Below are positions 1 to 64,000 of a stretch of 64,000 bases of DNA, in pieces. Where the stretch lies: the NCBI GenBank assembly GCA_003116975.1, contig BGKB01000136.1, positions 117,551 through 181,550 on the forward strand. Direction: 5' to 3'. The notes beneath the pieces are model-generated. The model was not told the DNA's origin and searched no databases. It saw only the letters and a list, made by a program, of their open reading frames with translations. Positions within the stretch are counted from its first letter, which is position 1; every line of letters begins with the position of its first letter. This DNA comes from Aurantiochytrium sp. KH105. Lineage: Eukaryota > Sar > Bigyra > Thraustochytrida > Thraustochytriidae. Both the position numbers and the translations under genes were made by a program.

Positions 1-1034
1 GACGAACGAGAGAGTGCGCCAGATATAGATCGGGGGAACTTCTCCTGGGGACCGCTCCTGTCCGCGTGCGCGAGACGACCCAATTCGAGTTTGGCGCGCT
101 CGATTGAATTCTGCCTCGCAGCTGGCCGCGCGGTCCGTGCCTCGAACCCGAATTTCAAATTCAAATTTGGGGTTGCGCTCCCTCTGCAACCGGCCCCCCT
201 CTGAAGCCAGTGACGCGCTCTCTCCTCTCCGTTCGTCGAGCCGGCTTTCCCTCCGCCTCCACTACATCTTGATGGGTGCTGCATTTTCAGTGTTTTACTC
301 ACAATAATTTTCAAGAATTATTTTTTTTTCGTGTGCTGTAGAGGAAGCACCACTGGAAACATGACTGTGAGGAGCTTGGCCGCCGTTGTAAAGAAGAAGA
401 TGGGAATGAAAGGGTGTCACTGGGTCAGAGGAGCGAGCAAAGTTCGGGTGCGGGCAAGGGAAAAATTTGAAATTGCCCCACTCCCGGCCGCGTCGCGGCG
501 CGCGGGTCTCTCAACGGATGAAACATCGTGAAGTGGGTCACGTTTAACCAAGCGGCTACGTTCAAGGCATGGCAGCTGGAGCTGGCCATGGTGGCTGGTT
601 GTGGTCGCGTGCAGGCCGATAAAAAGGAGGAAGGGCAGAGTTTTGGACGTTGAGACGAACAAATGTGTGGAATGCGATGGTAAACGCATCTGGATGGCAC
701 CTTCTCATCTTTCTTGGGCGAAAGGGCGAAAGAAGGAGAGTTACTCTGAGGACGGCCTAGGTCAAGGCCAAGACCTACTTCGATTGATGGGAAGGTTGTT
801 GATGGATTTTTCTTATAAAGAAGAACCTTTCGGCTGCCAGTTGGCCAGCCAGTTGGCCAGCCCATAGGCCAGCCCGTAGGCCAGCCAGCGGGAACCGCAA
901 AACCGTCGCGCGTTTGCGGGGGAGGGAGGGGCGACTGGTTGAATGATTGGTGGCAGACGAGCGGGCACCGGAGCGTGTGGCATACAGACGGCGTTGTCGG
1001 ATATTCTGAGATTTCTTTTATTATTATTATTTGT
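1..1034. other. Gene-free flank with a 12-bp repeat
   Basis: No convincing gene is seen in the first kilobase. The open frames here are short, low in complexity and overlap on both strands. A degenerate run of about 12-bp units containing GGCCAGCC lies at about 837-886, just beyond the 3' end of the nuclease-kinase gene. The minus-strand frame through it repeats Gly-Trp-Pro-Thr, which I read as an artefact of the repeat and not as a protein. Confidence 0.5.
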
Positions 1035-3221
1035 TTACGATTGGTCGGAACCATTGTTAAAGTTGCGCAAGGACTTGAGAAATTGTGTTGGAGAGAAGCG
1101 CCTCATCATGGACTTCCTGATGACGATGCGGCCGAATACTCGAGTCCACTCGGCATCAAAAGACTCGTGATCTTGGCGGCAGTGACGCAAATCAAGACTC
1201 GCCATTCCAAGATCAACAAGTCTGACCGTTCCGTTTCCTTGGATAGTGACATTGCGCAGTCCCATGTCGCCATGAGTGATACCAGCTCCATGCAGCTTCT
1301 CCAGAAGTGCATGGACTCGCGAGTGCACGGTGTTGAGCCCGACTGACCTCGCCGTTTGCTGCCCGACTTTCGATCCGAGAGAGTGCCCAGTATTGGACAT
1401 CACAATCATGAAGTAAAAGCCCCCGTCAATGGGAAACTCTCCACTGTAATGGACTACAGGGAGCACGCTGCCTTGCAGTGCGCGAGCTGCACCATCGTAG
1501 AGACGGGCTTCCTCCACTAACATGCCCATAAACTCGGTGGCCTGTTCATTGTTGAGATTGTAGCCGGTGTCGTACGAAGTCTCGTCGTCTAGATAGAGTG
1601 ACGCCTTGGCGAAGCAGTCGTGGAAAGTTATACCTGCGATTTCGAGGGTGCTGTCCGAAAAGCCAACGCCGTATGCACCATGAAGTGGGACTACACTTCC
1701 TATGGATGTACAGACGGTCAACACAGCCAGCAAATCGTCCCTTTCGGAATTGTCACCGCCGCTGCCTGCCTGTCGGAATGTCGTTTGCGCCTGACTAGAG
1801 GATGCGATGCTGGATTCAAACCTGCTCGTGTCGGGTCTTATGTCCGGTAATTGATCGGTGTTTTTATCGATCCTGTTTTGAATCGCCTTGTTGTAGGAAT
1901 CCGAGTCAAGTCCGGACGGAATCAAGGTCTCGTCCTTCATCACAAGATGAACGAATACGGTCATCGCCTGCAGGAGCGAAACCGGCTGTTCTGCAAAGAT
2001 ATTGCCCATGGTAATATTGCCAGGTCCCGCGTCCGATGCGTTCGCGTCTTGCGCCATGGTAGATGTCCATGGCTCAAATCTCTCGGAATGGTGCAGCGTC
2101 GTCTGGCCGTTTTCGTCGATATCGAGCTTCAAAAAGTAGGTGGACTCCCAATTCGATAAGATGCCATAGCGACATCCAGTCAGCATCATGTAGCTACACA
2201 CTTGGGTCACTGGATTTCTCACGGATGCATACGTTTTTCTTCGAGAGCTACCGCTTCCCTCGTAAAATGGTTCCAGCTCACTCCTTTTGTATTCTTCGAA
2301 CGTGGTTTTGCTTAAGGTCTTGTCCGTTTTGTATTCGATCATGCAAACCGGGAACGACTCCAAGTAAATTATGCCGTCCGGTTGGCGTGGTGTTTTTGAG
2401 ACGAAGTCGAAGACCTTATAGTTACCACCGCTCTGATAACTGAGTTGGACGCTGTTCGGTTCGTTGGTTGTCCTCAAGATATGCTCCGCAGCTTCGTACA
2501 GTTTCTTCATGATGTCCACGACGCACTGCTCGGAAGTACCTGGCTTGTAATCGCGGAGGTACACAATTGACTCGGGGAAAGAACTACGTTTTTCTTGAAA
2601 GGCGACAAGCCTGCCGACAAATTCTTGCAGATCGCTGTGAGAATATGCACATTCATCGAAACTGGCAAACCCCCATGGAACAGCGATGTCGGGGCTGTAG
2701 AAATGTGGAATGCTCGTAGTACCCGTACTGCTCGCATTTATAAAAAACGGAGGGTCGTGTGCCATAAGGTTGCTCCATACAGATACCACCGCCTCCTGTC
2801 TCGCTCGAAGTTCCGCGATTTCTTGAGCAAGCGCCTGTCTTCCAGCAAGGGCATCATCCAATTCCCTCTTGAAGTCCATCTCGCGCGTCTCGGATTTGCG
2901 CTTCAAGCCGCGCACTTCTTCGCGGAGTCTAGCTTCAGAAGCTTCCCGTTCTTCGCGCTCCTTTATTTTTTCCGCCGCAGTTTCCAACATATCGGCTAAA
3001 TTATCTGGGATCCATGATGCGTCCCCATCACTCCTCCTAACAAGCGACTCCAGTTCCTCGTACGCTTCTGTGATGAGATGATGTTCCGAGGGATTCTTTC
3101 TCCATTTCTTGATTTGTGCAAAAGTGACATTTTGCACGAAGGCATCTTGCTCATCCTCCAAATCGAGCATGGTTTCACGTCGTGGTAGTGCGGCTGCAGC
3201 CGCGCGCCCGTCCCCGCACAA
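1035..3221 (-). CDS. Crinkler-type PD-(D/E)XK nuclease fused to a kinase-like domain
   Basis: This 728-residue protein has three parts. Residues 1-150 are helical and coiled-coil-like, with dense Glu/Arg/Lys at 85-145. Residues about 215-370 resemble a restriction-endonuclease fold: PD at 281-282, then E296-Y-K298 after a hydrophobic strand, then a Gln/Tyr helix at 340-344, which fits the PD-(D/E)XK pattern. Residues about 535-690 resemble a small eukaryotic-like kinase: a candidate Lys at 539, an EEA..Y helix near 570, the catalytic loop HGDMGLRN (H650, D652, N657) and VDLG (D670) in place of DFG. REase plus kinase is the toxin-module pairing described for Crinkler/RHS-type eukaryotic effectors and related fungal kinases. 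No secretion signal is visible, so a host-directed or genome-conflict role is inference. M18 (MLDLEDEQ) is an alternative start. Base composition looks less GC-rich than the neighbours. Confidence 0.72.
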   Translation of the reverse strand: MCGDGRAAAAALPRRETMLDLEDEQDAFVQNVTFAQIKKWRKNPSEHHLITEAYEELESLVRRSDGDASWIPDNLADMLETAAEKIKEREEREASEARLREEVRGLKRKSETREMDFKRELDDALAGRQALAQEIAELRARQEAVVSVWSNLMAHDPPFFINASSTGTTSIPHFYSPDIAVPWGFASFDECAYSHSDLQEFVGRLVAFQEKRSSFPESIVYLRDYKPGTSEQCVVDIMKKLYEAAEHILRTTNEPNSVQLSYQSGGNYKVFDFVSKTPRQPDGIIYLESFPVCMIEYKTDKTLSKTTFEEYKRSELEPFYEGSGSSRRKTYASVRNPVTQVCSYMMLTGCRYGILSNWESTYFLKLDIDENGQTTLHHSERFEPWTSTMAQDANASDAGPGNITMGNIFAEQPVSLLQAMTVFVHLVMKDETLIPSGLDSDSYNKAIQNRIDKNTDQLPDIRPDTSRFESSIASSSQAQTTFRQAGSGGDNSERDDLLAVLTVCTSIGSVVPLHGAYGVGFSDSTLEIAGITFHDCFAKASLYLDDETSYDTGYNLNNEQATEFMGMLVEEARLYDGAARALQGSVLPVVHYSGEFPIDGGFYFMIVMSNTGHSLGSKVGQQTARSVGLNTVHSRVHALLEKLHGAGITHGDMGLRNVTIQGNGTVRLVDLGMASLDLRHCRQDHESFDAEWTRVFGRIVIRKSMMRRFSPTQFLKSLRNFNNGSDQS

Positions 3222-3860
3222 CGCTTGGTTCGCTGTAGCACCACTCCTCCCGCCCGGTGCGTTGTCACTTGCGCACCAACACGCTTTCCCTCGCTCGATC
3301 GGGTTCTGCTGACCTGCCCTGTTTTACTCGATGCTGGGCTTGAAAGCAGCCTCTACGGGGTTAGGTTTGGTTCTTCCCACAAGGTTAGGTTTAGGACACA
3401 CCGTGTGCGCGCTACTCATTCCGGCCGGCATCACGGTGACACGATTTTTTCTGCGGCTTCACGAGATCATAGTCCGCAGTCTAATGTGTTTGTAATAACG
3501 GACTTTGGCATTCGCTGCTTATCCCGGCACCATACGCACAGAATGCATGCAAAGTCGCTTATCCCGGCACCATTACCCTACTAATCCTAGGTTAAGTTGT
3601 CCCGACACCATTATCCTACACTTTTTTACACCTTGTCAAGCGCCAGAGCTACGCACCTAGAGCTACGCATGCGGAGCTACGCATTTTGAACAACGCGCGG
3701 GCGCTGTGTAGTCATTGTGAGCACACACGTCTGGGGCAAATCTCCGTAATATTTTGCTCCTGCTCTTATAAAAAGACGGTCTTAAAAAAAAAATTAAAAT
3801 TAAAGTCTGGTGTGGTGAGGACCTGCTTTGGCCTACTCGTTGCGAATCATATGAAAAAAA
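3222..3860. other. Intergenic region with short direct repeats
   Basis: No gene is seen. Two copies of GGTTAGGTTT occur at about 3359-3368 and 3383-3392, upstream of the minus-strand nuclease-kinase gene. A 17-base word, GCTTATCCCGGCACCAT, occurs exactly at 3517 and 3557, with a weaker copy near 3596, giving a period of 40 bases. The 3' part is A/T-rich. Confidence 0.5.
3517..3612. repeat. 40-bp-period direct repeat (three copies)
   Basis: The word GCTTATCCCGGCACCAT is present at 3517-3533 and 3557-3573, and a diverged copy (GTTGTCCCGACACCAT) starts at about 3596. The period is constant at about 40 bases. It lies about 300 bases upstream of the nuclease-kinase start codon. Function is unknown; it could be a promoter array or a decayed minisatellite. 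Confidence 0.7.
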
Positions 3861-4826
3861 TTATGGGCCGATCTTAACAATAAGGGAGTTCATTGTCCAA
3901 ACGCAGCCTCGCCAAGGAGAGCTATCGCGATGGTCAGTGGGCATTCTTGGGGAGTAAAAGGGCGTGTCCTTGGCAACGTAGCGGTGAAAAAGTGAACCTC
4001 CAATGCAGCCGAGAATCCATACCACTACGACCGCGAGGACGAGACGACGCATGGCTTCGAAGAATTGCTGATCTCCGAACTCGTTCGCCGCGGTCTCACA
4101 CACGTCGTAGGCAAAGGTGAGAACTATGCTAAAGACGAGAAAGAAGAGAACGAAAATGTTACAGATGCGGACCAGAAAGGGCGCATTTTTGCTCACGAAG
4201 CCCATGCAGGTCTCTGCACGCGTGAGCCTGCCAAAATCATCATCCCACTTGTCTGCGAAACAATAAAATCCAATGGCAATAAAGATGCTGGAAACGCCCA
4301 TGAACAAGTAGAATACCGCAAAGGCGTAGAGGACAGACACGTAGGTCCCGCGAAGTCTGACGGTGGGACTTGTCAGAATGGCGCACTCGCCAGATGGGGA
4401 TGACGCTGGCCTAAATCCACGCACGCCTTCTTGTGAGCATTCGCCAAAGCTATCGCACGGTGTGTAGACGGTCGATGACCCTGGGTCGTCACTGTTGCAA
4501 ATGTAGCACTCTTTTCGCGTGTCTTCAATTTGCTGCGAAATGTTTTGAAAGCGTGACACTTCGTCGAATGTCTCGAAGGCTTCCTGGGAGGGAAAGCCCC
4601 ACGCTGCAAACTCTTGAAGGCCACCCGCCACAGCACTGTTGGCGATCGTGTAGCAGGCGCACGCGCTGTAATTTTTGCCAGGTGCTGAGGCGATGAGAAG
4701 CGGACACTGCACGTTGCATGTGTCGGCGTTACTGCTCACGCGCACAAAGGAAGCGATTGAAATTGCCAAGTATACGATGGCCGTGAGGATATAATAGTAC
4801 ATGAAGTTGCGAGAACCGGAGCCCAT
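3861..4826 (-). CDS. Four-pass membrane protein with Cys-rich loop, unknown function
   Basis: I start this at the second Met (MGSGSRNFMYYY, 321 residues) because the 54 residues between it and the upstream in-frame Met at 4988 are Arg-rich and look like translated leader. A hydrophobic segment follows at once (about 8-28). A loop of about 130 residues then carries Cys-Xaa3-Cys, Cys-Xaa-Cys and Cys-Xaa2-Cys groups plus NYS and NIS N-glycosylation sequons, which suggests an extracytoplasmic location. Three further membrane segments follow at about 155-185, 205-230 and 250-275. The tail is short and polar. The 1+3 layout with one large Cys-rich loop between TM1 and TM2 is clear. I do not recognise the family; no catalytic motif is visible. 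A receptor, channel accessory or tetraspanin-like scaffold would fit but is not shown. Confidence 0.7.
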   Translation of the reverse strand: MGSGSRNFMYYYILTAIVYLAISIASFVRVSSNADTCNVQCPLLIASAPGKNYSACACYTIANSAVAGGLQEFAAWGFPSQEAFETFDEVSRFQNISQQIEDTRKECYICNSDDPGSSTVYTPCDSFGECSQEGVRGFRPASSPSGECAILTSPTVRLRGTYVSVLYAFAVFYLFMGVSSIFIAIGFYCFADKWDDDFGRLTRAETCMGFVSKNAPFLVRICNIFVLFFLVFSIVLTFAYDVCETAANEFGDQQFFEAMRRLVLAVVVVWILGCIGGSLFHRYVAKDTPFYSPRMPTDHRDSSPWRGCVWTMNSLIVKIGP

Positions 4827-5412
4827 CTTGCTCTTGTTCGTGTGGCGCGAACGCGGGGTATCCAGCGCGCCGCTCAAGGTCGCCGCCTTAAACCAAGTGC
4901 GCCGCACAAGGCGAGAGGAATCTCTCTTTCTCGCAGGCCAGAGGATCAGACCAGGCCCTCTGCAGCGGTAGCAATCGTCCGGTCGCACAGGGGAAATGGG
5001 CCGCGTCTACCTAGCCTGCCCACTCCAGCGAAAGCTCGCCTCGCTCAAGTCGTGCGACCTCGACGCAGTCGATGACGGTGAGAATGAGGATGCAGTAACT
5101 AAGACAAGGCCGACGGCACGGCAAGTGCGCCACGAGGAGGAGGGAGGAAGAACGGCAAGGCGCGTTCGTCTGCGCGCCCCGCTCGCTTCCTGCCCGCGTG
5201 CGTGCGCACGTGCGTCTTCGGCACGTTACCGCGCACGCGAGGCGCCTCGTTCGTTGTATGCACTCTCAGACTTCGATTATGAAGAGATCCCCAAACTAGT
5301 GTAATCTTAAAGAAGCATAGAATTTTTAGAAGATGGCCTGGATCAAGGCTGCCGAGGTTCAAAGACGGCATGCATGACGTTGCCGCTGTCTTGCGTGCCT
5401 TGGCGAGCGTGA
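4827..5412. other. Intergenic region
   Basis: This is 586 bases upstream of the membrane-protein gene and downstream of CWF19L1. Small frames on both strands are Arg-rich and compositionally biased, with no recognisable domain. I see no RNA gene or repeat. Confidence 0.4.
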
Positions 5413-7431
5413 CTATTCCTGTTTTCCCTCGTCGTGCTCTTGGAAGGGATCAAACGCCTTGAAGCCGTCCGTAAAGGCGGTGGCCATTCGCGTCTCGAGA
5501 TCCTGGGGCACGAGACAATCTTGCCATGAAACACGATGCATACAGCCCATGATGGAGCAAGCGAGGTGTCGACCAAATTGAAGGGGCAAATTCTTGCGTG
5601 CAGGCGAGACATTACGCTTGCTCGCGCCATCCCCGCCATCGTTGTCATCATCGTCGTCAACGTGGTCTGGGTCTTCTGGGACCACATAAATGCGCGGACT
5701 GACAATCCCCGGGACCTCGATGTACATGTACTCCTCGTCCGATTCGGCCATGCGCGCCTTGAGTTTGAGTAGACCGTCCGCACGGAGCGTTGGCGCAAGG
5801 TCTGGAAAGTCTTTGGGCCCCAAGTCAGGCAACTCTTCGTCGAATGAAATCTTGCAGCGGTCCCCCTCGCGCTTGAGAGCGTCGAGTAGGGTCGGTGTGC
5901 ATGCAAGCGGCAAGGGTATAGCCTCTAGGAAGGCATGACGCTGCATGGCCTTGGTGAGAATGACATTGCGCTCAAAAAACAATGGAACGCAATCAAAGGA
6001 GGCATAAAAGGAGGCCACAGCGTGCTTGAACTTGAGTGCTTCCTCCAAAGTGGTGCTCTCGACGGCTGCGAAGCTCTCCTCGTGGCCAATGGGTACGATT
6101 TGAACGTGCTGGGCTGAAAGACCTCCCTTGGGAAGCGACAAGTAGACCTCATCAGCCACGCTAACAATAAGGTGGCTTTCACACGACGGACTTGCGAGAC
6201 AGTACCAGCAGTCGGCGCGCGGAGCTACATTGTGACGGCGGCGGCGCTGACGTTTCTTGCGATTGGATTTCGGGTCACCGCGTTTTCGTTTGCTGCCAAA
6301 AAAGTATTGCGAGCTCTGAGCAGCGTCTTGGGCGTGGAGCCGATCTATCTGCGCTTGAGTCAGCCGGCCCTGAGGACCTTCGCGCGCGTCGATGGGCTCT
6401 GCGTTCGTGGCGCCCGAGGATTGCTGTTGTCGCACCGAGGCCGACTTTGCCACCGCATCTTTGGCAAAGGGGCACGGCGCAAGGTCTGGAGAGGCTTCTG
6501 GCTCTGTTCGTTGCTTTTGTTTCCACTGTGGTTCCAAGGAGAGTGCATGAAGCCATTTTCGCGTCTTGTCCTTGTTTGCTGGGTCGACGCGTCCTAGGGC
6601 AATGAAGCGCGTGTACACTGCATCGCTTTCAGACATAACAGTCTCGACAGCGGCAAGGCCGTTTCGGAAGGGCGCACGAGCAAAGAAGATGCCTTCTGCG
6701 CCCGCAAAGTGGTAGCGCGGAGCAATGGCGATTGACAACGTGCGCACATGCTCGGAGCCCGGATGCGAAAGAGCGAGCGAGGGCTGCTGCGTCTCTCCGA
6801 GATTAAGAAGAAGGTCTTTGGGCCAATCGAGGCTCAACAAAATATCGGGTTGCGCCCATGCTTGCGGTGAAGCGCCTGCTTCCTTTGCGTTCGTATCGGG
6901 CTGATCCGCTTTGCACAGTGATGCTAGCGCCTCGACATCGTCCGGCGTGTATTGCCAGGGTGGTACTGACCCCGACGATGCGTGAGCCGATCCACTCACG
7001 AAAGCGATTTTCAAGTCATCCAGCGCCGAGATGGTCTTGATACCGCAGCGGCCGAGAAAGTGCAGGTTCGTGGCCAGGGTTACGCCATCAGGGTTGAGGT
7101 TTGCGTGTCCGTGGCGGCCTGCCACAAAGTAGGCCGGGACGGGAAAATGCTTGGTGCCCTCGATGAAGCTTTCAATGTCTACTGTGCTCTCGGCGTTGGC
7201 GTTATCGGCCGCTGTGGCGGCGGCAGCGGCGGTGGTGCTGCCGGGAGCATCGTCTTGGAGCGCAGGCTCCGTTGGTCCTTGTGCTCCGGCTTGGGCGGGG
7301 TCGGCAAAGAACTCGCCCGCGCAAAAGACCGCGTCAAAGGGGCCATGCTTGGAGGCGTTGAGGGCCTCAACCTTTTCAGCAAGCGCGCCGAGGCGCCCGC
7401 GCACGTCGCCCGCGAAGAGGACCTTGACCAT
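5413..7431 (-). CDS. CWF19L1: CWF19-like protein 1 (CwfJ family)
   Basis: This 672-residue protein starts at MVKVLFAGDVRG; the upstream in-frame Met at 7464 adds only 11 residues. The N-terminus (about 1-280) has the metallophosphatase-like fold typical of the family, with VLFAGDVRGR, FDAVFCAGEFF and PAYFVAGRHG. A basic stretch near 381-400 (KRKRGDPKSNRKKRQRRRRH) looks like a nuclear signal. The CwfJ C-terminal 1 domain follows at about 408-520, beginning CWYCLASPSCESHLIV and carrying the HIT-like HVQIVPIGH. CwfJ C-terminal 2 runs at about 555-665, with QFGRHLA and FDPFQEHDE. An acidic Asp-rich insert splits this last part near 590-605. CWF19L1/Drn1 proteins act with late spliceosomes and the lariat-debranching enzyme; a nuclear RNA-processing role is therefore expected. 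Human CWF19L1 is somewhat shorter (about 540 residues), and the extra length is in low-complexity linkers. Confidence 0.9.
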   Translation of the reverse strand: MVKVLFAGDVRGRLGALAEKVEALNASKHGPFDAVFCAGEFFADPAQAGAQGPTEPALQDDAPGSTTAAAAATAADNANAESTVDIESFIEGTKHFPVPAYFVAGRHGHANLNPDGVTLATNLHFLGRCGIKTISALDDLKIAFVSGSAHASSGSVPPWQYTPDDVEALASLCKADQPDTNAKEAGASPQAWAQPDILLSLDWPKDLLLNLGETQQPSLALSHPGSEHVRTLSIAIAPRYHFAGAEGIFFARAPFRNGLAAVETVMSESDAVYTRFIALGRVDPANKDKTRKWLHALSLEPQWKQKQRTEPEASPDLAPCPFAKDAVAKSASVRQQQSSGATNAEPIDAREGPQGRLTQAQIDRLHAQDAAQSSQYFFGSKRKRGDPKSNRKKRQRRRRHNVAPRADCWYCLASPSCESHLIVSVADEVYLSLPKGGLSAQHVQIVPIGHEESFAAVESTTLEEALKFKHAVASFYASFDCVPLFFERNVILTKAMQRHAFLEAIPLPLACTPTLLDALKREGDRCKISFDEELPDLGPKDFPDLAPTLRADGLLKLKARMAESDEEYMYIEVPGIVSPRIYVVPEDPDHVDDDDDNDGGDGASKRNVSPARKNLPLQFGRHLACSIMGCMHRVSWQDCLVPQDLETRMATAFTDGFKAFDPFQEHDEGKQE

Positions 7432-8183
7432 CTTCTGGGTCGCCTTGCGCTTCTGTCGAATCAACTTGACTTGTCACCATCTGCCACTAAAAATTAAGCT
7501 TGACTGTGTAGATGTTGCCCCCCCTTCCCCCTACCTCGTTTCTCTATGAAGAACGTGTTTGCACATTGCAAGGCTAGGCAAGGCTAGGCCGAAAACTTAT
7601 TGTTTACTTGGTGGGCTTGAGACCTTTTATGGTCTTTTCTCGCGACCTGGAGAAAATCACTTTTCGTTCAGTCGTCGACGAGAGAAAAATATGGCGAAAG
7701 CCTCGAACGAAGGCAAGGGATTTTCGGTCACATGGTCCGCAAACTCAATGCTCTGACATGCGAGATAGGCCTATGTGCTCGTTCAATCATTCGTTCATTC
7801 AATCCATCGCGAACAAACATTTTCTTATAGGCCTACTCCTCTGAATAAAAGGCCAATCTATGAAAAGGCGCAGAAGGTTGCCTTTTGTCCCAGCATTTTC
7901 ACGACAAAGACAAAACAACCAACCAAGCAATCGGTTCTGATTGCCCCAATCACCTGACTTTTGAGAGCTCATCATAATATCAGGACACGAATGAACAGCT
8001 GCGTCCAAAGAGAGAGAAAAAAATGAATATTTGGGGGGAAAAGGAATGAGGAATAGCGATGAAGGGTTGAGGGTTATCAGACGCTCCGAATCACGGTACG
8101 AATCGACCCAGAATGTCACTAGCAGCCTTGCGCGATAGACCCACGGTAGCTCGCACAAAGCCCGAGTGACTCAGGGGCGAGAC
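7432..8183. other. Intergenic region between CWF19L1 and ribosomal protein SA
   Basis: No gene is seen. The stretch is A/T-richer than the coding DNA. It contains AAGGCTAGGC twice near 7567-7585 and two copies of the palindrome TAGGCCTA: a perfect ATAGGCCTAT at 7765-7774 and TAGGCCTA at 7828-7835. The 3' untranslated region of the minus-strand ribosomal protein SA gene must lie at the right end. Confidence 0.5.
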
Positions 8184-9128
8184 TTACTGCTGGAAGCCAG
8201 AGTAGCCCTGCTGCTGCTGGGGAGCCTGGCTAGGGTCCCACTGCTGCTGCTGCTGAGGGGCGACAGGGGGCTGAGCCTGCATGCCCTCGAAGCCAGAGGC
8301 AACACCCGACTGGGCATCAAAGCCCGCCTGCGGTGGGAGAACACCCTGCTGCTGCTGGCCGTCAAAGGGCTGCTGCTGGAGGCCGTCGAAGCCGGCGTCA
8401 ACGCCGCCCATGTCGGCGGTGGCGTCAAACTCGCCCATACCCTGGGCGGGGGCGGCAGCGGCAGCCTGGGCGGCGGCCTGGGCGGCAGCCTGCTCCTCGG
8501 CCTGCTTCTCGAGCTCCTCGGCGTCGCGGTAGAAGAAGAGATCGACGCTGACGCTCCAGGGCTCGTTCATGGAGATCGTGCCGCGGAGACGGAGGACCTC
8601 GCGCGAGAGCATCCAGTACATGAGGCCAATGGAGTGCTTGCCGCGGTTGTTGCAGGGGATGGCGACATCGACGAAGCGGAGGGGGGAGTCACTGTTGCAA
8701 AAGCCAATGACGGGGATGTTCACGTAGCGGGCCTCGTTCACGGACTGCTGGTCAAGACGGGGGTCAGTGACGATGAGCAGGCGGGGCTCCTTGAAGTTCT
8801 TGGTGATCTGGTTGGTGAAGGTACCGGGGGTGAAGCGCGAGCTCAGCGACTGGCAGCCAGTGTAGTGAGCGAACTTGAGCACAGCGCGCTGGCCGTAGGG
8901 GCGGGCAGTGACGGCGACAACATCGCTGGGGTTCTCGATAGTGACGATGATGCGAGCGGCGAGCTGGATCTTCTCGAGGGTCTTGCCGATGTTCAGGATG
9001 TGCACGCCATCGCTGTTGCGGCGCCAGATGTACGGGCTCATCTGGTGGTCGCTGTTGGTCGTGCCGATGTGGACCTTGGCGGCCAGCATGCGCTGGATGT
9101 CCTCCTCGCGGGCGGAAAGGGAAGCCAT
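8184..9128 (-). CDS. RPSA: 40S ribosomal protein SA (uS2)
   Basis: This 314-residue protein starts at [17 protein letters not shown] (ATG at 9126-9128). An in-frame Met 39 codons upstream would add a Gln/Ala-rich leader not expected in the family. Family sequence runs from the start: [76 protein letters not shown] and [20 protein letters not shown], then the [19 protein letters not shown] region. It is a structural part of the small ribosomal subunit, near the mRNA exit side of the head-body junction. The C-terminal 100 residues are Ala/Gln/Gly-rich with QQQ blocks, in place of the acidic, tryptophan-containing tail of animal SA proteins. No intron interrupts it. It is probably highly expressed: its codons strongly prefer G or C at the third position. 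Confidence 0.97.
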
Positions 9129-9709
9129 CTTCTCTGCTCTTTGAGTCTTCTCGCGCACGAGTCTCTGCTCTCCTGCTGCTGCTGCTGCCGGACCTCCGCG
9201 ACTGCTTTGCCTGAGCACGCGAAAATCAATCGCAATATGCTCCACCGAGTCGCGGCAGGCGCCAGACCTTGCTCGCCCCGCCCTGGCTGGCCACGAGACC
9301 TTCGGCGCCGCCCCGCGCCGAAGTCTGCCGAACCCCGCCTTTCCCGGAGCCGGCTAGGGCGCGGTTAGGTTTGCGCCTCGCGCCTGTCCCGGATGGCTTT
9401 TCGCGGGGTCTTTGCCGCTTATCGGGTGGACAAAGGGTATAATTGCTCTGCTGTTTGGGCTGTGTGGGCGCTGCGGGCAGCGCAAGTGGAACAAACGGAG
9501 TAGGCGTCATTTCGTCAAGTGAGATATTTGCGGCGGCAAGTACAGAATGGGAGGACAAAGGGAGGGAAGTGGGGGAGGGGGGGGGGGGCGAACGCAGGTG
9601 CAAGAGCGGTAAAGAGGTAGGAACAAGTGAATTATAGGGCGGAGGAAAGGGCCGCAAACTGTGCCGCAAGTGCCGCAATGTGTATAAGCGAGCCCAGAGA
9701 AAAGCCAAA

Positions 9710-9760
9710 AAGAAGAAGAAGAAGAAGAAGAAGAAGAAGAAGAAAAAGAAGAAAACTTGG
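9710..9760. repeat. (GAA)n microsatellite
   Basis: A near-perfect run of GAA/AAG triplets spans about 50 bases. It reads TTC in the sense of the minus-strand ribosomal protein SA gene, about 600 bases upstream of its start codon. Two TTC tracts of similar length lie upstream of the lipid-kinase gene at 39.4-39.7 kb. Confidence 0.9.
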
Positions 9761-9870
9761 AGAGCGACGAAACGCAACGCCGCAGCAAACCTACGACGAG
9801 CCGCGCGAAGGAGACGCGCGCGCAAGGCGAGACTTTGGGCCTGCAGCGTGGAAACGACGCGGGCTGTTGA

Positions 9871-9893
9871 TCGGTCGGTCGGTCGGTCGGTCG
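9871..9893. repeat. (GGTC)n microsatellite
   Basis: Five to six GGTC units in tandem lie in the divergent promoter region of RPSA and the TRPC4AP-like gene. Confidence 0.85.
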
Positions 9894-10244
9894 ATCGTGC
9901 GTGCGCGCGAGGACGCCGTCGCTGGCGTCGACGTTGCTTTCGCAGGCAGGGGCGATCTATCTTCAAACAAAGCAGGAACGCAGCGCGGGACCCCGGCCGG
10001 AGCTGCCTGTAGCCAGCCCGCCTCCCCTCGCGAGGCAGGTGGTGGGCGCGCTGCGGATCGACGCGACGGCGCGATCGCTAGAGCACGTGGGCACTTCTTC
10101 GCCGCGTGTTTGTTCACAAGAAATAGCAATCATCTCGTATACATAGAGAATACCAGCATCTCTGCTGCGTCTCGACGTCGCGGGGGATAAAGTCCAAGTG
10201 CATCACCCCATCCCATAAGCCCACACGCACGCACTCAGACGCGC

Positions 10245-13200
10245 GTGCGCAGTAGAGGCCACGTGCATATGAGCACCACATTTGCCTTGGTCAAGGAGAT
10301 TGGAACGCACGCAGCCTCGTGGCTTTGTGTTTACTTTGGATCATATCTTTGCCATCTCTTGCTCGTTCGCCCGAGCAGCGATCGGTCTCTTGGCGTAATC
10401 GCTTCACCCTCGCGCTCTGCACGTTTCATTGCGTGGACAGATCTTGTCTGGCGCGCAGTTTCACTACTTCGAGCAGGTGATCCTGTCGGTGTCGCCGTTG
10501 CCTTGCACGGTGGCCTTTGTGCGCACGTTGGCATCCAAAGACTCTCGGGGGCTTCCACCTTTCTCAACGCAGACACGAACAACGCGGGCGACGACGAGAA
10601 CGACGACGAGGAAGAGGGAAGAGAATACGACTACGAGGAAGAGACAGAGGAAGACGAAGAGACAGAAACCGTGGGTTCAACAATGTCGAGCGACGCATCA
10701 TTGGGCCGCAGCGCAAGTGACGGCAGCGTAGCAGGTCTCGATGACTCCAAAAAACGCGCCCGAAGTAGCGCTCCCGTCGGCGTCTACCAACAAAAGCCTG
10801 GAATGTCCGCATGGCGCATCGCCGAAAGTCGCGAGAGGAGCGGCAAGGTGAGCTTTTACCGTCTTTCGGACGTGCCGAAAGGACTTACCAACGCCGTAGA
10901 CTCTCAGTTTCAGCGCATCCCCTCCCTTGTCCTTCGACTGCAAGAGAAGTGCCATGTTTACATGTCCAAGCAGTGCTCGCGCGGAGTTGCGTGCAAGGGT
11001 AAGCATGGGCCAAAGCGCAAAGTCAACTCCAACATTGTAGAGGATATCGATTGGTTGATCTCCGAATCACTTCGCGTGGTGTGCGCACCTCTCGAAGACG
11101 CGGGGACTCTCGATCCGAGTCTGCTAAAGCCCGAGCAAGCATGCCAGTTCACAGCGTGTGGCGGAGGTAGACTCCTCGCGGACTTCCTCATGTGCACCAT
11201 GCCCATGTCTCTCCATGGTCGCGGGGCTGAACAAGGCTGGGTCCATGACCCCATTGGTCCTACTACAGAGGCCGAGAGAAAGGTACACGAGATGTGGTTT
11301 CGCGCGCTTGAACTGCTGCGCGAGCTGTGTCTTTGCAGCCAGGGGTTCAACGAGGAGCTCGCGCTCGACAAAGAATTCGTCGTTTTTCTCTTTAACGCCC
11401 TGCGCGTGTCGACACTTTTCGAAGGCGCTCTCATTCTCTGTGAGGAAGTGGTGTGCGCACAGACGCGAGAGGCGTTTGACCTCAGTCTGGTTCCGAATCT
11501 CGACGAGATTCTTGATACATTGAACGGCAACGAGCTCACAATGGTATGTAGAGTACTCGTCCTGCTTGTTCACGAGGCTGAAGACCCGAGCACTATGAGC
11601 GAGCCTCCAACCTCGATGACGCTCTTGCGTACGCGCGCGCGGGCGCTCAACACAAACTCTATCGTGCACCGAAACCAGCGGCTCCTCGCAAGCAAGCCCA
11701 ATCTGCTGCGTCGCCTCGTACATGTGCTCCGTCGATGGGCCCCTCGTTTCCCGGGCGAGGAGCCCGATCGCGGCGAGACCGGCTACATGACCTATGCCGA
11801 GATCACCTCGGCGTTGCAGGACCATAATGTCTACACTGGGACGCTCAACTTCTTCCGGCAACTTGGCTTGGGTCATATGGACTATTTTGCTGCGCTACGC
11901 AGCTTCATGATGGACCCGGTCGATCAGATCATCGTTGCGCTGCGAATGCTCTACGAAGGCTATAACGTACGCGACCTCCTCGGAGAAAACGAGTGGCAGA
12001 ATATGCCCGTCCCCCTGGACATGGACAAGATTGCTGTCATTGTCGAGGAATCACTTTCTGGAGCTCGTAACGAACCTCGCGCGCAGCGGATCGCGAACCA
12101 AGCCATCGCTGACGATAGGGAGGCCGTCGAGACCCGGCTAGCAAGTCTCGAGGCAGCTCTTGAAAGTGATGCCCCGAGAAGCACCGATGCAAGCACGGAA
12201 CGTGACGCTGGCGAAAGCCCCGGCAGCAGCGACGAAAGGAGTATCCAAAGATTACAGGCTGCGAGAAGCCTTTCGCCGCGAATTTCCCGCCTGCTCCGGT
12301 CCATTGGCAATCTCAGTGAAGAAGACGCACCTGTCCCCGACGAAGAGGATGGAATTGACGAAGCCGAAGATCGCAATCTCGATGAAGTTAGTCTCCAAGA
12401 TGTTGTCGCCGAAGCCGCTGGTTTTGTTGGCGGCTTTGATCCGGGGGATGGTCATCTTGCAGCTGCAACTGCCGCAGCGCGGGCCGTTTTAGGCGTTGCG
12501 GAACGTACAGGTACGGCTGAAATGGACGAAGACGCGATGGAGCAGCAACGGATCATGACGGAGCGCTTGCGCCTCGAGCATGTGAGCAAGCAGGTCGAGG
12601 TGCTCTTCATGCTTGCGATGTTGGCAGGAAGCGTACGTAAAGGATCTGTCAATCACGACCTGGCGAAATTTAACATTGTGGGCATGCTCTCGCGGCTTTT
12701 TCACAAGCTGCCGTGGGACACGAATGATGACGAATCCTCGCACCAGCGTCTGCACGGCGCGAATTGTCAGTGCAAGCCAATGGCCACGATCAAGATTCAG
12801 TATTTGCGGCTCGTACACAATTTCTGCGATCGAGAAGCTGCAGGACGAACGAACAAGCGCCTCTTGCTTTCCACGCATGATTTGCGAGTGTGCCAGCTGC
12901 TCTATCGCCACGATGACGCGATTTCCGTAGAGCTCACACGGCAGCTGCTGCAAGACAATGGCGGACGCGACCCTGAGGACCCCAAACACGCCGGTCTCTT
13001 GTACAAACTGACGAGGGTCATGATGAAGGAGGACCCGAACTCGCAACACCGGTCGTGGATTGCGTCCACCCTCGAAGCCTATATGCGCGGCTCGACCCTG
13101 GAAGAGCAGCTTCTCTTTTCGGCCTGGGACGTCACTTCGCATGTTTTGGAGCAAATGCTGCAGCCGGGCTTCAAGGGTCCTGGAATGCTTCAGGCGAACT

Positions 13201-14051
13201 TTGATCTCCTCGGCGAGCTTCTCAAGTTTAATCGTGTCCAGTTTGCGTATGTGGAGAAGCTCCTCGGTTCGGATCGCGTTCTCGCGCTCATGCGTCTCGC
13301 CGTCACGCACCTCATCGACTCGAATGTGTTTTTGCGCACGGTGATTTTGTCGATCGACTTTTTTTCGCAGAGCGATCCAAACGCGGAGCAAGAGTTTACC
13401 ATGGGCAGATTCTTGCGTGAGCACCGCGTGACAATTCTCCAGAGCCTCATGACTGTTGTGGAGTTGGAGACCGCCTCACAAGAGAACATGTGCTGCTTGA
13501 ACACGTCGTTGCTCATTCTCATGATTGCACATCAGAACGGTAAGCTCACGCAGTATCTGCAAGCTGTGGAGGAACTCGAGCCTTCTCATCGCGAGAAGCT
13601 TGTTGCGTCCTGGGGCAGCACCACTGCTGACGACGCCGACGCGGGTGAAGCGAATAACTTTGACTCTGGTCCCAAGGAGGCTAGCAATGGAGATGGCGAC
13701 GCGCCCGCAGCAGCAGCAGCAACAGCAGCAGCTGCAGATCCGGAAATGTCCGATGCAAAGGACGAAGAACTCGTCGGCAGTGAGCAATCTTCGCCGACTG
13801 CTGCTTTCCGCGCGCAAGGTTCCCCGGCACTTGTAAATTTTCGTCGACTGCTATGGTTCTGGAGGCTCTACTATTCGCAAACGGGTGGGGTTGACAGTGA
13901 TTCTCTTGCAGCGGCGTCGACAATCCCGTTTTCCAAGTGGATGAACATTGTCAATCTGCTTTGCAAGGACGATGGATCTCCAACTAGCCTTTTGCGCAAG
14001 GACCAGTCAATCAAGGTTCCTTCGCTGCTGGACCTTTTGTCCATTTATTGA
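10245..14051 (+). CDS. TRPC4AP: TRPC4AP (TRUSS)-like CUL4 substrate receptor with CCCH finger
   Basis: This 1,268-residue protein is identified by the DUF3689 (Trpc4-associated protein) core in its C-terminal half: a stretch starting VEVLFMLAMLAG, then TIKIQYLRLVHNFCDRE, LQANFDLLGELLKFN, QENMCCLNTSLLILMIAHQN and a final RRLLWFWRLYY block. These match the animal protein in order and spacing. Upstream, AELLRELCLCSQGFN-like helices match the N-terminal armadillo-like part. Animal TRPC4AP is a substrate receptor of CUL4-DDB1 ubiquitin ligases and binds C-terminal degrons; the same role is inferred here. Odd features are an acidic tract (residues 116-142), a Cys-Xaa7-Cys-Xaa5-Cys-Xaa3-His pattern at 236-254 that fits a CCCH zinc finger, a polar linker near 640-760 and an Ala/Gln run near 1152-1163 from CAG triplets. 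Animal proteins are about 800 residues. Met9 (10269) is an alternative start. Confidence 0.85.
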   Translation: MRSRGHVHMSTTFALVKEIGTHAASWLCVYFGSYLCHLLLVRPSSDRSLGVIASPSRSARFIAWTDLVWRAVSLLRAGDPVGVAVALHGGLCAHVGIQRLSGASTFLNADTNNAGDDENDDEEEGREYDYEEETEEDEETETVGSTMSSDASLGRSASDGSVAGLDDSKKRARSSAPVGVYQQKPGMSAWRIAESRERSGKVSFYRLSDVPKGLTNAVDSQFQRIPSLVLRLQEKCHVYMSKQCSRGVACKGKHGPKRKVNSNIVEDIDWLISESLRVVCAPLEDAGTLDPSLLKPEQACQFTACGGGRLLADFLMCTMPMSLHGRGAEQGWVHDPIGPTTEAERKVHEMWFRALELLRELCLCSQGFNEELALDKEFVVFLFNALRVSTLFEGALILCEEVVCAQTREAFDLSLVPNLDEILDTLNGNELTMVCRVLVLLVHEAEDPSTMSEPPTSMTLLRTRARALNTNSIVHRNQRLLASKPNLLRRLVHVLRRWAPRFPGEEPDRGETGYMTYAEITSALQDHNVYTGTLNFFRQLGLGHMDYFAALRSFMMDPVDQIIVALRMLYEGYNVRDLLGENEWQNMPVPLDMDKIAVIVEESLSGARNEPRAQRIANQAIADDREAVETRLASLEAALESDAPRSTDASTERDAGESPGSSDERSIQRLQAARSLSPRISRLLRSIGNLSEEDAPVPDEEDGIDEAEDRNLDEVSLQDVVAEAAGFVGGFDPGDGHLAAATAAARAVLGVAERTGTAEMDEDAMEQQRIMTERLRLEHVSKQVEVLFMLAMLAGSVRKGSVNHDLAKFNIVGMLSRLFHKLPWDTNDDESSHQRLHGANCQCKPMATIKIQYLRLVHNFCDREAAGRTNKRLLLSTHDLRVCQLLYRHDDAISVELTRQLLQDNGGRDPEDPKHAGLLYKLTRVMMKEDPNSQHRSWIASTLEAYMRGSTLEEQLLFSAWDVTSHVLEQMLQPGFKGPGMLQANFDLLGELLKFNRVQFAYVEKLLGSDRVLALMRLAVTHLIDSNVFLRTVILSIDFFSQSDPNAEQEFTMGRFLREHRVTILQSLMTVVELETASQENMCCLNTSLLILMIAHQNGKLTQYLQAVEELEPSHREKLVASWGSTTADDADAGEANNFDSGPKEASNGDGDAPAAAAATAAAADPEMSDAKDEELVGSEQSSPTAAFRAQGSPALVNFRRLLWFWRLYYSQTGGVDSDSLAAASTIPFSKWMNIVNLLCKDDGSPTSLLRKDQSIKVPSLLDLLSIY

Positions 14052-14719
14052 ATGTAGCCTAAAATTGCTCGCGCTGCTTGCTTCTGGAGCAAGTTGAGAG
14101 AGAGAGAGAACATGCGAAAATGTAGACGCCAATGATTTTATCAATGACATCAGGACAAAATCACAACTTGCCTCCCCCCCTTCCCTCTTGTGTAATGGCC
14201 AAATTGTATAGCCTGGCCTACGACAGTTGTAGCAGCGCCTGCTTGGCTCAACTTGAGAGGTCCGAGCCCTGCCTGGCATCAACGGTAGTTTTCAACAGTG
14301 TCAACTCGGATGGGATTCTTGTGCCCTGTTCTGGGCCATCGACACACTCTTTCGTCTTGATGCCCCCTTCTCAAAATCGAGGACCGAGAATGTCGTTGGG
14401 ACTCTTCGAGTCACCGTTCTCGATGACCGAAGATATTTCCCCTCGTTCCTCCTCATTTCCTCCGTTTCTGCCCCCTTCCCCCCATCCCGCTGCAAGTCCA
14501 CGTCCTCGTCATGAACCCTCCGGTCGCCCAAGGCAAGCCGTCGCGGCGGAGATCATCCCGTGATCTCCATGGCGGCGTCGTCATCGTCGACATCATCATC
14601 CCTGCCTTGGCCCCGAGATCATCCTCGAGATCGTCACCGTCATCGCCGATATTGATTGCCCTCGCCGCAGAGCATCCGCAGGGCGGCAGAGCCCGAAGAG
14701 GAGGGCGCGGCGAGGCGCC
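14052..14719. other. Intergenic region
   Basis: This 668-base stretch lies between two plus-strand genes. It starts with the 3' flank of the TRPC4AP-like gene, including a short GA run near 14098-14110, then becomes C/T-rich. The small open frames are Pro/Ser-rich and show no domain. It presumably holds the promoter of the RCC1-TBC gene. Confidence 0.4.
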
Positions 14720-17440
14720 ATGGCAGAAGCCCGGGGCGCGGGCGCGGCGGCCGCAGAAGAGGCGGCCGCCGCGGTGGGCGTGGCCGCGGCCCTGCTGGCG
14801 GCCACGGCCGCCACGGCGCTGTGCTGGGGGCGGCGGCATTCGGCGAGCCGCGGCGCGATGGGGCGCGGCGGAAGCGAGAAACTCTGCGCGCGCGCGCCCC
14901 GGGAGCGCGAGCGCGAGCGGGAAGGCGAGCTCGCGAGAGGGCCGAAGAAGGTCTGCGAGGCGAGGGCACTCGCCGTGGTCCACGAGGAGGCTGCGACGGA
15001 AGCAGAACCCGAGGACGACCCCGCCGAAGCCGAAGGCCTCGAGCGCCGCGCCAACGTCAGGAATCACCTCGTCTGCTGGGGCGATGTGCCGTTTCGCACG
15101 AGCGGGAGCGCGCAAGGCGCGCAAGCAGCGAAGTTGCCCGGACCTACCTATGTATTGGACGCAGCATCAGCGCTAAACGCGCAGAGCATTCGTGACGTTG
15201 CTTGCTATTCGGGTCGCATGCTCGTGGCCTCCAAGGCCGGGGACGTGTACGAAAGCTCATCGCGAGGCACCGAGCTACAGCAGGTATTGGCCGTGGAGCG
15301 CGCGCTCTCTGGCGTTTGCATAGCCTCGGTAAGCTGTGGTCCGACGTTTTCAATGGCCGTGACGTCGTCCCCGCGAGGGGATGTCTACAGTTGGGGCAAA
15401 GGCCCTTGTGGCGAACTTGGTCATGGACCCGAGCGCTGCCGCGAGCCGTATCCCCGACGAATTGTGGGCGTTCTGCACGAGGTCATTGCTCAAACGGCGT
15501 GCGGGGCGCGCCACGTGCTTGCGAGAACACGATCAGGCGCCCTGTATTCGTGGGGCTTTGGTGGTAGCGGCCAGCTTGGTCACCGTCGAGCCTCTACACT
15601 GCGCGAGGATAATCCCTTGATACTTTATACCCCAAGTAAGGTGCAATCCATCCCCATGCGCAGCGTATGGTCTGGCGAAGGCGGGTCCACGAAAGGTCCT
15701 TTCAAGTCACGCTGTGTAGTCCATCTAGCGGCTCGCGCAGAGCACTCAGCCATCCTGGATAGCGAGGGGACGGTGTTGTGCTTTGGTTCAAGCCATCGCG
15801 GCCAGTGCGGCGTGGAAGCTGCAGACGGCCCAGTTTGGGTTCCACAGATCGTGCGCTTGTCAAATGTTGAGACTCGAGGCCCAGTGAACGACCGCGTCGT
15901 TCAAGTCGCATGCGGAGACAGCTTTACTGCTGCGCGCACAGAGAGCGGAGCAGTCTTTACTTGGGGAAGCAATGCTGAGGGGGAGCTCGGCAGAGATTCT
16001 GGACGTCTCTGGGACCCCCAACCTGGGCGCATAACGCTGCCTTCAAGTCCTTACCAAGGCGAGGCTCAGGCGCGCTGGCTTGCGCTTGGCGCGTCGCATG
16101 GCGCGGTGGTTCTGCGCGGCCAAAGCGGGAAAGTCGCATGCTGGGGCAGGCGCCCGGGCATGTGGACCTCTGAGCAAGCCAGCGGAAATGCGGATCTCAC
16201 CGATCGCGAATGCGTGGACGTATTCGCAAGCCGTAATGGGCGCATTGCGCCGGCCGGTGGTCTACGTATGATCGCATGTGGCGACACGTACTGCGTGTAT
16301 ATGGAAAACCTTCGCAACGACGTTAGTCTGGCTGATGCAGATGCACTATCCGAGGAGGAGCTTGGCTCGCAGCAACCCAAGCTCCTTCCGGGGGTGCTTG
16401 CCGAAACGCTTGCATTCGAACAAGCAGAGACGCTACGCCGCGGACGTTGGAAAGAGAAAGTCCTCAAGGATTGGCGTCGGCAACGCGAGAAAGCACGCAC
16501 TCGTGTCATGTGGATGGCCGGCATTCCCACGCCTCTGCGCGCCGTAGCATGGCCGCTGGCCGTGGGCAACACAATGCGCATCACTGAGCCGCTGTACTTT
16601 GCATTCAAGGCGAGTGCCAAGCAGCAGGTTGTTGTGCCGAGCGCAGCAGCGCAGAAGCCCAATGCATATAGCCCCGATGCGACTGAAACGGAACTTGACT
16701 CGGATTCCTTGAAGCGTCTGGATGTGCCACGCGAAACCTGCGAGCTCATTGATGCGGATCTTCCGCGCACCTTTCCGTCGTTGCGGATGTTTGCGCAGGA
16801 CGCCCCACTTGGCAAGCGACTACGGAGTGTTCTCAAGGCCTTTGCGCATTATAGACCCGACATTGGCTACGTCCAAGGAATGTCGTACCTTGCGGCTATA
16901 TTGTGTCTTAACACGGCGAACGAGTATCAGGCGTTTCAGACTCTGGCGAACCTGCTTCTCAAGGAACATCTCTTTGCATTTTATCGGCTCGACCAGACGC
17001 TGATTTTTGAGTATTATGAGATCTTTGAACGCGCGCTCGAGGCGCACGCGGAAACTACGGGTGTCGCGGCGCATCTGAGCGAGATTGGCGCCCATCCGCA
17101 CCTGTATTTGTACAATTGGCTTCAGACGCTGTTTTTCAAGGTGCTTCCACTTGATCTGGCGTGCCGTGCCATGGACTGTTTTCTTTGGGAAGGTACGGCC
17201 TTTTGCATGCGTGCTTCCGTGGCTATTGTTTACCTTTTCCGCGAGGTGCTCTTGGATGCTCCCTTTGAGACCTGTATTCGTCTTCTCTCGTGCTCGCCGG
17301 GCCAGGAAGCGCTCTGGGACTCTTTGATCGTCAAGCGCGCCGGACACCTTTTCACCATCGCAGACGACGTGCGTCTCTCCAAAGACATTCTCGCCTCTTT
17401 GCACGAGCTCAACGCGCGCGTTTTCTACCCAACTTGCTGA
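14720..17440 (+). CDS. RCC1-repeat / TBC-domain Rab GTPase-activating protein
   Basis: This 906-residue protein fuses two regulatory folds. Residues about 17-36 are an Ala/Val/Leu-rich hydrophobic stretch followed by basic residues, which could be a signal anchor. Residues about 115-520 carry RCC1 beta-propeller repeats, seen as VYSWGKGPCGELGHGPE, LYSWGFGGSGQLGHRRA, LCFGSSHRGQCG and VFTWGSNAEGELGRDSG. Residues about 590-900 are a TBC domain starting WMAGIPTPLRAVAWPLAVGN. Both catalytic fingers are present: Arg683 in IDADLPR (IxxDxxR) and Gln719 in GYVQGMSYLAA (YxQ). Therefore an active GAP for a Rab GTPase, acting in membrane traffic, is expected. RCC1 repeats often serve as exchange factors or as protein/lipid docking propellers, and here may target or regulate the TBC domain. 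The order RCC1 then TBC is uncommon to my knowledge. It may be a family expansion of protists. Confidence 0.88.
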   Translation: MAEARGAGAAAAEEAAAAVGVAAALLAATAATALCWGRRHSASRGAMGRGGSEKLCARAPREREREREGELARGPKKVCEARALAVVHEEAATEAEPEDDPAEAEGLERRANVRNHLVCWGDVPFRTSGSAQGAQAAKLPGPTYVLDAASALNAQSIRDVACYSGRMLVASKAGDVYESSSRGTELQQVLAVERALSGVCIASVSCGPTFSMAVTSSPRGDVYSWGKGPCGELGHGPERCREPYPRRIVGVLHEVIAQTACGARHVLARTRSGALYSWGFGGSGQLGHRRASTLREDNPLILYTPSKVQSIPMRSVWSGEGGSTKGPFKSRCVVHLAARAEHSAILDSEGTVLCFGSSHRGQCGVEAADGPVWVPQIVRLSNVETRGPVNDRVVQVACGDSFTAARTESGAVFTWGSNAEGELGRDSGRLWDPQPGRITLPSSPYQGEAQARWLALGASHGAVVLRGQSGKVACWGRRPGMWTSEQASGNADLTDRECVDVFASRNGRIAPAGGLRMIACGDTYCVYMENLRNDVSLADADALSEEELGSQQPKLLPGVLAETLAFEQAETLRRGRWKEKVLKDWRRQREKARTRVMWMAGIPTPLRAVAWPLAVGNTMRITEPLYFAFKASAKQQVVVPSAAAQKPNAYSPDATETELDSDSLKRLDVPRETCELIDADLPRTFPSLRMFAQDAPLGKRLRSVLKAFAHYRPDIGYVQGMSYLAAILCLNTANEYQAFQTLANLLLKEHLFAFYRLDQTLIFEYYEIFERALEAHAETTGVAAHLSEIGAHPHLYLYNWLQTLFFKVLPLDLACRAMDCFLWEGTAFCMRASVAIVYLFREVLLDAPFETCIRLLSCSPGQEALWDSLIVKRAGHLFTIADDVRLSKDILASLHELNARVFYPTC

Positions 17441-17848
17441 GGTGAACGATGGCCCGCCCACCCGCCCGCCTAGCAAACCTGTATTCCACCTTAACTTTTC
17501 CGTACTATTTATTTCTCTCTCCTGACGACAAACCTGTAGGCCTATAACGAATCATCATCCATCCATCACCATCACCATCACCATCACCATCACCATCATC
17601 GACCTACTTCCTCGGCCCGGACGTCCGTCCACTCAGTCTATAATCTGGCGCAAGATACTGCGTGCGGCCTGCGGAACCCGTGTGCTTCTACCGCAACGCG
17701 AAGGAGGTCCGGGCCCGACAGTGACTGACAACGTGACGATGAAGGGAGCGACAGTGATGAGTGCGAGCAAAATCCCAACCGTGAGCACGGCGAGGAGGAA
17801 CCCCGGCTCGGAGCCCGAGCAGCGGCAGCGGCAGCGGCAGCAGGAAAG
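17441..17848. other. Intergenic region with hexamer repeat and TAGGCCTA
   Basis: This 408-base gap between the RCC1-TBC and UNG genes contains TAGGCCTA at 17537-17544 and a (CATCAC)n tract at about 17553-17600. No gene is seen. Confidence 0.5.
17553..17600. repeat. (CATCAC)n microsatellite
   Basis: CATCAC/CATC units repeat over about 48 bases between the RCC1-TBC stop codon and the UNG start codon. Confidence 0.9.
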
Positions 17849-18841
17849 ATGGCGCGGCAGGCGTCGCTCAAGGCGTTCTTCAAGGGCCCCGCCGGCGCCG
17901 CGGCGTCCCCGGCGGTGGCGGCGGCGGCGAGCGCGGCGGCGAGCGCGGCGTCATCGGCCATGGGCGCCTCGCTCTCGGCGACGCCAACGGCGACCGCCTC
18001 GACGGCGACAGCCTCCTCGAAGGCGGCGGCGGCGGCGGCGACGACGACGAGCCCCAAGGACGCGGAGGCGAAAAAGACGTCGGCCGGCAAGAAGAGGCCA
18101 GCAGAGAATGCTGGAGACCAAGACGCCAAGGCGGCCAAGACGGCCAAGAGCGAGGACGCGGCAGCGCTTAACCTCGAGCCGGGCTGGCAGGCACAACTTG
18201 GCGCGGAGGCGCGCAAGCCGTACTGGCGCTCGCTCGACGCCTTCCTGCGGCAGGAGGCCAAGGCCGGAAAGCAGATTTTCCCGCCAAAGTCTATGGTATT
18301 TTCAGCTCTTGAACTTTGCCCTTTTGACAAGGTCAAGGTGGTCATTTTGGGCCAGGATCCCTATCACGGCCCCGGCCAGGCCCACGGGCTTGCATTCTCC
18401 GTGCAGGAGGGCATTGCCATTCCACCCTCGCTTCGGAACATGTACAAGGAAGCCATGACCGACGTCAAGATTTCCAAGCCCACGACGGGTTCGCTCGTGC
18501 CGTGGGCGAAGCAAGGTGTCCTGTTGCTCAACACCGTGCTCACGGTCCGCAAGGGCGAGGCGAACTCGCACAAGGATCGAGGCTGGGAAAAGTTCACCGA
18601 CGCCATCATCCGATCACTGAACAAGAACAAGAATGGTCTCGTCTTTATGCTGTGGGGCAAACATGCACAGAAAGTGGCGGCACCTGTTGACCGCTCCAAA
18701 CATCTCGTCATCACGAGCAGCCACCCGTCACCTCTTGGGGCGAGCAAGACGAAGGAGCCATTTATCGGTTCCAAGTGCTTTTCACGGGCAAATGCGTATC
18801 TTGAGAAGAAGGGCAAGGAACCCATTGACTGGAAGATTTAA
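17849..18841 (+). CDS. UNG: Uracil-DNA glycosylase (family 1, nuclear form with PIP box)
   Basis: This 330-residue enzyme removes uracil from DNA and starts base-excision repair. The N-terminus MARQASLKAFFKG carries a textbook PCNA-interacting peptide (Q4, L7, F10, F11), placed as in human UNG2, so it should act at replication forks in the nucleus. Residues 12-115 are an Ala/Thr/Lys-rich linker with basic clusters. The catalytic domain covers about 115-330. It has the water-activating Asp170 in VILGQDPYHGPGQAHGLAFS, the Ser/Pro loop PPSLRNMYKE, GVLLLNTVLTVRKGEANSH, LMLWGK-type sequence at FMLWGKHAQK, and the leucine loop HPSPLG with His292. The conserved motifs and length fit active family-1 UNG. 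The start is fixed by the PIP box at residue 4. It is convergent with the B56-kinase gene, with 144 bases between stop codons. Confidence 0.97.
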   Translation: MARQASLKAFFKGPAGAAASPAVAAAASAAASAASSAMGASLSATPTATASTATASSKAAAAAATTTSPKDAEAKKTSAGKKRPAENAGDQDAKAAKTAKSEDAAALNLEPGWQAQLGAEARKPYWRSLDAFLRQEAKAGKQIFPPKSMVFSALELCPFDKVKVVILGQDPYHGPGQAHGLAFSVQEGIAIPPSLRNMYKEAMTDVKISKPTTGSLVPWAKQGVLLLNTVLTVRKGEANSHKDRGWEKFTDAIIRSLNKNKNGLVFMLWGKHAQKVAAPVDRSKHLVITSSHPSPLGASKTKEPFIGSKCFSRANAYLEKKGKEPIDWKI

Positions 18842-18918
18842 ACAGAAAACATTGGCAAAATGACGGAATTGAATAGGCCTGCAACAAAAAGACAATGGAA
18901 ATGATCCTGTGCTTGTCT

Positions 18919-18940
18919 GCTAGCTAGCTAGCTAGCTACC
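18919..18940. repeat. (GCTA)n microsatellite
   Basis: Five GCTA units lie between the convergent UNG and B56-kinase genes; a TAGGCCT word occurs just before it at 18874-18880. Confidence 0.85.
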
Positions 18941-18985
18941 TAGCGTGCATGCGTGTGTGCTTGATTCCGTCCATGAATTTACTTT

Positions 18986-21622
18986 TCAACCGGCTGTGAG
19001 ATCAAGACCCTTGACCATGAATTTGCCTCCGCTTCCACCTGCGCTGCTGCCCCCGCGACCACCTCCACGGCCTCCGCGGCGTGCGCCTCGCCCGCGTCCC
19101 ATCATGCCGGGCATGACACTCATGAATTGCGCTGCCGTGGCTGCCGTCGCGCTGGTTGCAGACTTGCGTCTCGAACCCTCACCCACCGGGGGCAAACCTT
19201 GTGGACGGCGGAGCTGTTGCAAACCCTGCGCCGAACCCCATACAGACTGACGCTCCTTGTCCGTTTCTGCAATTTCATCCGCGATGGAGGAGGACGCCCC
19301 CGATGCCTCGGCGTACGCTTCGGGAAGAGGTGCGATCATCATCGAATACGAGCGTTGGGTCCAAGGACCATTTTCTTGCTTCACTTTGCCCACGGCGAAT
19401 TTCGGCGCCGGCTGCTCGTACAATTCATCAAAGGGAACACCAAGCGGCGCAAAGAATGCATTCGATTCGAGCTCTTGGGCACCGCTGGAGGAACAGAGAC
19501 GTTCTGCTGGGTCATGCACGAGCAGAGCGTCCACGAGAGCCTGTGCATCCTCGGGGAAACCATCGGGATACCTTTCAATCTCAAATGAAACGAGGCTCTT
19601 GACAACGTCTCGCTCATCCTCGACCCAGAGCGGGGGCTGGCCCGCCAACATCTGGTACACCACACAGCCATAAGCCCACCAGTCGATTGCTTCTGGGATC
19701 GTCAATGTGTCCGGCTCGGCAGCACTCGGCCCATCACGGCGCCGAAAAAGCTCGGGGGCAAGGTACGCGAGCGTGCCTTCGAGCGGCATGGTGGCGCTTG
19801 CAATTTGCTCAAGTGGACGCGTTGCACCAAAGTCGCCAAGCTTGACATGCCCATTGGCATGAATGAGGACGTTCTCTGGCTTAAGGTCGCCAAAAATGAG
19901 ACCAGCGTCATGCACGGCTCGCAGCGCCGAGGCGACTTCGCCTGCGACAAAACGCGTCGTGTCCGCGTCCAGCGTACCAATCGAGGCCAGCGCAGAATGT
20001 AAGTCACCAGAGGCTGCGTATTCCATGACGAGGTTGATATTTCCTGCGCTCTCGTACAGTCCCACGAGGCGCGTGCACAGCGGGTGCTGGATGGCGTCCA
20101 TCATTTCCGCTTCGCGAAGAGCAATATCGCGATGTCGCTCACTCATGCGCTTGATGGCAAACTCTGGCCATTCCCTCGAGGGTTTGTTCTTGATTGCTTG
20201 TTGCGCGTGAAAGACTTTCGAAAACGACCCGTGACCCAGCTCGCGTCCTACAATCATGTTCATAAAGGACACGTCGCGTTTGGCGGGGATGCTCGCCTTC
20301 TCCGTTGCTCGGACCTTGCGCCGCTGCCGACGACCGCTGCTTTGGGTATCCTCGTCTTCTACTTGCGCACTGCTCTCTTCATCCTCGCTCTCGTCCCCGT
20401 CCTCCTCTTTTGCGTTCTTGTCGTCATCTTCCTGCGTCTTGGAGGCCGCCTCGAGAAAACCTTCAATGTACGCCTCGACATCGGCCTCGGCGCCGAGCAT
20501 TTCAATGGCGATTTCAGTGACAAGGTCACGATCAAAGTCGTAGAGGCTAGATAGCACAAGCGGGGCAAGGCGAGCAACAGTGTGATTCCAGTGCGTTAGC
20601 GCATTTGCAAAGAGTGAGCGAGCCACGGAGCGCACCGCAGGTGCGCCCATGGCATAAAGGCTCTCGACCGTCTCTGGGTGCTTCCAATACATGAGCGCGC
20701 GCTCGCACACGGTACTGTTGTCGCTGGCTACAGCCTCGCCAAGCTTGCGCCCTACAAGCGGACCCGAGACCGGGGCAGTTGGTGCAACGGCGAGGTCGGC
20801 GCGCAACAAGGTTTCGAGTCCATGGAGGAGAAGAACCTCTTTGGGAGAATTGCCCTCCCAAGAGGTCGGCCAGGAGTCGGTCAAACCCTTGATGACGAGA
20901 TCGATGATGTTTACCTTGTCCTCCGGTGACGCCAAACGCGCAAAAGCCATGATACATGCCGTGAGAGGACGATGGATTTCGCCAAGTGCAGACTCGCTTG
21001 GGGAAACTTTGCCGGGAATGCCGTGCAGCGGAAGCACGATGTTTGTCAATAGACCAAGGTCTGCGTTACTGAGCGGCAAAACCATGCCTTGCACGATCGT
21101 CGTTACCGTGTGCAATAGGCCCGCCACTGCGGCGAGGCCTTCACGCGAATCCGGCGGATCACGCGCACACAATTTCAGAAATCCGCCCATGGCACCGCGA
21201 AGCTTTGTGCGGCCGATGGCCGACTCGTCGAGTGCGTAGCTCACGCAAATGGCATCATGCAAGGCGGCACTGTTGCGCACTTGCAAGGCTTCGAGCGCGA
21301 GGTTTCCGATGGTCCAGTCGAAGACGTCCCTGCGTGCGTCCTCGTTGAACTCTGGCGTTCCATGCAGAAGCGACAGGACGCAGGCGTCGAGGGCTGCGCA
21401 CGCTGCCGTGGCTCCTTCGCGCGTCGCGGCCGAGGGTTGCCACCACGTCTTGAGCGCAGCGCGCAGGTTCGCACGGAGCGTGACGTCTTCGTCCCACTCG
21501 AAGTCGCGGAGCTCGCCAGCGTCCGCAATCTCGCGCAGTGTTCCCGCGGCCGCAGCCGTCCCGGCGCCTCCTCTGGCAAGCGCGGCCAGCACCGGCGCAG
21601 CCTCGCGATCCTCGGCCGCCAT
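18986..21622 (-). CDS. PP2A B56-like regulatory subunit fused to PDK1-like AGC kinase
   Basis: The start MAAEDREAAP (21622) gives 878 residues; an in-frame Met 49 codons upstream adds a Phe-rich leader read from an A-rich tract. Residues about 40-395 are helical repeats resembling the PP2A B56 (PR61) subunit: LPLHGIPGK at 198-205, SPKEVLLLHGLETLL at 259-273, ERALMYWKHPE at 307-317 and THWNHTVARLAPL at 343-355, matching B56 blocks in the same order. An acidic-basic linker follows (397-450). Residues about 457-725 are a kinase: glycine loop GRELGHGSFSKV, Lys491 in FAIKRM, Glu504, catalytic loop FGDLKPEN (D579, K581, N584), DFG 597-599 and APE 622-624. It most resembles AGC/PDK1. HRD is changed to FGD, so it is a non-RD kinase, but all catalytic residues remain. 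The tail ends in an RGG-rich stretch (843-858). B56 recruits substrates to the PP2A core; joining this to a kinase suggests a kinase-phosphatase switch, by inference. Confidence 0.85.
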   Translation of the reverse strand: MAAEDREAAPVLAALARGGAGTAAAAGTLREIADAGELRDFEWDEDVTLRANLRAALKTWWQPSAATREGATAACAALDACVLSLLHGTPEFNEDARRDVFDWTIGNLALEALQVRNSAALHDAICVSYALDESAIGRTKLRGAMGGFLKLCARDPPDSREGLAAVAGLLHTVTTIVQGMVLPLSNADLGLLTNIVLPLHGIPGKVSPSESALGEIHRPLTACIMAFARLASPEDKVNIIDLVIKGLTDSWPTSWEGNSPKEVLLLHGLETLLRADLAVAPTAPVSGPLVGRKLGEAVASDNSTVCERALMYWKHPETVESLYAMGAPAVRSVARSLFANALTHWNHTVARLAPLVLSSLYDFDRDLVTEIAIEMLGAEADVEAYIEGFLEAASKTQEDDDKNAKEEDGDESEDEESSAQVEDEDTQSSGRRQRRKVRATEKASIPAKRDVSFMNMIVGRELGHGSFSKVFHAQQAIKNKPSREWPEFAIKRMSERHRDIALREAEMMDAIQHPLCTRLVGLYESAGNINLVMEYAASGDLHSALASIGTLDADTTRFVAGEVASALRAVHDAGLIFGDLKPENVLIHANGHVKLGDFGATRPLEQIASATMPLEGTLAYLAPELFRRRDGPSAAEPDTLTIPEAIDWWAYGCVVYQMLAGQPPLWVEDERDVVKSLVSFEIERYPDGFPEDAQALVDALLVHDPAERLCSSSGAQELESNAFFAPLGVPFDELYEQPAPKFAVGKVKQENGPWTQRSYSMMIAPLPEAYAEASGASSSIADEIAETDKERQSVWGSAQGLQQLRRPQGLPPVGEGSRRKSATSATAATAAQFMSVMPGMMGRGRGARRGGRGGGRGGSSAGGSGGKFMVKGLDLTAG

Positions 21623-22546
21623 CTTCCTGCGACTGTCTCGCTGCCGGCCGGAGGGGTTCGTTCGTACGTACGTTTGCAGTTTATTTATTCGCGGTCGAGA
21701 TCGACGCTGAGATCGATGGGATCCTTGCTCGGATCCTTGGGAAAAAAAAAAACAAAAAAACAGGATCATCGAGACGTGTCAAAGGCAAATCAAGGCTTCA
21801 CAGCAAGCTGGAGGAACCTCATGCATTTCCCCCCATTCACCTCGCGTATGCCTACTACAGAGATTGCCAAAAGCTTTATGCTGATGGTCTGCAATGGCGC
21901 AGAAAGAAGTTTGGTTCATAACATCAGAAGAAACGGCGCCCTTTGATGGTGAATGATCATGAACGAACCGAAAAGCACGTCATCTCGGTGGTACTGACCC
22001 TCGCTGTTCAACCTCGCGAGAACAAATGCTTGATTGACTTTACTCATGCTTGGTTCTTTGCCTGCGAGAACCTCTTGAAAGGAACTTTAGGCTCTTCTTG
22101 AAAGAAAGTATAAGTAGGCCTAAGTTACAAATTATTCTGGACAGGCTAGCCGCCAAGAACGATGATCATTCACTATTACATTCATTTGGCGTCGCGTATG
22201 TTCCCTTTCCTTCTTTGGCATCCGGTCGCGCCTCCTTAACAAGCTCACGAGGTCGCACGAGCGCGCCCCGGACGAGTGCCAAGAGATAGGGTGGCGCAGA
22301 TGTGAAGAATAAATTTACTTGCCACACATGAACGACTTCACCCGGTTCACTCACCCTCGAACAACGACAGCGACGAGGTACTGCCCCTGGGCCTGTGCTG
22401 CGCTCAGCCCCAATGGCACCCAGAACCAGCGACTTTTACCGCGCAGCGATGCGCCCCCCAACCCCCCAAAGAGACCATGACCGCCTTTCACCAGAGCCTG
22501 CCTGCATTCCCAGACCGAGCCACCATGGTCCAAGGTCGTCCGTCTT
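21623..22546. other. Intergenic region upstream of the B56-kinase gene
   Basis: It contains an A-rich tract at about 21740-21762 and TAGGCCTA at 22115-22122. The remaining sequence is A/T-richer on the left and GC-rich on the right. Short frames only; no gene called. Confidence 0.4.
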
Positions 22547-23151
22547 GTGAGCGCTCCTTGCCAACGCGCATCACACCTTGCTTGTTCCAAGATGACCGAT
22601 CCCGCCTGCCGCAGGCGACCCCGCCTCTGCCAAAACCCGGCCCGAAGCCTCGCAAGCTCGCAGGCTCGCAAGCTCGCAGGCTCGCAGGCTCGCAATCTCC
22701 GGCTCGCCGCACGTCGCGCCTCGCTCGCCGGCGTCGCGAGCGCCGGCCTGCTCGTGGTCCTGCACCTGCTGCTGCTCCTGCACCTGCTCCTGCACGCGCT
22801 GCCCTGGGCACGTGCCGCCCCGGCGCCAAACTTGCTTACGCGCGACTGCGACTCGCATGTGTGCGCCGCTGCCTTCGCGCGGTGCGAGCGCGACGTCGAT
22901 ACCGCAGCCGACGGCGACACCGCGGCGCGAGCGCGACGCGCGAGCGCGGGCGCAGTCCCCGAAGCCCTGCCCTGCGCGGCGCGAGGAGCTCGGAGCGCGG
23001 GCGGGCGCGGGCGCGGGCGCTGGCGGCGGCGTCACGCGGCGCGAAAGCGGTGCACGCACGTGCACGAGCACGTGCACGTGCTGCGCGGCCTTCTTAAGGA
23101 GCCCGGCGACGCTCGGACCCAGCCCGCCAACGCCAGCGCCAACGCCGACGC

Positions 23152-23184
<33 letters not shown>

Positions 23185-23281
23185 CGGGGACGGAGAGGAC
23201 GACGAGCGGCAGCAGCGGCCGCAGGAGAGGAACAAGTCGAGACGGCCGGCGGCCTCGCGAGGCGGACTTGACCTGACTTGA
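22547..23281 (+). CDS. Doubtful ORF with signal-anchor-like segment
   Basis: This 244-residue open frame ends 23 bases before the start codon of the ankyrin-SAM gene. It holds a strongly hydrophobic run rich in Leu and Val at about 58-86, followed by a region with six Cys, then an Arg-rich part and a Gly/Glu/Asp repeat at about 200-215. The hydrophobic run ending in Ala-rich sequence looks like a signal peptide or anchor, but the upstream part encodes a 10-bp DNA repeat (about 22648-22696). The downstream acidic part is a GAGGGC repeat. I do not recognise it. It could be a small secreted protein, an upstream exon of the ankyrin gene, or chance. The closeness to the next gene argues against an independent transcript. 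Confidence 0.2.
22648..22697. repeat. 10-bp tandem repeat (GCTCGCAAGC/GCTCGCAGGC)
   Basis: About five tandem units alternate CTCGCAAG and CTCGCAGG. It falls inside the doubtful open frame upstream of the ankyrin-SAM gene and produces Leu-Ala-Gly-Ser-Gln-Ala repeats there. Confidence 0.85.
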
Positions 23282-23304
23282 CTTGGAGACGAGGGCGGGA
23301 AGAA

Positions 23305-24612
23305 ATGGGGAGCATGCGCAGGCTCATCAAGCTTGGCGACCTTGCCGGCGTGCAGCGCGCCGTGCAGAGGAAACCTGACTTGCTCGACGCGAGCGTGTCG
23401 AGTGGTGGGCATACGCCGCTTATGTGGGCCATACACAGCGCATCCGGAGGCCAGACCGCCATCGCAGAATGGCTCCTTGAACGCGGCGCCAAGATCGACC
23501 TGCAAAATAACAACGGATGGACTGCTCTTATGCTCGCATGCCGCTACGACCAGCCCGACATGGCCCAAATGCTCATCGAGCAAGGCGCCAAAATGAATCT
23601 ACAGGAAAGCAAAGGGTGGACCGCTCTCATGTTCGCGTGTCGCTACGATCAGCCCGATACGGCCCTGGCGCTCATCGAGCAGGGCGCCAAGTTGGACTTG
23701 CAGGATACCGAGGGAGGGACCGCGCTGATGTACGCGTGCTGCTACAACCAGCCGGATACAGCCCAGGCGATCATCCAGCGTGGCGCCAAGGTAAATCTGC
23801 GGGACAACGAGGGATGGACCGCTCTCATGCTCGCGAGTCGCTACGACCAGCCCGACACGGCCCAGGCGCTCATCCAGCGCGGTGCCAAACTTGACCTTCA
23901 ACTAACCGATGGATGGACGGCGCTCATGCTGTCATGTCAACAGCCCGAAGAATCGCATCACACCGCGGAAGGACTTCTTCGCAGCCTCAAGCTCTGCTAC
24001 GCGGCAGGCGCTGATTTGAGTCTCGAAACCGTCGATGGCAACGACGCCTTGGCGTGGGCCAGATGGTTTGATCGTCCCGACGCTGTCGCGTTTTTGGAAT
24101 TCGCAACGGCGTCAGAGGTTGCACAGATTCCCCGAGACGCCCTACGGCAGCCACAGGATCTCGTGGTCGCATTCTATGAAGAAAACCTGCTTACGGTGGA
24201 GGATTGCTTGATGCTGGAAGACGAGGACCTCAAGGGGATGGGCGTGAGTTCACCGTCTAAACGGCGCGCAATCCTGCAGCGGCTCAATCCGAGTTTTGCA
24301 CCTCCACCACGAAATTCGCTGCCGAGACGCGCCTCGCATCACATGTCAAAGGTCATGCGGCGGCTCTCGGGTGCTGATCAGAACGATGCCTGCCTCGCAA
24401 CCGACTGGGGTTCGAACGGTGCGAATCACGAGTTTGCGAGCACGATGGAAAACGGAAGGATTCGGCACGCGAAGAAGGTCACGTGGTTCGATAAGGAAGG
24501 TCACGACGATGATATTGATCTGCAGACCTCTCGTGGTATTGGAACCTCACGGAAAGAGGTCAGCTTTTATCACGAACCGCTACACGTCCAATCTGCAAAG
24601 CAGCGGCAATGA
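23305..24612 (+). CDS. Ankyrin-repeat and SAM-domain protein
   Basis: The 435-residue protein starts at MGSMRRLIKLGDLAGVQ, which is a good ankyrin cap; the Met at 23278 adds nine residues. Six ankyrin repeats of 33 residues span about 34-240. Four inner ones are close copies with the pattern GWTALMxACRYDQPDTAxxL followed by an I.(Q/R).GAK..LQ end. The GWTALM and YDQPDTA words recur almost unchanged. Residues about 283-327 look like a SAM domain: FYEENLLTVEDCLMLEDEDL followed by GMGVSSPSKRRAILQRL. The C-terminal 105 residues are polar and probably disordered, with basic and Ser-rich stretches. Ankyrin plus SAM proteins act as scaffolds for signalling or RNA/protein complexes; no enzyme domain is present. 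The near-identity of repeats implies recent internal duplication or gene conversion. No membrane segment is seen. Confidence 0.9.
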   Translation: MGSMRRLIKLGDLAGVQRAVQRKPDLLDASVSSGGHTPLMWAIHSASGGQTAIAEWLLERGAKIDLQNNNGWTALMLACRYDQPDMAQMLIEQGAKMNLQESKGWTALMFACRYDQPDTALALIEQGAKLDLQDTEGGTALMYACCYNQPDTAQAIIQRGAKVNLRDNEGWTALMLASRYDQPDTAQALIQRGAKLDLQLTDGWTALMLSCQQPEESHHTAEGLLRSLKLCYAAGADLSLETVDGNDALAWARWFDRPDAVAFLEFATASEVAQIPRDALRQPQDLVVAFYEENLLTVEDCLMLEDEDLKGMGVSSPSKRRAILQRLNPSFAPPPRNSLPRRASHHMSKVMRRLSGADQNDACLATDWGSNGANHEFASTMENGRIRHAKKVTWFDKEGHDDDIDLQTSRGIGTSRKEVSFYHEPLHVQSAKQRQ

Positions 24613-25364
24613 CTATAGCAAGATTGACATGATGCCGTGAGTGTTTTCATTTCCATCAAGCGCAAGATGTACCGTGCACTCGCTGATGCGGCGTTGGCTG
24701 CTTTTCAAGCTCGATGGCTGCCTTACCATCGATCTTCACCCGACGCCAGCTGAGTGTGAAAAAAGTGTTTGCATAGCTGACCGACCGTGCCAGTGCCTGA
24801 CGAGACTGGAATGGGGTCGTCGTGATATATTTTTTGTTCGCCACACGTTTGCTTGTGATGTTGAGATAATAAAATGATGTTATTTGTTCTGTTTACCGCC
24901 GCGCACCCGAGTCTCAACGTGCTTTGGGGCTGCTCTTCTTCAAGTATACAGCCATAAAGATCTTCAGAAGTCGCAGCGGTTCGAAGTCCACCAAAGCTAC
25001 AAGAGTCACGTCCAATGTGCGACAAGTACTGCGTAAATATTTTATAGATTGACTGCAAGATGCGTCGCGAAGCGATTCCGTACGCATCTGGTTAAGGACG
25101 AAGACTCTATCCTTCGTAGCTCCATGGTGAGGCAAATCGAAAAGCAATTCAAGAAGCGAGATCTCTTGGATCCTGTGAGGCGCAGAGCATCCTTGGCAAA
25201 CGCGGAAAACAATCGCGCCGACGAGGCCAGAGGCAAAGCAAGACAAGGCAAGGCAACAAAACGGGGCGAGGCGCCACTGGTGGACGGCTTCGAGAGGCTT
25301 CGGCCCCCAAACGCCTCGGCCGAGCGCAAGGGTGCCTGTACAAGTCGAGAGAAGGACATTGAGC
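24613..25364. other. Intergenic region
   Basis: A 752-base gap between two plus-strand genes. From about 24920 to 25360 both strands stay open in protein-like frames (a plus frame beginning at 25049 and a minus frame ending at 24914), but neither has a recognisable domain and they cannot both be real. It is the likely promoter and leader of the DHH gene. Confidence 0.35.
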
Positions 25365-26660
25365 ATGGCGGCAAGCTTGGAGCAAGTCCTCGCACGAGGT
25401 CGAGCTGCCTTTACCCAGCTCGAGGCCGCAGCCCCGGCGGGGGGAAGGCGCATTCTGGCTGTAGCGGGTAACGATGCATGCGACGCCGACTCGCTGGTGA
25501 GCGCCATCGGTTTTGCGTGGTGGTGGTCCGTGAGCAAGAGCACGGCCGATCTTGGATGCGACCCGGTGGCTCTCGCCAACGTACCGCGCAACGAACTCAA
25601 GCTGCGCAAGGATGCCGAGCTGCTTTTCAAAAAGGCAGGCATGTCTCCCGAGGGTCTCGTCTTTGTTGACGAGGCCGCGCAGGTCCTGCAGACTGTGTCC
25701 GCAGAAACGCGCGCCTCGCACGTTGCGCTGGGGCTCACGGATCACAACGCGCTCACAGCCCGTCTCGGTGCCATTTTCGGCTCGGACGTCAATGTCATGG
25801 GGATCATGGATCATCACCAGGATTCTGGCGCGCACAAAGACGCGGCAGTGCGTGTCGTCGACGAAGGCTGCGGCTCGGCATGCACCCTTGTCGCCGAGCG
25901 AATCCTGGACGAGGGCGAGGCCCTCGATGTTCCGGATGCCCTGGTGACCATGTTGCTTGGCGTCATCTTGCTCGACACCCGCGACTTTGACCCCGATGCC
26001 AAGAAGTTCAGCGACAGGGACGTTCGTGTGCACAAGGCCCTCTGCGACCGCTTTGCGTCGATTGTTCCTGATCGCGAGGCCCAGTCGGTTCTTTTCCGCG
26101 AACTCATGGATGCCCGAGGCGACGTCGAAGGCTTTTCAGCATCAGATCTGCTGCGTCTTGACTTCAAGAGCGTCGCGCTCTCTCAAGGGACCTTTGCTGG
26201 GTCTACCATTGGCTTTGCATCAATCATGGACACCGCCAAAGGGTTCGTAGCACGCGCAGAGGAGAGCGGCGAGGGGCTTGATTCGGCCTTGCAGTCAATG
26301 ATGAGTGATAGCGAGCTTGATGCGCTCTTTTGCCTGTGCAAGCCCGTCAAGTTGCCCGAAGGCGGGGGTAAAATGAAGTCCGTAGTGATGCGCGCGCGCA
26401 AAGAAGGCTTGCTGCCTCCCTTGTGCGACGCGCTTGACCGTCTTCCGCAAGGATTGCCTGACGAGCTTGCTGCGAATCCACTCTTTGGGGCAGATGTGCA
26501 AGATATTGTCAATCAAGGTTTTGGACTTGTTGCTGACGAGTCGTTGCGCGAGAGCGCTGGCCTTCCTGCAGAGGGACTCGCCGCCGTCAAACACTTGCGG
26601 CGTGCAATCACGAGAAAAACCCTCATGCCAACCGTAATTAGCATGCTCGAACAAATTTAG
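25365..26660 (+). CDS. DHH-family exopolyphosphatase / Prune-like phosphoesterase
   Basis: This 431-residue protein starts at MAASLEQVLARG; an in-frame Met 11 codons upstream is less likely. It has the four DHH phosphoesterase motifs: GNDACDADSLVSAI (residues 35-48), LTDHN (D126), the hallmark MDHHQDS (DHH at 149-151) and LLDTRDFD (D204), all metal-binding in known structures. The C-terminal third fits a DHHA2 domain. The first motif is closest to the PPX1/Prune group, which hydrolyses inorganic polyphosphate, short polyphosphates or nucleoside tetraphosphates with divalent metal. The protein keeps DHH as in yeast exopolyphosphatase, whereas animal Prune has DHR; so long-chain polyphosphatase activity is plausible. 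No targeting peptide is evident, hence cytosolic. Manganese-dependent family II pyrophosphatase is a less likely alternative because of motif I and length. Confidence 0.9.
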   Translation: MAASLEQVLARGRAAFTQLEAAAPAGGRRILAVAGNDACDADSLVSAIGFAWWWSVSKSTADLGCDPVALANVPRNELKLRKDAELLFKKAGMSPEGLVFVDEAAQVLQTVSAETRASHVALGLTDHNALTARLGAIFGSDVNVMGIMDHHQDSGAHKDAAVRVVDEGCGSACTLVAERILDEGEALDVPDALVTMLLGVILLDTRDFDPDAKKFSDRDVRVHKALCDRFASIVPDREAQSVLFRELMDARGDVEGFSASDLLRLDFKSVALSQGTFAGSTIGFASIMDTAKGFVARAEESGEGLDSALQSMMSDSELDALFCLCKPVKLPEGGGKMKSVVMRARKEGLLPPLCDALDRLPQGLPDELAANPLFGADVQDIVNQGFGLVADESLRESAGLPAEGLAAVKHLRRAITRKTLMPTVISMLEQI

Positions 26661-26807
26661 GAAAGATTCTTCCGTGAGCAAGCTGCCTCGTTGCTTGCTT
26701 GCTTGTGAACGGGCTTTGTAGAGCAAGCACAAGGAAGTCCTTGCTGCAGTCGATTCTTCAAGAGAAATACTAAAAAATCAACGTGAAAAGAATACTGACC
26801 TTGAATA

Positions 26808-27191
26808 TTACAAAAGACTAACGCAGGGACTCTGAGCAGCGCAAAAATACGTATACATGTCAACCTCAAAAGCATTTTCGCAAAAGTTGTTCAATTTTCG
26901 TCCCTTGCATTTCTTCTTCTTCATGCATGTTAGGACGGAGTCGAAAAAGCTTTCTTGCGCGCTGCACATTTGCAGAATATCGTCCACTTCAGGTCTTGCT
27001 GACGCCGGTTTCATGCACCGCTTGGCTGCCTTGAAGCATCGTTTAGTGAGCCACTTGGGCCGCTTGCCGAGCTCGCGATGCGTAAGCGGCATAAGACTAT
27101 CGTTTTCTTGCACGTGAAACCCCGTGCAGAGTGCGAGCATCGCCGCAACTACGAAGAGCGCAAGAGCAGTCCTCGCGGAGAGAGAAGCCAT
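26808..27191 (-). CDS. Small secreted Cys-rich protein
   Basis: Starting at MASLSARTALALFVVAAMLA, this 127-residue protein opens with a clear signal peptide (Leu/Val/Ala core, likely cleavage after CTGF near residue 20-22). The mature part is about 105 residues, Lys/Arg-rich, with eight Cys, including CFKAAKRC, CMKKKKC and a final CAAQSPC. Even Cys number and basic charge suggest a disulphide-bonded extracellular or vacuolar peptide. The upstream Met at 27329 would bury the signal peptide behind 46 residues, so I reject it. I do not recognise the family. An antimicrobial, inhibitor or effector-like role would fit but nothing proves it. It is convergent with the DHH gene, with 147 bases between stops. 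Confidence 0.65.
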   Translation of the reverse strand: MASLSARTALALFVVAAMLALCTGFHVQENDSLMPLTHRELGKRPKWLTKRCFKAAKRCMKPASARPEVDDILQMCSAQESFFDSVLTCMKKKKCKGRKLNNFCENAFEVDMYTYFCAAQSPCVSLL

Positions 27192-27873
27192 CGCTCCTTG
27201 CAAGAGCTGGCCTGACCTTGCTTGACGTACAATGCGTGGACAGCGGCGGCCCTGGTCCACCTGGCGCGGGCCCCTTGGCCTCGCGCAATCTGCGCAAAGC
27301 CCGTGAAGGCTTTGCTTGATTGCCTCCACGCGAACAGAAGCCGGTGAATCGGCTGCAGCTCGGCCTCCTTTTTACTAAGGCCAAGTTCGGCCATCCATCA
27401 TTGACTGACAGGGAGAGACACACAGAGAATGAGTGACTTTACGGAATACTGTACTCAAAGGGGAGTAGGACTTTTGCCCAGTCGTACAAATGGTGGCTCC
27501 TTGCAGTTCTTCCATCAAGCCTCTCCTCCCGTTCTTTCTTTCTAGTTTATCGGTTATTTGCCTGTTGAAAGTATGACCCCAAGGGAAACTATTGTCCGGA
27601 AGGGTCACTATCTGCGCTTCTCGTTGTGGTTGGTTGTTTGGCTGGCTTGCTTCCTGGCTGGCCGGATGACTTGTGCGCAGAAAATGTGGCTGGTCTCTCG
27701 CACGTCGAATCGCAAGTGCGTCGACTCGCTTTCTCGTTCGATGCGCACAAACGGACGCCATTATCACCCGGCCGACTAACAGCCCCAGATAACTCAGCGT
27801 GTCCTTTTACCATCATCCTACGGCCCGCCCAGCCTAGCCACGCATTTCTAGCTCTCTCCCCACTGTGACCTAC

Positions 27874-27908
<35 letters not shown>

Positions 27909-28168
27909 CTGTCGGCTGGTGTGGCCGACCTGGCGGGCGACAGCGACGCTCTTCACGGTGATCACGACGATGGCGCGCGGACAGGAACGGAAGGCGCACG
28001 ATCTCGGATCGTGCAGGATCGGTTCTGCGTAAGAGTGCCAGCCTCTTCCTCGCAGGAAAAGCAAAAGCGCATCGAAGAGCGACTCCGAGGCCGCGTACGC
28101 GCGCGACGCGCGCGAGGCGAGGAACGGCGCTGGCGGCGCAGGCGGCGCTCAGACGCGGAGCAACGACG
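27192..28168. other. Divergent intergenic region with (CTG)n
   Basis: Nearly 1 kb between the secreted-protein gene (minus) and the coiled-coil gene (plus), presumably holding both promoters. A (CTG)n run lies at about 27873-27907. Long minus-strand frames through here owe their length to the GC-rich repeat and show no domain. Confidence 0.45.
27873..27907. repeat. (CTG)n microsatellite
   Basis: Eleven or so perfect CTG triplets lie about 260 bases upstream of the coiled-coil gene start. It is not in a credible coding frame. Confidence 0.9.
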
Positions 28169-28693
28169 ATGAGCTTTGACGCGGAGTGGACCCACGTGGA
28201 CGCCTCCTCGGTCCCGGAGGAGTGGCTCCAGGTGAGCCCGGGCGAGGAAATTTCTCCCTCGAGGGCGACGACGACGACGACGAGGGCGACGAGGACGACA
28301 GCGAGGACGAGCAAGAGATGGGATGCACAGCAGCGGCGGGCCGCGGGTCTTGATCGGGATGTGGACGGTGCGGAGACCACACTTACTGAAACAACGGATG
28401 GCACGCTGGAGCGGAGACTCGTGTTTCGTCTGGCTCGCGAGAAACGCGAGCTCCAGAATCGCGTCAGAGCGCTTGAAGCGGCACTTCTGGAGGGCCCAGC
28501 GACGACACATCAACAACAGGCGCTTGCGCGCAGCAGGAATGATCGGATTCGAAAGGAGCTTGCCGCAGGAGGCAAGCGAGCACCTGCGCACATGACCTCA
28601 CGAAAGAGCAAAATCAAGGACCAAGGATTCCGCGACATGACGCGACGCAGCTCGCAGCGCATGGGCACGACCAACACGAATAGACTACGATAA
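28169..28693 (+). CDS. Coiled-coil protein, unknown function
   Basis: This 174-residue frame begins MSFDAEWTHVDASSVPEEW. A heptad-like Arg/Glu/Leu helix at about 80-112 (LERRLVFRLAREKRELQNRV and following) predicts a coiled coil. The C-terminus is basic and polar. Residues 22-54 are an odd Thr/Arg-rich stretch read from GAC repeats. That stretch is bounded by CAG|GTGAGC at 28231/28232 and GCACAG at 28325-28330, so it may be an in-frame 99-base intron; removing it gives a 141-residue protein without changing frame. I do not recognise the family. No membrane segment or signal peptide is seen. Confidence 0.55.
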   Translation: MSFDAEWTHVDASSVPEEWLQVSPGEEISPSRATTTTTRATRTTARTSKRWDAQQRRAAGLDRDVDGAETTLTETTDGTLERRLVFRLAREKRELQNRVRALEAALLEGPATTHQQQALARSRNDRIRKELAAGGKRAPAHMTSRKSKIKDQGFRDMTRRSSQRMGTTNTNRLR

Positions 28694-28816
28694 GAAGATA
28701 CCAAATTCGACTACTTCGCACGTTCCTTTCTTTGTTCACATTTTTATAAGTTTTACTACAGGTCCCGATGCTCAAGGATCCTGAGAGCAAAGGATGGAAA
28801 ACTGATCAGATCAAAG

Positions 28817-28842
28817 CAAGCGAGCGAGCGAGCGAGCGAGCG
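28817..28842. repeat. (GCGA)n microsatellite
   Basis: Six GCGA units lie at the 3' end of the giant deubiquitinase gene, just after its stop codon in transcription order. Confidence 0.85.
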
Positions 28843-28853
28843 CCCCGCCCCGA

Positions 28854-31800
28854 TCATTTCATCATCGCTTGCAGACAGGCCTCGTAATACGGCGAAGTCC
28901 GGCGTTCAAGCTCTTGCTGGTAAGAGACGACATTCTCGTGCATGACACTCGTGAGAAGCTCGGGCAACGGCTGCTGTCGTAGCACCGAAACAACATTCTG
29001 AAAGTGCGTCGGTGACAAGCCCGGAGCATGTTTATGCTGCCCCGACGCTGAAGATGAGGATGAAGACGACGTGGATGACCTTTCGAGTTCCATCGCCCGC
29101 GGATTTGCTTGATGTTGCTCGCGCGTCTCATCGCGGTCACCCTGCTCGCGAGTTCGGGCCTTCTTGGCAGGATGATGGCCCGCCACATCGGAAGCCTTTT
29201 CAGCTCCAGCAGGCTGTAGCTGTCGGTAAAAGAGCAGGTACACTGTATTCGACTCAGACTGTTCAATCTGGTTTGTCATCATCGCCCAATCGACGGGTAG
29301 CACCTTGGCATCGTTGAGCAGACGCCAAGGCGACGTTGGGCTGTCACGCTCATTGATGCTCTCGTCGGAAGCATCGCGCGTGTACGCAAAATAGTGGCCC
29401 GAGTTAGCATTTGCGCCAGTGTGGACGAGAACGGCGTACAGACCATACGGGACGTCCTTGATGTCCTCCGCTGCAGCGTCTGCAGTGGCGCCGCAGGGAA
29501 GGACCAGCACAGGGTCGAAACGGGTGCTCTGGAGGTGTTTAATGGCCCGCCCTCGCTCGTAGTCGAAGCCCATGCGTTTCACCGTCAGAATTAGGTGTTC
29601 GGGCGGGCTGGCCATCAGCGTCGATTGCTCGTGCATGCGCTTGACGCCTTCATTGTCGCACATGAGCATGTCAGATCCATCGAGCACCGCCGAGCTAAAG
29701 TAATGATGCACTAAACTCTGAATGCTATGGTCTGCGCGCCTGTCCGAGAAAAGTTTGCGCCCCCCACGCCACAACTCGCTCGGGTCCTTTGCAATGGCAA
29801 GCTGAACATATGTGTCTTGCACAAGCTGGACTATGCCAGCACTTTTCGCCCACGACCACGAAGCCAAAACTTCGCGGTGCGATGCATCCGTCCGCCCACG
29901 CCAAATCGTCGGGGCCCTCCGCAGGGCGTCTGTGCCGACGGCATCCGTCTTGGTCCACGATCCGCACATGATCCAGTTTGCGCGTGGAGCCTTTCGCCCT
30001 GCAGGACGCCTCCGCTTCGCCGCCTCACGGGTCCACGAAGGCAGCATGGACTGCCCCATTTCCAATCCTTCGTCTCCCTCGAGAGGTAAAAGCACCAACG
30101 AAAGCCCTTCGCTTGGGCTGGTGTTTCTCAGGGCAGAAACAGCACTAAAGGAGCCCGTGACAAGCGTTGCTTCCCGCATCGTCGACACGGCATAGAGGTG
30201 CAAATCGCCCCATGAGGTCTCGTACGTCCCGTTGAGCACATGAGGGTGAATTACTGCCGAGGAATCTCTTTCATCCGCGCAAAGAAAAATATTGTGCGTC
30301 CCCGTCATCGTGAGGTTCGCCTCCATTTGATTTGAGACCGTTCGATCAATGGCAGAAAATCCAGGAGGCACCTTCTCCGAAAGGTCCCGCCACTGCAGCG
30401 CAAGTCGATGAACTGCGCGTGTCGTCTGAGCGCTTGAGCACCTTCGAAAGGCCAAATACATGGCCACACCGCCTGTTCCATGGTTCAAGTCGGCATTTGC
30501 GCCTGAAGGTGTCTGTGTCACAGGTTGAAAGCCGTTTGGAAGCTCTTCCAGGTCGGCAAGGAAAAGAGCGACTTTGGCGATCGGGTCCTCACCCGGGTCC
30601 GCGCTATGGCGCGCAGCAAGCAATATGGACATCGTGCTATCGCCATCGCGAAGATTGCAACGTTGGGCGTTCTCAAAGCTTGAAATGACTTCAAAGCCCG
30701 GAGGGATGGCCTCGCCATCTCGGAGGACGCACAGGTCCACAATCGGGCCTTGCGCGCCCTGGGCCGTTGAGCTCACGCGCTTTCCATCTACGTTGATCTG
30801 GGCAGCGGCCATCGAAGTCGAGCTATTGGCTGAATTGATTGCAAAGCCGGAAAGGCCCCAATTTCCACCTCCGCGGTCCTGAAAGCTAAACTCAACGAAA
30901 CTGACATTGTTGTTTTCCTGGCATGCGTAGCCAAGAAAGGACCAGCGGAGGGACTCGGGCCGGAAGAATGCTGTGCCGTGTAAGATTCCTGCTTGACCTT
31001 CAGGGCCCAGCCTCGAAAAGCTACCATGAAAGAACCCGGCCTGTACAGGTTCATTGAGACCTCGTAGCTGCAGGGTCTTGCCGCGACCAATGGCAAGACC
31101 GGGCGGAGGGTCCATGTTTTGGTTCGAGCTTGCGGACCCGGAGCCCGACGAGCCCGATCCATTCCTTGCTTTGTTTGACGAGATTTGCGGCAACCAATTC
31201 CGATCAAAGAGAGCACGAATGGGGTCAGCTTTAACACGAGCGCCTCCTGGCGCCTCTTTCACTTGCGCTGCCAGAGCGATCTTGTCCGATGCGCTTGGCA
31301 AGTCACCAGCCTCCGGGGTTGTTGCTGTTACCGTCGCCACCGAGGAGGATGGCGACGAGGAAGACGATGATGATAATAATGAAGAAGAGGAAGAGGAAGA
31401 GGCGCTTGTGCCGTCGCGTTCATTACCTCTATGATCCGTCGTGAGGCGGCGCTCGTAGAGGTCTAGGACTTCGTTGAAGCGATACGGAGGCACCACGCGA
31501 GGGGCGCGAAAGATGGAGACTTGTGTGATAGGAGTCCCCTCACCACGTCTCTTCATTAGCGTGCGTCCGCCCCGGAAAACGAATGTACCGCATGACTCAA
31601 AACCATTCTCTCTATATTGAGCCTCTTGCGCGCGCTCAACAAGTACGAGGTCTGTGATTGGCTTGACAAAAACGCGTGAATCGCTAAACCAAAGAAAGAC
31701 ATCACTCGACGCGCTTTGCGAAGGATCCAAGGCAAGGTTCAGAGACGTGTCCAGTACCTGGTACTCTGCTGCCTGGTTCAAAAGCGGCGCCGTCGAGACC

Positions 31801-34800
31801 AATACATCTGTCACGGGCATGCCTCGCATGTAGCAAAGCTTGACAGGTGTCGTCGCAGGCCCAGCGCCAGAGGTCGAACCCGAAGCCGCACTTTGCGCAA
31901 CTGGAACCGTTGCTCCTGCCCCTGCACTTGATGATGCGCTTGTCGCACCTGCGTTGACTGGCACTCCAGTCACTACGGCTCGAGCCTGCCAACTTGGGTT
32001 CAGGTCAGTGGAGATGACGCGCGCGTCCTCCGGGGGCGAAGCAATATTTTCCGCGCCAACAAGAACGTTGAGGTCCGTGATGGGGGATCCGCGTGCGCCG
32101 CACTGGAAAAACAGATACACCTGATCTGGTTTGTTTCCGTTTGATGCGGGCGAAGGCGCAGGAGCACCAGAAGCTGCTCTCTCGGCAGCCTCTGCTGGGG
32201 TCGGCGCCGGAGGTTCGGGCCCAGGGTTCAGATTGACGCCTACGCTTCTGTACCCATTCGGGGTCCCCGGAACCGGGTCTGTACCTGGGACGACCCGAAC
32301 GAGCAGCTCGGTAACGGGCTCGGCGTCCGGATCGCGACGAACGCATAGAAAAACGCACGGGTGATCGTCCTTGTCTGCGTTAACATTGGCGCGAATAAGC
32401 TCAAAGCCGTCGGGAACTCGAACTTCGTGAAGTCTCGACTTGGTTGCGCACGTTACCGCAGTAATGTCTGTGATGGGCATGAACTGACCGGGCAAGGTCA
32501 CAGCAAGGCCGCGCCCAGCCTCATCCATAACTTTGGCCGTCCCACACGAAGCGCATCGACGAATCTGGGCAACGCTGTACCCGAAAAGTTCATCGAGCAG
32601 AGCACCTTGGGGGAAAGCGTCTTCGAGCTGAGCAAAGACATAGTTATGAAAGTCAGAGACATCCATTTGCTCGCCCGTACGCCAGTCCTGAGAGAGGGCC
32701 TTTTGCAGCCCTCTGGAAGCAAATACAGGTGTTTGTGATACGAGAAGTCGTGCGAACAGCTCGCGAAGAGCGTGAATAAGAGCATTGTCCATCATTGTTC
32801 CCTCGGGGGGGAACAACAGCGCACGTCGCAGCGCACTCGTGGCAAAAAGCGCCTGCAGAAGCGAGTTCTGATAACACACGTTGTAAAGTCCCTGCTCCAT
32901 GTTACGGAGCCCCGACGCGAAAGGCGAAAAGGGAAAGTTCCTTACATCGTCGGTGACCTTGATTTGAGCCTCGCGCGCATCGCGCAGCGCCATTTCCGTC
33001 AGCGAGGTTACAATCGTTGTTTCCCGCAGACGTTGGACGAGTCCGCGGCACTGTTCCGCATCTGCCTCGAGCTTGGCGTTCCAATTCCCGGAAGCAGCGT
33101 CGCCAAACGCCCAGGTTCCGAATAAGCGCTCTCCTGCATCGTCGAGCCGCAAGTCCACATAGTGTGGCCCATTTCGACCCACGCCTCGCGCAAGCCAAGC
33201 TCCCGCGATACGCCAAGTCACCGACGTTGGGTCGACATGCGCGAGAAGCTGGAAGCGGCCCTGGTTGTCTCCATACTCTCCATCCAATTCGTAAACGATT
33301 CGATCCTCGTCCCCAGCCGCTGCGACAACATCCAGAATACCCAATGTGGTGTCCCAGTTTCCAATACTGTCCAACATCGGGAGCCCCGAGTCGTCTCCGC
33401 TTCCCTCGTCGCTGAGAGAGTAGGCCATTCGCACCATTTCCGCTTGGAGAGCAGCCTCTAGATTTTCGCAGCGCGCCTTGATCGCGTCGCGAAGTTTCCC
33501 GTCTTCGATTTTAGTCGACGCAGCACTTTGCCCCGGCGCTGAAGCTGCTGCGGCCGTCGCCGTCGCCGTTGTCGTTGCCGATCCACCTGCCCCGGCTTCA
33601 GCACCTGCGGCTCCTGAGGTGGTGCCTGGGCCAGAGGCTGGGACGCTGGGACGTGGCGAACTGCATGCGGAGCACGCCACATTTGAGGCCGAGTTGCGCA
33701 ATGTGCATATGGAGCAATTCCAAGCTTCATCAACCCCGCTCGCTGCGCTGGGACCCGGGTCACTTGGCGCTGCGCTTGCTGGCCGAGGCTGTTGACACAT
33801 TTCGCAGACTGAGTTAGAAGCCGCATTGCGAAATGTGCATTGCAAGCACGCCCATTGCGAGGATGCACCACTCGAACCAGAGCTCGGACCTGGTGACGCG
33901 ATGGGAACCAATGCAGTGGATGTTGAACCAGAATTGGGGTTGGAACTATTACATGCCTCACACATCGTGGCGCTCGGAGCATTTAAGCACGTGCAAACTG
34001 GGCATTGCCATTGCTGTGGGGTCTCGCTTGCGGCCGCGGAACTTGCCGCATTCGAAAGGTCGATGAGCGGCGAGTAGTCCCCTGCGGCCTGGGCAGTCCC
34101 GCTACCAGAGGCCGATGACTCGTTCGTCCCGCCTGGCGCATCCGCAGCGGCGAGCAAGGAAGATATTCCGGAAATCTCCCACGGAAGGCGGCGGCTCTCG
34201 GCGCCGGCACTTTCTTTTGCCCGTGCTTGGATCCTGAGCACGGCGAGAGGCTGCGTATTGGTCATGACGCCAAGCAAGACGCCGTCCAAGATTGTCATTC
34301 GGAGAAGGGAGGGGAGATCGGCGGCCAGGGTGGCGAGTACATTGTTGTTGACCAGGATTGAAAGCTCATGAGTGTTCGAGTACGCAATGCCCACACGAAT
34401 TTCAATTCCATCCCTGGACTTGCCTACTTCTGCACTTGGAGTGAACCCCACGCAGGGAAGCTGCACAAGGGTTTGAATATGGGGCTGGGCCACTTGCACG
34501 GAAATTCTGTACTGAAAACCATGCCCGGAGACCGTGTCAACCGAGAGGAACAGTCGCACCTGGCGATCGAAAGCTCCGTGCCGCTGGTACGTGTACTTGA
34601 GAACATCCCAGTACGAACTGGCATGCAAGACAAGACAGGCCTGGGTTCCTGGTTTGATGCACATGGTGAACTCAGCTTCGGCACCGTCCGCGATGGGGAG
34701 GCGACGTTGTGTCCAAAGTGAGGCTCCAGGACTAAGGCTGACTCCAGCTTGTTGTCCGCCGCGAGTATCCAGAACAGGACCAATGGAAAAGAGCTCGCCT

Positions 34801-36683
34801 TGAGAATGCAAGCCGTACAAAGGCGACGTCGGTGGCAAAGAAGTGTCGGTCTCGCGGCTTGATACTTCGGCTGTTGCGAGAACGGACGATGCTTGAGACG
34901 ACGAGCGTGTCACCACGACAAGGTGGCGATCATGACCAGACACGTCGTACAGGGCAGTTGGGCCAACGCCCTGGAGCGGGCAAAAAGCGAGGAGTGAGCC
35001 AACCTCTTCGGCGTTTACGGCGCAAGAAAATCCACGCTGATATTCGCGCGAGATGGTTGCTACATCAATGGCACGTTTCCAGACCTTGAAAAAGCCGTAC
35101 AAAAGGTGCGAAGAGCACAGCTCGGGAGCCTCTAGCGCTTGTGAGCCGAGATCAAAATCTCTGCAGTTGGTCATGATGTGGTCCCCATTAACAGCAAAAC
35201 CGACACCATCGGAGGTCTTTCCGAAGCAAACGATTTGCAGCCATTTCGCGTCAGGGAGACTCCCTTGAGCACTAACAACCACGCTCTGCGACTTTGTTTC
35301 CACGATGGCGAGCTCAAGGCCGGCCGGAGACTCTTGCATGCGGAGACTGAGGCGACCGATGCGCATAATTTCGATCCACTCGGACGCGGGGCGATCATTC
35401 TTTCGGTAAACCCATGTCTGTACGGCCCAACCATCTCCTCCAGAGAGCTCTCCTTTGCTCAGTTGCAGGGTCTGGCCTGCGGTAAGGGCAACGGTTCGTA
35501 GCATTCGCTCAGCGCCCGTGTCGTTTATGACTTCGACGTCGAGGCTCGCCTGAATGAGACGCGGGACACCGAGCATGATCAAGCGGTCCGCGCCCCGTGC
35601 TCTCCAGCCACGAAGTTCGCGCGCCGACCAGTGGTTGATCATGAGCGGGTAAGGGTTCTTTTGCGAAGCATTCGCACGGTCGCGAACCGAGGCGTAGACG
35701 GCAGCGTAATTGCGTCCACTCGTGCGGGCCACGGTCCCTTTGACAAGCAAGGGGCCATCAGCATCTTGCTCGAGGAGACAACCCTCCACGCTTGTACCAA
35801 AAGCGCAATTTTGAGCATGCAGTGTAAAGGCAGGGCTGTCGCCTTGGCCAGGGCTAGGCTCGAGAACCCAGCGACCCTCTGGCCAGGAAAAGTACGGGTA
35901 AGAAAAGGCAAAGTGGTCGTTGCCGGGCCTCCCGGGGAGCAGAGAGGGCCGAGCGGCACCGTTATGCACCCAGGAATTGCTGCGCATGGCTGCTTCGCGC
36001 GCCGCCGCATCGCCAAACGGAGACTCGAGCGTGCGCGGTGCCGCACATGCATGAGCGAGTCCCCAGTGCGCGCCAGCCAGAAGTTCTGCGACTTCTGGGG
36101 AGGCGTATTCAATTGCAGACCCCAGTTCAAGCATGACTTCCGGAGACGAAACGGACCCCAACAGCAGGAGTTCGAGTATTTGGCGTCTTTCCAGCCTTAG
36201 AGGCCTGTTTCCGTCCTCGAGTACAACGCGAGCAAGGGGAACAGCCAGAGATGCGAGCAAAGTCGGCTTGCGCGCAATCACGAGCCCCTGGAGGGTCCCG
36301 AGGACAAAGACATCCATATCGTGGCGAAGGGCCTTGACGAGGATGACAGCTGCGCCGTGCCCGGTAAAGCCAGGCTGGCACGCCGTTGCAAGACAGAGAA
36401 CATGCATGGGCTCTGTGTTTTGCAAAGAGGCTACGACCTCTGCCACAATGGGCGCCAGATCGCCGCCGTCGAGCTCCTCACGGTTGATATCTTGCGCAGC
36501 CCCGCCGAAGATATCCGTAGCAATGGAAGCCAGCTTCTGAGCTTTCTCGATGGCATCGCGGCGGGCTTCCTTCTGGCCTGCTCTGGGTCCAGGCAGCTCA
36601 GGTCGCGCGGGCGGCGGCGGCGGCGGCGGCGTCGTTGTCGCCGCCGCCGCGCCGAGCGCGCCTGCCCTCAGCCAGGGTGTCAT
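28854..36683 (-). CDS. Giant ubiquitin-specific protease with RanBP2 fingers and MABP-like repeats
   Basis: This 2,609-residue deubiquitinase has, in order: a helical N-terminal region (about 40-235); beta-rich LamG/concanavalin-like segments (about 420-560 and 665-835); three RanBP2-type zinc fingers (about 892-1005; WQCPVC, WACLQC and WNCSIC, each with a matching downstream CxxC); and a USP catalytic domain. The Cys box GLYNVCYQNSLLQALF has Cys1270. The His box SGHYFAYTRD has His2430, followed by WRLLNDAKVLPV with the third-residue candidate. Between them a single CASC pair and a lone MCDNE suggest the fingers' zinc site is incomplete. About 900 residues (roughly 1400-2290) are inserted in the catalytic domain and contain recurrent PITDL.V / PPGF..I / DLN patterns of MABP beta-prism type. 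USPs cleave ubiquitin from proteins; RanBP2 fingers commonly bind ubiquitin or RNA, and MABP domains in MVB12 bind membranes. Endosomal or membrane-linked deubiquitination is inferred. Intronless. Confidence 0.88.
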   Translation of the reverse strand: MTPWLRAGALGAAAATTTPPPPPPPARPELPGPRAGQKEARRDAIEKAQKLASIATDIFGGAAQDINREELDGGDLAPIVAEVVASLQNTEPMHVLCLATACQPGFTGHGAAVILVKALRHDMDVFVLGTLQGLVIARKPTLLASLAVPLARVVLEDGNRPLRLERRQILELLLLGSVSSPEVMLELGSAIEYASPEVAELLAGAHWGLAHACAAPRTLESPFGDAAAREAAMRSNSWVHNGAARPSLLPGRPGNDHFAFSYPYFSWPEGRWVLEPSPGQGDSPAFTLHAQNCAFGTSVEGCLLEQDADGPLLVKGTVARTSGRNYAAVYASVRDRANASQKNPYPLMINHWSARELRGWRARGADRLIMLGVPRLIQASLDVEVINDTGAERMLRTVALTAGQTLQLSKGELSGGDGWAVQTWVYRKNDRPASEWIEIMRIGRLSLRMQESPAGLELAIVETKSQSVVVSAQGSLPDAKWLQIVCFGKTSDGVGFAVNGDHIMTNCRDFDLGSQALEAPELCSSHLLYGFFKVWKRAIDVATISREYQRGFSCAVNAEEVGSLLAFCPLQGVGPTALYDVSGHDRHLVVVTRSSSQASSVLATAEVSSRETDTSLPPTSPLYGLHSQGELFSIGPVLDTRGGQQAGVSLSPGASLWTQRRLPIADGAEAEFTMCIKPGTQACLVLHASSYWDVLKYTYQRHGAFDRQVRLFLSVDTVSGHGFQYRISVQVAQPHIQTLVQLPCVGFTPSAEVGKSRDGIEIRVGIAYSNTHELSILVNNNVLATLAADLPSLLRMTILDGVLLGVMTNTQPLAVLRIQARAKESAGAESRRLPWEISGISSLLAAADAPGGTNESSASGSGTAQAAGDYSPLIDLSNAASSAAASETPQQWQCPVCTCLNAPSATMCEACNSSNPNSGSTSTALVPIASPGPSSGSSGASSQWACLQCTFRNAASNSVCEMCQQPRPASAAPSDPGPSAASGVDEAWNCSICTLRNSASNVACSACSSPRPSVPASGPGTTSGAAGAEAGAGGSATTTATATAAAASAPGQSAASTKIEDGKLRDAIKARCENLEAALQAEMVRMAYSLSDEGSGDDSGLPMLDSIGNWDTTLGILDVVAAAGDEDRIVYELDGEYGDNQGRFQLLAHVDPTSVTWRIAGAWLARGVGRNGPHYVDLRLDDAGERLFGTWAFGDAASGNWNAKLEADAEQCRGLVQRLRETTIVTSLTEMALRDAREAQIKVTDDVRNFPFSPFASGLRNMEQGLYNVCYQNSLLQALFATSALRRALLFPPEGTMMDNALIHALRELFARLLVSQTPVFASRGLQKALSQDWRTGEQMDVSDFHNYVFAQLEDAFPQGALLDELFGYSVAQIRRCASCGTAKVMDEAGRGLAVTLPGQFMPITDITAVTCATKSRLHEVRVPDGFELIRANVNADKDDHPCVFLCVRRDPDAEPVTELLVRVVPGTDPVPGTPNGYRSVGVNLNPGPEPPAPTPAEAAERAASGAPAPSPASNGNKPDQVYLFFQCGARGSPITDLNVLVGAENIASPPEDARVISTDLNPSWQARAVVTGVPVNAGATSASSSAGAGATVPVAQSAASGSTSGAGPATTPVKLCYMRGMPVTDVLVSTAPLLNQAAEYQVLDTSLNLALDPSQSASSDVFLWFSDSRVFVKPITDLVLVERAQEAQYRENGFESCGTFVFRGGRTLMKRRGEGTPITQVSIFRAPRVVPPYRFNEVLDLYERRLTTDHRGNERDGTSASSSSSSSLLSSSSSSSPSSSVATVTATTPEAGDLPSASDKIALAAQVKEAPGGARVKADPIRALFDRNWLPQISSNKARNGSGSSGSGSASSNQNMDPPPGLAIGRGKTLQLRGLNEPVQAGFFHGSFSRLGPEGQAGILHGTAFFRPESLRWSFLGYACQENNNVSFVEFSFQDRGGGNWGLSGFAINSANSSTSMAAAQINVDGKRVSSTAQGAQGPIVDLCVLRDGEAIPPGFEVISSFENAQRCNLRDGDSTMSILLAARHSADPGEDPIAKVALFLADLEELPNGFQPVTQTPSGANADLNHGTGGVAMYLAFRRCSSAQTTRAVHRLALQWRDLSEKVPPGFSAIDRTVSNQMEANLTMTGTHNIFLCADERDSSAVIHPHVLNGTYETSWGDLHLYAVSTMREATLVTGSFSAVSALRNTSPSEGLSLVLLPLEGDEGLEMGQSMLPSWTREAAKRRRPAGRKAPRANWIMCGSWTKTDAVGTDALRRAPTIWRGRTDASHREVLASWSWAKSAGIVQLVQDTYVQLAIAKDPSELWRGGRKLFSDRRADHSIQSLVHHYFSSAVLDGSDMLMCDNEGVKRMHEQSTLMASPPEHLILTVKRMGFDYERGRAIKHLQSTRFDPVLVLPCGATADAAAEDIKDVPYGLYAVLVHTGANANSGHYFAYTRDASDESINERDSPTSPWRLLNDAKVLPVDWAMMTNQIEQSESNTVYLLFYRQLQPAGAEKASDVAGHHPAKKARTREQGDRDETREQHQANPRAMELERSSTSSSSSSSASGQHKHAPGLSPTHFQNVVSVLRQQPLPELLTSVMHENVVSYQQELERRTSPYYEACLQAMMK

Positions 36684-37330
36684 CTTTCTCGCCGCGTTGC
36701 CGCGCTGTCGGAGAGGGTCTGCGCAGGCTCTCGGTCTTCTTCTCCTTCTCCTGTTCCTTCTCGTCGGCGCTCAGCTCCCTCCTGCCGCGCTCCGCCCGCC
36801 GCGCCCGCGCAGCCGAAGAGGCGAGGGCCTCAAGCGACTGTCTGCAAGCACGTTCGGGTTTGGTGACGAGGAACATCGTTGACTCAGTTGACTCGAACTC
36901 TCAAGACAAAGCTACTCCGAGAAAAACAAGCGCGAAAAGCTTGGCAGAGAAAAAAATCCAACAGTTGGAAAACGAGAAGTCACTGCCGCCAACCGGCTGC
37001 TACAAGCGATGGCGACTGCCGCGAGATTTTATAAAATACTACATCGATTCCCCTGTCAACACGAAGACAAAGAAAGGAAGGAGTGGAGAATGATGCAAAA
37101 GCAGCAAAAGCAGCAGCAAAAGCAGTAGTGCAAGTAGCACAACACCAACAACAAGGTCTAGGCGAGACATATTTGCGCCCATGAACAACGAATTGAGGAA
37201 AAAATCTCCGCTGTGAGAACGAAGTGAGAGCAAAAGGATCGTGGTGGTATGGATTTTGGCACTATGATCAAGAAATCCGAGCCATTGAAGAGGTGAAAAC
37301 AGAGAAAATAGTTACATTCGCTGCGTCAAC
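36684..37330. other. Intergenic region
   Basis: It holds the promoter side of the deubiquitinase gene and the 3' flank of the acidic nuclear-type gene. A degenerate (AAAAGCAGC)n stretch lies at about 37095-37127. No credible gene. Confidence 0.4.
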
Positions 37331-39019
37331 TCACCAGCCGCGGGTGTCGCGGCGCTTGTTGGGCTTGGAGCTTTGCTTCATCTGACGTTTGCGTCGCTTG
37401 TTCTGGCGAGAAGTCAGAGGTCTTCGTGCAGAGCGTTTCGATGACGATGATGATCTTTCTTCTGCTGCTGCTGGCCGCAAGTCCTCGTCGTTTTCGCCCT
37501 CGTCCTCATCTTCGTCATCTTCTTGCTGATCGTCATCGTCTTTCTTGCCACGAGGTTTGCCTGAAGTATCATTGACTTTGGAGTCGACGTCTTCGCCATC
37601 ATCATCATCATCATCATCTCCTTCTTCTTCTCCCTCTTCGTCGCTCTCATCTTGAGCAACTTCTTCGAAAGGGTCGATCTCGACACTTTGGTACATGCGC
37701 GCAAGCACGGAAACTTCGGCATCATCGTCGTCGGCGTCTGCAGTGACGACGGCTTCCCCCTCTTTTCCAGCCTGAGATGCTTGAAGTGCAGTTGCGATCA
37801 TTTCGCGCCAGCATGGATCCGCATCTCGCCACGCGCTAATGGATCGAACAAAGTACACAATGGCCTCCTCCTCCTTGTCCCAAGAGGGTTCTTCGAGGGT
37901 AGGCAGATTGGCCTTTGATTTGACAAAGCTGGAAATGGCAGCGTCAAGGGTCTGCGAGACAATCTCGTCGACCTCACTTCCGTCCACGGCTTCCTCATAT
38001 GCACCATCGAGGAGCAGGCACCGCGCCACAGCAGGATTGGCAGCGACAGCGCGATCGATGGCAGCCGTTGCCATCTTTTCGGCCTCCTCGCCCTCGTTGA
38101 GCACAAAGGCAGCCACATGCGCATAAAGAGCCGTATCCCAGAGGAGCATACGTGCGAAGGGGCCTGCAGTACTCATGTCAACATTCTCGAGGTGCGCCGT
38201 TTCCGTGGCGTCGCGCATCTTATCGAGGTCGGCATCTTGGAACGCGTGAGCCACAGCCAGCCAGGGGACCCAGAGGCCGAGAGCACCGTCTTCATCGCTG
38301 ACCTGGAGCTTTGCAACAATGTCGCCAATCTTCCTAGCGCGGGCCATGGCGCTCCCCACGAGAGCCGTGTCTGCGCTCTGGGCGAGGCGGATGGCAAGCT
38401 CAAGGTAGCGGCCTGCGAGTTCGCGCGTGCGAACGTGCTTGCCCCAGTGGCCCTTGAACTTGGCAAGGATGTCCTCGCCCTTGTTCTGCTCGCGCTCCTC
38501 CTCCTCGCGTGCCAGACGCTCTTTCTTGGCGTGGTAGTCTGGGTAGAGCCATGGGTAAGCCTCCTCGGCAGGGCGCGCCGCGCCGCTGAGCTTGTTCGGA
38601 TCGTACTTTTTCTTCGCGGCCTCTCGGGCGCGGAGGTGCTCGGCCTTGCCGGGGTACCAGCAGCTGAGCTCGTCCTCGTCCTTTTCGATGCCGTCGCGGA
38701 GCTGCTGCACGAGCAATTCGAGCTTCTGCTTCCTCCTGCGCGCCGAGGAGTCCCGCGCGAGCGACTCCTCGAGCGTCTTGTCGCGCGCGAGGTGCTTGTC
38801 CACGAGCGCCTCCGCGCGCGCCGCGCCCAGGGCCGCCTTGCCCGCCGCCGCGCGCCGCGCCTGCACGCGCGCGACGCGCCGCCCCGCCGCGCGCTCGCGC
38901 CGCTCCTCCGCGCGCCGCGCGCGCCGCCTGTCCTTGTGCCCGCCGCCCGAGGCCGGCCCTTTTCCGCCGCCCCTGTCGCCGCCGCGCGCCGCGCCGCGCG
39001 TCGCTGCGCCGCGCGCCAT
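37331..39019 (-). CDS. Acidic/basic nuclear-type protein, unknown function
   Basis: This 562-residue frame has no domain I recognise. Residues 1-65 are Arg/Gly/Ala-rich with RGG-like and basic runs. A charged coiled-coil-like segment follows to about 190, including ELSCWYPGKAEHLRAREAAK. Residues about 195-430 are helical and regularly spaced, with Ala-rich pairs reminiscent of TPR-like repeats but no clear consensus. Residues about 450-520 are extremely acidic (Asp/Glu blocks), and the C-terminus is strongly basic (RQNKRRKRQMKQSSKPNKRR), a good nuclear or nucleolar signal. Alternating acidic tract and basic tail are usual in ribosome-biogenesis and histone-binding proteins; this is a hint, not a call. 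The gene is divergent from the lipid-kinase gene. Confidence 0.7.
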   Translation of the reverse strand: MARGAATRGAARGGDRGGGKGPASGGGHKDRRRARRAEERRERAAGRRVARVQARRAAAGKAALGAARAEALVDKHLARDKTLEESLARDSSARRRKQKLELLVQQLRDGIEKDEDELSCWYPGKAEHLRAREAAKKKYDPNKLSGAARPAEEAYPWLYPDYHAKKERLAREEEEREQNKGEDILAKFKGHWGKHVRTRELAGRYLELAIRLAQSADTALVGSAMARARKIGDIVAKLQVSDEDGALGLWVPWLAVAHAFQDADLDKMRDATETAHLENVDMSTAGPFARMLLWDTALYAHVAAFVLNEGEEAEKMATAAIDRAVAANPAVARCLLLDGAYEEAVDGSEVDEIVSQTLDAAISSFVKSKANLPTLEEPSWDKEEEAIVYFVRSISAWRDADPCWREMIATALQASQAGKEGEAVVTADADDDDAEVSVLARMYQSVEIDPFEEVAQDESDEEGEEEGDDDDDDDGEDVDSKVNDTSGKPRGKKDDDDQQEDDEDEDEGENDEDLRPAAAEERSSSSSKRSARRPLTSRQNKRRKRQMKQSSKPNKRRDTRGW

Positions 39020-39392
39020 CGTGCGTGGAAAACTCTTCTCGCGATCGCGATTTGCTCGACGTCCTTTTTTGGTTGGTCGCCCGAGTCCCAGGCCCCGCGC
39101 TCGGTACCGCTCTCTGGGACGCCGCCGCGGCGAGGGTCCCGCAAAGTGGGACGCGCCCCGAAGCGAGGTACCGCGGAGGGGTACCGCGCGGGCCGGGGAC
39201 GACCAGGTTTGGTGGTGCCCGGGAGTTCTTCTTGGACGAGGAGACGCCTCCGAAGCGGCGCGCTGGCGGGCGTAGAGCTTGGCGACAATGTTGGTGGGTT
39301 GACAAAAACGATTGAGGAAGCGTGGAGTTTTAGCGTAGGCCTACGACGAGATCGCGATGAGCACGGTGTCTGGGACAACTTGACTTTCTGAA

Positions 39393-39463
39393 GTTCTTCG
39401 TCTTCTTCTTCTTCTTCTTCTTCTTCGTCTTCTTCTTCTTCTTCTTCTTCTTCTTCTTCTTCT
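39393..39463. repeat. (TTC)n microsatellite, distal
   Basis: About 70 bases of TTC/CTT with two interruptions, upstream of the lipid-kinase gene. It is the GAA strand relative to the divergent acidic-protein gene. Confidence 0.9.
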
Positions 39464-39626
39464 ACGCGAGTGTAACTAGTTCGTGCCTTCCGGCGAAGCA
39501 GCGCAGGCATGAACCTGTCGCGGATACTGGCTTCAACGCTGGTGAGGACGCCCGGACTCGCAAGTTTCGAGCCTCCGCGAGAACGCGATCAGCAAGCACG
39601 GCTTCCCGCACAAAAGGTGCCAAGTC

Positions 39627-39656
39627 TCTTCTTCTTCTTCTTCTTCTTCTTCTTCT

Positions 39657-39691
<35 letters not shown>

Positions 39692-39693
39692 TA
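39627..39693. repeat. (TTC)n microsatellite, proximal
   Basis: About 66 bases of near-perfect TTC, ending about 140 bases before the lipid-kinase start codon. A pyrimidine tract this close to a gene could act in transcription start selection. Confidence 0.9.
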
Positions 39694-39834
39694 CTGCAAC
39701 AAGTTGGCGCAGAGCGCGAACCAGGCCGCCGGCCCGGAGCTCTCGCGCGGACTCGGGGCGGCGGGGTTCGCGTTGGCGCGGGGCGAGTCGGGCGCGGGAA
39801 GAGACCCGGCAGCGGCGCCCGGGTCCGAGCGAGT

Positions 39835-40692
39835 ATGGATGGTGACGATGGAGGGGACGATGGGACGCGCCATGGCGAAGGGCCCGACCTTGGCGTGAGC
39901 GGCGGGGCGACCGCGGCGACGGCGCTGGCCGTGGCGGTGGCCGTCGTCGCCGCGCAGTACGTGGTGAACGCTGTCGGCGCGGCGCGTAACGGCGCGTCGG
40001 CAGGAGAAGGCGAGAAAAGATCTGGGGATGATCGCGGGCTGGAACTTACGCGACGCTTCCAGCACGCTCTCACGGGGTGCCTCTTTGTGGCCGCGTCTGC
40101 GAGCGGAGTCCTAACCTGGACGCAGCAGATCGTCACGCTCGTATTGTCGACGGCTTGGTTCTACCTCGTGCATCGCCTCCGTCTCTTGTATCCCAGCCTG
40201 AACGAGTATCTGATGGCCAATTTTGGAGCCATTGCACGACCCAGCGAAGCTGCTGGCCGCATTCCAGGAGCGTTTTTCTTCTTGCTCGGGTCGTCCATCT
40301 GCCGCTTCTGCTTCCGTGATCGCGAGTTCCACCTCGGCATCCTACTTTTGGCCTTTGGAGATCCCGCTGCAGGCCTCGTGGGCACACTTTGGAAGCGTTA
40401 TCATACCTCTGGCGGAAACCAAAGACCGAGCCAAGGAAAATCTTTTGCCGGCTCTACAGGCGCTCTCGTTGCTTGCGCAGCCGCAACTTTTGTGTACAGT
40501 ACCTTTTTCGACTGCGAACATGAACCATTGAATGTGCGTTTCGTTCTCGCACTTGTTGCAGGCTGCATTGGAGCTCTGGCAGAACGAGTTGATATTGCCG
40601 GCCTCGACGACAATCTGACCATGCCCGTACTCTGTGCCTCTGGCCTGCATCTTCTTTGGGGTGATTCTGCGTGCAACCCCGCAAATTCATGA
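39835..40692 (+). CDS. CTP-dependent lipid kinase, DGK1 / dolichol kinase family
   Basis: This 285-residue multi-pass membrane protein has the motifs of the CTP-using polyprenol/diacylglycerol kinase group: RRFQHALTG at 73-81 (compare the R-K-x-x-H motif), AFGDPAAGLVGTLWKRY at 173-189, GKSFAGSTGALVAC at 201-214 and ERVDIAGLDDNLTMPV at 250-265. These are the conserved Asp-rich cytidylyl-binding loops of yeast DGK1, dolichol kinase SEC59 and plant phytol kinase. About six hydrophobic segments are visible. The length suits DGK1 (about 290) better than SEC59 (about 520), so CTP:diacylglycerol kinase making phosphatidic acid at the ER or nuclear envelope is the best guess; phytol or farnesol kinase is possible. 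The start ATG is the first in frame; residues 1-20 are acidic and disordered. Confidence 0.8.
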   Translation: MDGDDGGDDGTRHGEGPDLGVSGGATAATALAVAVAVVAAQYVVNAVGAARNGASAGEGEKRSGDDRGLELTRRFQHALTGCLFVAASASGVLTWTQQIVTLVLSTAWFYLVHRLRLLYPSLNEYLMANFGAIARPSEAAGRIPGAFFFLLGSSICRFCFRDREFHLGILLLAFGDPAAGLVGTLWKRYHTSGGNQRPSQGKSFAGSTGALVACAAATFVYSTFFDCEHEPLNVRFVLALVAGCIGALAERVDIAGLDDNLTMPVLCASGLHLLWGDSACNPANS

Positions 40693-40847
40693 AAGAAGAT
40701 GCGATCGTCATGATCGCCCTCTTCCTTTCCAAGGCAACCCTACATTATGGGAGATGTCGCCATGTGTGTCTACAAGTTCATTCTTCATTATGATTAGAAT
40801 CAAATCGTTTATAAATCATCCTTTGTACCTTGCAGAAACTCTCTTTT

Positions 40848-43800
40848 TTATGAAGCGGAAGGAGCCAGAGAGGGAATCGACTCATTTTTCGACTTTGTTT
40901 CTTCTTGTTTTCCCTCTGTCTTCGTGACATTTGCGATGAGAGTTGGAAACTCAGACGTGGGCGTCGCCTCCTTTCTCACCGCAGGGGCTTCCGTTGATGC
41001 AGACCCGGAAGTGTCATTGTCGTTCGCCACCTTCAGTTCGGCCGGCGTCGTGTTGACAGCAGATTCATCGCTCGCGACTGCCGCAGCTTTGGACTCGTGC
41101 ACAGCCGATTCACTCGATCTGGAGTCGGACTTTTCCTCCCCAGGTGCGACGACGCTGTCGTTCACCGCTTTCTCTTCAGATGGTGCTGCAGCACTCTCGC
41201 TAGAGTCTGCCGCAGCGTTCGACTCGTGCGCAGCCAGTTCACTCGATCTGGAGTCGGACTTTTCTTCCCCAAGTGCGACGGCGCTGTCGTTCGCCACCTT
41301 TGCCTCGGTCGGCACCGCAGCACTCTCGCTGGAGACTATCACAGCATTCGATTCGTGCGCAGTCGATTCCGTCGATCTGGATTCGACCTTTTCTATGCCG
41401 GGTACAACAGCGCTTACACTCGCCACCTTTGACTCGGCCGGCACCGCAGCACTCTCGCTGGATGCTGTTGCAGTTTTCGATTCGTTCGCAGCCGATTCCG
41501 TCGATCTAAATTCGACCTTTTCGTCACCGGGTACACCAACGCTTTCACTCGCCACCTTTGCCTCGGCCGGCACCGCAGCACTCTCGCTGGAGACTGTCGC
41601 GGCAATTGACTCGTGCGCAGCCGGTACTAATTGTCTGGACTCGACCTTTTCTACGCCGAGCGCGACAACAGTTTCGTTCTGCCCTTTCTCTTCGCGCGGC
41701 GCCGCCTTGATAGCATCGCTATCGCCAGAGACCGTCGCAGCCTTTGATCCGTGTACAGCTAAGTCCGCCGAATCGGGTTCGGCCTTTTCTTCACCTCGCG
41801 TAAGATTTGCAGCAGCTGATCCACTTGATGCCTTGCTTGCGTCTGACTCTGGCGCACCATCACCCACCGCTTCAGCGTTCACTGTTGTCGGCGCGGCGCC
41901 GCCTGCTTCACTGTCTGAGCGCGCGGCAGCACTCGTCGAAGTGGGCACGGCTCCTTTGGAATTGTCTGGCAGATCCTTTGCCGAGAGCGTCTTGGTCTGC
42001 TGCTGCTCCGAGTCTGCCCCAGGGGCTGCGGCTTGCTTAACCGACGTGAAGGAGGAGGAGGAAGAGGAGGAGGTGGCGGTACTGTCGCTCACCCCATACT
42101 GAGCCCTTGTGTCGGGGGCACTTGCCTCCTTGACAATTTCCATTGGCTGGGTCTCTACATCAGCCTTCGCACAGGAATCCTGCGCAAGTTCAACACGAGG
42201 AGCTTGAGCCGGCTCGGTTGCCTCTGTCTTAACCTTGGAGACCGCGGCTGGTTGTGGAAACGGGGAAACGTCAGAAATCTCACGTTTGAGGGTTGTTGAT
42301 GAAGACGACGGAGAGTGTTCCCCACCCCGTGGACCGCGGGGCTGTCTCGTTTTGAGCAGCTGCTCAAGAGGTACATTGGCCAATTTGGCGTGCACAAGCG
42401 CCTCCACGGGAATGACAAGAAGGTACTCCACTTCGACGGCAAGATCCGGGGCGAACATGCGCGCACCCGAATCCAGAGAAACTTCGGCAATCGGTGGAGT
42501 GCCCTCTCGAACTAGGTCCACCGTGCCCCAACCAAATTGGGTTTCAACGCGCATCGATCTAGCCGCCGCGACAGCCACGCAATACGTCCGAATTCCTGTG
42601 CGACGGAGCACAACGCCAAGACCATCTGGAGTCATGACCTGCATACCAACAACGACGTGCTCTTCGTCTCGCTCGGCAGGGTCCTGCTCCATGGAGACAC
42701 CAATGTCTTCGTCGAACGCGGCGTCAACCCAAGCGCCGTAGCGATTGCTCGACCACGACGTCGGATTCAGATAACTGATTTGGCGGTCGTCCAAAGCGTC
42801 AGCCTGACGTGAAATGTCCTCGAAACTGATGAGGCCGCCGTAGAGGCGCTTCATCTCCTTGAAGAACATAAACATCGCCTCTCGTTGCACAAGGCGATAG
42901 CGATCACGGTCGCGCGCCGCCGCAGATCGTACTGTTGCCGTGGCGCTAAGGCTGCTCTGCGTGCTATTGGCCCGACGTAAGAGGCCGGGACCGGCGGCGG
43001 TCGCGGCGGCGCCAGCATTGGATGGCGATAAGTGGCCCTCGTCAACGAGGACTTTGCGGCGCACCTTGACTTCCACACGACCCAAAGGCTCACCGCCATC
43101 GGCAGAGACTTGGTTCACGAGGTCGGCGATCGTCCCAATGACCGCCTGAATGGAAATTTTGGGAAGCCCACTCGACTCTGCGGCGCCACTCGCATACTGC
43201 TGATAATCCTTCATGAGCGCCTTGGGGCCAAATTTGCTCAACTCCCTCTTCGTGGCCTCAACGTAGCGGTATACGCGCTGGCCTGACCGGTCGTCCGCGC
43301 GGTCAGAGAACGAGTACAATGGCATAATGGAGGCAAATTGGCCAGGACCCGGGTGCCGAGGCAGCCAGTCCTCGGCGCGGCCTGCCTGTTTAGGAAAGAC
43401 GACATGAACTGCATCTGTGCGCGCGTCCACAATCTCGACAGCGAACCATTTGCGTGAACGCCGGTGATAGGCGTCAATGCGATGACCGCTTTGCAAATCA
43501 TCGACGCTGCCAATCCCGTAGCCCCACTTGAGAGACGACTCTCCCGTGCTGGGTTCTTCAGGAACTGTGCACGAGGCAAAGTGCGGGTCCACCCGCTTGA
43601 GCATTGAGCAGGTAAAGTTTTCCGGAAAGTCCGCAGCCGAGTACCCGGCGGGGAGCTTGCGCCATTTCTCGCAATCCTTGGCCTCGCATCGGATCCAAAC
43701 GTGTTGGTTCACCGTCGGGGGCGGCGGCGGCGAGAACATTTGACCTTCCTTGCCTGGAAACCGTGATGCGGAACGCCGCGTCGCCTTGAGCGCTGTCAAG

Positions 43801-46072
43801 AGGCGCTGGAACACGTCGTCTCCCTCTGCACTGGCAGGTTTGTCGTGTTCCTCGAGCACCTGCTTCTTGAAGTAAACGTCGTCGAGACGGCCCTCGAATC
43901 CAGACGCTACGCCGTCAAAGTTGCGATTGTCAAAGAGCGCCGCGTCGAGCACTGGCGACCCAAACAATCGCGGGGGCGGCAGCGGCGGTGGCCAGGCGTC
44001 TGCCTGAAGGTCGGTATGCACGTGCGGCGCCGGTGCGAACATGCGCTGCGTTTCTTTATCCCAGTCCTGATACCGCTTCTTGTTGTCACCAAGCTGCTTC
44101 ATCAGTCGGTTGCGGACGTGGGAGCCGTACTTTGCAGCCTCAATCGGGGTGTACGCGCTCTCGACCTCGGGAAGGACAGTCGTGCCCATGAGCTGCTCAA
44201 CCAACATATTCTCCTCCTTTTGGTCAAGCCAGCCGAGCAGCGGGGCAACCACACTGCTCTCGTGATGCAGCGAATGAGCTGCGGTCGGGTCGTAGGCGTT
44301 GTCGGGGCCGTAAAAGTTTACGGGCGGCGCCTCCGTGACCTGAAACCAGTTTTCGGTGAGGCTGTAGAAAGTGAGCAAGTCGACAAGCTTTTGGTGCGCG
44401 TCATCCATTTTGCCATCTTTCCAGACCTGGCCGTCCTCTGATTGAGCCACGCCGGGTACCTTGAGAACGAGATCCCGGAGGCGACGAATGCCATCGCGGG
44501 CCTCTTCAATCGACCCGACACAGTACTTGCCGAGCTCGCGGATCTCCCGCATCGCCTTGGGCACATAGGTCATTTTTTCGGCGCGGTCCGCCACCGGGGG
44601 CTTGCCTTTGTGGATCGCACGCGTCTTGATGTTCCACCAGTACCGAGATTTGATGCGCGGATCGCTAGCGGCCTGCCACACATTAATGTGATAAACGCAA
44701 GTCCTTTCCAGCAAGCGAAGCACCCTCTGCATTACACTGTTGGTGCGGTCATTCCAAAGTGCATTCATCACATCCTCGTCCGTCAAGGGCCGAAAGGGAC
44801 TCTGGTGCGTCTTGGTGCTTAATGCGACATGTGGTTCAGGATAATCTGGGTTGTCGGTAAGCTGTGGTCGCCGCAAGACATTTGACCCGATAGGAATACG
44901 GTTGAGGACGCTACCATCATCGTAGAGGATATGAACGCTAGGTCCACGTAAAAGAGCGTCAAAGTACTTTTTGCTGGCTGGGTCCGCACTCAGCGTCGTT
45001 TCTCCTGCTTCCTTTTCCGATGCATTTGCAGCATCTGTTTCCATCTTGCTGCCGTTCTCATTTGGAACGAGTGGAATTTCCGAAGCGGCCTCAGAGTCTG
45101 CAGCTGATACGCTCTGCGACGCCGCGGGCGTAGCCGCCTCGCTGGGATCGTTTGAGGGGTTTGTGCTGCCAGAATCTTTCGTGGGCTGGTTTGCGTCCGT
45201 CCCAGACAACGAAGAGAGATTTTTTTCGTATGCAGAACCCTGCTCTTTGCTCAGCGGGTTGGGGTGCACGTGGAGAATTGTGCCCGAATACCATCCGGGA
45301 TAATCCTCGGCATCATCTCCGCACCACCGTGCCTCACAACGGTCGCCAACCCACCACACACGTTCTACGAGTTTGGCCGTGGTCTCGTTGACGAGGTCGC
45401 GTACCTTTTGGTTGTGTTGCGACACGCGCTCGCGCCCCTTGGACGGCGACATTGCGCCCCAGTTCTCTTGCCGGTTTGCCGCGGACGAAGAGACTGCCAC
45501 GGCAGCTGCGGCTGCCGCAGCGCGTTCCGGAAAGCTTTCCGGGCCCGTCGACGCCTGAAATTGCGTCCACATGGGTCGCACATTTTCCATGGCGCCTTCA
45601 AAGCCCAGACGGATCCGGGTGTCCATTCGATGCCGAAGCTTGCTCAGAGCAATGATGAGGTTGCACACACGCTGACGCGCAATGCCCTTGGCCTCGCGTT
45701 TTACCGAGGTCCAAAGCTCGCGAGCCGAGTCCGGGTCGAGATCTCGCTTGCGCTGCGTCGCGGGCGGAATGTTTTGGGTGCCTCTAGAAGCAGCTTTGGT
45801 CTCGCTCGCTGCGCCAGCCCGTTGCTGCGCGGCCTTGCCCCCCTTTGCGGCCTTTGCCCCCTTTGCGGCCTTGCCCCCCTTTGCGGTCTTGCGCGCCGAA
45901 GTCTTTTTGGCTGCAGTCTTTGCTGGGACTGCCTTTTTCGAGGATGCCCTTTTCGAGGTCTGTTGGGCGGTCTGTTTGCCAGCTGTTTTCCCCGCAGAGC
46001 CATTGCTGTTGGTGGCTTTTGTTGCCGTCGTGCTTTTGGTGCTTCTGTTGGTTTTCGTGCTTTTGACGGTTG

Positions 46073-46103
<31 letters not shown>

Positions 46104-49100
46104 CGTAGATTCTGTCGTGGTGGTCGTATGCCCAGCCTGGACACCATTGACGCCGGAAAGCGCAACCTTTTCGCGACGGGCAAGCTCTTCGTGGAACAGA
46201 CGCGACGGTAGCTCGAGCTGTTCTTGCTCGACAAAGCGAAGAGCAAGCGCAACGAAGCGGAGCGCCCAAACGGGCTGTCGATCGAGAAGGTCAAGTTTGA
46301 GACCATACTTTTGCATTCGCGCAATGCTGTCAGCGTCGAGTCCGTGCGCATTCTTTTCCGCGGACGATGCAGAGGCGCGTCGTGGGTTGGAACGCTTCCT
46401 TCGCCCGCCCTTGCCCCGTTTGGGAACAGGCTTACTGGCGGCTGGAGGTTTGCCTTGGCCGTCAAGAGATGCCTCGAAGAGCATTGCCGCGCGGTGGACA
46501 GGCTGGTGACGGCGCTCCACGACCTGCATGAACTGCTGCGCTCCGGTAATGTACAGGAACGAGCCGCGGCAACCTTCAGATCCGCAGAGACAAATGGCTG
46601 CGCGGAACTCGTCCATGCTGTCGGTCACACAGTTGTAATCAATCGTCACCTCTTCGCCGGGCTCGATGTCGCGAAGGGCGCGCATGGCAATGTTGTACTT
46701 GCCGTCAACAATTGCCATCATGACGCACGCGTTGGGACGGCAGCTGTGGCTAAGTCGACTCATGCTCGTACCAAGGTGCTTGGAGTCGACGTAGAGGATC
46801 GTGAAACCATTGGGCTCCGAGCTCGGAATCTCAAAGCGCATGTTCCAGAAATCGGGCAGGGTGGTCTTGCCTGCGCGGGTTTGCTTGCGCAAGGCGTCCT
46901 CTCGCGCCTCCTTTTGCTCCCAGAGCCAGAGTGGATAAAGTTCGCCGTGGTACGAGCCGAGGATATCTCCCTTTTGAATACCCTTGTCATTTAGACAAAT
47001 GACACCGACGCCCTTGGGGTGGACGCAGAAGTTGTGCTGGCCCCAGCTCTGCAGCGAACGTAAAATTACGTCCACGGCAGCGACGATCATTTCATCGGAC
47101 ACGTTGCGATCGTAGGTGGTGTTGGCTACATTTTCGACAATGCAGCGGTCTTTGAGAATGTCGACCCAGGCCTCTTCGCCATTATCGAAAAGCACACAAT
47201 GATGGCGGCCTTCTTCTTTGGGATTCTGGTTGTACGCCGTGATCCGTCCAGAGAACCACGCACATTCCACAGGACGGAAGACACTGAGACGCTTGCCCAC
47301 AAGCTTTCGACCTTCTGCGGTGGTGCCCTCTGTCCCGTCGTCTTCATTTTCTGCGTCAATGTCATCGACTTCGCTCAGATCCTCGTTTGCTTTGGCCTTG
47401 CGACCACCTCGCGTGCTTGACCGAGATCGTGCGCCTCCACGCCCTCTACCGGCCTTGCGTTTCCTCGATGAGGTTCCATTCGCCGCGGCCTGCGAAGCGG
47501 CGGTCTTGGCCTTTCCACGGCCGGCCCTTGTAGTCTTGCGCGAGGTCGTGCTTGCTGCTGCGGCGCTCCCACGGCCCCGCTTGCGGGTTGTTGTAGATGC
47601 AGCGGGGGTGTTTTCATCGCTCTGGTCGGCCACAATCACCTTTGGAACTGCCTCAAAGAATTCCGGTTTGCGTCGCGTACGTCGCGAGGACCAGATGATA
47701 TTCTCGTGCTCCACGAGATTTGTTCTCTTGCGCTTGCGTCCAACGCGTTCGATCTTCTCCACGACATCGGCCAATGAATCGACCTCACCCGTTGAGTTGC
47801 CTTCGCTACTGCCTTTTTTGCTAGCCTTTGAATCGAGCTTCGCTTTGGCCCCACCACGCGTCGTCTTTGCGGCCCCATTTAGGGTCTTTGGCGCCGCCTC
47901 CTTGGTCTTGCTGTGCTGTGCTGCCGTTTCCCCAGACCCGTTCTCACTGTTTTCTTTGGATGCGGATGCCGCGTCCGATGATGAACTGGACGCGAGGACA
48001 TCATCAGCGCTTTGCGCGCGTGACGAGGCAGCAGAGCTTTCAGGCTTTGTGGCCGTACTCTTGGCAACGTCCACGGTCTCAGCAGCGTCAGAGGACCGAT
48101 CCGCGTCCTTTGAAGCTGTGCCCGCCTCGTCCTCTGCTGGCGCCTTGCTCGTTGCGGAAGTTGCGACAGCGGCATCTGGACTCTCCTCCATTTTGGTTTC
48201 TTCCATTGTTGTGTCATTTTGATCTTCCGCTGACGTCTCCTTGGTCGAAGCGTCTAAATCTTCCGTTTTCACTAACGACGTCTTGATCTCGGTCTCGTTC
48301 TTGTTTACAAAGTGAGACATGCTGTTGGCGCTAGAGAGAGCACCACCGGCCTGAGCGCGCGCGCGAAGCGATTTCAGCGCATGCGTCAGGTCCCAGCCAA
48401 TATCAGGCCCCTGTCGATTGAGCTCGCGCAGGAGCAGACCTTCGATGAACCAGTTTACTTGAGGCTGCGTCATGCGCAGGTCCGGGGCATCAATGGACTC
48501 GAGAGCAATGGAAAGGTTGCGTCGTGTGAAGGGATCGATTCCCCAACTGTCAACCTCGAGGAGATCCTTGCCGAGCTCCTTGATGCGCCAACTAACAAAC
48601 GGAAGATTTCCGGCAAGGCCGCCGCTGACGGGCGCGGCTGCACCATCTGCGCGGCGGCGTTTCTTTTTCACAGCGCCGCGCGCATTGAGGGCGCTTTCTG
48701 CGTCGCCGTCTTCGGGTAGCAGCCAGCGGTTTTCTGAACCGGTGGCATCAAGAAGGTCCTCGAGCTCGGCGCGCTCTTCCTCCGTGATACCCTCGACAAC
48801 CTTGTAGTGGTCGATCTGAGTGTACTCTCTTCGCTCCTGCGGCTTTTTGCACCAATTGGACATGGCCGGTTCTCGGTTTTCGAAGGTGAGCCGCTCGAGC
48901 CTCTCCTCATCGCGGACTTTGTGGAGTTCTTCCTTGTTTTTGGCGCGTGTAGAAGCAAAGTTGTCGGCAACAAACTCTTCGACGCGTTTGGCACAATTGT
49001 AAAACGAACGCGGGTCCTCGTTGACTTCTTGATGTTTGTAGACGAATGTCCATATGGAGCGCAGGTCGGCTTCGATGGCATCCCAGTTGATGTCGAGAAA

Positions 49101-50201
49101 ATCCGACTTTTTCAGAAGCTTGACCTCCTCGTACGTTTCGCGAGAGCGGAGCATTTCGACGATCTTTCGTGAGTTTGCCCAGTCATGGTCCCGCATGACA
49201 TGGGGCGCAAAGTAACTTCCTTTTTCAAGTTTTTTCATGACTTGCGAAAGCGTCATCATCCCCTTGGGCGCAGGAAGGCCGCCGTAGTCCTTGCCAAGAA
49301 TAAAACCGTAACGATCGAGCTTGAGCACCCGGTCAAGGGTGCGCTTAAAGTGGTTGCGCTGGATTTCTAGCAATCTGCAGCGCTTCGCGAGTGGGTCCTC
49401 GAGAACCGTTCTGTGCACACGTTTGCTGTTTTTCGGCGCGCTGCCGCTTCCAGCGCTGCTATTGGCGCTGCTCGTTGCTGCAGGTAGCCTTGTTTCGGCA
49501 GCAGGAGCAGCAGGCGGCGCGGCGACGACCTTGGCAAACATGCCCTTGCTGCTCAAGGGCGCGCTTTCAGCTTGCTGAGGGGAGACATCCGATTGTGGAG
49601 GTGCGGTCGAACCGCCGGCGAAAGCCGAGGCCGAGGCCAAGTTCGAGCCCGCAGACGAGGCGGACATCTTTGCATTCGACGCAAGCTGCGACGAGTCTGC
49701 TCCGCCAACCGACCTTGAGGTTTTCTCGTTGGTCGTTGACGTAACAGATGCAGAGCTCGGCCTCGAGGTGGTTTTCGTAGCAATGGTATCAGTAATATCA
49801 GTAGCAGGAGTAGGAGCAGGAGCAGCGTCAGCACTAGCAGCGTCAGCATCAGCTCCAGCAGCGTCAGCATCGGCAGAAGCAGCTGCAGGGGCAGCACTGT
49901 CTGAGGTTGCAACAGTGGGACTTGAAAGAGGTGCAACGACGACTGCGTTTTCACCATCTCTGGCACGTGCCTTTTGCAAGTCTGGAACCGCCGTCGGCGT
50001 GTACCCGTCGACCTCGATGCCCTTGCTCTCGAGCAGTTTGCTCGAGGGCTTGATGCCCCTTGCAGATTTCCTCATGTTTTTCAAATCCTCGGCGCGATCA
50101 GACTGGACGTGGGTTCGGATGGACTCGGCCTCGCCTCGCCTCTCCTCTCGCCTTCCTCGCTGCCGCGTCGCGTCCTCGTCCGCCTCGCGCCACGCGCGCA
50201 A
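40848..50201 (-). CDS. ATXR3/SDG2-like SET methyltransferase with CW finger, Tudor-like and bromodomain-like regions
   Basis: A 3,117-residue intronless protein (second Met at residue 43, 50075, is an equally good start). In order: Ser/Ala-rich N-terminus; a bromodomain-like block with an internal insert, about 290-440; basic linkers with AT-hook-like GRGR words near 880-940; a Tudor-like block, about 957-1012; and a SET domain, about 1030-1225. The SET domain has HSCRPN (from 1152), GEEVTIDYNCVTDS and the post-SET-like CLCGSEGCRGSFLY, closest to plant ATXR3/SDG2, an H3K4 methyltransferase. Further on are a long Ser/Thr/Lys region, two more Tudor-like pieces (about 1610-1650 and 1755-1785) and a CW-type zinc finger near 2160-2215 (WIRCEAKDCEKWRKLP), which in other proteins reads H3K4 methylation. 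A further Tudor/agenet-like part follows. The last 290 residues hold a 43-residue tandem repeat. Reader plus writer in one chain suggests spreading or maintenance of H3K4 methylation, by inference. Confidence 0.87.
41063..41708. repeat. 129-bp coding minisatellite, about five units
   Basis: The anchor word CACTCTCGCT recurs at 41192, 41321, 41450 and 41579, exactly 129 bases apart; a diverged unit precedes the first. In protein it gives a 43-residue repeat whose core is SESAAVPAEAK followed by an EKVESRSTES-like part and an HESNA/NESK end. Because 129 is a multiple of three, copy-number change keeps the reading frame of the SET protein. Confidence 0.92.
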
Positions 50202-50865
50202 GGCCGTGCGTGTGCTCGACCCGACGTTAGGTCGGGGTCCGCTCAGATGCGCTCTTTCTCTCTGCCGCGCCGGAATGCTGGACGCGAAGACCGCCTCTCC
50301 GGGGCGCAGCGCAGCGCGCCGTCCGCGTCCGCGCCTGTGCCTGTGCCCGCGCCCGCGCCCGCGCCCGCGCGCTCGCGCCCGCGCCGCCCGCGTCGCTCGC
50401 GCGCGCTTCCTCGGTCGGGTCTGGTGTCACCGGGCTCGCCTTGTTTGTTCGCCGGGATTTGCAAGTGGCTTTTGCGCGCTCGGCAAGTGCGCAATCGCCG
50501 CGATGCAAGTCGGTTATAGCGCCGCTGCCAGTTGGATAGCTTAGCACGGCGAGCTCCGTTGTCTACGCGTTGTGGGTATGGAGCATCCATCGTGTTGCCC
50601 ATTGCTCATGAGGACGCTCGGTATGAACGCCGCCGATGTGCTCTTTATTGATCGGGCGACGAAGAGCGTTCCTTCGCCTTTTCATACTTTTTGGCTTGGG
50701 GGAACAGCGGGCAAGAAGAGGAGATACATTTTTGATCAGAGGAAGTATGATGCGGCACGAGATGTTCGCGAGAATTGTTGTTTGTGCAGGGTAGAGGATT
50801 AAAATTACTTTATGCGAAGACGAGGAACGGCTGGAAAACGAAGACGCGGGAGGGAACGTGCATGA
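50202..50865. other. Intergenic region
   Basis: 664 bases upstream of the SET gene. The left half is a GC-rich (CGCCCG)-like stretch near 50339-50395, the right half mixed. A 76-residue plus frame (50572-50802) has no recognisable feature; I do not call it. Confidence 0.4.
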
Positions 50866-51843
50866 TCAGAGGCGGCTCCAAAGAGGGCGCGTGGTGCGAG
50901 CGAGCCAAAAGACGAGAAAAGGGCCATACTTGGACTTTTCGTAGGAAAAGTTGACCATGTGGTTGAGAAAGGGAAGACCAAGCATGGCGTTGGCCAATGC
51001 AACGCTTTCGACCTTGTTGACCTCACGGAGCTTGGTCTGAGATCCGTTTTCGATGATTTTGCGCGTGCGGCCCGATGCAATCCATTCCTCGGCAAGCTCT
51101 TGGGTTTTGGCGAGGACCTGATCTTGGGGAACAACGTACTGGCAGTAGCCGAGCTCGAGCGCATCCTGCGCAGAGAGCTTGCGACCTTCGAGGATTTCGC
51201 GGGCCGTCGTTTCGCCAAAGGCCTGAGGAAAGGTGTACGAGCTGCATCCCTCGGGGACGAGACCAAGACTCTTGAACGGGGTCAGAAAGCTCGCGCTCTC
51301 TGCGGCAACGATGGCATCGGCAATAAAGGCCGAGGTGACAGAGGCGCCAATTGCTGGTCCGTTGGCCGCAATAAAGAGCGGCTTGGGAAAGTCAATGAAG
51401 GGCGCAAAAAGAGCCTCGTTCTGCTCGGTGATTGCAGCAAGGAGATCTCGGGGGTGCATGGGTTTGAGGCTGCCTGCGAAGTCGACACCTGCGCAGTAGT
51501 ACTTTCCGGCGCCTGTGTGTTTGGGAGTGTGTTGGTATCGCATTTGAGGCCGAAGCGACGCGAAAGGAGATGATCGTATCGTGAGTCAATGTGAGCAAAA
51601 TGTTTGATGCGAAGAAAGAACAAGCGAGTTTTGGAGACTTTGTCTGCATCTTGCGTTCAACGTACCCGTGAGGATGCATGCTTTGACGGTATCATCCTTG
51701 GCGGCCTGCTCGAGACCCTCCTGGAAGGCCTGGACAAGGTCCGGACTCCACCCGTTCAACTTGGCCGGCCTGTTGAACGTCAGCGTACGGACGCCGTTGC
51801 AATCCGACTGGAGAAGCACCTCTTCCTTTTGCTCCATCGCCAT
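50866..51843 (-). CDS. Peroxisomal enoyl-CoA delta isomerase (ECI2-like), two exons
   Basis: Coding sequence joins 51843-51666 and 51512-50866 on the minus strand, 274 residues. Exon 1 starts MAMEQKEEVLLQSDCNGVRT and carries TFNRPAKLNGWSPDL; exon 2 resumes GKYYCAGVDFAGSL. The junction (G|GC, Gly) restores the crotonase oxyanion-hole motif as LTGAGKYYCAGVD. ANGPAIGASVT and FLTPFKSLGLVPEGCSSYTF follow, the latter carrying the Glu expected in isomerases of this group. The last residues, WSRL, end in SRL, a classical PTS1 signal, so the enzyme should sit in peroxisomes. It moves the double bond of unsaturated enoyl-CoA so that beta-oxidation can continue. Enoyl-CoA hydratase is the alternative, but the single acidic residue pattern favours isomerase. 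An ACBP domain, present in some animal ECI2 forms, is absent. Confidence 0.88.
51513..51665 (-). other. Spliceosomal intron (153 bp) in the enoyl-CoA isomerase gene
   Basis: On the minus strand it begins GTACGT after ACGG and ends ACACACAG before GCGCCGG. It is phase 1 and interrupts the crotonase oxyanion-hole motif. Both flanking frames are otherwise closed to each other, and joining them gives continuous family sequence, so this is the best-supported intron of the window. Confidence 0.88.
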
Positions 51844-52757
51844 GGTGCTCGAGTTCCTTCCGTGCTGGCACCTCTTTGTATCCTTTGCGTGCGTGCGTGC
51901 GTGTACTTCGGCAAGCTGGCGAGTTGGCGAGCGAGCGAGCGAGCGAGCTAGTGAGTTTGCGTTTCGTGACGATGAGGTCCTGGTCCTAGTCCAAGTCCAA
52001 AGCCAGGGTGTGGACTGCTGCTGGGTGGAGAGCGTTTGTTTGGCCTTCATCGGCAGTCAGTTCCGCGCCGGATGATCAATACTCGGTTGGACGTTTAAGC
52101 CTTTCGATGATGAGCAAGCGACGGAAGAAATTTGCTTTCGCCGATTCTCGCTAGAATTCTCGCCAGAATTCTCAAGTGGTTGAGATCTCGGCTCCGTAAA
52201 AACCTTTGGATGATGAGCAAGCGACGGAAGAAAGTTGCTTTCTCCAATCCTCGCCAGAATTCTCAAATGGTTGAGATCTCGACTCGAGTATCATCGAAGT
52301 TTCGTAAGCTAATCTTAGTTAAGATGATCTTTTCTTTTCTGCATGATTGATGCGGCCGGCTGCAAGTTGTGCAGAAGAAGGCCAACGTTGTAAACCCACA
52401 CACGGGGAAGGTTGCGGAGAAACGCATATACTTTATATAATTCAAAGTGAAGAAGAAGAAGAAGGACAATGAAGGATGTTATCTCGCATTGCAGGCTCAG
52501 AGCAGTCGGAAGCGCTTGTGACGAGACAATCACCAACTTCGCCGTTCTAATTATTTGATTTTTCAGTGCAGGTATGGCCAAAGACTCGGTTGGCCACGGA
52601 ATGGGAAACAAAATTTCGCGAGCAGCGGCTGCGCGGCAGTGTGATGTGTGGAGCTCCTCCCTTGGAGCTCTCGAGGTTCTGTGTGTATATATTTGCAAAA
52701 GAAAAAGGGAAGGAAGGACAAAAAAGGAAGGAAAGAAGAAAGGGTCTCTCTCTCTCT
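51844..52757. other. Intergenic region with (GCGA)n and a 103-bp direct repeat
   Basis: This lies between the promoter side of the isomerase gene and the 3' flank of the AGC kinase gene. (GCGA)n is at about 51926-51949. A direct repeat of about 95 bases with a 103-base period spans about 52101-52292. The rest is A/T-rich, with short A/G runs near 52440-52470 and (TC)n at about 52745-52758. No gene called. Confidence 0.5.
52101..52292. repeat. Degenerate direct repeat, 103-bp period, two copies
   Basis: GATGATGAGCAAGCGACGGA begins at 52106 and again at 52209; both copies end in CTCAA(G/A)TGGTTGAGATCTCG. Inside each are AATTCTCGCCAGAATTCTC-like words. It lies in non-coding DNA; no terminal inverted repeats or target-site duplication are visible. 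Confidence 0.85.
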
Positions 52758-53807
52758 CTACTGCAGGGAGAACGGAGCCAAATAGCCCTCGCGTGCAGCG
52801 AGATCCCAATCGACAGACGCAAAAAGCGCGTGGGTCTTGATAGCTTCAAGACCCTTGTTGTACCCGAGTCGTTCAGACCGTGGTTTTACCAAAAGCTTTT
52901 CAATGAGGTCCCATTCAGCATCGAGAGCCTCTGCTCCAAGATCCTGTGGCGAAGGCAGTGGCGTGCAGCAGATAAGATTGCAAGTCTCTTGCGCATCGAC
53001 CCCATCCCAGGGCCAGGATCCAAAAAGCATTTCAAAAATGAGGACACCGTAACTCCACCAGTCGGTTTCGATGCCGTGGCATTCTCGCCGAAGGATCTCC
53101 GGGGCAGAATAGAAGATGGTCCCGGAACTGGTGACGACCTCGAGGCGGCCGTTCTCAGGATTGCGATCGCGCTTTTCGTCAAGAAGGACAGACAGCCCGA
53201 AGTCGAGGAGACGCACGTGTCCTGAGGCTGTGAGGCCAATGTTCTCTGGCTTGAGGTCGGCATGAATGATGTTGCGATCGTGAAGGTACTGAATCCCGAT
53301 GGCGATCTCGACAGCGTAGTGAATGACGTCGCCGATGAGCAGGGAGTCACATGAGGCCAACAAGGAGAAGAGGTCACCCCCGCGGCAGTGCTCCATGCCG
53401 ATGAAGGAGACGTGGGGTGTGCAGGTTCCAAAGAGGAACTCGACGATGAACTTGCATTTGCTGGGCTCGGCGTTGAGACGCCTCATGATATCGATTTCGT
53501 TCTCCGCCTGGTGAACGTTCTCGTCACCGACGAGGTGCATGCCGGATTCGCTCGCATTGCGCCTTTGGAGCTTGAGCACGAAGTTGCCCTTGCTCACGGT
53601 GGCGCCGGCGAGGTCGGGCACGGAGAGGTCGGGCCGAAGTACGTCCTCGAAGCCGCAGACGGCGGTGGCCGCGCAGTCTGCCTCGCTTGCGCCGCGCGCT
53701 GCCTCGGAGGCCTTGGCCTCCTCCGCGTCTGCTGCGTTCGCGAGGGCGACGAGTCCGTGCTTGCTGGACCAGAGGACGGACTCTAGTTGCACGGTGGCGG
53801 GGTTCAT
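52758..53807 (-). CDS. AGC-like protein kinase with atypical active site
   Basis: This 349-residue protein is a kinase domain with an Ala-rich 50-residue N-terminus. Visible landmarks are Lys79 in FVLKL, Glu104 in NEIDIM, HADLKPEN (H182, A183, D184, K186, N189), DFG at 202-204, APEIL at 235-239 and DWWSYGVLIFEMLFGSWPW in the C-lobe. The end (SERLGYNKG, then HALFASVDW) fits AGC kinases such as PKA/S6K, with a short tail lacking a clear hydrophobic motif. Two oddities: HRD has become HAD, removing the Arg that normally reads activation-loop phosphorylation, and I see no GxGxxG loop before the Lys. It may be constitutively active, substrate-restricted or weak. An upstream exon holding the glycine loop is possible, though the Met at 53807 is the first in frame. 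Confidence 0.85.
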   Translation of the reverse strand: MNPATVQLESVLWSSKHGLVALANAADAEEAKASEAARGASEADCAATAVCGFEDVLRPDLSVPDLAGATVSKGNFVLKLQRRNASESGMHLVGDENVHQAENEIDIMRRLNAEPSKCKFIVEFLFGTCTPHVSFIGMEHCRGGDLFSLLASCDSLLIGDVIHYAVEIAIGIQYLHDRNIIHADLKPENIGLTASGHVRLLDFGLSVLLDEKRDRNPENGRLEVVTSSGTIFYSAPEILRRECHGIETDWWSYGVLIFEMLFGSWPWDGVDAQETCNLICCTPLPSPQDLGAEALDAEWDLIEKLLVKPRSERLGYNKGLEAIKTHALFASVDWDLAAREGYLAPFSLQ

Positions 53808-56800
53808 GGCGCACCACCTAGCCTGAAAGCGAGCCTCTCGCGCGGCCTCGGCAGACAGGCACGCGAGCGAGCGAGTGAGCGACCGTGCGTACGAGCGTGC
53901 GTGCGGTGGCGGTCGGCTAGGCTTGCGCGTTTGCTTGCTTGCTTCCTCGCTTGCTTGGCTGGCTTGTTGTGTGTCTGTCTTGCTTTTCTTTACGTTCGCT
54001 TGTTTCGCTTTGGCGCTTTTGTGCTTGCCTTCGCTCGCTTTTGCTGGCTGGCTCGCTAGCCCAGCAGCCAGCTGTTGCAGGCGCTGGTCGCTGACGGTCT
54101 TCGGCGGCGCCGCGATTCGGATTTGGCCTCGAGACGCTCGCCCTCCCTCCCTCCCTCCGGCCGATCATGGCGCGGCGCGGCGCGGCATGGCTGGCCGCGA
54201 GGCGCAAAGCCCGAGGAACGTGAAGGAAGCAGCGGCGAGGAGGAAGCAGCGGGGGGAGAGGCGAAAGCGGGTGGGGGGAAAGCCGCGGGGGTGGGGGGCC
54301 GATCCACAGCCGCCCACAGCGGGGGCGAAAGACCCCGCGCAGACGCGTGACGGCCCCGGCCCTCAGATGCCGGCGGGCCGCGGAGATCGGCCTGACAGTA
54401 GTAGCGCCCCTCCCGCAGCCGTCCGGCCCGTGTCCCACGGCATCGCCACTGGCGGGCGGCGGCAGATGCGCCTCCACACAGCGCGGGCACCCGCGAAAGA
54501 CCCGCCTCGTCTGTTTGGTTTTTTCTTTTCCTGGCTGCCTCAGCTGCCTACCTTTACCGGCTTCAGCCTCGGCATGCGTGAGTCTGCCTGCCGTCAAGCA
54601 AGCTAGTTGGCAACCGCGCCCGCGCGGCCTTGCAGCTGCAGCTGCAGCTGGCTGGCTGGCCTTGCGCGCGAGCCCGTTGCGATGGCTGGTGGCTGGCTAA
54701 CCCGGGAAAGCTCGCGGGGCCTGGCACGAGTGAACGAAAGAAAGGCCGGCCGGCCGAGGCAAGAGGAAAAGAAGAAAAGAGGAACGACTGCCATAATGGC
54801 CGGGGCCTTCTTTCCGGTCGCGCCGAGGCCAGAAAGCCGCCGTGGCGCACGGAGCAGCAGCACCAGAACCAGCAGCAGCAGCACCAGGACCAGCCATGGC
54901 AGCTGCAGGCGGTGCAGACACGCGCGCGGGGCGGGTTCGAGGTCAGACATCAGCGTCTTTCAAGTCTCTCAGGGCGGCCGAAAGACGTTGGTTGCCTGTC
55001 AGCCAGCTGGCCCAAGCTCTAGCTCGATACGCTGGCCTGCGGCCCGTCGGCAGGCTGGCTGGCAGCACGGGCTGGCACGGCGCGGCGTCGCACTTCGCTT
55101 CAACTCAACTCGGGTCGCCGAGCCGAGGCCTGGTGTAGCGTGGCGACTGGCCACTGGTGCCTCGCGCCTTCTCTTGCTCGGTCGAGTCTTTCGCCAAGAA
55201 TCAATAGCTCGGTGGGCTAGCTTGCCGGCTAGCTACCTCGCTGGCTGGCTGATGGCTGGCTAGCAAACCCCAGGACGTACGCGCACGCCCATCGCCAACG
55301 CCCGCTCGGCCAGCGTGTGCGGTGTGTGTGCGTGTGCGTGCGCGCCGGGGCTGCTCGTTTTCTTCTCCTCGCTTCAAGTTCGTTGCTCGACTTGCCATCT
55401 GGAGGCCTCGTCGGCGGGCGGCGCTGGTATCGTCAATCCTAGCTGGCGCTAAGGCCGCCGCGCCGCGGCCTGCTCAGACAGCCGGCAAGCAAGCGGCCCA
55501 TCCCCAATGGCGCGCCGTGCAGGAGCGGTACGTTTCTCCGCGATTCGTCGCATCGCATCGCGTCGCGTCGCGTTGCTTTCGCATCGAATTGCAACGCATC
55601 GCTTCGCTTCGCTTTCGCGCTGCATAACTCGACGCATCGGCGAGACTGCCTGGCTCGCAAGCTGGCTTGCCTGCCTGCTTGCTCCTCTGCCGCGACACGG
55701 CGTCGCGGCGATCACGCGCGAGGTGTGAACTAGGTTAGCTCTCAAAACCGCCTCCCTACGACGGCGCGGCCAAAGCTGCAAGCGCTGTACCGCGCCGTGC
55801 TGGAGAAGGTAAATGACAAAGGCCGTGGCGCCGCGGGCCGAGTGGTCGGAGAATGAGCAGGGGGGGCTCCCAAAGCGGCCCACGGTGTGGGAGGGAGCGT
55901 CGCGCCGCTGGCTCGCGCGCCGGCCGCTGCGGGTTGTCAATCGCCAATGTCAACCAAAAAAAGTAGGACAGGTAGGCCAGAGGTTGCAGTGACGGCGCGG
56001 CGCGGCGGGATATTACAAAGAAGAAATGAACGCAGCGGCTGCGGACAGCGGCTGCGCGACCGACGTTGGCGAGCCTCCGTGGCCCCTGCCGGGCCGCGCA
56101 GAGGCAGATGAAACGGGAGGCCCCGGTGCGGCGGACAGACAGCCTGCCTGCTGTCCCAGAGGAATACATGCGTTTGAGGGGCGTGGGGGCCAGGCCAGCA
56201 TGTCCGGATGGTTGGTCGGCAAGCTAGGCGGTTCTTTGGAGGGACTCCGGTCCGCGAGCCACGAGGACCTCGTCTGCGGGGCTGCTGGCCCACCGTACCC
56301 GCCACAAGCGAAGAAGAAGCATGCTGTGGGGCGGACGCAAGCTGATTGGCCTAGGTCCAGGGCGGCGCGCGAGCGCGAATGCGCCGTCCACCTGCTCGCG
56401 CGGTTTGTGCTTGGTATCCCCCCCGCCACTCGCCAATGGTCGCGGAGGGCAAAGCAAGAGCGCGCGCGCCCAGAGAACGGCGCCAGGATCCGGCAGCCTT
56501 TGCGCTGTGGCATGGCGCAGACGTGGGCTCGCCCATGAGCCAGTCAGACAGTCGCCGCCAGGCCTCGCGCCCAGAGAGAGTGTGTGAGAGAGAGGGAGAG
56601 AGAGAAGGAGCTTGAAAGATAGAGGAGAGGAGGACGCACGAAAGTCCGAGTATACTACAGCTATAGATAAAAAATGAGGACAGGAGAAACAGGCCGGGCC
56701 AAGCCGGCGCGGCCGATGTCGACCTCCGCCCAGTGCGGTACGCTAGATGTAGATTGGAACGCCGGGCTCGCGTGGCTTGATTCGAGGATCGACCAGCAAC

Positions 56801-57342
56801 CAGCCGAACAACGCAAGCCGTCCGTCGGAACGCTGGTGGCGGCGGCTGAAGGGCGCGAAAGACTCTTGAAAGACAACGAGGAGGTGAAGAAGAAGTAAAA
56901 CATGAAGATCTACACACACCCAATCGTCCACTAGTGGCAGCTGGCACGGCTCGCCGCTTCTGCCGAGACGGTCTTTCGGCGGCTACGCGGCGAGCGAGCG
57001 AGGCGAACGGACGCGACGCGACGCGCCTGCCGGTCAGGCATGCTTGCTTGCTTGCGTGCGTGCTTCGTGCACGATTCCACGCGAGCATCCTGGCGGCCGA
57101 ACCTGGAAAAAGACCAAAGACCTGGCAGATGGCCGGCCGGCCGGGACGCTTTGCCCTGGAACTGGCCGGTTGGTTGACAGGAGTAAAGGGACGACAGGGC
57201 GACCGATCGAAAGACCAACCGGGGGTATACCCGCGAAGTTGACAGCCAGAGTGGACTTACTCACGAGCTAGCTGATTGGTTGAATCGTGGCCGCTGCCGT
57301 GCGCACGGTGTTCGCGCGGGTCTGGTTGGCGCTGTGCATGGG

Positions 57343-57387
57343 ACTGGCTGGCTGGTTGGCCAGCTGGCTGGCTGGCTGGCTGGTCTG
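57343..57387. repeat. (CTGG)n microsatellite
   Basis: Ten or so CTGG/TTGG units in the gene desert. Confidence 0.85.
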
Positions 57388-57430
57388 AAGATCAAGGGGG
57401 GGGGAAACGCAAAGAAATAAAATTGGTGGA

Positions 57431-57473
57431 AGTCTGTCTGTCTGTCTGTCTGTCTGTTTATCTGTCTGTCTGT
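57431..57473. repeat. (GTCT)n microsatellite
   Basis: GTCT units with one TTTA interruption, only 45 bases after the CTGG tract. Confidence 0.88.
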
Positions 57474-58120
57474 GCGCACACGTCGAGAAAAGTGGCGTGA
57501 AATGCCGATTTTCGAGTGGCGGATCTTCCGTGCCGCTATACACCAGCATTGCTGCAGCAGCAGCCAGATGCAACGGGACGGTCTCGTCCTGAGGACGAGA
57601 CGAGAGGAGACGAGAGGTGGTTTTAGCGGTATACTACCGGTCGTTGGGACCCTTTCACTTACATGTTAGGGCGCGGCCCGACCGCAGTGCGTGCCTACAC
57701 CCATACACTGCGGGGCGATGGACGTGGGGGCTCGACGGGTCATTCAGCCTCGAAGGTCGCGGCCACGCGGTAAAGAGCCTCTTGCCGCTTCTGTGGGGTT
57801 CGGCGGGAACGGACGCGCTGCAGTGCTGGCAGCAGGAGCCCGCATCGCGGTAGCGGCCGGGGCGGCCACAGCCAGCGCTGGCGCCCGTGGCCGCTGCCGG
57901 AAGCACGCAAGCGGCATCTGAACGCCCCGCCGCTGCACTGCGGTTGGCTTTGAATTGATTCGCAGAGCCGGGTCGCGCCGGTCGCGCCGGGTTCGGATTG
58001 CTGGTTGGAATGAATGACTGAATGGATGTGCGGAGGCAGGACGGCCTGGCTCCGCGCCGCGTGGCGGCCAGCCGCGTGCCACTGCAACCACGGTCAGCTG
58101 GAGAGAGATCTCACATTCAT

Positions 58121-58224
58121 TTCATTCTTTCATTCTTTCATTCTTTCATTCTTTCATTCTTTCATTCTTTCATTCTTTCATTCTTTCATTCTTTCATTCT
58201 TTCATTCTTTCATTCTTTCATTCA
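58121..58224. repeat. Octamer tandem repeat (TTCATTCT), 13 units
   Basis: Thirteen essentially perfect 8-base units. The perfection implies recent expansion; it is the longest simple repeat of the window. Pyrimidine-rich on the plus strand. Confidence 0.95.
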
Positions 58225-58642
58225 TTCTCTGATCTTCTTCAGTGCGGGGGCCTGAGCTTGACAATGCAGCTGGCTGCAGCCGCCTGACGTCTTTCATTCA
58301 CAGGTTCGGTCGGTCGACTTGATCTCGGCCGTCGGTCGCCCTCTCTGTCAATCTCCAGCCAGCCACTGCCAATCGCCCGTCAACTCCGGTCTCGCCAAGG
58401 GCAGGCAGGCAGGACGAGGGTGGCCGCAGTCCCACCGCCGCGAGGAGCGACGGAAGGCACGGCGGTTCCAAGACGGCGCGAGGCGGAGGCGCAATACTCG
58501 CTCGAGCCACTGCAGCTTATACCTCCTTGTCGTCTGCCCCTCGGTCAGACTCACTGCACGTGAGGGGCGGGGTTCGTTCACGCGTGGAGTCTGCCCACAG
58601 CCATGTCAGGAAGTCCGCCGCTTTCGCAGCTAGTTTGTTCTC

Positions 58643-58680
58643 TGCCTGTCTGACTGCCTGCCTGCCTGCCTGCCTGCCGA
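58643..58680. repeat. (CTGC)n microsatellite
   Basis: CTGC units in tandem, preceded by diverged CTGT/CTGA copies. Confidence 0.85.
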
Positions 58681-59354
58681 CCGAACGTGGCCGCTGCTGC
58701 TGCTGCCGCGATGGCCGCTACGAGTGCGCCGCCCGCGCCAGCCGTCTCACCCGCGCGGCCCTGCGTCAGGAGAAGATCGACTGATCCCCTGCCCGCTTCC
58801 TTTCTTTCTTCGATCTTTCTCTTTTCTCTCTCTCGTTCTCACAAAGGCTCCCTCCCCTTCGTCCCGGCGAGCAAGCGAGCAGGGCAAAGCGCCCTTCCCT
58901 CCCTCCCTCCCTCGCTCGCTCGTCCTCGGCCGGACCGCGCAGAATCGTGGTCGCGACTCGCGCGGGGCGGGGCCCGGGTCCTAGCGCGGTGTAGGCGGGG
59001 GCGTAGCCGCGCGGGGCGGGGCGTGCGATCGTTAATCATGCCGAGCTGATCACGACGGAGGCGGCCCCGTCGTGCGCGCGATGGGACCGCGACGCAGCGC
59101 CGCCGCAGCTCGCAAGAGGCGGGAGTCCAGGAGGCGGGGAGAGGTAACCGCGGGCCCGGGCCCGGCCCGCCGCGCCTGTGAAGGAAGGCGAGGTCCCGGA
59201 GCTCGCGCGGCGGGCGCGGCGCTTTGGTTGACGACGTGAAGATCAGGTACAGGCCAGCCGTGGCCGGGCGACGGGCGTGACAATCGATCCGAGTCAATCA
59301 ATCACTGTCAATCAATCATAGCCCGTGAAAGACCTGCACCACACCTGCGCAGCG

Positions 59355-59381
59355 GCGAGCGAGCGAGCGAGCGAGCGAGCG
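59355..59381. repeat. (GCGA)n microsatellite
   Basis: Six GCGA units, the same motif as at 28.82 and 51.93 kb. Confidence 0.85.
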
Positions 59382-61546
59382 CGTGCACAATGGCAGCAGC
59401 GGAAGCAGCAGCAGAGATCTCGCGGCGCCGTGCGTGCTGTGCCGCGCCGCGCCGTGCTGCGCGCGCGGCGCTGCGTTGCGCTTGGGGAGAGAGCGAGCCG
59501 TGCTGCGCTGCGGCGCGTGGAAGCAGCAGGCAGCAGGCAGCTGCTGCAGCAGCAGCAGCGGAAGCAGCGGCAGCGGTGCGGGGCGCGGCGAAGAAAGAAA
59601 GCGGCGGAAAGAGACCGAAGGCGCGAAGAAAGGCGCCCGCTGCGGCCCACCGCTTCGTGCGGGAACGCGGAGGACGACGCGCGGGGGGAAAGCTCGGCCA
59701 TTGGCTCCGGCACGGAGGCGGAGAAGAGCCAGGCTCCGCTCAGCACGGTCGATCTGATCATGACGCGGCGCACGCCAACTTTCTTACCTTTCTCTGTCGA
59801 GCCGCGCCGAGGGCCGCTGCCGCGGCCTGTGCTGTGTTAGAATGTCACAGTTTAGGTCAACGGCCGACTGCAGCAGCGCTGTCGGTCGACCCTGGACCGG
59901 GTACAAACGACTGCGAGCTTGGGTCCGCGGCTGCGAGCCTGGAGCGGGCTCCGACGGCCGCCTCCGAGCTCGTGCGTCGTCAAGAATGTCACCGAGCACT
60001 TGAGGAACGCAAAATGTAGGGCGGCTGTAACGCGAAAACCCAAGGAGAGCTTCCACAGTGGACGGCTGCGGCCAGCTTCTCGTGCGGAGAATGCGGCCGA
60101 GCTTGCGGCGGAGAATGCGGCGGAGATTGGCGAGAAAGGCCGCGGGCTCCAAGCCTCGGGCCGCGCAAAGTTTGTAACGTTTGCTCGATCCAGCGCATGC
60201 AACAGCAGCACGGCGGTGATGGCGACGGTCCTTCATTGTTCTTGTCCCCGCCACTGCCACGTCGCGATGAAAGACGCGCAAGGTCTCAAGACCGGCCAAG
60301 AAATTAGTGCAGATGGCGATTTTGCGGTTGTCCCAGTTTGGCTTGCCTGGGTGGATGAGAAAACTGCAGCTCATCGACACTGAAGCGTACTACACTGCGT
60401 TTATAAGTTAACGGTTGCTTGGGACGCCCCGGTCTCAGCTTCATCGATCGTCCCAATTTTTGGCTGGCCGACTGGTTGTTGAAAGACAAACGAAAAAGTT
60501 ATTGTTGGCAACGTAAATTTCCTCCTAACGGGGCCAGCCAGCTACCTTTGGAGTGTCCCCATTTGGCCAAACTGGTCAACATCATGCGAAAGCTGAAGGC
60601 CTGCCTGCCTGCCTGCCCGCTCTTCATGCTTGCCTTGCGGAAATAGAAAAAGGTCACAATCACCATGGAGACCTTTATCGGTCGGTTGGCCGCCAGGTCT
60701 TAGCCCCCATCAAGGTGAATAAGAAATCCATGAAGCAAATTCCCTTGTCCCTTCGCAACTTGCCTACTGGGTGCCAAGCTCAAAGCAGTAACGCCCAAAA
60801 GACGGAGCACCAGCCCAAAATTACAGGCGACAACGCGTGAAGCAATGCAGGCGACAAAAATAGGCGTGGCTTGCGATGTTCTCAATCACCGATTTCCATT
60901 GAACTTTCAAGCGTCATCTAGCCGCTCATCTTCTGCGTTTTAAATCAATGTATTCTGAAGTCGACATTCGCAAAAATAGTTCAAGAGCATTATTCTTGTT
61001 CAGTATGACATTCAATTCCTCACGGAACCTCCAAAGGGTGAGTTAAATCAAAAGGATCATGTCGTGGGAGACGAACTTTTTGGATGAATTTCATGATTTT
61101 GGGGAAATGGAACTGACGTTCTGCATACTTCAAAGATGATTGGAAAAGTAGCCACCGTACAGCCCACCCCTTGAGTCTTTCTTGAAATGGGGAAAAGAAA
61201 ACTGTGTTTGCCATGAACTGCTTTGGACGGAATGATCTTGTTTCCGCTGAGCCGCGAATCTCGGGGTCTACAAACTACCTGCACTTTCGAAAATCACACC
61301 TACTTGATAATTCAATCATCAATTCCTCTTCTGCGCATCAGCCGAACGTCTTCGCTTTTCGCCCCCTCGAAAACACTCTGCTTCATGGCTTGGAGGCGAG
61401 ATACTGTCACGCGATACTTGTTTGGCACAAATGTCGAAGATAAGCCATGCATGCCTGCGAATGATCTCGAAAGGCTTTCGAAAGCATACCGCAAGCGCGC
61501 GAGAGTGCGGCAACAACGCGACTGTCGCCGGCGCTGGGAAGACAAG

Positions 61547-62968
61547 ATGGAGGAGCAAGGCCAGCAGTCCGCGCCCTCTAGCGCTGACCAAACGAGCGCC
61601 GAGGCTGCGGCAGAGCGCCAGGCAGGCCTGCTGAAGCAGCTCGAGTATTACTTTGGCGATGAGAACCTCGTCCAGGACCACTTTCTCCTCGAAAAGACCT
61701 TGCGCGGCAATCCGCGCGGCTGGTGCGCCATCCGTGTCCTTCTCACCTTCCCCAAGCTCAAGCGCCAAGGTATCAAGGCACGCGAAGTTGCTGAGGCTGT
61801 CAACGCCGGCAGCGGCCAAGGTGCCCTTTTGGAGCTCAGCAAAGATAACCGTGCCGTGCGACGGACGCGGCCGCTACCCCCTGACGCGGTCATCATTACG
61901 GGCAGCCCCGCCAGCAATGGCAATCATTTCGGCAATGGTGGCGACCAAGACCTCGAAAAGATTGCTCGGACCGTTCGCGTCACGGGTCTTTCCAGTCTTC
62001 AAGACCTGCGAGATCGCAGCCCAATGACTGCAGACAAGGTCCGGGCTTACTTTGAGTCAAAGTTGCCCGAGGCGCCTTCCGCCATGACCGCAGACAAGGC
62101 CCCTTCTGACCTCGTGCTCGGCGTGACGCTTGAAAATGTCCCGGAGCAGCAGCAACAGCAACAGCAGCAAAGCAAGAACTTTGCTCGCAGGCCGCAGCCC
62201 TTTGCTCTTGTTGAACTTGCGTCGCAACAGCTCGCGCAGGCCATGGTAGATCTGCATATCTCCACCGACTGGCGCAGCAGCGTGCAAGTGAAACGGGAAC
62301 GCCCTGCCAAGCGCCAGGCGAATCAAAATCACAACCAGAACCCCGCGCCAGCGCCTGAGTCGACCGAAACAGCCGCCCAGGACAATGAAAATGCTGGCGT
62401 TGACGCGGAAGCCGTCGCAGACACCGAGGGCAACAACGACGCTAACGCCACACCCACAGCTGCGCTCAAACGCCGCATGGGCAAGATTCGCACGCTCGAC
62501 AGAGACAACTTTGAAGGTTTCATTGCCGATTTTCCCAGCAAGATCAAGCGCAAAAAGGGACCGCGCTCGTACTTTTTCAGCCTTGCCGATAACCCCGAAG
62601 TCTTCAACTCGCTTCGCGTTGGTACTGTCGTCTCCTACCTCGCCGACGCGTCTGGTAATGCGACCGACGTGACCCCGGAAAAGAAGACTTCGTCTGAACA
62701 TGGTAATGCGCACTACGCATACGAGTCAACCGGAATGGACGGTGCGACGGGAGCTTTGCATGAAGAAGGTCGCGCCCCATCGCCCCCACGCCGCAAGCCC
62801 AAGCCCGCCGCTGGAACTGCAGCCAGCTCGTTCGTCTCGGGGGCACAGGGTTCATTTGCGCGCGGTCCACCGAATGAACATAACAAGTACCGGGGCTTCG
62901 GTTCTCGCGAGTGGCGTGGTCTGCGAGATGGTTCCAAGAGCGAGACTGAGCCCACAGAGGATATCTGA
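61547..62968 (+). CDS. La-related RNA-binding protein with cold-shock-like domain
   Basis: I start at MEEQGQQSAPSS (473 residues); the frame is open 108 codons further upstream (ATG at 61223) but that part is not La-like. Residues 25-110 are a La motif, with QLEYYFGDENLVQDHFL holding the conserved RNA-pocket residues Q31, Y34, Y35, F36, D38, D44 and F46. Residues about 140-250 fit the RRM that follows in La-modules, interrupted by a Gln run (201-208) from CAG/CAA triplets. Residues about 310-366 resemble a cold-shock domain: GKIRTLDRDNFEGFIADF, SYFFSLADNPEVF and LRVGTVVSYLADASG. The end, SFARGPPNEHNKYRGFGS, resembles the SUZ-C/LSA tail of LARP6. LARP6 proteins bind structured mRNA and govern its translation or localisation. 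A LARP6-type call is preferred over true La because of the tail and the absence of a second RRM. Confidence 0.82.
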   Translation: MEEQGQQSAPSSADQTSAEAAAERQAGLLKQLEYYFGDENLVQDHFLLEKTLRGNPRGWCAIRVLLTFPKLKRQGIKAREVAEAVNAGSGQGALLELSKDNRAVRRTRPLPPDAVIITGSPASNGNHFGNGGDQDLEKIARTVRVTGLSSLQDLRDRSPMTADKVRAYFESKLPEAPSAMTADKAPSDLVLGVTLENVPEQQQQQQQQSKNFARRPQPFALVELASQQLAQAMVDLHISTDWRSSVQVKRERPAKRQANQNHNQNPAPAPESTETAAQDNENAGVDAEAVADTEGNNDANATPTAALKRRMGKIRTLDRDNFEGFIADFPSKIKRKKGPRSYFFSLADNPEVFNSLRVGTVVSYLADASGNATDVTPEKKTSSEHGNAHYAYESTGMDGATGALHEEGRAPSPPRRKPKPAAGTAASSFVSGAQGSFARGPPNEHNKYRGFGSREWRGLRDGSKSETEPTEDI

Positions 62969-63265
62969 TGCTAAGCAAAACGAAAGTGATATGATCAGAT
63001 TGAACAGGTGTTTCCATGATCTCAACTGTGAAAAGAATAAAGGAGGGAAGAGAAAGAGAGCGGCGAACACATTGCTACCCCACCAAAATATAAAGGAAAG
63101 TATGATGTTGATTTGCTTGCCAGCGCATTTCGTTCGCTTCTTTACAGCGCTTCTTTCTTCTTTGTTCCGCGAAAAGCTCTCAAAAACGATCTTTGTATGG
63201 GCGCTTTGGGGGCATAAATAATTCTTGCACAATGATATCATTGTTTCAATTTGAGTGCGTGGTAC

Positions 63266-63529
63266 CTACTTGACATGGGGGGCGACCTTGAGCAACCTTG
63301 CTCGGTCGGAGATGTCGTGCTTATTGCACTCAAAGAATGCAAAGTACGAGCCTGCTGTCCGCCGCACAATCCAACCAAAAATACTTCACAATGCGCCGAG
63401 CCATTCTGCACTTGCAGTTGCAAAACAGTCAGGCAGCCGCAGGTGCACACCCCATGCACACATCTCCTGGCAGTCAATGTAGTATACACCCGCATACTTC
63501 ACTACGTAGCGCCATTCTCCACTTGCCAT
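63266..63529 (-). CDS. Possible tiny two-exon gene, unknown function
   Basis: A 41-residue product results if 63529-63490 is joined to 63351-63266 on the minus strand. The proposed 138-base intron begins GTGTAT and ends GACAGCAG, and the join is phase 1 (G|GC, Gly). The product starts MASGEWRYVVKYAG and continues SYFAFFECNKHDISDRARLL, a well-mixed sequence unlike the low-complexity frames around it. The upstream exon may extend further or begin earlier, so the N-terminus is uncertain. The same DNA contains degenerate repeats, so a decayed gene fragment is an alternative. I do not recognise the family. Confidence 0.22.
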
Positions 63530-63787
63530 TGCTCGCACAACAATCCAGCCGCTACTAGTTCTACTATGCGCAGGTGTCCAGCGCGAGGGCCGCACGCGCC
63601 GCGCCAGCAGCAATCGCGCAATCGCTCGCTCGTTCGCTCGTTCGCTCGTTCGCGCACCTGGCAGGCAAGGCAGGCAGGCCCTCGCACGCGCGCGCGCGGC
63701 GGACGGATCCGGCTGCACGAAGCGCGCTGGGGCTCGCGCGAGAGGAGTGAGGCGCTCGCGAGGGAGGTTCGGGCTGGTGCAGTGAAA

Positions 63788-63840
63788 ATGGCCGCGGCCC
63801 GAGCGATCGAAAGATTGGAGAACGGCGCTACCATGCTGAT
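63788..63840 (+). CDS. Possible first exon of a gene leaving the window
   Basis: An ATG at 63788 opens MAAARAIERLENGATML, followed directly by GTACGT at 63841, the same six-base donor used by the isomerase intron. The peptide resembles the start of PH-domain proteins of the plant PRAF type (a helix, then G-x-x-L-L), which is only a hint. Without splicing, the frame continues through CGCACGCA repeats to low-complexity sequence. The next exon would lie past the right edge. Confidence 0.25.
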
Positions 63841-64000
63841 GTACGTTGTTGAGAAGAGCGACCGCGGAGACGAGGAAGAGGCGACTAATTCATACGTACG
63901 CACGCTCGCACGCGCGCACGCTCGCACGCACGCACGCACGCACGGCTTGTCTTGTGTTGTGTTGTCTTGACCTGGCTTGGCTCGCTCGCTTGCTTGCTTT

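Follow-up and report, generated by a model that had tools for sequence, protein, structure and literature searches.

The window (the whole 64,000-nt stretch of DNA analyzed here, from the marine protist Aurantiochytrium sp. KH105) contains a gene that encodes a B56-like domain, a protein kinase domain and a tail in a single polypeptide; its features and neighboring genes are listed in Table 1. The reading frame spans positions 18986-21769 on the minus strand and is open down to a TGA at 18986. The likely start codon lies at 21622, a choice backed by a protein of Hondaea fermentalgiana with the same length of 878 aa and by a second genomic copy of the gene, the open frame of which lacks the further-upstream ATG. 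The first-pass annotation had proposed a B56-like phosphatase subunit and a kinase in one chain, and this proposal held: no stop codon separates the two domains, and a Pfam search of the 878-residue protein found both B56 and Pkinase above their cut-offs. The four B56 blocks that it had named (LPLHG, SPKEVLLLHGLETLL, ERALMYWK and THWNHTV) were all present. Its domain borders required revision, since the B56 fold covers residues ~1-384 rather than 40-395 and is wider than the Pfam match, and the kinase begins near residue 456. The linker region (residues 407-454) had a pLDDT below 50 in the structure model.

Table 1. Features of the fusion gene and of its neighbors in the window
Feature	Position	Strand	Remarks
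Complete CDS, 878 aa: B56-like domain, kinase and tail	18986..21622	(-)	Single open frame
B56-fold helical-repeat domain, residues 1-384	20471..21622	(-)	Predicted fold
PF01603 B56 match, residues 163-376	20495..21136	(-)	E 1.4e-20, 74.1 bits, cut-off 25
Charged disordered linker, residues 409-454	20261..20398	(-)	No stop codon
PDK1-like protein kinase domain, residues 456-712	19487..20257	(-)	PF00069, Foldseek, tree
Catalytic loop FGDLKPEN, Gly for HRD Arg	19871..19894	(-)	Arg replaced in 9/9 fusions
Activation loop to APE, Pro for Ser/Thr at GT-3 position	19751..19795	(-)	
Tail motif WTQRSYSMMIAPLPEAY (W-x2-R-x2-S-x4-P-x-P-x2-Y), residues 754-770	19313..19363	(-)	
I-x-E tail element ADEIAETD, residues 781-788	19259..19282	(-)	Same place in 7/9 fusions
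LPPVGE, second LxxIxE-type tail sequence, residues 810-815	19178..19195	(-)	In P0001-P0003
C-terminal GLDLTAG	18989..19009	(-)	As G[LV]DL[ST]AG in 6/9 fusions
Uracil-DNA glycosylase gene (PF03167)	17849-18841	(+)	Convergent with fusion gene
906-aa ORF: RCC1-like repeats and Rab-GAP TBC domain	14720-17440	(+)	
3117-aa ORF: SET domain in first half, CW zinc finger further on	40848-50201	(-)	
2609-aa ORF: RanBP-type zinc ribbon and ubiquitin C-terminal hydrolase domain	28854-36683	(-)	

A search of the genome (76,034,492 bases), in which the fusion gene of the window lies on contig C136, revealed a second copy on C120 that is 98% identical, in frame and open over 909 codons. The CDS is 2637 bases long in both copies, which differ by 55 synonymous and 18 nonsynonymous changes that keep the reading frame. 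The dN/dS ratio between them was 0.10 over the whole CDS; by segment, it was 0.02 for the kinase, 0.26 for the region matched by the Pfam B56 profile and 0.17 for residues 399-445 (from 7 changes only), staying below 0.3 in each. The dS of ~0.09 is high for alleles, and most of the other genome matches in the fusion-protein and B56 searches likewise look paired; the two copies perhaps reflect a hybrid or a very heterozygous diploid. By eye, the C120 protein is closer to the Hondaea protein than the window protein is.

The annotation had also suggested looking for the same domain order elsewhere. A single-sequence database search (~8000 candidates scored) identified at least eight other proteins with a B56 domain and a kinase: P0002, a Hondaea fermentalgiana 'Protein kinase, putative' that is 98% identical, and seven further two-domain proteins (P0003-P0009) that are 29-62% identical. 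The B56 domain preceded the kinase, and both Pfam cut-offs were passed, in 8/8 of these relatives. A profile search with the nine proteins (~8000 candidates scored) returned no new fusion and missed P0009, and a search with the B56 part of P0004 (~8000 candidates scored) returned P0004 only. Two separate genes were rejected on the grounds of the continuous frame, the second copy and the relatives with the same order. The same observations, together with the low dN/dS in every segment, argue against the wider notion of an artefact, whether from merging two adjacent genes in the reading, from the assembly or from a pseudogene, which we consider extremely improbable. Searches of open-access PMC for such a fusion or for kinases of this lineage gave no title or displayed abstract that describes a B56-kinase fusion. 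The fusion protein is real, conserved and, within reach of our literature searches, so far undescribed. Judged from its sequence, it represents a conserved family of eukaryotic proteins in which a predicted B56-type fold is followed by a PDK1-related AGC kinase with a full catalytic set and by a putatively disordered tail.

The B56 Pfam profile exceeded its curated cut-off in 9/9 fusions. When residues 1-445 were compared with PDB sequences at E<=10, all 14 distinct sequences matched contained PP2A B56; the best match had an E value of 1.2e-14, and one of them, 7ouf_F, is a chimera carrying B56. Kinases filled the Foldseek results obtained with the full model, so a separate model of the N-terminus was made and searched, and residues ~1-384 gave a B56 fold. 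An unrelated HEAT family, which the annotation had named as a finding that would speak against its proposal, was rejected for the N-terminus on the PDB sequence matches and the fold of the model, and the domain belongs to B56 by both profile and predicted fold. In a B56 tree, the domains of P0006-P0008 joined closer to unfused B56, and the tree neither showed nor rejected that the fused B56 domains arose only once (support 57/54).

The Pkinase profile (PF00069) matched residues 458-711 with 153.9 bits (cut-off 31.7, E 7e-45). PDK1 or PDK1 chimeras made up 49 of the best 50 rows of the Foldseek search with the full model. PDK1 was also the best PDB sequence match for the kinase, a few bits above S6K, and all 40 PDB sequences with E<=1e-33 were named PDK1 (one of them only 'PkB-like'), S6K or RSK. 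By sequence and fold, the kinase belongs with the AGC group. We also built an unrooted tree from eight fusion kinases, two PDK1 and 12 other kinases of the same genome; from the 18 own-genome kinases, the second copies L032 and L035 and the non-AGC-looking L038, L043 and L044 were left out. The fusions formed one group (100/99), with PDK1 placed between them and the rest (97/95 for fusions plus PDK1 versus the others). Although the 'PDK1-like' label of the annotation stands as a statement of kinship by fold, sequence and tree, the protein itself is no PDK1. Pfam gave no match to a PH domain in the window protein at E<=10, and the HRD Arg and the T-loop Ser are missing. The top PH_3 match of the genome (98.5 bits) lies in L023/L024, a separate PDK1 with a PH domain, and we therefore rejected the possibility that the fusion kinase is the PDK1 of the organism.

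As the annotation had stated, the kinase domain is complete: the VAIK Lys (Lys491), the alpha-C Glu (Glu504), the catalytic Asp (Asp579), the Asn (Asn584), the DFG Asp (Asp597) and the APE Glu (Glu624) are all present and invariant in 9/9 fusions. The substitute for the HRD Arg is Gly in eight fusions and Ser in P0003. The T-loop of the window protein reads MPLEGT, with no Ser at the position of PDK1 S241, and 9/9 fusions have neither Ser nor Thr at GT-3 in the activation loop. Among the control kinases in the tree, the HRD Arg was kept in 14/14 and the T-loop Ser/Thr in 13/14 (L042 being without it). With the five left-out own-genome kinases added, the figures were 18/19 and 17/19, L043 lacking both. 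The other database hits numbered 112 and were, to judge by their names, mostly bacterial; the loop could be identified in 105 of them, 4 of which lack the Arg. Kinases without the Arg of the HxD motif are termed non-RD, and loop phosphorylation still activates some of them (PMC8463890). The loss of both the HRD Arg and the T-loop Ser/Thr beside an invariant catalytic set points to a kinase that would be active without reliance on activation-loop phosphorylation.

The two halves of the B56 domain differ in how far they have diverged: the window protein is identical to B56delta at 18/124 aligned positions in the N-terminal half and at 56/190 in the C-terminal half. Excerpts of PMC4930772 and PMC7108865 place H187, R188, R197, R201, K240 and H243 of B56gamma in the LxxIxE pocket; BubR1 no longer bound when H187 or R197 was substituted and bound less well when K240 or H243 was (PMC4930772). 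The acidic patch of B56 includes E276, E310, D313 and E316 (PMC7108865, in part). In our alignment, the residues of the window protein opposite R197 and R201 are both Arg, that opposite K240 is Ser and that opposite H243 is Asp; H187 and R188 fall in an alignment gap, a stretch that is uncertain because alignment is difficult in the N-terminal half. The acidic-patch positions carry Arg, Thr, Arg and Leu, so the patch is lost. The view that docking on the pocket may have changed is thus supported in part, by K240, H243 and the acidic patch, while R197 and R201 align with Arg and H187/R188 lie in the uncertain stretch. P0006-P0008 keep H187, R188, Y190, R197, H243 and an acidic loop; R201 and K240 are each replaced by Leu, and the acidic patch has lost three of its four positions. 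Glu198 of B56 delta lies in a loop that contacts PP2A-C (PMC10291244, in excerpt); in the window protein this loop aligns as E-D-V with the Trp kept, within an N-terminal stretch that is not reliably alignable. Given the pocket and patch changes and the unreliable N-terminal alignment, binding of PP2A and of LxxIxE peptides should not be taken for granted.

The genome holds seven B56 gene pairs, three of them canonical, and the unfused L009, L012 and L014 keep 7/7 of the pocket residues (H187, R188, Y190, R197, R201, K240 and H243). A fourth B56-type gene (L015 and L016; about 284 bits) has an open frame of 936/940 aa that is much extended at the N-terminus and ends in a long acidic stretch of low complexity, and L019-L022 make up two more pairs of B56-like genes, both very divergent (about 56 and 37-40 bits). 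No fused kinase was seen in the ORFs read of the other six pairs, the frames of L019-L022 being partial. A locus on C226 (L031), where the match to the fusion protein began within the B56 half, looks like an ordinary AGC kinase, with no B56-like sequence seen by eye in its ORF. The diverged N-terminal half, the loss of the acidic patch and of part of the pocket, and the three canonical B56 genes, with two copies each left for ordinary PP2A work, together speak for a fused domain that has lost its PP2A binding and is left with a role toward the adjoining kinase only, as its helical-repeat scaffold or its regulator, with no phosphatase side. We regard this as a serious possibility, if a somewhat doubtful one.

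The disordered tail carries a motif (W-x2-R-x2-S-x4-P-x-P-x2-Y) found in 9/9 fusions, in 0/112 other search hits and in 0/18,000 shuffled proteins. Its Ser has an Arg at -3, as is usual in AGC-kinase consensus sites. Beginning 8-10 residues after this motif, an x-x-x-I-x-E-x-[D/E/H] element occurs in 7/9 fusions; its chance occurrence is 0-0.4% per shuffled tail, and since the nine fusions are related, its conservation counts as about three lineages. In the window protein the element (ADEIAETD) is LxxIxE-like but lacks the first hydrophobic residue. Strict matches to an LxxIxE-type pattern lie at this conserved place in P0006-P0008 (MDTIPE, MDAIPE and MDAIAE) and in P0004 (WETIRE). In P0006-P0008, a strong motif and a better-kept pocket thus occur together, which would fit docking on their own B56 domain within the limits of three lineages. 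Strict matches were also present elsewhere in most of the fusion proteins, and folded regions contained them in all nine or in close relatives of these. The G[LV]DL[ST]AG sequence forms the C-terminal end of P0001-P0005 and P0009.

These tails raise the possibility that canonical PP2A-B56 is recruited in trans, in the manner of the LxxIxE sequence of BubR1, with the fused B56 domain competing for the peptide or mimicking B56 as a decoy. At least one strict match to the LxxIxE-type pattern is present in 7/9 fusion tails, the canonical L009, L012 and L014 retain all of the pocket residues checked, and BubR1 with B56gamma provides a precedent (PMC4930772, in part). However, the conserved element of the window protein is A-x-x-I-x-E, a strict match (LPPVGE) appearing only further on; the P0005 and P0009 tails contain no match to the LxxIxE-type pattern; and 2-15% of shuffled tails contain a strict match by chance. 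We consider recruitment in trans quite unlikely.

The best explanation, which we hold tentatively and at a little below even confidence, is that a B56-type scaffold is joined to an always-primed kinase and to a tail that acts as both substrate and docking peptide. The kinase would need no activation-loop phosphorylation, and the B56-type domain would serve for scaffolding and docking, possibly while still bound to the PP2A A/C core. The basic tail motif would be phosphorylated at Ser760, perhaps by the fusion's own kinase, and the adjoining I-x-E/LxxIxE-like element would dock on a B56 pocket, either its own or that of canonical PP2A-B56. Such docking would hold kinase and phosphatase together and let both act on one tail or on shared clients. 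A built-in phosphorylation/dephosphorylation switch, as proposed in the first-pass annotation, is possible, and the tail element may make it more concrete. In its fullest form, which we judge unlikely, the fusion would both write and erase: the primed non-RD PDK1-like kinase would mark its own WxxRxxS tail, the LxxIxE-like element would dock on the PP2A-B56 pocket (own or canonical), PP2A would reset the mark, and the B56 domain and the kinase would share clients.

As a rule, a PP2A regulatory subunit and a kinase are different proteins, and recruitment sets the balance between them. If true, a conserved fusion would be a natural covalent tie between a PP2A regulatory subunit and a kinase, would show the re-use of B56 folds as kinase modules, and would define a new family of non-RD AGC kinases, the rules of which can be tested, as well as a simple protist test bed for kinase-phosphatase coupling. 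Compared with PP2A B56 (B', PPP2R5, PF01603), the fusion carries a kinase, its N-terminal half is strongly diverged, and K240, H243 and the acidic patch are changed in the window protein. It is like the AGC kinase PDK1 in its top PDB sequence match, its top fold matches and its nearest group in the tree; unlike PDK1, which in this genome is L023/L024, it is without the PH domain, the HRD Arg and the T-loop Ser. BubR1 is a (pseudo)kinase of another kinase family and, to our knowledge, has no B56 domain of its own; similarly, we know of no B56 in PIKK kinases, and of no relationship between their kinase and repeats and those of the fusion. The likeness to BubR1, which recruits PP2A-B56 by LxxIxE (PMC4930772, in part), lies in the pairing of a kinase-type domain with an LxxIxE-type sequence, and the likeness to the PIKK HEAT-repeat kinases, as described in excerpts of PMC8786283, lies in helical repeats placed N-terminal to a kinase in one chain and used for docking.
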